Part shown: piece by piece, positions 1-35,959 of the stretch
How positions within the stretch are numbered: position 1 is the stretch's first letter
Layout: each line of letters opens with the position of its first letter
NCBI GenBank assembly: GCA_025358575.1
Contig: JANYJA010000252.1
Coordinates: 1 to 35,959, forward strand
DNA from: Terriglobia bacterium
GTDB lineage: Bacteria; Acidobacteriota; Terriglobia; Bryobacterales; Bryobacteraceae
Length of the DNA stretch: 35,959 bases
Direction: 5' to 3'
The notes under the pieces: generated by a model
What the model saw: the letters and a program-made list of their open reading frames with translations, nothing else
The model's database searches: none
What the model was told of the DNA's origin: nothing
Translations under genes and position numbers: made by a program

Positions 1-568
1 GGAACTGCCGCCGCTCCTGCCGTGCGCGAATCGCGTCGGGCATCCCTTCCGGGCAGCTTCGGAACTGCCACTCCGCAACCACTCGCTCGGTAGGCGCGGA
101 GCTGCCCGAAACCCAGTGCAACTCTTGTCTGCGGCTGCGGAATTGCGATAGTTCGACGCCCAGGCTTTCGCTCAGCTCCTCGTCCGTGGGGGGCCGCTGC
201 AGGCTGGCCAGCAAAGCGGACGCTCGGGCGTCAACTTTTTTTTGCCATTTCCGGAGACCGCGCGAGGCGCCATCGAGCTTACGTAAGCTATCGAGGATCT
301 CACCCCGAATCCGGTAGCGTGCAAATGCGGGGAAAGGCACTTTCGAATCTCTACGGTAAGATCGGCCGGCGTCCACCAGTCCCACATGGCCGGCCTGGAT
401 CAGATCGTTCAACTCCACGCCGGAGTGCGGGGGAAGGCTGCCATGGATACGCCTGGCGACTGAGCGCACCAAAGGCAAGTAGCTGAGAATTAGGGGGCCT
501 AAGTCGCTTGGCGGCGATTCCACTGGGCCGATTTCCATCTTCTGCTCAAGGCGTATTCCGGCCCTCAT
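1..568 (-). CDS. RNA polymerase sigma factor, FliA/WhiG-like (partial, 3' end beyond window)
   Basis: The reverse strand is open from an ATG at 568 to the window edge (189 codons). It encodes a sigma-70-family protein with region 2 (LVRSVARRIHG, then ELNDLIQAGHVGLVDA, then FARYRIRGEILDSLR) and a region 3 helix-turn-helix (RPPTDEELSESLGVELSQF). The region 2 pattern closely parallels the FliA at 3484-4230, so this is a second, diverged sigma-28-group factor. Region 4 must lie outside the window. No convincing ribosome site precedes the ATG, and a second in-frame ATG ten codons later is possible. It is divergent from the sigma-54 activator. I infer a flagellar or stress sigma role from family and position only. 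Confidence 0.75.
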   Translation of the reverse strand, partial: MRAGIRLEQKMEIGPVESPPSDLGPLILSYLPLVRSVARRIHGSLPPHSGVELNDLIQAGHVGLVDAGRSYRRDSKVPFPAFARYRIRGEILDSLRKLDGASRGLRKWQKKVDARASALLASLQRPPTDEELSESLGVELSQFRSRRQELHWVSGSSAPTERVVAEWQFRSCPEGMPDAIRARQERRQF

Positions 569-691
569 GACGCAAATTTTGGAATCATTAACCGGTGTCC
601 GCGAAACTACTTGGTTGTATTTACAAGGCAACCTTCTCATGGAAATCGCGGACGGTTGAGACCGCGGATGGCTCGGGCAAGAAATGTTTCC

Positions 692-718
692 TAAAGTTTC
701 CGGAATCTCAGCCGATCT
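692..718 (+). promoter_or_regulatory. Sigma-28 (FliA) promoter upstream of the sigma-54 activator
   Basis: TAAAGTTT at 692-699 is identical to the enterobacterial sigma-28 -35 octamer. After exactly 11 bases, GCCGATCT at 711-718 matches the -10 octamer GCCGATAA at six of eight positions. The expected start of transcription, near 725, gives a leader of about ten bases before the ATG at 735. The site lies inside the longer open frame that begins at 684, which favours 735 as the true start. Confidence 0.65.
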
Positions 719-734
719 TTCAACAAGAGCAAAC

Positions 735-2135
735 ATGGCCGACCCCCGCCGCATTCTATGGATAGCGTCAGATGCACCGGATCATCTTGAGACCGAGATC
801 CGGGATCGCCTGGCTGCACTCAATGAGCTATCCGTCATGGCGGATCTGGACCGGGCTGTTGCCTTTGTAGCAGGCGCAGCGGTCGATTTCGTGTTCGCAA
901 ATTTTCCTTCGTTAGGAGTTTCGGCGGCGGAGCTGATGGAGGCGATCGCGGGCCGTGGAACATCCGTTCCCGTCCTGATTCGCGATGCCGACGGAACCAT
1001 CGAAGACGGAGCGCGTCTGGCGCGCCTTGGCGCGCAGCGGGTATTCGGGCGGGAGGTGGGCCTGGAAGACGTTCTGGACCAGGTGCAGGCCGCCGGGGAG
1101 CGTTGCTCGTTCGGGCCGTCAGGCGCCAATCGCCCGCACGGCGCGGAGCCTTGGCGCGCATCTTTTGTCGGGGAGAGCCCTAACCTGTTGCAGCTGATCC
1201 AGCTGGTGCGGCTTGTCGGGAAACGGCGCTGCACGGTGCTAATCACAGGCGAAACGGGAACCGGGAAAGAAGTTCTGGCACGTGCTATTCACGCTTCCGG
1301 CCCTCGGTCGTCCTTTCCTTGGGTCGCGGTAAATTGCAGCGCGATTCCGGAAGCCCTGCTCGAAGCCGAGCTTTTTGGTCACGTGAAAGGCGCGTTCACC
1401 GGTGCCCAGCAACACCGCATAGGCCGTTTCGAACAGGCCCACGAGGGAACTCTATTTCTGGATGAGATCGGGGATATGCCTCTCGAGCTGCAATCGAAGC
1501 TGCTGCGGGCGCTGCAAGAGCGTGAATTCCAGCGGCTAGGAAGTTCGGAAACCGTGCGGGTCAATGTCCGCGTAATCGCCGCCTCGAACGCCAGCCTTTC
1601 GGACAAGGTGAGGCAAGGCACCTTCCGAGAAGATCTATATTATCGCCTGAGCGTGGTGCCGATCGAAATGCCGCCGCTGCGCACGCGCTTGAGCGATGTG
1701 CCCCTTTTGGCCCAGCATTTCATCCGAAGGATTTGCGCTGATGAGGGCATTGAGGCGAAAAAGCTTTCACGCGAGGCGCGCGAGAAGCTATGCCACTTTT
1801 CTTGGCCGGGCAACGTAAGACAGCTTGAAAATGCGCTCGAAATGGCCATTGTGTTGAGCGGCGACCGTCCGATTCTCTATCCGTCCGACTTCACGCTGGC
1901 GCCCGTAACTGGACGACAAGAGCGTATGGAAATGAGGGGAGAAGTGGCGGTCCCAGACCATGGGCTGGATTTCGCGCAAACCGTGAACCACTTCGAACGC
2001 AGCATCCTCACCCAGGCGCTGCAGAAGACGGGGGGCAACAAGAAGCTTGCCGCGGACATGCTGCGGCTCAAGCGTACCACTCTGGCGGCCAAGGTCAAGA
2101 TTTTCGAAATGGCTGCTGGCCGCGCTTTGGTCTAG
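735..2135 (+). CDS. Sigma-54-dependent activator, FlrC/FleQ-like, with degenerate receiver domain
   Basis: The product (466 aa) is a bacterial enhancer-binding protein. Residues about 5-115 resemble a response-regulator receiver, but the expected phospho-Asp strand reads DFVFANFP with no Asp, so control by phosphorylation is unlikely. The central AAA+ domain has Walker A (GETGTGKE), the sigma-54 contact loop GAFTGA, Walker B (LFLDEIGD) and the R-finger region FREDLYYRL. A Fis-type helix-turn-helix closes the protein (TGGNKKLAADMLRLKRTTL). I start at 735 rather than the upstream ATG at 684 because a sigma-28 promoter occupies 692-718. It probably activates the sigma-54-like promoters between fliK and flgF. 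It is comparable to FleQ/FlrC but cannot be assigned to one of them. Confidence 0.9.
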   Translation: MADPRRILWIASDAPDHLETEIRDRLAALNELSVMADLDRAVAFVAGAAVDFVFANFPSLGVSAAELMEAIAGRGTSVPVLIRDADGTIEDGARLARLGAQRVFGREVGLEDVLDQVQAAGERCSFGPSGANRPHGAEPWRASFVGESPNLLQLIQLVRLVGKRRCTVLITGETGTGKEVLARAIHASGPRSSFPWVAVNCSAIPEALLEAELFGHVKGAFTGAQQHRIGRFEQAHEGTLFLDEIGDMPLELQSKLLRALQEREFQRLGSSETVRVNVRVIAASNASLSDKVRQGTFREDLYYRLSVVPIEMPPLRTRLSDVPLLAQHFIRRICADEGIEAKKLSREAREKLCHFSWPGNVRQLENALEMAIVLSGDRPILYPSDFTLAPVTGRQERMEMRGEVAVPDHGLDFAQTVNHFERSILTQALQKTGGNKKLAADMLRLKRTTLAAKVKIFEMAAGRALV

Positions 2136-2139
2136 CCGG

Positions 2140-2547
2140 TTAAGTGCCCGCGACGTTCGGGTTGCGCAACTCGAGCTGGTGAATTTTCAAGAGCAGGTCC
2201 ACCTCGGCGCGAGGAACATCCAGAGCCGTCGCGATGGATTTCGCGGATTCTCCTCGCCGGTGCTGGCGCAGAATCCGGCTGCGCTTCGCCAAATTCAAAC
2301 TCGGGCGAACCGTATACCCGGAAGGCGTCGAGGCGACTGTCGCCTCCAAAGAGTAAAGGCCCGCTCGCAGAGCGTCATAACCCTGTCGCAGCCCTTCCAC
2401 TTCGCTACGCAGCGTGTTGCACCCTTCGCAACCGGCGGCTTCTTCTTCCTTCACCGCCAGGCGCCTTAGGTACGTGATGAACAACGCCGCTGTCACGAGC
2501 GTCGAAGTTGTAGCACCGAAAAGCGTGTAGGCTAACGCGACGTTCAT
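2140..2547 (-). CDS. Small membrane-anchored coiled-coil/HTH protein, DUF2802 or SwrB-like
   Basis: A 135-residue protein has an N-terminal membrane segment (about residues 3-25), a short cysteine pair CEGC, a coiled-coil-like middle and a C-terminal helix-turn-helix (GESAKSIATALDVPRAEVDLLL). This layout resembles DUF2802 proteins of gammaproteobacterial flagellar operons and SwrB/DUF6115 of Bacillus, which act near the flagellar basal body or the flhF-fliA end of the operon. It overlaps the fliY-like gene by ATGA and is the last gene of the minus-strand flagellar operon. A longer frame reaches back to 2712, but the overlap start at 2547 gives the membrane segment at the N-terminus. The function is inferred from architecture only. 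Confidence 0.65.
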   Translation of the reverse strand: MNVALAYTLFGATTSTLVTAALFITYLRRLAVKEEEAAGCEGCNTLRSEVEGLRQGYDALRAGLYSLEATVASTPSGYTVRPSLNLAKRSRILRQHRRGESAKSIATALDVPRAEVDLLLKIHQLELRNPNVAGT

Positions 2548-3479
2548 TGGGCCGATTCCGGCAGCGCGAGGTTCGCCGCATTTCGGGACTGGCGCAAGGT
2601 GTGAAGTGAATCGCTGGTGTGGCGCAGCCGCTCGTCCTTGCTCACAATCTGATGAATACGCACACCATAATTGCCTTCCACAACGACCACTTCCCCTCGG
2701 GCGATAATGCAATTGTTAACGATCACTTCGACGGGCTCGGTCACCGAGCGATTCAACTCCACGATAGACCCGGTCGTCAGCTTCAAGACATCCTTGATCG
2801 GTAACTGTGTTCGTCCGAAAGAAACACTCACTGGCAGAGCGACATCTAGCAGAACATCGAATGTCTTGGATCGCGGGACGCCTCCAACGGTGGCCCCGGC
2901 GTGTGCAGCTTGGCGGGGGATGTCTTCCTCTTGCGGTTCTGGCAGCGGCGCGGACACCGCCGGATTCTCAATCGCGCGAACGAGATCGGTCGTGATCCCT
3001 AGACTGAGTGGTATTCCTGGTTCTCCCGGGAACTGAACATTCACCGTCAGCCATGACACTCCGGACAAAATGGCCGAATGCTGCGCGCCTTCGCCGCTGG
3101 TCACCCGCCGCTGCAGGCGTGAAGCGAGAGTCTGCGCAATTGGGGAGAAGCTTTGGTCTAACAGCTCCAGATAGGTATTCCGTAAGTCCTCGGGATCGGG
3201 TGAATCGATTCCTGCCGCCCGGAGCGTGCGCGTTCCAAGATCTTGCCAGCTTGCCGAAGCAGCGTAAATCCACAGCGCGGCACCTTCCCCTAACGTGAAT
3301 TCCTGTCTCCAGAGAAGCGCGCCCTCGGGAAGGGTTTCGCCTGCCAAAGATGGAGATTCACTTGCGGAAGCCCAGGAGAGTTCGGCCGGTTGTCCCGTCA
3401 TGGATCCCAGGGTTTCTCCAAATTTTCCGATCCACTGATCAGCAAGCCAGCTTTCTTCGGTTTCGTTTTTGTTTCCCAT
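2544..3479 (-). CDS. FliY/FliN-type flagellar switch protein with N-terminal CheC/CheX-like region
   Basis: The product (311 aa) ends in a clear FliN/SpoA domain at about residues 210-295 (DVALPVSVSFGRTQLPIKD, then GSIVELNR, then GEVVVVEGNYGVRI). The first 180 residues form a separate domain with a helix (DLRNTYLELLDQSFSPIA) that loosely recalls CheC/FliY phosphatase modules, although I cannot confirm the catalytic E..N pairs. Start 3479 is chosen because GGGAGG stands nine bases upstream and the gene begins four bases after the fliA stop. A short stand-alone FliN is encoded at 10627-10875, so the C-ring may use two SpoA proteins. FliM is not in the window. Confidence 0.75.
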   Translation of the reverse strand: MGNKNETEESWLADQWIGKFGETLGSMTGQPAELSWASASESPSLAGETLPEGALLWRQEFTLGEGAALWIYAASASWQDLGTRTLRAAGIDSPDPEDLRNTYLELLDQSFSPIAQTLASRLQRRVTSGEGAQHSAILSGVSWLTVNVQFPGEPGIPLSLGITTDLVRAIENPAVSAPLPEPQEEDIPRQAAHAGATVGGVPRSKTFDVLLDVALPVSVSFGRTQLPIKDVLKLTTGSIVELNRSVTEPVEVIVNNCIIARGEVVVVEGNYGVRIHQIVSKDERLRHTSDSLHTLRQSRNAANLALPESAQ

Positions 3480-3483
3480 CCGT

Positions 3484-4230
3484 CTAACCCTCCCGCCGGC
3501 CCGGCCAGCGTTTTTCAAGGAAGCAGCGCAGTCGCAGGATCGCCTGGGTCTTCAATTGCGAAATTCGGGACAAATGGAGATCCAGGATTTCAGCGATCTC
3601 CCGCAGATTCATCTCCTCGTGGTAATAAAGGCTAAGAACCGTGCGCTCCATTTTGGGCATGCGCTCGATGGTCTCGGCTACGAGCCGCTCCAATTCCGAG
3701 CGTTCCAACAAACGCGACGGCAGGTTCGATTCGTCGTCCGAGACGTACTTCAGCAGGCTGAAACTCCCATCTTCACTGGATGCATAATCGAGCTCGCCCA
3801 TCTGCATACCCTCGGTCTCCAGCAGCTTTTGGCGGTACTCCTCGAGCGAAAAGTTTAGCTCCGCCGCAATCTCTTCCTCGGTGGGAACCCGCCCCAGCCG
3901 CTGTTCGGCAATAAAGATTGCCTGTTCGATCTGCCTGCCCGTTTTGCGCTTTTGGCGCGGAGCCCAGTCGAGGCCCCGAAGGCCGTCCAGGATAGCCCCG
4001 CGAATCCGGTACTCTGCGTAAGTCTTGAGTTTGGTATTGTGCGTCGGATCGAAGTTGTCGATCGCCGCTATCAGCCCGATGGTGCCGGTAGAGATGAGAT
4101 CGTCCAGACTCACGCTAGCGGGAAGCCGCTCGTGGATTCGGCGAGCGATCAGACGTACCTGGGGAAGATGCTCCAGAATCAAGCCCTCTCTCTGGATGGC
4201 GGTTCGCTCCTCCGTCTCGCATGAGTACAT
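3484..4230 (-). CDS. fliA: Flagellar sigma factor sigma-28
   Basis: This is a full-length FliA (about 248 aa) with region 2 (LPQVRLIARRIHERLP, SLDDLISTGTIGLIAAIDNFDP, YRIRGAILDGLRGLDW, PRQKRKTGRQIEQAI), region 3 (GRVPTEEEIAAELNFSLEEY) and region 4 (MERTVLSLYYHEEMNLREIAEILDLHLSRISQLKTQA, shown in parts here as MERTVLSLYYHEE and LREIAEILDLHLSRI). It directs RNA polymerase to late flagellar promoters, candidates for which lie at 692-718 and 19856-19883. A TTG at 4242 would add four residues; I prefer the ATG at 4230. It follows flhF directly, with no flhG between. No anti-sigma factor FlgM is visible in the window. Confidence 0.93.
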   Translation of the reverse strand: MYSCETEERTAIQREGLILEHLPQVRLIARRIHERLPASVSLDDLISTGTIGLIAAIDNFDPTHNTKLKTYAEYRIRGAILDGLRGLDWAPRQKRKTGRQIEQAIFIAEQRLGRVPTEEEIAAELNFSLEEYRQKLLETEGMQMGELDYASSEDGSFSLLKYVSDDESNLPSRLLERSELERLVAETIERMPKMERTVLSLYYHEEMNLREIAEILDLHLSRISQLKTQAILRLRCFLEKRWPGRREG

Positions 4231-4257
4231 ATAAGGATTCAACAGTTTGACACTCGT

Positions 4258-5364
4258 TTAGGCAGCGGCGCTCGCCTGCTTCCGCCCCCCGTTCAGCGCG
4301 AGGTCGACAATGCGCTGAACCGTGGCCGGTTCCAGGTCTTCCGGAATCTGCTGCCCGGTGGTGATGAACGAGACCGGTTGCTGGCAGAGGGCCGCCGCGC
4401 TAAACATGGCTCCAAACGACTCTGTGCCATCAATTCCGGTAAAGATGAATTTGCTGGGCCGGAAGATCCGATAGCGTTCCATGGCACTTCTTATATCGGC
4501 CAATTTCATATCCACACTTAGAGCTAAATGAACATCCACGTCGTTTCTTTCGGCGAAATAGCGGGCCAATTCAGTGCCCTCCTCCATTTCGGCGCGGCCT
4601 AAACCCGCTGTGTCGATAAAAGTGAGCCCTCCGCCGCGTTCGGAATCGAGTTCTTGCGCCAGGCTCGGGACGGTATTGACCGCTTGGAACCGGATGCCCA
4701 AAATAGCGGCATACACCCGCATCTGGTCGGCGGCGGCGATCCGCAGCGTATCCGTGGACAAAACGCGGACCGGCACGCGCCCGGCAATGCCGTATCGAGC
4801 GGCTAGTTTAATCAAAGTAGTGGTCTTGCCCCGGCCCGGAGGACCCACTAGAGCGACAATCCGTGACGATTGCCCTTCACGGCCCAATCGGGAATCCACC
4901 TTTATGCGAAGGCTCATTTCAGCGATCAGCGCATTCTGCAGCCGCACTCGTGAGTGATCGCCGCGCGCGCGCTCGGAGACAGAGTGAAGCAGATCGCGAG
5001 CTACCTCACCGTCGATTTCCTGGGCGTCTAGCGTATGTTGGATCTCGGCCAGTTCGGGGGACACGTCGGGAGCGTTGGGAGCGGACAGATTGGCATTTGC
5101 GATTGCAGTCCGGATACCGGCAAGTTGCGAGCGAATGTCGGCAAACTGACTGTGATCCGCCGAAGGAGCGCGCCCGATAGGGTGCCGGACCGGTTCCGCA
5201 ATTCCCGCCGAGTCTTCGGCGAAGACGACTTCGTACTGCCCCAAATGCAGGGATTCCGACGGTGACTTCCGAGACGATACCAGCATCGCTTCCGGACCCA
5301 ATTCCTTGCGCGCAAGTGCCATCGCCGCTTCCACGCTGCTTGAGAAATAGCTTTTTAGATACAT
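4258..5364 (-). CDS. flhF: Flagellar biosynthesis GTPase FlhF
   Basis: FlhF (368 aa) is an SRP-type GTPase that fixes flagellar position and number at the cell pole. The N-terminus has the typical YFSSSVEAAMALARKELG segment and a variable B domain. The NG domain has the P-loop GPPGRGKT (about 174-181), the DTLRIAAADQ switch (about 205-214) and DTAG (251-254). The guanine-specificity motif, usually TKLD in FlhF, reads TGID (309-312) and so lacks the lysine. AGGAGA lies upstream of the ATG. The partner ATPase gene flhG, which commonly follows flhF, is absent; fliA comes next. Confidence 0.92.
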   Translation of the reverse strand: MYLKSYFSSSVEAAMALARKELGPEAMLVSSRKSPSESLHLGQYEVVFAEDSAGIAEPVRHPIGRAPSADHSQFADIRSQLAGIRTAIANANLSAPNAPDVSPELAEIQHTLDAQEIDGEVARDLLHSVSERARGDHSRVRLQNALIAEMSLRIKVDSRLGREGQSSRIVALVGPPGRGKTTTLIKLAARYGIAGRVPVRVLSTDTLRIAAADQMRVYAAILGIRFQAVNTVPSLAQELDSERGGGLTFIDTAGLGRAEMEEGTELARYFAERNDVDVHLALSVDMKLADIRSAMERYRIFRPSKFIFTGIDGTESFGAMFSAAALCQQPVSFITTGQQIPEDLEPATVQRIVDLALNGGRKQASAAA

Positions 5365-5380
5365 GCCGTTTGGTCTCCTG

Positions 5381-7468
5381 TTACTGAATGACTCCGAGTG
5401 ACTGCACTTTCACGCCGGCCGGAATTTCGTTGTGCGACAGGAAAAAAAGATTCCAGACGGTTGGTTCCAATAATTGGCGCAGAAAATATCGCGCCGCCGA
5501 ACTTGTGATTGCAACTAAAGGCGCTTCGGCCACGCCCACGACGCGAGTAACTTTGTTAATGATTTCTCGAAGGCTCTGCGGCGAGAGCGCCACATGACTA
5601 TTCAATTCGCCGTGCTCAATGGCCGATTCCACGATCTGCTCGATCGCGGGATCGAGAAAATACGCCGGCAGATCGCCGCTCGCGTTCAAATAGGGATTAA
5701 CCATGGACCGGCGGATCGACTGCCGCACGAACTCCGTCAGAAGCACGGGGTTGCGGGTTGTCCCCGCAGCTTCACCCAGCGACTCTAGAATGGATACGGC
5801 ATCGCGAATGGTCACCCGCTCCCGGAGCAGATTCTGCAACACGCGCTGCACCGTGGCTAGAGGAACCAGTTTGGGCACCAAATCCTCCACCACTTTCGGA
5901 TTTTCAATGGCCACACGGTCGAGAAGCCGCTTGGCGTCCTGCCGCGAGAAAATTTCGTGGGCGTGGCGCCGGATCAACTCCCCCAAATGAGTGCCCAAAA
6001 CGCTGACGGAATCGACTACCGTGTATCCCAAAGAGCGCGCGTGCTCAGATCGTTCGACCGGTATCCACCAGGACGGCATCCCGAACGCCGGGTCCTGAGT
6101 TTTTACTCCCTCTAGTGGCGTTTCGATGCGGCCCACGGGAATCGCCAGGTCGCTCCCAGCCGGAAGTTCAAAGCGCGCGATTTCACTACCCTTGAGAGAA
6201 ATCACGTATTCGCGGGCACGGAGCGAGAGATTGTCGGTAACTCGAACCGGCGGCAGCAGATAGCCCAAGTCCCGCGCTAGCTGCTTGCGGATTCCAGAGA
6301 TTCGTCGCAAGAGGGGCGAGTTTTGAGCGCCTTCCACAAACTGAACCAGTCCCAGACCCACTTCTACAGCCAGGGGTTCCACGCGCAGCAGTGATTCCAC
6401 GTTGTCTTTTGCCGCCGTGACGGGCTTCTCGGCTTCGGTTTGCTTCTCCTCTTTGAGCGCCTTCTGGCGCATGTTCCAGGCCGCGTATCCGAGGCCGCCG
6501 CCCAGCACTAGAAAAGGGATCTTGGGAAGGCCTGGGAATGCGGCGAGCGCGATCAAAACACCGGCTGAAAGGAACAGCGGTTGCGGGGATCCGAAGAGCT
6601 GCTTTTGAAAATCGGCGCCGAGGCGCGACTCGGAACTGGCCCTGGTGACAATCAAGCCCCCCGAAATGGAGATCATCAGAGCCGGAATCACGGTGACTAA
6701 CCCGTCGCCAATGGTCAACACACTGTAGGTCTGGAGAGCGCGCAGCAAGTCGGTTCCGTGCTGGAAAACGCCGATCAGAAAGCCGGCGATGATGTTGATG
6801 CCCGTGATCAGGATGCTGGCTATGGCATCCCGCTGGGTGAAACGCGAAGCGCCGTCCATGGCACCGTAAAATTCGGCTTCGGCCGCGAGTTGTTTGCGGC
6901 GACGCCGCGCTTCGGCCTCGTCCACCAGCCCTGAGTTCAAGTCCGAATCGATGGACATCTGCTTGCCGGGGAGCGCGTCCAATGTGAAACGCGCCGTGAC
7001 TTCCGAAATTCGAACTGCGCCATGGTTGATCACCACGTATTGAATGGCGATCAGCACCAAGAAAATCACGGCGCCGATGATGTAATTGCCGCCCACGACG
7101 AAGTTCCCGAATGCCTGGATTACGTCTCCAGCGGCGGACGTCCCAGTGTGCCCGTTGAGCAGAATCAGTCGGGATGATGAGATGTTCAGCGCCAGGCGGA
7201 ACAGGGTGAGCAGGAGCAAAGTGGTGGGAAAGACATTAAATTCCACGGGCCGCGTGATGTACATTGCCACCATCATCACGATCACCGACATCATAATGTC
7301 CGTGACGATCAGCAGATCGAGCAAGAAACCGGGCAATGGCGTGATGAGGGCAACCACAATCGCTAGAACCGCAATGGGGACGCCTAACTCGCTTAGACCA
7401 GAGAGGGGAAATCCCGCAAATGTGCGACCGGCGGTAAGGGGGAGGGTTAACGCTTTCGATTCTGACAT
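5381..7468 (-). CDS. flhA: Flagellar export gate protein FlhA
   Basis: FlhA (695 aa, normal length) forms the nonameric ring of the type III export apparatus. Residues 1-310 contain the membrane segments and the FHIPEP signature, seen as VTARFTLDALPGKQMSIDSD with the conserved DEAEARRRRKQL loop after it. The cytoplasmic export-substrate docking domain occupies the rest, including SVLGTHLGELIRRHAHEI and LLRERVTIRDAVSILESL. It lies between flhB and flhF in the export operon with short gaps (12 and 16 bases). Nothing in the sequence is anomalous. Confidence 0.97.
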   Translation of the reverse strand: MSESKALTLPLTAGRTFAGFPLSGLSELGVPIAVLAIVVALITPLPGFLLDLLIVTDIMMSVIVMMVAMYITRPVEFNVFPTTLLLLTLFRLALNISSSRLILLNGHTGTSAAGDVIQAFGNFVVGGNYIIGAVIFLVLIAIQYVVINHGAVRISEVTARFTLDALPGKQMSIDSDLNSGLVDEAEARRRRKQLAAEAEFYGAMDGASRFTQRDAIASILITGINIIAGFLIGVFQHGTDLLRALQTYSVLTIGDGLVTVIPALMISISGGLIVTRASSESRLGADFQKQLFGSPQPLFLSAGVLIALAAFPGLPKIPFLVLGGGLGYAAWNMRQKALKEEKQTEAEKPVTAAKDNVESLLRVEPLAVEVGLGLVQFVEGAQNSPLLRRISGIRKQLARDLGYLLPPVRVTDNLSLRAREYVISLKGSEIARFELPAGSDLAIPVGRIETPLEGVKTQDPAFGMPSWWIPVERSEHARSLGYTVVDSVSVLGTHLGELIRRHAHEIFSRQDAKRLLDRVAIENPKVVEDLVPKLVPLATVQRVLQNLLRERVTIRDAVSILESLGEAAGTTRNPVLLTEFVRQSIRRSMVNPYLNASGDLPAYFLDPAIEQIVESAIEHGELNSHVALSPQSLREIINKVTRVVGVAEAPLVAITSSAARYFLRQLLEPTVWNLFFLSHNEIPAGVKVQSLGVIQ

Positions 7469-7480
7469 GTTGAAATCCGG

Positions 7481-8548
7481 TTACCGTCCGGGCATCTTGC
7501 CGTGCATCAGCCGATAGATGTATGCCAGAATCTCGGCCACGGCACGATAGAGATGCGCGGGGATCTCCTGACCCACATCGACTGATTTATAGAGTGCCTG
7601 GGCGAGCAGGGGGTTCTCTATGATCGGGACCTGATTTTCGATGGCGCGCGTCCGAATGCGCAGGGCCAGATAGTTTTTGCCTTTCGCTACCACGAGCGGC
7701 GCCGCCATGGACTCCATCTGGTACCGGATGGCAATGGCGTAGTGGGTCGGATTCACGACGACAGCCGTGGCCGTGGCCACTTCCTTCATCATATTGCGCC
7801 GCCGCAGATCGCGCTGCAGACGGCGAACCCTCTGCTTGATCTGCGGGTTCCCGTCGGTCTCTTTGGCTTCGTCCTTGATTTCGTTTTTGCTCATGCGCAG
7901 ATCTTTGGCATATCGCAGACGTTGGCGGAACAGGTTGACTAAACCAAACACCAGAAACGTGGTGGCACCGCGCCAGAGTAGCTCTTGGATGGAACTCGCA
8001 ACCACGCGCACCCCGCCCTGAACACTTTGCAGCGGCAGGAAAAAGAAGTCCGTCATCTTGCTTTTCGCGATGGCATAGACGACGTAACCGAAGACCGGCA
8101 GCAGAATCACGGCCTGGATTAGCGCAGGCAAATTCTGCTTTGGCAATTCCCGAATTTTCGACATGAAACTGAGCCGCTTCAGGTCCGGTGTGAGCTTCGC
8201 CAGGCTCACGCCCAGCTTGCTCGCGAGTAACTGCATGGCAAGAGTCACCGTCAGCAAAATAGCGCCGGCCAGAAGGAGCGGCATTACGCTTTGCACGGCA
8301 ACCCACCAGCACAAGCTAATCCACGCGGTCGCGGAAAGCTCTCCCGTAAACGCGCGCTGCAGGATATAGCGGGTTACACTCTGAGTTTGGGAAAACCAGC
8401 GGCCTCCCCACGACCCCAAAATGGCGACGAAGGTTATGAACTGAACCGCGCTCACAAAGTCTTTTGCCGCCGGGAAATTGCCCTCTTTGCGCGCTTTATC
8501 AACGCGTCGAGGAGTGGCTTTCTCGGTCTGCTGGCTTTTGTCCGCCAT
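7481..8548 (-). CDS. flhB: Flagellar export switch protein FlhB
   Basis: FlhB (355 aa) is the membrane and cytoplasmic subunit that switches export from hook to filament substrates. The N-terminus KSQQTEKATPRRVDKARKEG is diagnostic, four membrane segments follow, and the self-cleavage site NPTH is intact at about residues 266-269 (VVVNPTHYAIAIRY). Autocleavage at NPTH, together with the FliK encoded upstream in the same operon, would set hook length. The gene starts one base after the fliR stop codon. Confidence 0.97.
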   Translation of the reverse strand: MADKSQQTEKATPRRVDKARKEGNFPAAKDFVSAVQFITFVAILGSWGGRWFSQTQSVTRYILQRAFTGELSATAWISLCWWVAVQSVMPLLLAGAILLTVTLAMQLLASKLGVSLAKLTPDLKRLSFMSKIRELPKQNLPALIQAVILLPVFGYVVYAIAKSKMTDFFFLPLQSVQGGVRVVASSIQELLWRGATTFLVFGLVNLFRQRLRYAKDLRMSKNEIKDEAKETDGNPQIKQRVRRLQRDLRRRNMMKEVATATAVVVNPTHYAIAIRYQMESMAAPLVVAKGKNYLALRIRTRAIENQVPIIENPLLAQALYKSVDVGQEIPAHLYRAVAEILAYIYRLMHGKMPGR

Positions 8549-8549
8549 T

Positions 8550-9338
8550 TCAGTGGATCAGCGCCTCCGGGCGGTTCAGCAGGCGTGTCGCTTCGATCAT
8601 ATGACCGGCGTAATCGGTAAACACTCTGGGATAAATCGCCGCCAGCCACGCCAGCAGCGCCAGTGCCACTAGCATCTTGATCGGAAAGGAAAGCGAAAGA
8701 AGTTGCATTTGGGTATTCAACCGCCCGAGCAGCGCGAGGGTCAGGTCCACCAAGCCCAGCAGTGCCACCGCCGGCAACGCCAGCCGCAGACCTACCGAGA
8801 ACATGCCCGATCCGAGCAGAACAAAAGCTTCCGCCGCGTGGTGCGAGATGGTGAAATTTCCGGGCGGGAACGATTGCAGGCTGGCGGCGAAGGCGCGCAA
8901 CACTTCACGGTCGAGTCCGATGGAGAAAAACATCATTCCGGCGGCAAGCTGCGCGAACACCAGCAGCACTCCCGAATCCGCCTGGGTCGAAGGATCGATG
9001 GTGGACGCGTATCCGTATCCAGCCTGCAGACCCGTGATCTGTGCCGCCATTTGCAGGGCCTCGATTACGAACGCGACGGCCAAGCCGATCGAGATCCCAA
9101 TGGCAGCTTCCAGCAACAAGTAACCCGCCAACCGGCCAATGCTCTCCGAAACGCCTTCCACTTGCGGCCATTGACCGAACAGCGCGATGGTGATCGAGAC
9201 CGCCAGCACCACGCGCACCATTTCGGGACCATTTTTGATGCCGGGAAGGGGCACGAAAGCGAACGTGCCCGCCACGCGCGCCAGCACAAACAGAAAACCA
9301 AAGAGCGTCGAGATGTCGATCGAGAAATTAGCCGGCAT
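8550..9338 (-). CDS. fliR: Flagellar export gate protein FliR
   Basis: FliR (262 aa) is a core inner-membrane component of the export gate with FliP and FliQ. The sequence is strongly hydrophobic with about six membrane segments and shows family landmarks such as FVLARVAGTFAFVPLPG and LQAGYGYASTIDPSTQADSG. The order fliP-fliQ-fliR-flhB is the conserved export order and supports the assignment. The gene begins three bases after the fliQ stop. Confidence 0.95.
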   Translation of the reverse strand: MPANFSIDISTLFGFLFVLARVAGTFAFVPLPGIKNGPEMVRVVLAVSITIALFGQWPQVEGVSESIGRLAGYLLLEAAIGISIGLAVAFVIEALQMAAQITGLQAGYGYASTIDPSTQADSGVLLVFAQLAAGMMFFSIGLDREVLRAFAASLQSFPPGNFTISHHAAEAFVLLGSGMFSVGLRLALPAVALLGLVDLTLALLGRLNTQMQLLSLSFPIKMLVALALLAWLAAIYPRVFTDYAGHMIEATRLLNRPEALIH

Positions 9339-9341
9339 GCT

Positions 9342-9611
9342 TCACTGGGCGTAGCGGCCAAGATCGCTCAGTATGGCGGCCGTGTAGAACATCATTTTCT
9401 TCAACATCCAGGGCATCAGGAGAAGCAATCCGGCGAGGAACGCAACCAGACGCGGAATGGCGCTGAAGCCGGTATCTTGAATCGACGTAACGATTTGAAC
9501 CAAGCTGATCGCGATCCCGGCGATGAAGCCGATGGCAAGAATTGGCGCACTTAGCCAGAACGCCGTCAGGAAGGCGTCGCGGATGATTTGAACTACTGTT
9601 TCCGGTGTCAT
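9342..9611 (-). CDS. fliQ: Flagellar export gate protein FliQ
   Basis: FliQ (89 aa, the family length) has two membrane helices with the characteristic AFWLSAPILAIGFIAGIAIS and IQDTGFSAIPRLVAFL segments. I start at 9611 because its ATG overlaps the fliP stop codon (ATGA) and GAAGAG lies seven bases upstream; a longer frame to 9650 runs inside fliP. It assembles with FliP and FliR to form the helical export pore. Confidence 0.95.
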   Translation of the reverse strand: MTPETVVQIIRDAFLTAFWLSAPILAIGFIAGIAISLVQIVTSIQDTGFSAIPRLVAFLAGLLLLMPWMLKKMMFYTAAILSDLGRYAQ

Positions 9612-10339
9612 GCCAAGCTCTTCATTAGCGAGCCGACTACCAGGCTCCATCCATCCACTAGCACGAACAGCAGAATCTTGAAGGGTGCCGAGATCATGAC
9701 CGGAGGCAACTGCACCATGCCAATGGACAGGGTTACGGAAGCGACTACAATGTCGATAATCAGAAAAGGCAGGAACAGAACGGCGCCAATCTGAAAAGCC
9801 GCCTTCAGTTCCGAAATGATGTACGCCGGCACCAGGACTTTCAAATCCAGATCGGCTGGGGAGCGTGGCGCGGGTGTCTTCGAAATCTCGAGAAACAAGC
9901 GCACATCTTTCTCTCGCGCGAACTTCATAAGAAAAGTACGCAGCGGCTTCGAGCCTTCGTCAAAACCCTGCTGCATGTTCATGTGGCCTTGCTCGACTGG
10001 CTGCCACCCCTTCTGATAAATTTCAGTGGCGACGGGCTGCATGATCAGCACGGTGAGGAACATGGAAAGTCCAATCAAGACTTGGTTAGATGGCGTGGCT
10101 TGTGTTCCCAACGCCTGCCGCAGGAAGTGCAGCACGATGGCAATTCGGAGAAATGGGGTGATCGACATGATCGCCGCCGGCAGAACGGTGAGCACCGTAA
10201 GCAGAATGACAATCTGCATGGGCGCGCTCACCGATGTCCCGTTTGTGGTCAGGCCAGGAAACGGCGCGGCGGGAGACGCGGCGGGAACTGTACGGGCGAA
10301 GAGAAGGAGCAATATGCCGAGGCACCTGGCTGGCCGCAT
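9608..10339 (-). CDS. fliP: Flagellar export gate protein FliP
   Basis: FliP (243 aa) carries an N-terminal cleavable signal peptide (MRPARCLGILLLLFARTVPA), typical for this subunit, and conserved segments such as TPFLRIAIVLHFLRQALG, TPSNQVLIGLSMFLT and SELKAAFQIG. Start 10339 overlaps the fliO stop by one base (TGATG), which favours it over the more distal in-frame start at 10447. It is the central component of the FliPQR export gate. Confidence 0.95.
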   Translation of the reverse strand: MRPARCLGILLLLFARTVPAASPAAPFPGLTTNGTSVSAPMQIVILLTVLTVLPAAIMSITPFLRIAIVLHFLRQALGTQATPSNQVLIGLSMFLTVLIMQPVATEIYQKGWQPVEQGHMNMQQGFDEGSKPLRTFLMKFAREKDVRLFLEISKTPAPRSPADLDLKVLVPAYIISELKAAFQIGAVLFLPFLIIDIVVASVTLSIGMVQLPPVMISAPFKILLFVLVDGWSLVVGSLMKSLA

Positions 10340-10623
10340 CACGTGCCTAATTCCTGTCGCGGTGCGTTCACCGAGCTCTCCAGCAATTGACAACTGGAGG
10401 GCGCAGTGCCGATCAAGACCGTGCGCTCCCCGATGCGCACCAGGCACAAGGTGTGGTGCGGCGTTAAGCTGAGGCGTTCAATCACCTGAATCTGCTTCGG
10501 CGAACCCGGCTTGAACAATCGCCCCGAGAAACGCGCCTTTCCACCCCGCTGCAAGAGCCAGAGCGCGGCTGCAAATAGAACCATCACGGCGCAAACAATG
10601 CTGATCTGTTTCGCAATATCCAT
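10339..10623 (-). CDS. fliO: Flagellar assembly protein FliO
   Basis: This short protein (94 aa) has one membrane helix (about residues 8-25), followed by a basic linker and a small beta domain (IQVIERLSLTPHHTLCLVRI, then ERTVLIGTAP). That pattern is characteristic of FliO, which helps FliP assemble. Its place between fliN and fliP is the canonical one. FliO proteins diverge widely, so context contributes much to the call. Confidence 0.88.
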   Translation of the reverse strand: MDIAKQISIVCAVMVLFAAALWLLQRGGKARFSGRLFKPGSPKQIQVIERLSLTPHHTLCLVRIGERTVLIGTAPSSCQLLESSVNAPRQELGT

Positions 10624-10626
10624 GCT

Positions 10627-10875
10627 TCACTCTTCAATCTTGAAATCGGTGATGCGAAAACCTATTGTGTTCTCAATGATCACGATTTCTCCGTAACCGA
10701 TCAGAGTGGTTTCGACGTAGATGTCGATGTGCTCGCCCGCGGAGCGCTGCATCACGATGACGCTCCCCACGTCCAGCATCAGAATTTCGCGAATCGGCAT
10801 CGCCCGCCGGTCGAGCTCGGCGATCACCTGCACACTGACGTCGGCGATGGGCGCGATCTCTTGGAGCGGGGTCAT
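10627..10875 (-). CDS. fliN: Flagellar motor switch protein FliN (short form)
   Basis: The product (82 aa) is a nearly bare SpoA/FliN domain: VSVQVIAELDRRAMPIREIL, then LDVGSVIVMQ, then GEIVIIENTIGFRITDF. FliN builds the lower C-ring and binds export chaperone complexes. It lacks the N-terminal extension of about 50 residues found in enterobacterial FliN. GAGG lies just upstream of the ATG. The larger SpoA protein encoded at 2544-3479 may share or divide the role. Confidence 0.9.
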   Translation of the reverse strand: MTPLQEIAPIADVSVQVIAELDRRAMPIREILMLDVGSVIVMQRSAGEHIDIYVETTLIGYGEIVIIENTIGFRITDFKIEE

Positions 10876-10886
10876 AACGCCTCAAC

Positions 10887-12149
10887 TTACTGCTTGATGT
10901 TGATGGTCTCCTGGCTCAATTGGTCCTCGGTGGTGATTACTTTGGCATTAGCCTGGTAGCCGCGCTGCAGCACAATCAGATTAGTGAACTCGCGAGCGAT
11001 GTCCACTGTGGAAGATTCGAGCGAACCGCCCGCGACCTTTCCGCGCCCCCCGGTGTCGGCCACGCCGATGCTAGGCAAGCCGGTTTTCTCACTCTGCTTC
11101 AGGTTGCCGCTTCCGACGCCTACAAGCGTGTCGGGGTTGCGGATGGAAGCCAGCGCCACTTGCGCGATGGTTTTCTCCTGGCCATTGGAATATTGGGCCA
11201 CAATCGCGCCGCCGTCCTGCATCGCCACCTTCACTAGCTGCGCGGCGACAGTTCCGTCTTGTGAATTTCCGGATGTTGCCGAGGTCTGAGCAAACTGACT
11301 GAGCAAAGCGTTACTCTTGCTGTCGTACAGGTCCCAGTTGATGCTTAAGTCGGCCGCGCCGTCCGCCAAACCTGTCATTGGAACCGGAACACCGGCCGGG
11401 GCCGCGACAGTGGGGGCGGCCGGGGTAATCAACTTTCCGAACGAATCGAAGGTAAGCGTTCCCGTGGCGAGCGAAGACGGGGTGCCAGCCGTGCCGCCGG
11501 TCAGATCGCTGCCGGAAACCGTCACGCCATACGACCAGGCATTGATGCCGGTCTTGGTGAACGTGATGGTGAGGTCGTGAGTGGTGCCCAGCGAATCCAC
11601 AACCTGCATCGGGGCCGAAAAGGTGCCGCTTGTGGCTCCGACCGTGGCCGAGGCATCCAGGTTCAAATTGAGCGAAAACTTGGTGGTTGCAAACGCCTGG
11701 CGCAGCGTTCCGGTCGGGAGAATAATGTCACCGACAGGGCCATTCGTATTGACGTTTCCGGTGGGGTCCGCCCATCCCTGAACGTGCTCGCCCGTGAGGG
11801 TTTGCAGCACGCCGCTGCTGTCTACCACAAACTTTCCGCCGCGCGTGAAAAGCTGGTTGTTGTTTTTGTCTTTGAGGACAAAGAAGCCGTCGCCCTGAAT
11901 GGCCGCATCAAGAGAACCCGAGCTGGTCTGTACCGCGCCCTGCGAGAATTGCTGAATGATCGTGGGCCGGGAAACACCGAACCCGGGATCCGGCGAGCTC
12001 CCGAATGCCTCGCTCACCAGATCGTGAAATGCGGTTTCAGAAGCTTTGAATCCTGAAGTATTCAGGTTCGCGAGATTGTTGCTGACCACATCCAAAGCGG
12101 TTGAATCGGCGCTCAGTGCGGATAGTGCGGTAGAAAAAGACGTGAACAT
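10887..12149 (-). CDS. flgE: Flagellar hook protein FlgE
   Basis: FlgE (420 aa, close to the enterobacterial length) polymerises into the hook. The N-terminal rod/hook helix (FSTALSALSADSTALDVVSN, NLANLNTSGFKASETAFHDL) and the C-terminal helix (EFTNLIVLQRGYQANAKVIT) flank a Gly/Thr/Ala-rich surface domain. The pattern GDGFFVLKD is the conserved D1 element. GGGGAA precedes the ATG. It follows flgD, its capping protein, 28 bases downstream. Confidence 0.95.
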   Translation of the reverse strand: MFTSFSTALSALSADSTALDVVSNNLANLNTSGFKASETAFHDLVSEAFGSSPDPGFGVSRPTIIQQFSQGAVQTSSGSLDAAIQGDGFFVLKDKNNNQLFTRGGKFVVDSSGVLQTLTGEHVQGWADPTGNVNTNGPVGDIILPTGTLRQAFATTKFSLNLNLDASATVGATSGTFSAPMQVVDSLGTTHDLTITFTKTGINAWSYGVTVSGSDLTGGTAGTPSSLATGTLTFDSFGKLITPAAPTVAAPAGVPVPMTGLADGAADLSINWDLYDSKSNALLSQFAQTSATSGNSQDGTVAAQLVKVAMQDGGAIVAQYSNGQEKTIAQVALASIRNPDTLVGVGSGNLKQSEKTGLPSIGVADTGGRGKVAGGSLESSTVDIAREFTNLIVLQRGYQANAKVITTEDQLSQETINIKQ

Positions 12150-12177
12150 TATTTCCCCTTTATCGATTTGGCTCTAA

Positions 12178-12489
12178 CTATTGCGCTGGCGGCGTGACCG
12201 TAACCGGTGGATTGGTAACCGGCGGGATGACGGTCGGAGACTGCAATTTTCCGACACCTTGGTTGATTCCGATCAATTGCTCGAGTTCGCTATATTGCGT
12301 GAGTTGGCCGACAAATTGCGTGCTGTCCGTCGGATTGGTCGGGTCCTGATTCTTGATTTGGGCGACTAGCAGTTTCAAAAATGTGTCCTTGCTAGTGAGC
12401 GCATCGGACGCAGGCTTGGCTGGCGCGGCTATGCTGGCGGCGGTGCTTCCGGGGTAAAGAGACGTTATGGGATTGGCGATTGAACTCAT
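12178..12489 (-). CDS. flgD: Short hook-cap protein FlgD (N-terminal domain only)
   Basis: The protein is 103 residues and matches the FlgD N-terminal export and assembly region (SKDTFLKLLVAQIKNQDPTN, then STQFVGQLTQYSELEQLI). It then ends in a Pro/Thr/Val-rich tail. The Ig-like and Tudor-like C-terminal domains of longer FlgD proteins (about 220-230 aa) are missing, and the 28 bases before flgE leave no room for them. GGAG lies eight bases upstream of the ATG. It is needed to start hook assembly. Short FlgD forms exist in other phyla, so this may be natural. Confidence 0.88.
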   Translation of the reverse strand: MSSIANPITSLYPGSTAASIAAPAKPASDALTSKDTFLKLLVAQIKNQDPTNPTDSTQFVGQLTQYSELEQLIGINQGVGKLQSPTVIPPVTNPPVTVTPPAQ

Positions 12490-12506
12490 GTAGATTCTCC
12501 TTGGCT

Positions 12507-13673
12507 TTAGTCTTCAAACCTGCGATTCATTTCTTCCAGCCACTGCGGTTTTTGTTGACGCGATTGCTGCTGCTCGTCGGACTCGCGTCTTGGTTCCCGG
12601 TTACCGCCTTCGTGGTCCCGGCCACCCGAGAATTGTTGGGAGTCACGCGCCTGGTCGCTCTCCGAAGCCGCGTTGACGGTGCTGGCCGCCTTCCAGGTTT
12701 CGGTCTGGAAGCCGCTTCGCTCCAGCCGGTTCACCAGATCCCCGAGACCATCCCGCAGATCTCGCGTCAATTGCGCGTCAGCCGCATGGACGGCGACACG
12801 GAGATCGCCGCCCCGGTCTGAAAGGCGCACTTCCACGCGCTCCTGGTTTTGATCGGTCAGACGCAGCGCGATGTCGCGAAGCGGCTCCGGACGGGTAGGT
12901 TCGAGCGTTGTTGAACTCTCGGCAGCCAGTGCAGTGGCAATGTTTTTCGAAAGCGAGACCGTTCCCGTGGCGGACGTTCGCGGCGTCGAGTCAACCGGCC
13001 CCAGGGTCGAATGGGTGAGGGTGACAGGGGCTTCCGGAGCGGCAGGTACCGCGGCAGCCGCTTTTTCGCGAAGCTCGATGGTTGGCGGGTTCGCGGCACC
13101 TTCTTTATGGGTATCGGGAGTGGGTTTGGCAGCGGCGTTCGTGGGGACAGCCCGGGCGGGCGTCGGATCGGCCTTCCGATCCGTAAGGCGAGCGGCGAAT
13201 GCCAGTTCCGGAGTTCGCGGGGCCGCCGCTTCGAAATCCGGCTTGGCGGAAGCCGCTCGTCCGGCTAACCGCAGATCTGGAGCGGGGCGGTCCACTTTGA
13301 TTCCTGGGCCCTTTGGAGCGTCCTGGTCACCGCCGCTCGGCGCGGCCCATGTGAATGGAAGATGAATCGGAGGCAGCGCCGGACCCTGCGGCACCGGCAA
13401 AACAACAGCAACGCCGGTTTGCAATTCGGGTGCTTCGCAGGTTTTGGCGCGAGGCTTCTTATCGGGGGTTGCTCCGGCAGGAGTACCCGGTTCGAGCTTT
13501 TCCAGAGGAATCGTCTCAGCGAGCACCTGCCGAAACATGTCCTCTTTTTTTTCTCCTGGCAAGTCCACTGTGAGTCCCGGTTCGGGCGCACCCGCTGCGA
13601 ATCGATGGGGCAGCCCGTGCGTCCCGCCGCCCAACTTCGCCCCGGTCTGTGGTTGATGAACCGCAATTGTCAC
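12507..13673 (-). CDS. fliK: Flagellar hook-length control protein FliK
   Basis: FliK (388 aa from a GTG) is a long Pro/Ala-rich, low-complexity protein followed by the conserved core near residues 270-335 (EVRLSDRGGDLRVAVHAADA, then LVNRLERSGFQTETW) and a basic, Gln/Arg-rich tail. It is the secreted ruler that triggers the FlhB switch. The start is uncertain. A sigma-54-like element at 13687-13701 would place transcription near 13675, too close for a ribosome site at the GTG; an ATG at 13538 preceded by AAGAGG is an alternative. It heads the minus-strand operon before flgD and flgE, the usual context. Confidence 0.88.
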   Translation of the reverse strand: MTIAVHQPQTGAKLGGGTHGLPHRFAAGAPEPGLTVDLPGEKKEDMFRQVLAETIPLEKLEPGTPAGATPDKKPRAKTCEAPELQTGVAVVLPVPQGPALPPIHLPFTWAAPSGGDQDAPKGPGIKVDRPAPDLRLAGRAASAKPDFEAAAPRTPELAFAARLTDRKADPTPARAVPTNAAAKPTPDTHKEGAANPPTIELREKAAAAVPAAPEAPVTLTHSTLGPVDSTPRTSATGTVSLSKNIATALAAESSTTLEPTRPEPLRDIALRLTDQNQERVEVRLSDRGGDLRVAVHAADAQLTRDLRDGLGDLVNRLERSGFQTETWKAASTVNAASESDQARDSQQFSGGRDHEGGNREPRRESDEQQQSRQQKPQWLEEMNRRFED

Positions 13674-13686
13674 AGCTCCCGTAAGG

Positions 13687-13701
13687 GCAGATAGGAAGCC
13701 A
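13687..13701 (-). promoter_or_regulatory. Sigma-54-like -24/-12 element facing fliK
   Basis: On the minus strand the 15 bases read TGGCTTCCTATCTGC. The GG and GC dinucleotides are ten bases apart, as sigma-54 requires, and TGGC and TGC match the consensus TGGCACG-N4-TTGC. The predicted start of transcription is near 13675. This is a pattern match only. Confidence 0.35.
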
Positions 13702-13742
13702 AAGGAAATCCTTCGGAATTCAAGCGTTTACCGAACCGGCCC

Positions 13743-13760
13743 TCGCCAATTAAATGGCGA
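13743..13760. repeat. Perfect inverted repeat TCGCCA-N6-TGGCGA
   Basis: A perfect 6-base inverted repeat with an ATTAAA centre sits in the fliK-flgF gap. It could be a protein-binding site or a small hairpin. No T-run follows on either strand, so it does not look like a terminator. Confidence 0.4.
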
Positions 13761-13777
13761 TGCGGTCGGCGTGACAA

Positions 13778-13794
13778 ATTTCCGTCGCGGAAAT
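13778..13794. promoter_or_regulatory. Perfect inverted repeat ATTTCCG-TCG-CGGAAAT, candidate activator site
   Basis: A perfect 7-base inverted repeat is centred at 13786. The centre is about 104 bases from the predicted flgF sigma-54 start and about 111 bases from the fliK one. This is a normal distance for an enhancer-binding protein site serving two divergent promoters. The sigma-54 activator at 735-2135 is the natural candidate binder; that link is inference. Confidence 0.4.
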
Positions 13795-13863
13795 CGCCTT
13801 TAGTTCAGCCGCTAATCGACCGTGTCCCTCGAAGTTTGAATACTTTACAACGAGATGCGGAAT

Positions 13864-13878
13864 CGGCTGCCCGCTTGC
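13864..13878 (+). promoter_or_regulatory. Sigma-54-like -24/-12 element facing flgF
   Basis: The 15 bases CGGCTGCCCGCTTGC, followed by A, carry GGC at -24 and TTGCA at -12, with ten bases between GG and GC. The expected start near 13890 gives a leader of about 12 bases to the flgF ATG at 13902. This also argues against the longer frame beginning at 13836. Confidence 0.45.
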
Positions 13879-13901
13879 ATTTAAAATCGCGAGTCATCAC
13901 C

Positions 13902-14651
13902 ATGGACCCTCTTTCAATTTCGGCGGCAAGCGGCTTGCGCGCCCGTATGGAATCTCTTGAGCTGCTGGCCAACAACATCGCCAACGCATCCACCGACGGT
14001 TTCAAGAGTGACCGGGAATTTTACAGCCTTTATGTGTCGCCCGAAGCGGCGGACGCCGGCGCCTCCGGATATGGAGCATCCCCCGACACGCTTCCAGTAA
14101 TTGAAAAGCCCTGGATTGACTACGCGCAAGGAACCCTTCGGTCCACCGGCAATCAATTCGATCTGGCTTTATCCGGAAAGGGCTTCTTCTCGGTCAATGG
14201 GCCTTCGGGACCGCTATACACTCGCAGCGGAAATTTTCAGCTTTCTTCAGCCGGCATTCTTACGACCGCTGAAGGCTACGCCGTCCGAACCGCTGACGGG
14301 GGCACCCTCGCCGTGCAAACCGGCAGTCCTATTGAGGTGGCGCGCGACGGAAATGTCCGCCAGAATGGCCAGGATCTGGGACAGCTTGCGGTGGCGTCAT
14401 TCAATGAACAAGCCGATTTGAATAAGCAAGGCATGAATTATTTTTTCAAGACCGACCCAAAAACACCCGTTCAAACCTCCACCGCGGAGGTGCAGCAGGG
14501 CAGTCTCGAAAAATCCAATGTGGGGTCAGCCGAGTCGGCCGTCCGGCTGGTCAGCATCATGCGCCAATTTGAAATGTTGCAAAAAGCCGTGACGATTGGC
14601 GCGGAAATGAACCGCCACGCCGTGGAAGAAGTCGCGCGAGTCACTTCTTAA
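13902..14651 (+). CDS. flgF: Flagellar rod protein FlgF
   Basis: The product (249 aa) belongs to the rod/hook family. It has the N-terminal helix (SISAASGLRARMESLELLAN, NIANASTDGFKSDREFY), the D1 signature GKGFFSVNGPSGPLYTRSGN and the C-terminal helix (SAESAVRLVSIMRQFEMLQK). The SIMRQFEMLQKA variant of the C-terminal motif and the position before flgG point to FlgF, a proximal rod subunit. I start at MDPLS (13902) rather than 13836 because the upstream bases hold the sigma-54-like element. It is the first gene of the plus-strand operon. Confidence 0.9.
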   Translation: MDPLSISAASGLRARMESLELLANNIANASTDGFKSDREFYSLYVSPEAADAGASGYGASPDTLPVIEKPWIDYAQGTLRSTGNQFDLALSGKGFFSVNGPSGPLYTRSGNFQLSSAGILTTAEGYAVRTADGGTLAVQTGSPIEVARDGNVRQNGQDLGQLAVASFNEQADLNKQGMNYFFKTDPKTPVQTSTAEVQQGSLEKSNVGSAESAVRLVSIMRQFEMLQKAVTIGAEMNRHAVEEVARVTS

Positions 14652-14664
14652 AAGGAAAAAAACT

Positions 14665-15192
14665 ATGATCCACCCTCTACATCGCCGCGCCGAACCCGCT
14701 GCACAGCCCCACCGGACGGATATCGCGCGCACCACGGGCGCTAATGTTTCGCGATCTTCATTCGCGGACTTATTCGAGCACGCTACCGCTCCCACAGGTG
14801 CGACCCCGGCGGCTGCTACCCCGGCTGCCGTCGATCCTGCACCGGCGAAGGCTACTACAATGCCCACGCCCCATTATGAGGACGTGCGTGTCTATGGTCT
14901 CGACGGATCGGTTTCATCATCGAATCCACTCGAGTTCGCAACCACGGGCACGGCCGATGCCATGGCCGCCAAATTGGGCGGGAAAGTCCAAGACGCCGTG
15001 ATGGCCGGGGAGTTCTACCGAACCGCGCCCGAGCGACTGATCGTGGGCGCGGGCGCGAATCCCCTGAATGCCGGTTTAGTTGCGGACTTGTTTCAAAAGT
15101 ACGGCGACGCTCCCGGGAGCCAAGCCTGGAAGGTGATCAACCGCGATCTGGGCCGCCCTGAAATGTCCACAACACCCATTGTTACTACGTAA
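14665..15192 (+). CDS. Uncharacterised protein encoded between flgF and flgG
   Basis: I do not recognise this 175-residue product. Residues 1-70 are Ala/Pro/Thr-rich and probably disordered. Residues about 70-175 look folded (HYEDVRVYGLDGSVSSSNP, then AAKLGGKVQDAVMAGEFYRT, then GANPLNAGLVADLFQKYGD). It has no signal peptide, membrane segment or cysteine. AAGGA lies eight bases upstream, and the gene sits in line with flgF (13-base gap) and flgG (18-base gap), so it is surely co-transcribed. A role in rod assembly, as an export substrate with a disordered N-terminus or as a chaperone, is a guess from context. Confidence 0.8.
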   Translation: MIHPLHRRAEPAAQPHRTDIARTTGANVSRSSFADLFEHATAPTGATPAAATPAAVDPAPAKATTMPTPHYEDVRVYGLDGSVSSSNPLEFATTGTADAMAAKLGGKVQDAVMAGEFYRTAPERLIVGAGANPLNAGLVADLFQKYGDAPGSQAWKVINRDLGRPEMSTTPIVTT

Positions 15193-15210
15193 ATTCATAA
15201 AGGTGAACTT

Positions 15211-16002
15211 ATGATTCGAGCACTCTACAGCGCCGCCAGCGGCATGACCGCGCAGCAACTCAACGTCGACAACATCGCCAACAATCTGGCAAATGCGAAT
15301 ACGCTGGGCTACAAAATGCGGCGGGCCCAATTCCAGGATCTGATGTATCAGGATATGGTGACGCCAGGCGCGTCGGCCGGCTCACAAACCGTAGTTCCCA
15401 CCGGTTTGCAGATCGGCTTGGGAGCGCGCACCGCCTCGAACGAGATCATCTTCACGCAAGGCAGTTTCTCGCTGACCGATAATCCGCTGGATATGGTGAT
15501 CCAGGGGCGCGGCTTTTTCCAGATACGGAGGCCTAGCGGGGAGTTGGCGTACACGCGCGCAGGCGCTTTCCATCTGGACCGTGACGGCAACATGGTCACG
15601 TCCGATGGCGATCCGCTGGAGCCTCAAATCACTATTCCGCCGGGCGCGGGGGGCGTTACCATCGCGACCGATGGCACCGTCAGCTTCTTGCAACAGGGGC
15701 AGACCGCCGCCCAGCTCGCCGGGCAAATTCAGCTGGCCGATTTCCAAAATCCCGCCGGGCTAAACAGCGTGGGCCGTAATCTCTACCTGCCCACGGATGC
15801 ATCGGGCCAGGCTACGGTTGGCAATCCGGGAGGGCAGGAAGGTCTCGGGTCGCTTCTCCAGGGCTACACGGAACAGTCAAATGTCAGCGTGGTGGAAGAA
15901 TTCGTAAACCTGATTCTCGCTCAACGCGCCTACGAGGCCAACTCGAAAGTAGTCAAGGCCGCCGATGAGATGTACCAGCAGATCAACAACCTGACGCGAT
16001 GA
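15211..16002 (+). CDS. flgG: Flagellar distal rod protein FlgG
   Basis: FlgG (263 aa, typical length) has the diagnostic N-terminus MIRALYSAASGMTAQQLNVD and the family phrase NIANNLANANTLGYKMRRA, the FlgG-specific segment TGLQIGLGARTASNEIIFTQ, the D1 motif GRGFFQIRRPSGELAYTR and the C-terminus (VEEFVNLILAQRAYEANSKV). It builds the distal rod, which passes through the P and L rings. AAAGGTGA gives a strong ribosome site. Its stop overlaps the flgA start by ATGA. Confidence 0.97.
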   Translation: MIRALYSAASGMTAQQLNVDNIANNLANANTLGYKMRRAQFQDLMYQDMVTPGASAGSQTVVPTGLQIGLGARTASNEIIFTQGSFSLTDNPLDMVIQGRGFFQIRRPSGELAYTRAGAFHLDRDGNMVTSDGDPLEPQITIPPGAGGVTIATDGTVSFLQQGQTAAQLAGQIQLADFQNPAGLNSVGRNLYLPTDASGQATVGNPGGQEGLGSLLQGYTEQSNVSVVEEFVNLILAQRAYEANSKVVKAADEMYQQINNLTR

Positions 16003-16913
16003 TAATCGCCCTGTTTTTTACTTTCGCGGCAATCGCGGCCAGTGCCGCATGCCACCCGGTGGAGGGAGAGCGCATTACCTCCCGCGACCTGGCCGCTGCC
16101 GATTCGCGCTTGTCCTCGCTTCCCGAGACTGCGGAACTGGGCTTTGCGCCGGTGCCGGGTATGCGCCGGATGGTTCACGCCATCGAGTTGTCCCGATTGG
16201 CCGCGCGCTTCGGCGTTCCTTCGGACGGCTTCTCGGATTTGTGCTTCGAACGCCCAGTCCACCCGCTCGACCCCGGGGAACTTGTTTCGGCGATGCAGTC
16301 GGCGCTCGGGATCGCCAGCGCCCACATTGAAACTGTCGATCTCATGCGATACCCCGTGCCTGCTGGCACAATCGAGTTTCCCAGAACCGGACTGACCACA
16401 CCGCCTCCCGCAAGCCCGAAGATCGCGGTGCTCTGGCGAGGGCACATCTTAACCGCTAGCGGTCGCCGTTTTCCTATATGGGCACGCGTCAAGATTGAGG
16501 CAACCGTAAACCGCCCCGTCGCCGTGGTTGATCTGCGACCGGGCGTGGAACTGAAAGCGGGACAGGTCCGCATCGAAGCCAGCACCGGCTTCCCGGATGG
16601 GCCATCGGCAGGCAACGCAGTCGAAGATCTTATAGGGCGCATGCTGGTGCGTTCGGTTCAGGCCGGCGCCGTCATCCCGCCATCGGCCTTTGCACTTCGA
16701 TCCAAAGAGGCGGCAGGCGATGTGGCTCGTGGCGACCGCGTTACCGTGAGCGTTCAGGAAGGCGGAGCTCATCTGCAGTTTGAAGCGCGATCCGAAGCCC
16801 CGGGGAAACTCGGGCAGACCATTCCAGTGCGGAACATTACGAGCGGAAAGACTTTTATGGCGCAGGTATCCGGTAAGGGAAAAGTGAGCGTTGGAGACAC
16901 CCTGCGACCATGA
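15999..16913 (+). CDS. flgA: Flagellar P-ring assembly chaperone FlgA
   Basis: The product (304 aa) has an N-terminal signal peptide (IIALFFTFAAIAASAAC). Its C-terminal half shows the SAF/FlgA domain (PVAVVDLRPGVELKAGQVRI, then GRMLVRSVQAGAVIPPSAF, then GDRVTVSVQEGGAHLQFEA, ending IPVRNITSGKTFMAQVSGKG). FlgA is a periplasmic chaperone for FlgI. It is longer than the 220-aa enterobacterial protein because of an extra N-terminal region. It overlaps flgG and flgH by ATGA on both sides. Confidence 0.9.
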   Translation: MIIALFFTFAAIAASAACHPVEGERITSRDLAAADSRLSSLPETAELGFAPVPGMRRMVHAIELSRLAARFGVPSDGFSDLCFERPVHPLDPGELVSAMQSALGIASAHIETVDLMRYPVPAGTIEFPRTGLTTPPPASPKIAVLWRGHILTASGRRFPIWARVKIEATVNRPVAVVDLRPGVELKAGQVRIEASTGFPDGPSAGNAVEDLIGRMLVRSVQAGAVIPPSAFALRSKEAAGDVARGDRVTVSVQEGGAHLQFEARSEAPGKLGQTIPVRNITSGKTFMAQVSGKGKVSVGDTLRP

Positions 16914-17602
16914 AAATTGCGCTTCTCGCCGCAGCCGCCCTGCTAGTCGCTTCCGGCTTGGACGCCAAAAAGAGAGAAAAGGTGCATACCCCATCGCCGC
17001 TGGATGAGTACGTAAAGGATGCGGTTCATCGCTCCGATACTAATGAAGCCTCTTCCCCGGGCTCACTATGGTCGCCGGGCTCGCGGTTGGGCAATCTCGG
17101 GAGCGATCTTCGCGCCAGCCAGATTGACGACTTGCTGACTATTGTAGTGTCCGAAAACGCCTCGGCCGTCGCCAATGGAACCACCAAAACAGCCCGAACG
17201 TCCAGCGCTAAAAATTCCATCACAGCCCTCGCGGGACCCACAAAAGTCGCGGGCCGTCTCGCCGATCTCACGAGTCTTTCAGGACAGTCCAGCTTGGCTG
17301 GCCAGGGCACCACGACGCGTTCCACCACTTTGTCCGCGACTCTTACAGCTCGCGTTGTGCAGACGCTTCCGAACGGTTATCTGGTAGTCGAAGGCACAAA
17401 AAACGTGCTGGTCAATTCAGAGCATCAGCTAATCACCGTGCGCGGAGTGGTGCGTCCCGAAGATATCACCACGAGCAACCAGGTCAACTCGTCGCGCATC
17501 GCCCAACTCGAAGTGAATATCAGCGGAAAAGGTGTCATCAATGATTCGGTTCGGCGTCCCATGTTCCTCTATCGTCTATTGCTGGGCCTGTTGCCTTTCT
17601 AA
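16910..17602 (+). CDS. flgH: Flagellar L-ring protein FlgH (no lipobox cysteine)
   Basis: The product (230 aa) matches FlgH from about residue 50 onward (SLWSPGSRLGNLGSDLRASQ, IDDLLTIVVSENASAVANG, TARVVQTLPNGYLVVEGTKN, GVVRPEDITTSNQVNSSRIA). FlgH forms the outer-membrane L-ring. It is usually a lipoprotein, but the signal sequence here (MKIALLAAAALLVASGLDAK) has no cysteine, and I see none in the whole protein. Anchoring must therefore differ. It follows flgA by an ATGA overlap. Confidence 0.92.
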   Translation: MKIALLAAAALLVASGLDAKKREKVHTPSPLDEYVKDAVHRSDTNEASSPGSLWSPGSRLGNLGSDLRASQIDDLLTIVVSENASAVANGTTKTARTSSAKNSITALAGPTKVAGRLADLTSLSGQSSLAGQGTTTRSTTLSATLTARVVQTLPNGYLVVEGTKNVLVNSEHQLITVRGVVRPEDITTSNQVNSSRIAQLEVNISGKGVINDSVRRPMFLYRLLLGLLPF

Positions 17603-17612
17603 ACGTGCCCGC

Positions 17613-18710
17613 ATGAAGCCCCTTGCACTGCTGCTCAGTTTGCCGCTCTTCAATTTCACCGCTTCTGGCGCGACCCGTCTCAAAGACCTGGTCAACTTCG
17701 AAGGCGTGCGCGATAACCAGCTTCTCGGGTACGGCCTCGTAGTGGGACTGGCCGGCACGGGCGACCGCAGGCAGAGTGTCTTCCCAGTGCAGAGCTTGAC
17801 CAATTTGCTGGAGCGCATGGGAGTTTCGGTACAGCCCAACTCGCTCACAGTAAAGAACACCGCCGCCGTTATGGTGACCGCGACGCTCCCCCCTTACGCG
17901 CAACCTGGAACCCGAATCGATGTAACCGCCGCCGCGCTGGGCGATGCTCCTAATCTTCAAGGTGGATTGCTGGTTTTAACGAGTCTGCGCGGGGTAAATG
18001 GCCAGGTTTACGCCGTGGCCCAAGGCGCGGTAGTCACCGGCGGGTTTTCCGTGGGTAAGACAGGCAATGGCCAGACCGTGAATCACCCCACTGTAGGACG
18101 AGTACCGAACGGAGCCATTGTGGAGCGTGCGCCACCTTCGGTAGACCCAGGAAATCACGTAGCCTTGCAGTTGCGCGAGGCTGACTTCACAACTTCCGCT
18201 CGCATCGCCGAAGCCGTGAACAAGAAATTCGGCGCGGATCAAGCCACTCCAGCTCATGCGGAAAACGCCGCGCTGGTGCGCGTTGTGGTCCCGAAGCTCT
18301 ATTTCAATCGCAATACGGAGTTTATGGCGGAGCTTGAGAACATTACCGTCGAAGTGGATCGCCCCGCGAAAATCGTGGTCAACGAACGCACTGGGACCAT
18401 CGTGCTTGGCAAGGACGTCCATATCCGCCCGGTGGCGATTCTGCATGGCAATCTGACGGTTGAAATCCAGACGAGTTTTGCGGTTTCGCAGCCGCCCGCT
18501 CTTTCGACCGGAACCACGGAAGTGGTTCCCCAGGTTGCCGTCGGCGTCAAGGATGAAAAAGCTCGCAATATAGTCCTGAAGGACGGTGCCACAGTCGACG
18601 AATTAGTCCACGCCCTGACCGCAATCGGGTCTACAGCGCGGGATATTATCGCCATTCTGGAGAATCTTCGTGCCGCGGGGGCGCTCGAAGCGGAATTGGA
18701 GGTTATCTAG
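17613..18710 (+). CDS. flgI: Flagellar P-ring protein FlgI
   Basis: FlgI (365 aa, family length) begins with a signal peptide (MKPLALLLSLPLFNFTASG) followed by the conserved TRLKDLVNFEGVRDNQLLGY and GLVVGLAGTGD. The C-terminus has the usual KDGATVDELVHALTAIG and RDIIAILENLRAAGALEAEL. A longer frame to 17532 overlaps flgH and would hide the signal peptide, so I start at 17613. FlgI forms the periplasmic P-ring around the rod with help from FlgA. Confidence 0.95.
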   Translation: MKPLALLLSLPLFNFTASGATRLKDLVNFEGVRDNQLLGYGLVVGLAGTGDRRQSVFPVQSLTNLLERMGVSVQPNSLTVKNTAAVMVTATLPPYAQPGTRIDVTAAALGDAPNLQGGLLVLTSLRGVNGQVYAVAQGAVVTGGFSVGKTGNGQTVNHPTVGRVPNGAIVERAPPSVDPGNHVALQLREADFTTSARIAEAVNKKFGADQATPAHAENAALVRVVVPKLYFNRNTEFMAELENITVEVDRPAKIVVNERTGTIVLGKDVHIRPVAILHGNLTVEIQTSFAVSQPPALSTGTTEVVPQVAVGVKDEKARNIVLKDGATVDELVHALTAIGSTARDIIAILENLRAAGALEAELEVI

Positions 18711-18712
18711 GC

Positions 18713-19042
18713 ATGAGAATCGAAAGCACCGAGGCTGGCGTTCCCGTTCCAAGCGTGAAACCGGCCCACAAAGACGATCCCCAAAAAGCGGTGGAAGCCG
18801 CGCAGCAGTTCGAGTCGCTCCTTATCGGACAGATGCTGAAGCAGATGCGATCGAGCGGCTCGGAAGGGTGGATGGGAACCGGGGACGATCAAGCCGGGGA
18901 ATCGGCTATGGAGCTGGCCGAGGAACAGCTTGCGCACAGTTTGAGCGCGCAGGGCGGCTTAGGGTTAGCGAAGCTGATCGCCGACGGACTCAACGCGGCA
19001 CCGCGCCACAAAGCCAAAGCCGGCCGTTCGCCCAAATTATAG
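18713..19042 (+). CDS. flgJ: Rod-binding protein FlgJ, N-terminal domain only
   Basis: The product (109 aa) is the rod-binding domain of FlgJ (KAVEAAQQFESLLIGQMLKQ, then AMELAEEQLAHSLSAQGGLG, then LAKLIADGL). The muramidase domain of enterobacterial FlgJ is missing, as in many other bacteria; the separate lytic transglycosylase at 19931-20551 could supply that activity. GGAGGT lies ten bases upstream of the ATG. The stop overlaps the convergent fliS stop by six bases. Confidence 0.9.
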   Translation: MRIESTEAGVPVPSVKPAHKDDPQKAVEAAQQFESLLIGQMLKQMRSSGSEGWMGTGDDQAGESAMELAEEQLAHSLSAQGGLGLAKLIADGLNAAPRHKAKAGRSPKL

Positions 19043-19492
19043 AGAGCGGCGTTGAGGCGAGTAGCTTTCCATCTCGATGACAACGGGAGCTGAAGACCAC
19101 TCTCGGACATTCGACGGCGGGGGTTCAGCGCCTTTGGCCAAAATTTCCCACGCCTCGCCCACCGTGGAAAGCAGGGCGATCACTTCGGCCAACGGCACGT
19201 CCGCCTGCCCGCTGTTCGCCTCAAGGAGCCGACGCTGCATGTAATCGTAAAGCCGCGCTAGTTGGATGCTAAGGTCCCCGCCTCTTTCATAATCCAGAGA
19301 CAGGTTAAGTTCATTCAGAATGTCAAACACCTGATTGACGTACCGCGTTCTTTCTGAAACACTTCCTTCTGCAAGGCAACGGCGTGCGTCCCGCGTGCGG
19401 ATGATTGCGGCCTGATACAACATCCGTACGGTCTCGATTGGGTCGGCCGAGAGAATCTTTTGTTCCAGATAAGCGTTGATAGTATTAGTCAT
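19037..19492 (-). CDS. fliS: Flagellin export chaperone FliS
   Basis: FliS (151 aa) shows the family phrases TINAYLEQKILSADPIETVR, MLYQAAIIRTRDARR, NQVFDILNELNLSLDYERGG and LARLYDYMQRRLLEANSGQA. It binds the C-terminus of flagellin in the cytoplasm before export. It starts 22 bases after flaG and is probably in the same transcript. The flagellin gene itself is not in the window. A longer frame to 19594 overlaps flaG and is not used. Confidence 0.92.
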   Translation of the reverse strand: MTNTINAYLEQKILSADPIETVRMLYQAAIIRTRDARRCLAEGSVSERTRYVNQVFDILNELNLSLDYERGGDLSIQLARLYDYMQRRLLEANSGQADVPLAEVIALLSTVGEAWEILAKGAEPPPSNVREWSSAPVVIEMESYSPQRRSL

Positions 19493-19514
19493 GAAGGCGT
19501 TGTCTCCAAAACAC

Positions 19515-19835
19515 TTATCGGTTCGGCGGCGCCTGTTTTTGAGTACTTTCCGCGGGGGCTGTTCGAGCGAAGTACTGCGCCAGCCGAAGCACATCCTCAG
19601 AAGGCAACTGCTCTAACACGGCCTTGGTATTGGAATCGATAATCCGGACCACCGGCTGGCGCGTCTGACTGTCGATTGAATAACTGAGTTCGCGACCCGA
19701 GTTGGCGTACTGATTTTGATTTAGAGAGCGCACGGCCTGCGCCAGCTGACGGTTCTGACTGCCTTGTTCAGGTTTTGGCGCCGCAAGGGAGGCTGGTCCA
19801 TTAAACCTAGCCGAGTTGAGATGCGTGATTTCCAT
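19515..19835 (-). CDS. flaG: FlaG family protein
   Basis: The product (106 aa) has the FlaG core (GRELSYSIDSQTRQPVVRII, then VLEQLPSEDVLRLAQYF). FlaG proteins affect filament length and usually sit beside fliD, fliS or flagellin genes. GCAGGAG stands five bases upstream of the ATG. A sigma-28-like element at 19856-19883 suits a late flagellar gene. The first 45 residues are variable. Confidence 0.88.
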   Translation of the reverse strand: MEITHLNSARFNGPASLAAPKPEQGSQNRQLAQAVRSLNQNQYANSGRELSYSIDSQTRQPVVRIIDSNTKAVLEQLPSEDVLRLAQYFARTAPAESTQKQAPPNR

Positions 19836-19855
19836 AAACGCTCCTGCCTATTGTG

Positions 19856-19883
19856 ATATCGGCGGTGTGGTGAGGAAGTTTTA
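19856..19883 (-). promoter_or_regulatory. Sigma-28-like promoter for flaG-fliS
   Basis: On the minus strand, TAAAACTT (plus positions 19876-19883) matches six of eight bases of the sigma-28 -35 octamer. GCCGATAT (19856-19863) matches seven of eight of the -10, with a 12-base spacer against the usual 11. The -10 ends 20 bases before the flaG ATG, leaving room for the GCAGGAG ribosome site. Confidence 0.5.
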
Positions 19884-19922
19884 GCAATTCTTTGTGCGGT
19901 TTGCCGGGGAACCTGCCGATAT
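19856..19922. repeat. Perfect inverted repeat ATATCGGC...GCCGATAT framing the flaG/transglycosylase gap
   Basis: ATATCGGC at 19856-19863 and GCCGATAT at 19915-19922 are perfect inverted copies, 51 bases apart. Each equals a sigma-28 -10-like octamer pointing outward, one toward flaG and one toward the transglycosylase. The plus-strand -35 (TGCGGTTT at 19895-19902, also 12 bases upstream) matches only five of eight bases, and its predicted start lies one or two bases before the ATG at 19931. It could instead be an operator. Confidence 0.4.
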
Positions 19923-19930
19923 ACACATTG

Positions 19931-20551
19931 ATGAATGTTTTTGGGCTTATCGTATTCCTCGTGTTTTCATTTGCGCTTGCGGCGCAGTCGCCCGATATGG
20001 AGGCGTCACTGGCCAGCCAGAGAGCGTCGGTTTCGCGCCAGGGAGAAGCCATCCGCCGTCAAGCCGGAATCGCGACGCCCGCTCCAGGGGGGTTCTTTGT
20101 GTTCCCGAGCGACCCGGTAGCGACGGAGGCCGCCACCCCGTCGTGCGCCGCGCTCACTGAATTTCAGCTTCGACCTATGTTGAATATCGCGGCTACCGCT
20201 CATGGAGTTCATTCCGACTTGCTGCGCGCCGTAATTCAGCAGGAATCGGCCTTTCGGCCTTGCGCCGTGTCCAGTAAAGGGGCTCAGGGATTAATGCAGT
20301 TGATGCCAGCGACCGTTACCCAATTCGGGGTGAGCGATCCGTTCGATCCTCAGGAAAATATCGATGCGGGCGCGAAACTTTTGAGCCAGCTGATGAAGCG
20401 GTACTCGGGCGACCTGAATCGGGTGCTGGGCGCCTACAACGCGGGCCCCGCAAATGTGGATGCCGCGGGAGGGATTCCCCTCTTTCCCGAGACGCAAAAC
20501 TACGTGCGGAGTATTCTTAAGAGTTTCCAGCCTGCTACTGAAGAGCCCTAA
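19931..20551 (+). CDS. Secreted lytic transglycosylase (SLT family)
   Basis: The product (206 aa) has a signal peptide (residues 1-18, ending SFALAA), a linker, and a C-terminal SLT domain. The catalytic Glu is E105 in IQQESAF, followed by SSKGAQGLMQLMPATVTQFG and the GAYNAGPANVD motif. It cleaves peptidoglycan in the periplasm. Because FlgJ here lacks its own hydrolase domain, this enzyme may open the wall for rod passage; that is inference from context. I start at 19931 because that ATG directly precedes the signal peptide. Confidence 0.9.
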   Translation: MNVFGLIVFLVFSFALAAQSPDMEASLASQRASVSRQGEAIRRQAGIATPAPGGFFVFPSDPVATEAATPSCAALTEFQLRPMLNIAATAHGVHSDLLRAVIQQESAFRPCAVSSKGAQGLMQLMPATVTQFGVSDPFDPQENIDAGAKLLSQLMKRYSGDLNRVLGAYNAGPANVDAAGGIPLFPETQNYVRSILKSFQPATEEP

Positions 20552-20571
20552 TCGCGGGGTGGTAAGCGTGG

Positions 20572-21909
20572 TCAGAACGAGCAACCATGCGGAATGAGGC
20601 GGTTCTCATATGCCTGCCGCTCAAGATGTTCGCGGAAGTCTGGATGGGCGATGGAGATGAGCGCCATGGCGCGTTCGGCGACTGACTTTCCTTTGAGGTT
20701 GACCATGCCGTATTCGGTAACGATATACATCACGTCGGAGCGCGGCGTGGTGACGACGTTGCCTGGTGTCAACTCGAGGACGATGCGACTGCGGCGTTCA
20801 CCGCGCTTGTCGTAGGTGGATGCGAGACAGATAAACGACTTGCCTCCTTTCGACGCATACGCGCCGCGCACGAACTGCAGCTGCCCACCGGTGCCGCTGA
20901 TATGCCGGTGGCCGTCCGATTCGGAGGCGGCCTGACCCTGCAAGTCGATCTGAGTCGTGTTGTTGATCGAGATCATCCGTTCATTCCGCATGATGATGTG
21001 GGGCGAATTGGTGTAGTCGACCTGGAAGCAGTGGAAATCCGGATTGCGATCGATGGTTGCATACATACCACTCGAACCAAGTGCAAATGTGTAGACGATC
21101 TTGCCGGGGTTCAGCGTCTTTTCGGTGCCTGTGACACGGCCCGCTTTATAGAGCTCCACGATGCCATCGGTCAGCATTTCGGTATGCACGCCAAGATCGC
21201 GGACGCCGCTCTCGAGAAGCAACGCGCAGACCGCGTTAGGCATGCCGCCGATGCCGATCTGCACGCAGGAGCCGTCCTCAATCTCAGCGGCGATTCGGCG
21301 CGCAACTGCTCGGTCGACTTCGTTTGGCGGGGGATTCGGCAGTTCTGGCGCCGGTTCGTTATCGCCTTCGACAATGTAATCGACCTCGCTGACGTGAACG
21401 CCGTTTTCGTCCCCGTAAACATAGGGCAAGCTCTGGCTCACCTCGATAATGACCGTCCTGGCGCGTTCAATCACCGCGCGGTGCCAGAGATTGGCGGCGC
21501 TGAAGTTGAAGTAGCCGTGCTCGTCCATGGGACATGTTTTCAGAACTACGATGTCCACGGGATCGAGAAACCGGCGGTAGTAGTCCGGCACCTCTCCGAG
21601 GTTGAGCGGCATGTAATTGCAGCGTCCGGCATCGTGTTTTCTCCGGTCGTAGCCGGAGAAGTGCCAGCTAAATAGGAAGAAATGTTTGCCGTCCGGATCG
21701 CATTCCACCACCGCCCGCGGCCTCATTGAGAGGCAGGAGCGGATCTTTACTTTCTCCAAATCCTCTTTCCGGGCGGCGAGCGCTTTGTCGAACACGTCGG
21801 GCTGGCACAGGGACACTCCGTAATCGAGCCACATGCCGGATCGCACGCAGTTCGCGGCCTGCTCGGAGGAAATGGTTTGTTGTGGAACCCGAGCTGTTCT
21901 TCTGGGCAC
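20572..21909 (-). CDS. Acetyl-CoA hydrolase/transferase family CoA-transferase
   Basis: From a GTG at 21909 the product is 445 aa, the usual size for 4-hydroxybutyrate or butyryl-CoA:acetate CoA-transferases. It opens with SSEQAANCVRSGMWLDYG. The C-terminal half has GIGGMPNAVCALLLESGVRD, then LGVHTEMLTDGIVELY with the likely catalytic Glu, and YIVTEYGMVNLKGKSVAERA. It moves CoA between short acyl groups and carboxylates; the exact substrate cannot be told. The open frame extends upstream to 22179, but that part lies antiparallel in phase under the crotonase gene and shows no family similarity. The GTG stands five bases after that gene's stop. Confidence 0.88.
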   Translation of the reverse strand: MPRRTARVPQQTISSEQAANCVRSGMWLDYGVSLCQPDVFDKALAARKEDLEKVKIRSCLSMRPRAVVECDPDGKHFFLFSWHFSGYDRRKHDAGRCNYMPLNLGEVPDYYRRFLDPVDIVVLKTCPMDEHGYFNFSAANLWHRAVIERARTVIIEVSQSLPYVYGDENGVHVSEVDYIVEGDNEPAPELPNPPPNEVDRAVARRIAAEIEDGSCVQIGIGGMPNAVCALLLESGVRDLGVHTEMLTDGIVELYKAGRVTGTEKTLNPGKIVYTFALGSSGMYATIDRNPDFHCFQVDYTNSPHIIMRNERMISINNTTQIDLQGQAASESDGHRHISGTGGQLQFVRGAYASKGGKSFICLASTYDKRGERRSRIVLELTPGNVVTTPRSDVMYIVTEYGMVNLKGKSVAERAMALISIAHPDFREHLERQAYENRLIPHGCSF

Positions 21910-21914
21910 GCGAT

Positions 21915-22697
21915 TTACCTGTCCACGGGGGTCCAGCAAGGAGTGCGTTTCTCCAGAAAAGCCGAGATGCCTTCCTGCGCATGGTGCGCGATTGCATTCG
22001 CGCTCATCACCTCTTTGGCGTAGACGTAGGCTTTCGGCTGATCCAAATCGATCTGCGTATAGAAGGCTTGCTTGCCTAGTGCCAACACCAGATCGCTCGC
22101 GTCGGCGATGCGCCCAGCGAGTTTGAGCGTCTCCGCGCGCAACTGGCCTGCCGCGGCCACCCGATTCACGAGACCCCAATAGGCGGCTGTGTGCGCGTCG
22201 ATCGGTTCGCCCGTGAACAACATCTCGAGCGCGCGCTTGCGCCCGACCGCGCGGCTGAGAGCCACCATGGGGGTGGTGCAGAACAGTCCGATCCTAACGC
22301 CGGGCGTGGCAAACGCAGCTTCTTCAGCGGCGATGGCCAGATCGCAAGTGGCCACGAGCTGGCATCCGGCGGCCGTGGCGATACCCTGGACCTCGGCGAT
22401 TACGGGCTGCGGAATCGATTGCAGTTTCGCCATCAGTTCCGTGCAGACGCCGAACAGGCGCCGGTATTCGTCCCTATCGCGGCCGACCATCTCCGAAAGG
22501 TCGTGTCCAGACGAGAAGACTTTGCCCGCCGCAGCCAGGATCACCACGCGCAGATCGCGCCGCCCGCCGATCACCGTCAGGCAGTCAATCAACTCCTGCA
22601 TTAGCGCCAGCGAAAGTGCGTTTCGGCGTTGCGGCCGATTCAGGGTGATCAGCGCGATGTTCCCTTCGGCTGAAAAGCAAATGTTCTCTTGGCTCAT
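21915..22697 (-). CDS. ECHDC3-like crotonase-fold protein lacking hydratase glutamates
   Basis: The product (260 aa) is a single crotonase domain, with the CoA-binding segments KVFSSGHDLSEM and IATAAGCQLVATCDLAIAAE and the stretch FATPGVRIGLFCTTPMVALS. This matches mammalian ECHDC3 better than enoyl-CoA hydratase. Both hydratase glutamates appear replaced: the position before LVATCD is Gln and the second is Gly in ATPGVR. Standard hydration is therefore doubtful. It pairs with the CoA-transferase downstream (five-base gap), suggesting an acyl-CoA function. GGTGGG lies directly upstream of the ATG. Confidence 0.85.
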   Translation of the reverse strand: MSQENICFSAEGNIALITLNRPQRRNALSLALMQELIDCLTVIGGRRDLRVVILAAAGKVFSSGHDLSEMVGRDRDEYRRLFGVCTELMAKLQSIPQPVIAEVQGIATAAGCQLVATCDLAIAAEEAAFATPGVRIGLFCTTPMVALSRAVGRKRALEMLFTGEPIDAHTAAYWGLVNRVAAAGQLRAETLKLAGRIADASDLVLALGKQAFYTQIDLDQPKAYVYAKEVMSANAIAHHAQEGISAFLEKRTPCWTPVDR

Positions 22698-22748
22698 CCC
22701 ACCATCTTAAGCGCGGGAAAATAGACCCCTGAGCTATTTGGAGACGCC

Positions 22749-23048
22749 CTACCGCCCCGGGACGCCCATCCAACCGCGAGTCAGCAGGTCGCTCATCGTC
22801 ATCAACAGCATGATCGCTAGCCAGAAAACTCCCGCCGCAACAATCATCTTCGTCAGCTTGGTGCTGTAGTGCACGTGCATGAAGAACAACACCACCAGCG
22901 ACGCCTTGAAAATGGCGATCGCCATGGCGACAACAATATTGAACCTGCCTAGATCCACGAAGGCAACGGCCGTCGTGATAGCCGTCATCACCATCAACGT
23001 GAGAAAGATCAAATAGTAGACTTTTTTCGGTACGATGTGGCCGGTCAT
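22749..23048 (-). CDS. ctaF: Cytochrome c oxidase subunit IV, prokaryotic type
   Basis: This small membrane protein (99 aa) has three hydrophobic helices and the conserved FKASLVVLFFMHVHYSTKLT segment of the bacterial caa3 oxidase subunit IV family. It lies immediately after ctaE and closes the respiratory cluster. Its role is structural, stabilising the oxidase. Confidence 0.88.
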   Translation of the reverse strand: MTGHIVPKKVYYLIFLTLMVMTAITTAVAFVDLGRFNIVVAMAIAIFKASLVVLFFMHVHYSTKLTKMIVAAGVFWLAIMLLMTMSDLLTRGWMGVPGR

Positions 23049-23049
23049 A

Positions 23050-23730
23050 TCATTTCAGGTGTCGGTCAATCAGATACAGCAGAGGGAACAAGAATATCCA
23101 GACTATATCAACGAAGTGCCAGTATAGACCCGTCATCTCGACGGGTGTGTGCCAAGCTGTAGTGTACTTACCACGCGCGCTTTGCACAATCAGAAATAGG
23201 AGCAAGCCGGCCCCGATAATCATGTGGAAGGCGTGGAGCCCCGTCATCCCGAAGTAGAGCGAGAAGAAGAGTGTTGCGTGGGCAGGGTCGGCACCTTCGT
23301 GAAATTCGAAGTTAGGACCCGGAATTTCGTGTTTCTCGTACTTGTCGTAATACTCGACAGACTTGACTCCAAGAAACACGCAGCCCAGCACCAACGTTAA
23401 GATCAAAAACCCAACCAGCACTTTCTTCGAAGAGCCGACAGCAGCGGCATGGACCGCCAGGGCCATGGTCAGACTGCTGAAAATCAAAACCGCAGTATTG
23501 AACGCGCCGAGGCGAATGTCGAGCCTCTCGCTGGCTGCCGCAAACGCCAACGGATAGGCATGACGATAGGCCACATAAGTCAGAAAGAGGCCGCCGAAGA
23601 ACATGATTTCGGTGACCAGGAATACCCACATACCGACGGTGGAAGCATCCTTCTGCTGGGCGGCGCTATTGAAATGATGCTCCACGCCGGATGGATGGGC
23701 GTGGGTATGAGCTACGTGAAGATCAGCCAA
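23050..23730 (-). CDS. ctaE: Cytochrome c oxidase subunit III
   Basis: The product (226 aa) has five or more membrane helices and subunit III landmarks: [20 protein letters not shown], then [20 protein letters not shown], then [20 protein letters not shown]. The start is a TTG at 23730 with GGGAGG nine bases upstream, inside the end of ctaD (eight-base overlap). Subunit III supports proton uptake by subunit I. The His-rich N-terminus ([15 protein letters not shown]) is unusual but short. Confidence 0.94.
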
Positions 23731-25348
23731 CTTCGACGCCCTCCCGATGTGAAAATGTGTGTGCTTCTTCGGTGACCACCGGAGTGATCACGAAGTTTTC
23801 CGGCAGCGGCGGAGACTGCGTCTGCCATTCGAGTCCAGCGGCATTCCAGGGGTTAGGCCCGGCGGGCTTGCCGTACTTCAACGACCAAAAGAAATAGATA
23901 AACGGCAGCAGGTAACCCGCTCCCAAAACCGTCGCGCCGGCCGAAGAGAGAACGTTGTACACCTGAAATTCGGGCGGGTAAACGTGATACCGCCGGGGCA
24001 TCCCGAGATAACCCAGGATGAACTGCGGAAAGAAAGTCAGATTGAATCCCAAGAAGATCACGATGGCTGAAACACGCGCCCAGTTTTCGGGATACATCTT
24101 GCCCGTGATCTTGGGCCACCAGAAGTGCAGGCCGCCGAGATAACCCATGATCGCCCCGCCTACCATGATGTAGTGGAAATGCGCGACGACGAAATAGGTA
24201 TCAGTCAAATGAACGTCCATGCCGAGGGCCGCCAGAAACAATCCGGTCAAGCCCCCGATAGTGAACAGACCGATGAACCCGATGGCGTATAGCATCGGAG
24301 TATTCAAACTGATGGACCCTTTGTACATGGTTGCGGTCCAGTTGAACACCTTGATCGCCGAGGGAATCGCGACCAGATAACTGAGTACGGAGAAGACCAT
24401 TCCGGCATATACCGACTGGCTGCTGACAAACAGATGATGCCCCCAGACCAGGAAGCCGAAAACCGCGATGGCGACGCTCGACATCGCTATGAAACTGTAG
24501 CCGAACGGCGCCTTACGCGAAAACGTGGTGATGATCTCGCTGGTTACGCCCATGGCCGGAAGGATCATAATGTACACGGCCGGATGCGAATAGAACCAGA
24601 AGAGATGCTGAAATAATACAGGATCGCCTCCCTGCGCGGGGTCGAAGAAACCGATGTGGAAGCCTCGTTCCAAGGCCAGCAGGAGAATAGTTACGGCGAT
24701 TACCGGCGTGCCGAGAATCTGAATGACGCTGGTCGCATAGTGCGCCCAAATGAAAAGCGGGAGACGGAACCACGTCATCCCCGGGGCGCGCATGCGGTGG
24801 ATGGTGACGATGAAATTCAGCCCGGTCAGGATCGACGAGAAGCCGACGATGAAAATTCCTATAGCGGTCGCCGTTACGTACGTATTCGAATAAGTGGTGC
24901 TGAAAGGAGTATAGAAAGTCCAGCCTGTATCCACGCCGCCAGTGAAAAGCACGTACAGAGTGAAGAACCCGCCGATCACGTAGATATACCAGCTCAGAAG
25001 ATTAATTCTGGGGAACGCTAGGTCCTTGGCGCCGATCATCAGCGGAACTAAGAAGTTACCCAGGACGGCTGGGATGGACGGAATCAGGAAGAAGAAAATC
25101 ATCAGGATGCCGTGCATAGTGAACAGCTTGTTGTAAGTGTTCGATTGGACCAGATCGCCCGCTGGCGTCGCGAGTTCGATGCGGATGAGCACGGCCATGA
25201 TTCCGCCGAGGAAGAAAAACAGCGTGACCGATACCAGGTACAGGAGAGCGATGCGTTTGTGATCTTTGGTCAGCAGCCAGCTTTTGGCGCCGTACTCCGC
25301 ATTCAGATAAGTTTTTGGTGCTACGACTGGTTCAGTTGCGGTAATCAT
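23723..25348 (-). CDS. ctaD: Cytochrome c oxidase subunit I (A2-type heme-copper oxidase)
   Basis: CtaD (541 aa) is the catalytic subunit. The CuB ligand helix reads [18 protein letters not shown], carrying the YSHP form that marks A2-type enzymes in place of the Glu-containing A1 form. The CuB pair is in [11 protein letters not shown], and the heme a3/a ligands are in [17 protein letters not shown]. It reduces oxygen to water and pumps protons. The gene follows ctaC by 15 bases and overlaps ctaE. Confidence 0.97.
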
Positions 25349-25363
25349 ATGCTTAGGCTTTCC

Positions 25364-26437
25364 CTACTTCATGCTCCCCGCCGCCGGCTTCGCGGTTGAT
25401 GGCAAGGTCTGCGTCGGACTGATCGGCGGTGGACCTTTACTAGTGGGAACCGCCGCTGGCGCTCCAGTTGTCGATCCCCCGGTGGTTCCCGAATTCGCTG
25501 CATCCTTGGCGCCGATCGACTTCACATATTCGATAAGTTCCAGCACGCCATCTTCTGTTACCAAGCCTTGAAACGTCGGCATGATATTTTCATAGCCGTC
25601 GACAATTTTGGCCTGAGGGTTCAAAATCGATTCCCGAACATAGGCGGCATCGGCTTTCACGGTCGCGCCGCCCTTTAGTTTTACATCGCTTCCGAAGACG
25701 CCCACCAGATTTGGACAGCGCCCATGCCCGTCGGTGAGATGGCAGTTGACGCAGGCCAGTTGCTGAAAAAGCGCTTCACCCTTCTGCGCCATCGTGCCTT
25801 GCGCGCCGCCGCCGGTAAGCCACGCTTCGTACTGCGAAGGCTCCATTACATACACGGTCCCGATCATCCCGGAATGGCGTGTCCCGCAATACTCAGCGCA
25901 GAAAATATGATACTGGCCGACTTTCGTGGGACGAAACCACTCAGTCGTGTACCGGCCGGGCACCACGTCGGCTTTGGTGCGAAACGCGGGAACAAAGAAA
26001 TCGTGGATTACGTCTTCGGACGTCATGGTGAGCTTGATGTTCCGATTCACGGGGATGTGAAGCTCATTCATTTCGCGCTGCCCTTCCATGTGCTGCAGTT
26101 TCCACATCCACTGCTTACCCGTGACATAGATTTCCAGTGAATCCGCGGGCGGGCGCGATTCCTTAAAGAAAATACTGGCCCCCCATCCGAAAATCACCAT
26201 TGAAATTCCCAGCGGGATTACGGACCATACGATCTCAAGCAGAAGCGAGCCGTGAATGGGCTGCGGAAACTCGTCGTCGCTGCGACGCCGGTATTTAACC
26301 GCGAAGAATACGACTAAGAAAGCGATCAGCAGCGAGAAGAAAGCGGTGACCAGCACCAGGAAGGCATAGAGGCCATCTACCGACCCTGCGATCGAGGAGG
26401 CTTGATCCGGCAAAAACGAAAGTTGTTTCGGTTGCAT
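25364..26437 (-). CDS. ctaC: Cytochrome c oxidase subunit II fused to cytochrome c (caa3 type)
   Basis: The product (357 aa) has two N-terminal membrane helices (about 22-48 and 67-87) and a cupredoxin domain with CuA ligands (DVIHDFFVPAF, then CAEYCGTRHSGMIG). A class I cytochrome c domain follows, with heme motif CVNCH and a likely Met ligand in ENIMPTFQG. A Pro/Thr/Ala/Ser-rich tail of about 40 residues ends it. The fused cytochrome makes this a caa3 oxidase that can take electrons directly from the Act complex. No lipobox is seen at the N-terminus. Confidence 0.95.
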   Translation of the reverse strand: MQPKQLSFLPDQASSIAGSVDGLYAFLVLVTAFFSLLIAFLVVFFAVKYRRRSDDEFPQPIHGSLLLEIVWSVIPLGISMVIFGWGASIFFKESRPPADSLEIYVTGKQWMWKLQHMEGQREMNELHIPVNRNIKLTMTSEDVIHDFFVPAFRTKADVVPGRYTTEWFRPTKVGQYHIFCAEYCGTRHSGMIGTVYVMEPSQYEAWLTGGGAQGTMAQKGEALFQQLACVNCHLTDGHGRCPNLVGVFGSDVKLKGGATVKADAAYVRESILNPQAKIVDGYENIMPTFQGLVTEDGVLELIEYVKSIGAKDAANSGTTGGSTTGAPAAVPTSKGPPPISPTQTLPSTAKPAAGSMK

Positions 26438-26440
26438 ATT

Positions 26441-27265
26441 TTACGCTGCGCGCTGTCCTTCGTTACTGTCCCGTCGCAGCATCACGAAAACGAATCCCCC
26501 CAGCAGGAGGAGCGTGGCGCCGCCCGCCAGCCGCAAGATATTCATGGCCACTGGTGTGTACCGGCCCGTGGTGGGATCGTAGTGAAAACAAAACAGCAGA
26601 ATCTGATCGACCGGCGATCCAATCTTGTTCTGTGAAGCCTGAATTAAACCCAAACGCATGTCTTTCGGCGGAAACTCAACGCCGTAGTAATAACTGGAAA
26701 CGCGGCCCTGCGGAGTAATCTCGATAATTGCGCTAGCGTGCGCGAATTGGTTGCTATGCGCATCCCAGGTGTAGCGAAACCCAACTGACTTCGTCAGGGC
26801 GTGGATAGAATTCAGATCGCCTGTCAAAAAGTGCCATCCGCCTGAGGTCTGCGGTCTGCCGTACGCTTTCAAGTAAGCTTCCTTCTTGGCCTGGGCCAGC
26901 GGCGGCTGTTCACGCGCATCGAAGCTCACCACAACCACGTCAAATTCCTGGCCGGGGTCGAACGATAGGATTCGCAAGGCACTCACCAGGCCATCGAGCA
27001 CGCGATTGCAAAGCATGGGGCACTGGTAATAAACCAGCGCCATGATGACCGGGCGCTTGCCGAAATATTCGCCCAGCTTGACGGTGCGCCCCGCTTCATC
27101 GCGAAACGTGGCATCGAGCGGAATCTGCGAATCCAGCTTTTGATCGATGCCCACATCCTTGAGCGGAGCTGGGCGATCAAGGCCCTTCATATTCAAAAGG
27201 TCCTGCGCCCCAAGAACGCCCGCGCAACCCAACAAGGCCAAGCAGAATGTCAGCCGGAGTTTCAT
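26441..27265 (-). CDS. SCO1/SenC-type copper chaperone with C-terminal membrane anchor
   Basis: The product (274 aa) has a signal peptide (MKLRLTFCLALLGCAGVLGA) and a thioredoxin-fold SCO domain with the copper-binding CxxxC motif CPMLC and the distal His in SNQFAHASAI. Near the end is a membrane helix (AGGATLLLLGGFVFVML). SCO proteins insert copper into the CuA site of subunit II. The C-terminal anchor differs from the N-terminal anchor of mitochondrial SCO1. It overlaps the preceding gene by ATGA and lies three bases before ctaC. Confidence 0.93.
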   Translation of the reverse strand: MKLRLTFCLALLGCAGVLGAQDLLNMKGLDRPAPLKDVGIDQKLDSQIPLDATFRDEAGRTVKLGEYFGKRPVIMALVYYQCPMLCNRVLDGLVSALRILSFDPGQEFDVVVVSFDAREQPPLAQAKKEAYLKAYGRPQTSGGWHFLTGDLNSIHALTKSVGFRYTWDAHSNQFAHASAIIEITPQGRVSSYYYGVEFPPKDMRLGLIQASQNKIGSPVDQILLFCFHYDPTTGRYTPVAMNILRLAGGATLLLLGGFVFVMLRRDSNEGQRAA

Positions 27266-27756
27266 TGGCCTTGTTTTTCCATGGTGCGCCCGCTGCTCGA
27301 TTTCGAGGGCAGCATACGGAAGCCGTCGGTCTCAAGACCGGGAGCCACCGGGCGCGACTTGTAGCCCTTCGCGGCCATCAGATCGATGGCTTTTTCCACC
27401 GGAATGCGAACGATCCCTTTGTCGGGATCGATCCACGCGTAAGTCGTGAGGAACTTGTCCTCGCTTTCGCGCAGCTCTTTAATTTCGATCTTCGGCCGCA
27501 CTTGCAAACGGGGCTCGGGCGGCACTGTCGGGCGTTCGCTCAGAATCCGTTGCGGAACGTCTTCGACAGCCGGGTTGCCCTGGTGATAGAACCAATCAAA
27601 CAATCCCCACATCGCCATCACCGCGATCACCGTGCCGATCGTGAGCCCAATTCCAAACTTCGAAATTGCGAAGACGTTGACATCCCCGTGCTCATAGGCG
27701 ACATTCGGATTTGCCGGTTCAGCCGGTTCGTGTTCGTGCTTAGTGAGGTCGTCCAT
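27262..27756 (-). CDS. Small single-pass membrane protein of the respiratory cluster, unknown function
   Basis: The 164-residue product has a cytoplasmic, acidic and His-rich start, one membrane helix at about residues 35-57 and a soluble tail. The tail contains a Pro-rich run (ERPTVPPEPRLQVRP) and the segment YAWIDPDKGIVRIPVEKAID. Proteins with this tail pattern occur beside acidobacterial respiratory genes, but I know no function. It overlaps actF by 17 bases and SCO1 by four, so it is translated with them. An assembly or bridging role between the Act complex and the oxidase is a guess. Confidence 0.8.
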   Translation of the reverse strand: MDDLTKHEHEPAEPANPNVAYEHGDVNVFAISKFGIGLTIGTVIAVMAMWGLFDWFYHQGNPAVEDVPQRILSERPTVPPEPRLQVRPKIEIKELRESEDKFLTTYAWIDPDKGIVRIPVEKAIDLMAAKGYKSRPVAPGLETDGFRMLPSKSSSGRTMEKQGQ

Positions 27757-28936
27757 GAGCCAAAGCCTTTTCTAAATCGGGAGCGTTCACCGGGAGCAGC
27801 GGACGCTGCCGCAGTTGATAGAGGAAGAACGCGAGCCAAAGTCCGCCAATGCCGAGCGGAGCGGCGAAATCCATCCAGCTCATTCGAAATGCCGCCTTGT
27901 CGAAGTTCGGCTGCACCAACCAGAACACATCGACAATTCGCAGAAAGATTACCCAGACGGCGACCGAAGCCAGCGCCTTGGGATTCTTCTTCAGCGACTG
28001 CGAGAGCAGCATGAGAAACGGAAAAATGAAGTGGAACAACAAAAGTGCGAGCCCAATCCACTGCCAGCCGCCATTCAATCGGTTGATGTACCACGGAATC
28101 TCTTCGGGAAGGTTGCCAGACCAGATCAGGATGAGCTGCGAGAAGGAAAGATACGCCCACAGCATCACAAAGGCGAGCAGAAGTTTGCCCAAGTCGTGCA
28201 GGTGTTTTTTCGAAATCACTCCCGAGAGCGGGGGCACCATCGCCAGCAAAATCGTGACGGCGATGACGAACGAAAATGCCGAGAGGCCTTGCCCCACAAG
28301 AATTAGCAGACCGAATATAGTCGAGAACCAATGCGGGTCCAGAGACATGATCCAATCCACTGAAGCGAACGTGATGGTGAGGACAAAAATCAGAAGCCCT
28401 GGCGCACTGAGCGTCTCCAGTTTCTTAGCCCAGAGCTGGCCGCCTTCGCGATCTTCGTCGAGCGACCATTTGTTTAGAAACTGGGTCAGAGTCAGCCAGA
28501 TGATGAAATACAACACCGCGCGAACCAGGAAGAACGGCACGTTCAAATAGAAACTTTTGTCGCGAATTACGGCGTCGGTTGCGGTGATGCCCGGGTGCGC
28601 CCAAAGATACAGAGTTCTTACGCCGAATGCCAGGGGCAGAAATAAGAGCGCCATCAACGGCAGCGTTCGGGTAGCCGATTCCAGCGTCCTCCGAATTACG
28701 AGACCCCAGGCCCCGCCCGACAAATATTGCATCATCAGCAGCGCCAGGCACCCCAGCGCCAGCCCCGTCCAAAAAAAATATCCAACTAAGTAGGAGCGGA
28801 GCAACTGCTCCGGACTCATCACAAACCCGAGAGCGCACAGCAGCAAGCCGATAACGCCAACAACAAGGGCCATGCCCTGGTACCGCTGCATCTTCCCACG
28901 CAAGGCATCGGGAATGGTGTAGGCGTTTGGTGTCAT
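27740..28936 (-). CDS. actF: Alternative complex III, quinone-binding membrane subunit ActF
   Basis: ActF (398 aa) has about ten membrane helices, with landmarks such as SYLVGYFFWTGLALGCLALL and SVDWIMSLDPHWFSTIFGLL. The SLDPHWFST phrase is typical of ActF, the smaller relative of the NrfD-like ActC. It forms part of the membrane arm of the quinol:cytochrome c oxidoreductase. It overlaps actE by ATGA and is the last act gene. Confidence 0.93.
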   Translation of the reverse strand: MTPNAYTIPDALRGKMQRYQGMALVVGVIGLLLCALGFVMSPEQLLRSYLVGYFFWTGLALGCLALLMMQYLSGGAWGLVIRRTLESATRTLPLMALLFLPLAFGVRTLYLWAHPGITATDAVIRDKSFYLNVPFFLVRAVLYFIIWLTLTQFLNKWSLDEDREGGQLWAKKLETLSAPGLLIFVLTITFASVDWIMSLDPHWFSTIFGLLILVGQGLSAFSFVIAVTILLAMVPPLSGVISKKHLHDLGKLLLAFVMLWAYLSFSQLILIWSGNLPEEIPWYINRLNGGWQWIGLALLLFHFIFPFLMLLSQSLKKNPKALASVAVWVIFLRIVDVFWLVQPNFDKAAFRMSWMDFAAPLGIGGLWLAFFLYQLRQRPLLPVNAPDLEKALAHGRPH

Positions 28937-29619
28937 TTCGCTTCTCCCATCGGCGTTGCAGGCGTGCCCTTGGGAATGTTTGGCTGTTCCGATGAGCCTT
29001 TAATCTCAGGCGAAGAAACCGCACTTGGAGGAGCGACTTTATCCATGGAGGGAAGCTGGGCTTTCATGCCGGGCGGCAGTTCACCGACATTGGCGTTTTG
29101 ACTGTACTGGAGGGCTCGGATATAGGAGATAATGGCCCACCTGTCGCGCGGCGCGATCTGCGCGGCGTAGTTATACATGGCGCCGTAGCCGTTGGTGATG
29201 ACGTCATAGAAATGGCCGACTGGCGCTTGACGAAGCCGGTCGATGTGATACGAAGGAGGCTGCTTGAATCCGCGGCGCACGATCATTCCAAGACCATTTC
29301 CGAGGCGGCCATGGCAGGGGCTGCAATAGATATCGAAGCGCTGATGCCCGCGCTCGATCACAGTCTTGTCGATGGCAATCGGAAATACGTCGATATCGTC
29401 TTTACCGTTTTTGCCCGTGAAGAAGGCGACATCGTCGTGCATTTCGCCGCGCGCCACCGTCCCCGCAAGCAGCGGGCGGGAGGTGCGGCCATCTTCAAAA
29501 AAATCGCTGTGGCGGAGCGGTTTATACTTCGGCTGGTCGTGCATGTCCTGACGGCATCCCGTCAATATGGCGGCGAACCCGAAGGCGAGGATGGGCTTGC
29601 TCCAGAAATTAGTGGGCAA
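28933..29619 (-). CDS. actE: Alternative complex III, monoheme cytochrome c subunit ActE
   Basis: ActE has one heme c motif, CSPCH, followed by GRLGNGLGMIVRRGF and the Met-containing NGYGAMYNYA loop, with an alpha-helical DRWAIISYIRALQ end. From a TTG at 29619 the product is 228 aa, beginning PTNFWSKPILAFGFAAILTG and then Cys, a good lipoprotein signal. GAGGTG lies seven bases upstream. A longer frame with an ATG at 29670 runs inside actD and would make the signal too long. The C-terminus is Pro/Ser-rich. Confidence 0.88.
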   Translation of the reverse strand: MPTNFWSKPILAFGFAAILTGCRQDMHDQPKYKPLRHSDFFEDGRTSRPLLAGTVARGEMHDDVAFFTGKNGKDDIDVFPIAIDKTVIERGHQRFDIYCSPCHGRLGNGLGMIVRRGFKQPPSYHIDRLRQAPVGHFYDVITNGYGAMYNYAAQIAPRDRWAIISYIRALQYSQNANVGELPPGMKAQLPSMDKVAPPSAVSSPEIKGSSEQPNIPKGTPATPMGEAK

Positions 29620-30157
29620 CTTCAGCCACCTCGTCGGGATCCAAAGACTCCAGAAATCTTGCAGTGCCATCGCGATCAAACAGCGGATCTGTAGATTCGA
29701 TGCAAAGAAAAAACCGGTTGCGCGACGCATTCACGAAACGTTCAACGTTGAACACGGGATGATACGGCTTCGGCAGCCCGTTCAACACGATCATCCCGAT
29801 GGCCGCGGTCAAGCCGGCTAGAAGAATTGTGCACTCGAACGTAATGGGGATGAACATCGGAATGCTGTTGAGCGGGCGTCCGCCGACATTTAGGGGATAA
29901 GAAATCGCCGAGCAGTAGTAGAGGAGACTGTAACCGCCCGCCGCGCCGAAGAGGCCCGCAAGCAGAACGAACAGCGAGACACGATGGTCGTGGAGATGCA
30001 AAACGTCGTGCAGTTCCTCCACCGGATAGGGCGTGTACGCGTCCATCCGCCGGTAGCCTTCGGCGCGCGCTTTCTTGCACGCCTCAACCAATTGACCGGG
30101 TGTTTCGAATTCGGCCATGACGCCGTAAATCGCGGAGGAAGGGGCCATCTCCGTCAT
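29609..30157 (-). CDS. actD: Alternative complex III, membrane subunit ActD
   Basis: ActD (182 aa, DUF3341 family) begins with the typical IYGVMAEFETPGQLVEACKK and ARAEGYRRMDAYTPYPVEEL. Two membrane helices follow (about residues 60-85 and 105-125), and an acidic cytoplasmic tail ends the protein. It is a peripheral membrane-arm subunit. It overlaps actC by ATGA and the beginning of actE by 11 bases. Confidence 0.94.
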   Translation of the reverse strand: MTEMAPSSAIYGVMAEFETPGQLVEACKKARAEGYRRMDAYTPYPVEELHDVLHLHDHRVSLFVLLAGLFGAAGGYSLLYYCSAISYPLNVGGRPLNSIPMFIPITFECTILLAGLTAAIGMIVLNGLPKPYHPVFNVERFVNASRNRFFLCIESTDPLFDRDGTARFLESLDPDEVAEVAH

Positions 30158-31536
30158 TTCACCGGCTCCTTTACGCGCTGAGCTGGCAGCAGCATGCGAA
30201 TTTCAAAGATGGAAATCATCGGCAGCACGCGAATGAAGAGGAAGATGAGCGTAAGGAACAGGCCGATGGTTCCGAAGAACACGGCGAAGTCCCAAACTGT
30301 GGGGTAGTACATTCCCCATGACGATGGCAAGAAGTCGCGATGCAGACTTGTAACCACGATGACGAAGCGTTCTAGCCACATGCCCACGTTCACGATGAGG
30401 GAAATCACGAACAGAATCGGGACGTTGGTGCGCACGCGCTTAGACCAGAGGAACTGCGGCGTCACGATGTTGCAGGTGATCAGCGCCCAATAGAATCCGC
30501 CGTAAGGGCCGAACATCCGGTTGTGCATCATGAAACCTTCGTAGGTGCTGGCGCTGTAGAACGAGAAGAACAGCTCCATCATGTAGCCATAGGCCACGAC
30601 CAACCCGGTCGCCAGCGTGACTTTCGCCATGTTGTTCAAATGCCGCACCGTAATCAGGTCTTTCAACCCGTAGAACTGCCGGACGGGAATCATGAGTGTC
30701 AACACCATCGCGAAACCCGAGTAGATGGCACCCGCGACAAAGTACGGCGGGAAGATGGTGGTGTGCCAGCCGGGAACAATAGACACAGCGAAGTCGAAGC
30801 TGACGATGGTATGAACCGAAACGACCAGCGGCGTAGCGAGCCCCGCAAGTAACAGAGAAGCTTGCTCGTAACGGACCCAGTGCATCGCGGAACCGCGCCA
30901 ACCCAGCGCTAACGCCCCAAACGTGACTTGGTGAAATCTCTTAGTCGCTTTGTCGCGCAACGTAGCCAGATCGGGAATCAAACCGACATACCAGAAGACC
31001 AGCGAAATAGTCGCGTACGTTGAAACCGCAAACACGTCCCACACCAGCGGGCTGCGGAACTGCGGCCAAATGTTCATCGTGTTCGGGTACGGGAACAGCC
31101 AGTAAGCCAGCCACGGTCGGCCCATATGCAGAACCGGAAACATTCCCGCGCACGCCACGGCGAACATCGTCATGGCTTCAGCGAAACGATTAATGGAATT
31201 CCGCCAGGATTGGTTCAGCAATAGTAGGATGGCCGAGATCAACGTTCCGGCGTGACCGATTCCAATCCACCACACAAAGTTGACGATCGCGAATCCCCAG
31301 CCAATCGGAATGTTGATGCCCCACACGCCCACGCCCTTAAGAAACAGAACGCCGGCGCCTAGCAGCAATCCCTGCATTAGCATGAACGAAACGAATAGGC
31401 CGGCGATCCAGCCCAGCGTGGTCTTGCGATTTAAAACGACGCCAGAAATTTTGTCCGATACCGACGCCAGATTCTGGCCTGGACCGAGCAGCGGACCGAT
31501 TCCAATTTTAGTGGGTAGTTCTACGGGTTCAATCAA
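30154..31536 (-). CDS. actC: Alternative complex III, NrfD-like quinol-oxidising subunit ActC
   Basis: ActC (460 aa) is an NrfD/PsrC-type polytopic protein with about ten membrane helices. Landmarks include VWWIGIGHAGTLISAILLLL, RFAEAMTMFAVACAGMFPVL and HMGRPWLAYWLFPYPNTM. It is the main quinol site. The start appears to be a TTG at 31536, one base after actB, with GAGG about ten bases upstream; no nearby ATG keeps the N-terminus. Confidence 0.94.
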   Translation of the reverse strand: MIEPVELPTKIGIGPLLGPGQNLASVSDKISGVVLNRKTTLGWIAGLFVSFMLMQGLLLGAGVLFLKGVGVWGINIPIGWGFAIVNFVWWIGIGHAGTLISAILLLLNQSWRNSINRFAEAMTMFAVACAGMFPVLHMGRPWLAYWLFPYPNTMNIWPQFRSPLVWDVFAVSTYATISLVFWYVGLIPDLATLRDKATKRFHQVTFGALALGWRGSAMHWVRYEQASLLLAGLATPLVVSVHTIVSFDFAVSIVPGWHTTIFPPYFVAGAIYSGFAMVLTLMIPVRQFYGLKDLITVRHLNNMAKVTLATGLVVAYGYMMELFFSFYSASTYEGFMMHNRMFGPYGGFYWALITCNIVTPQFLWSKRVRTNVPILFVISLIVNVGMWLERFVIVVTSLHRDFLPSSWGMYYPTVWDFAVFFGTIGLFLTLIFLFIRVLPMISIFEIRMLLPAQRVKEPVK

Positions 31537-31537
31537 C

Positions 31538-34513
31538 CTAGCTCGCCTCGATCTCAGGGTTGGGATTGCGCAGCGACGCCAGATAAGTAGTGCGCGGCCG
31601 CGTATTTAAATCTGCCAGCAACCCGTAATTCAACTTCTCGTCCTTCAGTTTTCGCACACGGCTGTTGGGATCGTTCTCGTCGCCGAACGTAATCGCATGG
31701 GTTGGGCACACCGCCTCGCACGCCGTCACGATTTCACCATCGCGCACTTTCCGGTCGTCTTTCTCGGCCGCGATCTTGGCGTAGTTAATGCGCTGAATGC
31801 AGTACGTGCACTTCTCCATCACGCCGCGGCTGCGCACCGTCACATCCGGATTTTTCTGCAGCTTGACGCTTTCCGTCTCCCAATCCGTGAATAGCAGAAA
31901 GTTGAAGCGGCGAACTTTATAGGGACAGTTATTCGAACAGTAGCGGGTGCCAACGCAACGGTTGTAAACCATGCTGTTCAGCCCGTCTTGATCGTGCACC
32001 GTCGCGGCTACCGGACAAACCACCTCGCACGGCGCGTTCTCGCAGTGCATGCAGGGGACTGGCTGAAAGTGAACAGCGGGGTTATCGGCGCTGCCTTCGT
32101 AGTAGCGATCCACGCGAATCCAGTGCATTTCGCGCCCGTGAATCACCTGCTCCTTGCCGACTACGGCGATGTTGTTTTCCGCTTGGCACGCGATGGCGCA
32201 AGCATTGCAGCCGATGCAAGCCGTCTGATCGATCGCCATGCCCCACTTGTAGCCCGTGTACGTGAAGGACTCGGGATAAATCGTCAATCCCTTGGGCGGC
32301 GCCTCGCTCATTTTTTGCGCGAATTCGGGCTCCCTGATGTACTCGGAAATCGGCGCGGATCGAACGATCGCGCGGCCTTCCATCAAGCTGTGGTGTTGCG
32401 TCAGCGCCAGTGGAAACTTCTCGTTTAGCTTGCGAAAACTTAAACCGGTCGCGAACGTCGGCGCGTACGATGTCCGCAATCGGAACGCATCGAACCCCGC
32501 GCCGTTACCCGCTCTTCCCGAGCGAGTACGCCCGAAACCCAGGTGCACTGCCACTGAATTATCGGGTTGTCCCGGCTGCACCAATACGGCCGCCCACACC
32601 GAGTGCCCACCAAGCTTCAGCTCAACACGGTCTTCAGTCTCAACCTCGAGCTTCTGCGCCGTAGCCGGACTTATCAGCGCCGCATTATCCCAAGTCAAAC
32701 GCGACATGGGGCGCGGCAATTCTTGCAGCCAGCCGTTGTTGGCGAAGCGCCCATCGTAGATATAAGGATCGGCGTGAAAAGAAATTTCAAGCCCGCCTGT
32801 GCCGTTGTCCGTTGGCACTGCCGCCGGAGCTTTCGCGGCCAGCGTCTTCGACGGAAGCGCCGAATCCGCCACCATACCGTCATGCACGGAATGCTTCCAC
32901 CACTGTTCAAAATCCACGCCAGGTTTCTGCTTGGTCCAGTAGTCGCGAATGGTGTCGTAACCCGATTTTTCCGGCGTCTCCGTGAACGCGTTTAGAAAGT
33001 CGTTCATCGACCGGCCCTGGTACAGGGGCGCAATCAGCGGCTGCATGATGGTCACCGTGCCGTCGTAAGAGCGCGCATCGCCCCAACTTTCCAAGGCATG
33101 CGCCTCGGGGATATGCCACTGGCACAAGTCTGAAGTTTCGTCCTCGTAAAGGCCCAACCGCACGCGCAGTTTGGCCTTTGCCAGCTTATCTTTCAGATAA
33201 AAATCGGCCGGCGCGTTGAATACCGGATTGCCCCCCAGGATCACCAGCAGCTCCACCGCGCCCGCATCCAGGTCATGCACCAGATCCCGCAACGATTCAA
33301 TCTGATCCACTGGGTTTGCTTCGATCGGATCGGTAAACGTCACGGTTTTGCCCACGTTGCCGAGCGTCGAATTGATTGCATGGACCAGCGCGTGCACTTC
33401 CGGCGTCTGGCCTTCACCGGCAATTACAAGACTCGCGCCGGAATGCGCCTGCAAATCCTTCACCAACGCGCCAATCCAGCGGGTCTGCGTTTCGCGCCCG
33501 GTAGGGGGAACATCCCCGCCCGCACCGAGTTGAGCGGCCAGGCTCCGAACAAACGTCGCCACTTGAGATGGCGGCATGGCGAACCGGTGGTCCGCTTTCG
33601 CGCCCGTGTTGGTCGGCGTGGTCTCCACCGCATATAACCGGTTCATCGACGTCTGCGATCCACGAACCCGCCGTTTGTCGCTGAAATCCCGCGCGTAGCG
33701 AACACTGGCCGGACTGGAACCTAGAAAATCGCTGTCCACCGAGAGAATCACGTCCGCTTGATCGAAGTGATAAATCGTGTTCGCGTAAGAACCGAATGCG
33801 AGCTTCGATCCGGCGCGCGTTGAGTGACCGCCCAGCGGCTCATACTGAACCCACTTAACGGACGGAAGCGCCGTCATCAAATCTTTCATCTGCGACGCCA
33901 GACTCGGCGACGTGATAGTTTCCGTTAGAATTCGAATTCCCGCGCCAGCTTTCGGCAACTGCGCGGCAAGCGCTTCCTTGAAGACCGCTAGAAAAGATGA
34001 ATATGAGCGGATCTCGCCCAAAAAATTTAGCGTCTGCGAACGGTCCGGATCATACAGGTTTAGCACCGAAGCCTGCGTCATCACATCGGTCGCGCCCAAG
34101 CTCGCCGGATGTTCCGGATTCCCTTCAATCTTGGTGGGCCGGCCCATGTGGCTCTCCACCAGAACACCTGCCGCAACACCGCTCAGCGTGAACGCCGTGG
34201 CGTAGAAAAGCGGCTTGCCGGGAACCAGCGCTTCGGGAGCGTTCACATACGGCATGATCACTTCAGTAGGCTGCTTGGTGCACGCGCTCAATCCGCCGAG
34301 CGCCAAAGACGCCCCCATCAGCTTCAGGAAGTTGCGTCGGCCCTCCACGTCTTCCCACTCCGAAGCCTGACGCGGGAACTCCCGATGCAGGAAATCCTGA
34401 AAGCCTTCCGTACCGGCCAGCTCATCCAGAGTCCGCCAATAATTTTTCCCGCGCGCGTTGTCCAGCCGGGCGCGGATCGAAATCAGATTCAGGTTTTCGT
34501 TTTGTTCGCTCAT
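31538..34513 (-). CDS. actB: Alternative complex III, iron-sulfur subunit ActB
   Basis: ActB (991 aa) is a fusion of a molybdopterin-oxidoreductase-like domain without visible cofactor residues (about 60-730) and a ferredoxin-like domain. The Fe-S ligands are seen in TACIGCNACAIACQAENN, CMHCENAPCEVVCPVAATVH, NRCVGTRYCSNNCPYKVRR, CTYCIQRI and CEAVCPTHAITFG. A twin-arginine signature, GRRNFLKLMG, precedes LSAC, a lipobox-like cysteine. The ATG at 34513 overlaps the actA stop; a GTG at 34522 would add three residues. It transfers electrons from the quinol site toward the heme subunits. Confidence 0.96.
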   Translation of the reverse strand: MSEQNENLNLISIRARLDNARGKNYWRTLDELAGTEGFQDFLHREFPRQASEWEDVEGRRNFLKLMGASLALGGLSACTKQPTEVIMPYVNAPEALVPGKPLFYATAFTLSGVAAGVLVESHMGRPTKIEGNPEHPASLGATDVMTQASVLNLYDPDRSQTLNFLGEIRSYSSFLAVFKEALAAQLPKAGAGIRILTETITSPSLASQMKDLMTALPSVKWVQYEPLGGHSTRAGSKLAFGSYANTIYHFDQADVILSVDSDFLGSSPASVRYARDFSDKRRVRGSQTSMNRLYAVETTPTNTGAKADHRFAMPPSQVATFVRSLAAQLGAGGDVPPTGRETQTRWIGALVKDLQAHSGASLVIAGEGQTPEVHALVHAINSTLGNVGKTVTFTDPIEANPVDQIESLRDLVHDLDAGAVELLVILGGNPVFNAPADFYLKDKLAKAKLRVRLGLYEDETSDLCQWHIPEAHALESWGDARSYDGTVTIMQPLIAPLYQGRSMNDFLNAFTETPEKSGYDTIRDYWTKQKPGVDFEQWWKHSVHDGMVADSALPSKTLAAKAPAAVPTDNGTGGLEISFHADPYIYDGRFANNGWLQELPRPMSRLTWDNAALISPATAQKLEVETEDRVELKLGGHSVWAAVLVQPGQPDNSVAVHLGFGRTRSGRAGNGAGFDAFRLRTSYAPTFATGLSFRKLNEKFPLALTQHHSLMEGRAIVRSAPISEYIREPEFAQKMSEAPPKGLTIYPESFTYTGYKWGMAIDQTACIGCNACAIACQAENNIAVVGKEQVIHGREMHWIRVDRYYEGSADNPAVHFQPVPCMHCENAPCEVVCPVAATVHDQDGLNSMVYNRCVGTRYCSNNCPYKVRRFNFLLFTDWETESVKLQKNPDVTVRSRGVMEKCTYCIQRINYAKIAAEKDDRKVRDGEIVTACEAVCPTHAITFGDENDPNSRVRKLKDEKLNYGLLADLNTRPRTTYLASLRNPNPEIEAS

Positions 34514-35163
34514 CGATGACACGTGTAACAGTTATCCAGCTTCTGAATGTGATTCTCTTTCACCAGCCGCGCACCCATAACCAGTTGATCCTCCGGCGGT
34601 TTGTATCCCATGGTGAAAACTTCCGAAGGCGGCCGCACGTACTGCTCGGGATTGCGGTGACAATCCAGGCACCACCGCATTTCGAGCGAATTTTTCTGAT
34701 ATACCAGCGGCATCTGATCGATGCGCCCGTGGCACGTTTCGCATCCCACTCCCTTCTTCACATGGATGCTGTGATTGAAATACACAAAGTCCGGAAGATC
34801 GTGAACTTTCACCCAGGGAATCGATTCATCGCTGCGAAAGCTGGCGCGCACCATTTCCAGTTCCTTGCTGTTGGTCCAAATTTGGGAATGGCAATTCATG
34901 CACGTTTTAGTGGGCGGGATGTTGGCAAAAGCGGCGTTTTCTACCGAGGTGTGACAGTAGCGGCAATCGATTCCCATGGACCCCGCATGGTGCGAGTGGC
35001 TGAACTGCACTGGCTGGACGCGCATCACGCCTTGGTTCGTCGCATACGAGGAATCGGCCATCAGCTCGAACAACGCGGCACCAACGCCGCCCAGAACTAC
35101 CAACGCCGAGATAATGCTGATCTTCGAAAGCGTGTTGCTGCTGTGATGGAATATCTGAGGCAT
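34510..35163 (-). CDS. actA: Alternative complex III, pentaheme cytochrome c subunit ActA
   Basis: ActA (217 aa) has an N-terminal membrane helix (IISALVVLGGVGAALFELM) and five CxxCH heme motifs: CRYCH, CMNCH, CETCH, CLDCH and CYTCH. It is the first gene of the act operon and the electron-exit subunit of the complex. A GGA stands seven bases upstream of the ATG. The count and spacing of hemes match the family. Confidence 0.96.
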   Translation of the reverse strand: MPQIFHHSSNTLSKISIISALVVLGGVGAALFELMADSSYATNQGVMRVQPVQFSHSHHAGSMGIDCRYCHTSVENAAFANIPPTKTCMNCHSQIWTNSKELEMVRASFRSDESIPWVKVHDLPDFVYFNHSIHVKKGVGCETCHGRIDQMPLVYQKNSLEMRWCLDCHRNPEQYVRPPSEVFTMGYKPPEDQLVMGARLVKENHIQKLDNCYTCHR

Positions 35164-35190
35164 TACGATTCCAGGCTCTTGATCAACTCC

Positions 35191-35198
35191 GTATTATC
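35191..35198 (-). promoter_or_regulatory. Possible -10 element of the act operon (GATAATAC, repeated at 35264-35271)
   Basis: On the minus strand GATAAT lies about 23-30 bases upstream of the actA ATG and matches the sigma-70 -10 at five of six bases. The octamer GATAATAC occurs again at 35264-35271. I find no good -35 at 16-18 bases, so this is tentative. Confidence 0.25.
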
Positions 35199-35278
35199 AC
35201 CGATTCTATTTCTCATTCGCACCCCCATCTAATTAAAAGGATGATTGAGACCACATTTTTGCTGTATTATCGGGCGAT

Positions 35279-35959
35279 TTAGCGCCGAAACAAAAACACG
35301 GAATTTTCCAGGCGACTTTCGCCGCCATCGTTTACGGCAAAACGGTGGGGCACCACCCGATTCCCGTCCACTCCGGTATCCCACAACGAGGACCCGCAGT
35401 ATTGCCCGTCTTTTCTTAGCGCATAAAAGTTTAAATCAAACTGTAGCAGCCTCGCGCGATCGTTTTGAAAATTATGCGCCACTCGCTGCAACGCATCCAA
35501 GCACGCATCGTTGGCGCTCAGGCCATGCCGCATATTTTCGACAATGGTGTGTGCTCCCACAATTCGGATATTCTCCTCACCGCGTCCCGTGGAGCCCGCG
35601 CCGCCTACTTCCTGGTCCACAAACACGCCGGAACCGATCAGCGGGGAGTCTCCGACGCGTCCGGCAAGCTTCCAAGCCAAGCCGCTGGTCGTGGTAACGC
35701 CGGACATTTCGCCTTTCGCATTCAGTCCCAGGCAATTGATGGTTCCGGTCGGCGGGTGCGCCGCCATACCTCGCGCCCATTCCAACATTTCATCCGTCGC
35801 TTCGGGGAACATTCGTTTCAGTGCCGCTGAAGGCGGCGCTGCGGTGGGCTTCTTCGGCGGCGCGTCCAAACCCTCTCTCCAGTTGTTGTGTCCGATGCCA
35901 TCGCGCAGCGATTGCTTCCAGACCAGCCAAGCGAGCCGGCTCTTCTCCGTGAGCAGATC
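35279..35959 (-). CDS. N4-(beta-N-acetylglucosaminyl)-L-asparaginase family protein (partial, 5' end beyond window)
   Basis: The reverse strand is open from the window edge to the stop at 35279 (about 226 codons). The visible part begins LLTEKSRLAWLVWKQSLRD, typical of the region before the cleavage site. The likely nucleophile Thr is in HPPTGTINCLGLN (codon at 35741-35743), followed by GEMSGVTTTSGLAWKLAGRV, GDSPLIGSGVFVD and GAGSTGRGEENIR. Members are Ntn-hydrolases that self-cleave before this Thr and hydrolyse asparagine-linked substrates or isoaspartyl peptides. The visible half matches glycosylasparaginase better than plant-type isoaspartyl peptidase. It is upstream of, and in line with, actA, with no functional link seen. 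Confidence 0.85.
   Translation of the reverse strand, partial: DLLTEKSRLAWLVWKQSLRDGIGHNNWREGLDAPPKKPTAAPPSAALKRMFPEATDEMLEWARGMAAHPPTGTINCLGLNAKGEMSGVTTTSGLAWKLAGRVGDSPLIGSGVFVDQEVGGAGSTGRGEENIRIVGAHTIVENMRHGLSANDACLDALQRVAHNFQNDRARLLQFDLNFYALRKDGQYCGSSLWDTGVDGNRVVPHRFAVNDGGESRLENSVFLFRR

Follow-up and report, generated by a model that had tools for sequence, protein, structure and literature searches.

The 228-bp gap between fliK and flgF in this Acidobacteriota bacterium, from which two flagellar operons point outwards, appears to be a shared control hub. We give this reading a probability of roughly 0.75 on sequence grounds; in it, divergent sigma-54 promoters are served by paired enhancer dyads and by an activator that is most likely the product of the gene at 684-2135. 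Both promoter boxes and both dyads are present in the gap, they are conserved in position among relatives, and the dyads recur at an independent flagellar promoter, that of flgB. Together with the FleQ-box geometry of the dyads and the FleQ-like helix of the candidate protein, this argues for a shared enhancer probably served by 684-2135. The features are as follows, with coordinates in the window, that is, the whole stretch of 35,959 nucleotides that was analysed:

684-2135, plus strand: sigma-54 activator with AAA+ and Fis-type domains and a FleQ-like helix-turn-helix, putative dyad binder
2544-12489, minus strand: remaining hook/export run with flgD, flgE, fliO, fliP, fliQ, fliR, flhB, flhA, flhF, fliA and a FliMN_C gene, putatively a single run
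12507-13673, minus strand: fliK, a weak Flg_hook match (E 4e-5, under Pfam's own cut-off)
13686-13701, minus strand: -24/-12 element of the fliK-flgD-flgE run, TGGCTTCCTATCTGCC, predicted start at about 13675
13743-13760, no strand assigned: dyad 1, FleQ-box-like, TCGCCAATTAAATGGCGA, rank 8 of 35,942 window positions with a matrix trained on relatives
13771-13788, no strand assigned: dyad 2, FleQ-box-like, GTGACAAATTTCCGTCGC, rank 2 of 35,942, its centre 28 bp from that of dyad 1
13778-13794, no strand assigned: perfect inverted repeat ATTTCCG-TCG-CGGAAAT, its left half overlapped by dyad 2, not conserved
13864-13879, plus strand: -24/-12 element of the flgF run, CGGCTGCCCGCTTGCA, predicted start at about 13890
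13902-14651, plus strand: flgF, which opens the rod/ring run (TIGR02490, 174.9 bits, just under the cut-off of 178.5)
14665-19042, plus strand: remaining rod/ring run with a 175-aa gene, flgG, flgA, flgH, flgI and a rod-binding gene, putatively a single run

The arrangement of hook genes pointing away from flgF is common: by hand count, flgE lies upstream of flgF in this orientation in 29 of 37 fetched loci, and among the remaining eight, L033 and L054 show fliK or flgD, L038, L039, L047 and L050 end too soon, and L067 and L068 show neither flgE nor fliK/flgD upstream of flgF. The rod-binding gene is flgJ-like by a weak match, and the 175-aa gene between flgF and flgG (14665-15192) has no Pfam or NCBIfam match at E 0.001. 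At 3484-5364, fliA directly follows flhF, and fleN/flhG is absent between them.

Conserved divergent sigma-54-type promoter boxes within the gap

The sigma-54 consensus has GG and GC dinucleotides 10 apart within TGGCAC-N5-TTGCW. This GG/GC spacing is exact in both boxes of the gap, on the minus strand from T13701 to C13687 (GG at 13700-13699, GC at 13688-13687) and on the plus strand from C13864 to C13878 (GG at 13865-13866, GC at 13877-13878), and the wider consensus is partly met, with two mismatches in the plus-strand box and more in the minus-strand box. The spacing alone is uninformative, as GG-N10-GC occurs 525 times in the window against 512.6 expected. With a sigma-54 weight table, the two boxes score 7.3 and 7.0, which does not reach significance in a single sequence (the maxima of shuffled upstream stretches, each up to 350 bp long, average 5.3, with a standard deviation of 2.9 and a 90% point of 8.9).

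Their significance comes from conservation. A box scoring at least 7 with its -12 element 8-31 bp before flgF is found in 27 of 31 relatives from the same family, and an opposite-strand box of this score at 200-223 bp before flgF in 20 of 31; other zones give 0 to 4, and shuffles of the first zone about 0.55 of 31. The divergent promoters are therefore real in an evolutionary sense, which bears out the initial annotation in its proposal of outward-facing sigma-54-type promoters for the hook/export and rod/ring runs; its letters and coordinates for the boxes, an inverted repeat and a 9-mer were likewise all correct. The window's own boxes rank among the weaker copies, and those of the nearest relative, L114, score lower still (6.4 and 5.2). 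The genome encodes rpoN (PF04552, E 2.3e-55). Among loci from other families, both sides carry boxes of 7.8-10.6 in L065 and L066, a single side does in L067, and neither side does in L068.

In 28 of 70 loci, counted by hand, no more than 17 bp separate the flgF-side -12 element from the start of flgF; in four of the 28 the box has a score under 7. At such a distance the predicted transcript would have almost no leader, and for the window (13879-13902) a flgF leader of about 12 bases is predicted. On the other side the start codon of fliK is uncertain, and a GTG at 13673 would leave almost no leader there either.

A conserved pair of dyads lies between the promoters

A dyad between the promoters was first spotted by eye among matches of the sigma-54 box scan. 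Gapped palindromes with five-letter half-sites, one free base and gaps of 0-10 were then enumerated in 32 relatives, with the window excluded and L057, the second flgF cluster of genome G015, retained. The leading palindromes were GNCAA-N4-TTGNC (10 of 32, shuffles 0.07) and CGNCA-N6-TGNCG (10 of 32, shuffles 0.2), which are two views of one dyad, with the consensus YGNCAA-N4-TTGNCR in relatives. A symmetric matrix seeded with a consensus that we supplied and trained on 31 relatives, the window unseen, settled on about 59 sites in the 31 sequences, near two per sequence. Its top position in the window is 3232-3249, within the FliMN-type gene; taken as a pair, the two dyads of the gap outscore every other pair in the window (26.0, with 16.6 for the runner-up). 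A profile built on the complete pair was too weak to search a genome with: it found nothing in the organism's own genome, even at the window pair, and within the window a stretch of a flagellar gene, 3209-3250, came out slightly ahead of the pair (E 0.023 and 0.026, respectively).

In held-out loci of the same family (80 loci, from which 16 duplicates and one short one were removed), the pair stands before flgF in 46 of 63; away from these places, the 586,245 bases contain four pairs, and shuffled sequence contains none. Over all 95 loci it is present in 70 (23 of them training loci), mostly with a spacing of 28-30 bp. These family counts leave out L047, which is cut by a contig end, L057, and L065-L068 from other families; the latter four loci all lack the pair. 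Of the 70 loci with the pair, 55 have a plus-side box of at least 7, 53 a minus-side box and 43 both, in zones wider than those of the 31-relative count. The pair is not needed everywhere, since of the 25 loci without it, 21 retain a plus-side box of at least 7 and 15 a minus-side one.

The FlgF search, with a limit of E 1e-20, had a match in 36 of the 61 genomes covered, own genome included. Genome G034 has two flgF clusters (L042 and L043) with the dyad pair in both, and G015 also has two, one cut by the contig end (L047) and one without the pair (L057). Two loci, L180 and L167, are titled Bordetella parapertussis and Acidimicrobiia, and their flgF upstream regions are more than 90% identical to those of L055 and L051 from the window's own family; to judge by this identity, they are probably mislabelled MAGs.

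The same dyads recur before flgB

The second flagellar contig of the genome, C138, carries two rod genes taken as flgB and flgC, together with fliF, fliG, fliH, fliI, fliD and flagellin. Its flgB loci took no part in matrix training, nor did those of the relatives.

L199 (contig C138), 5839-5985: divergent gap between flgB and fliD, with dyads at 5879-5896 and 5897-5914, 18 bp apart, and a weak -24/-12 element before flgB

This gap holds the best dyad of the contig (17.2). Of 30 loci (29 from relatives and one from the own genome), 24 have a dyad of at least 11 upstream of flgB (shuffles 4%), 20 have the best partner dyad at a distance of 17-19 bp, and 26 have a -24/-12 box of at least 7 before flgB (shuffles 8%); the own genome's box scores only 2.1. 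The nearest dyad is 61.5-66.5 bp from the flgB -12 element in 17 of the 23 loci that have a box of at least 7 and a dyad of at least 6 within 40-130 bp, and in the own genome this distance is 64.5 bp, like that on the fliK side. No other result supports a single operator with a single spacing rule as strongly as the flgB set does.

Spacing is nearly fixed on one side and clustered on the other

The distances from the pair to its two promoters differ. Between dyad 1 and the fliK-side -12 element there are 63.5-65.5 bp in 39 of the 53 loci whose minus box scores at least 7, and dyad 2 lies 82-102 bp from the flgF-side -12 element in 49 of 55; equidistance as a design feature of the gap is not supported by these values. 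Measured from dyad 1, the flgF-side distances of the 55 loci cluster near 106, 116 and 127 bp; outside the clusters are single values of 93.5 and 148.5 and two of 112.5, with none at 108-112 or 118-125. The helical signal in this distance has p 0.004; in the promoter-to-promoter distance, taken over distinct values, it is not significant (p 0.153). The distance classes were defined after the values were seen, and the two 112.5-bp loci fit no class well. The classes, when placed on a FlgF tree, require at least 11 changes, a number that is only suggestive because 46 of 92 inner branches are open.

These spacings suggest a need for the pair to present the same side of the helix to the flgF promoter. 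Going further, we tentatively propose a spacing code for the flagellar regulon of this family, which we regard as possible rather than probable: a box centred about 64.5 bp from the -12 element would make a promoter responsive, pairs 17-19 bp apart would serve one promoter (flgB) and pairs 28-30 bp apart would serve two divergent promoters, and over evolution the spacing between the pair and the second promoter would change in whole helical turns (classes near 95, 106, 116, 127 and 148 bp), which would let a single bound activator complex face both polymerases.

Candidate activator and alternative readings

The product of 684-2135 is the likely binder of the dyads. It carries the sigma-54 contact motif GAFTGA in its AAA+ domain and can be aligned with FleQ across the recognition helix (LKRTTLAAKVKIFEM versus IRRTTLVEKMRKYGM), where each of the 27 aligned rows has the letters KRTT (of 29 ortholog loci, 26 passed the filter). 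By eye, one part of it may be receiver-like, with no recognisable phospho-acceptor in the ortholog alignment and no Pfam domain reported in that part. Sequence scores do not place the protein nearer to FleQ than to ZraR or NtrC: among solved structures ZraR comes first and FleQ second, and among NCBIfam models ntrC is best, with all 25 matches shown below their cut-offs.

The genome has 15 PF00158 matches, 12 of them above 200 bits, and with about a dozen sigma-54 activators in it, 684-2135 is a candidate partner of the dyads among several. Another of them, for example a response regulator of the FlrC, FleR or FlgR kind, could bind the pair, with 684-2135 placed higher in the hierarchy. This number of candidates speaks for such an arrangement, as does the imperfect co-distribution of pair and activator. 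An ortholog (E below 1e-100) is present in 28 of the 32 family genomes with a flgF match, with a further one, split over two contigs, in G002, and in two of the five family genomes without such a match (G009 and G022); six genomes have the activator and lack the pair by the cut-off (G003, G004, G007, G008, G030 and G033), and G017 has the pair and lacks the activator at E 1e-100. Both are absent from G005 and G011, which are sisters in the tree, so that their joint absence counts as at most one event, and co-distribution is weak evidence. However, among nine of the 12 own-genome activators compared at the C terminus, KRTT is found in the recognition helix only in 684-2135 (one other has GRTTL), and in three genomes from another family of the order (G044, G049 and G053), the ortholog lies within 1 kb of flgC. 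We consider a different partner unlikely and keep 684-2135 as the leading candidate.

Less likely still, the dyads could be repressor operators or repression sites of the FleQ-FleN type and not an enhancer. Precedent for this comes from Pseudomonas, where tandem FleQ boxes are said to mark biofilm promoters that FleQ represses without c-di-GMP, and single boxes flagellar promoters (PMC10723142). Against it, most dyads, at flgB as well as at the hub, are found 60-130 bp upstream of the sigma-54 boxes, off the start sites and at positions typical of enhancers, and their distance is nearly fixed at fliK and flgB, so that an activating role appears the better reading.

The initial annotation had placed a shared activator site between the promoters, and a conserved activator-like site does exist there; it lies in the dyad pair and not in the perfect repeat at 13778-13794 that had been named. 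Its perfect 7-bp arms and central place speak for the repeat, yet we hold it to be very improbable as the site. The repeat is not kept in relatives (8.25 of 14 letters match, against 8.28 in shuffles) and showed no enrichment in the enumeration of gapped palindromes, perfect 7-3-7 repeats are at chance level in the window (two, against 3.05 in shuffles), and as a dyad it ranks 24,870 of 35,942 with the relatives-trained matrix. The 9-mer GGAAATCGC, which occurs at 13789-13797 and, as had been pointed out, upstream of the activator gene at 641-649, lies outside the conserved dyad, and 21 of 100 shuffles contain two or more copies; a link through it to the activator's own promoter is not supported. 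Finally, a reading of the boxes and dyads as matches that arise by chance or from base composition in GC-rich DNA, at which the chance frequency of GG-N10-GC might hint, is contradicted by the zone conservation, the held-out loci and the flgB test and can be neglected.

A model for coupled flagellar expression

With one promoter on each side and a common dyad pair between them, one protein probably switches on both flagellar halves. In the model that we favour, sigma-54 RNA polymerase would wait in the closed state at the two outward-facing -24/-12 promoters, one of which would drive fliK-flgD-flgE and the export genes, the other flgF-flgG-flgA-flgH-flgI, each as a putative co-transcribed run. 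Each dyad would hold one dimer of a sigma-54 activator, for which the FleQ-like 684-2135 protein is the most likely candidate; dimers on both dyads would assemble and use ATP to open both promoters, one at short range and the other at longer range. Opened by one activator, the two promoters would have the hook/export and rod/ring parts made together. As the two runs comprise fliK, flgD, flgE, fliO-P-Q-R, flhB, flhA, flhF and fliA on one side and flgF, flgG, flgA, flgH, flgI and the rod-binding gene on the other, the gap would govern the larger part of the structural programme.

If this holds, one gap controls most hook, export, rod and ring genes, and a FleQ-type box is seen far from Proteobacteria. 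The operator would also be known well enough to predict targets, as flgB was found in this way, and the step-like distances would supply natural variants with which to test whether an enhancer acting on two sides is helically phased.

Comparison with known systems

Our literature search, judged by title and start of abstract, returned no study of flagellar sigma-54 control in Acidobacteriota, and among the matches listed there was no report of the operator, the paired geometry or a two-promoter hub in this phylum. Divergent sigma-54 flagellar units (Caulobacter) and FleQ boxes (Pseudomonas) are already known; new, among the matches listed, are the Acidobacteriota operator, its paired geometry and the hub with two promoters.

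A close arrangement is that of flaN/flbG in Caulobacter, reportedly described by Mullin and Newton in 1993 as divergent flagellar sigma-54 units with shared regulatory elements, of which ftr2 and ftr3 lie downstream. In that system the ftr elements go with FlbD. Both cases join divergent flagellar sigma-54 units through shared elements, whereas the genes, the elements, the activator and the phylum are others. In Vibrio cholerae, a putative sigma-54 site directly before flgF is mentioned in one source (PMC7064773); the site there lies between flgE and flgF of a flgBCDE-flgFGHIJ series, whereas here the hook genes point away.

The nearest likeness of the dyads themselves is to the FleQ box of Pseudomonas. 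The P. aeruginosa consensus is printed as GTCaNTAAAtTGAC and the FleQ motif is judged unreliable in two Pseudomonas species (PMC6120874), and FleQ binds a 14-bp dyad with the halves GTCAAT and ATTGAC (PMC10723142). The dyads described here have the same 14-bp layout, with half-sites GNCAA and TTGNC and four bases between them; set against GTCAA-N4-TTGAC, dyad 1 reads GCCAATTAAATGGC and dyad 2 GACAAATTTCCGTC, and in the family consensus, GNCAA-N4-TTGNC, the second base of the half-site is free. The boxes are paired here, at flagellar genes, whereas pairs in Pseudomonas are said to mark biofilm promoters (PMC10723142). There FleQ works with FleN, whereas in the window flhF and fliA are direct neighbours with no fleN between them. 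Common to both systems are flagellar sigma-54 promoters and an activator with AAA+ and Fis-type helix-turn-helix domains; a receiver-like part that lacks a phospho-acceptor may, to judge by eye, be common to both as well.
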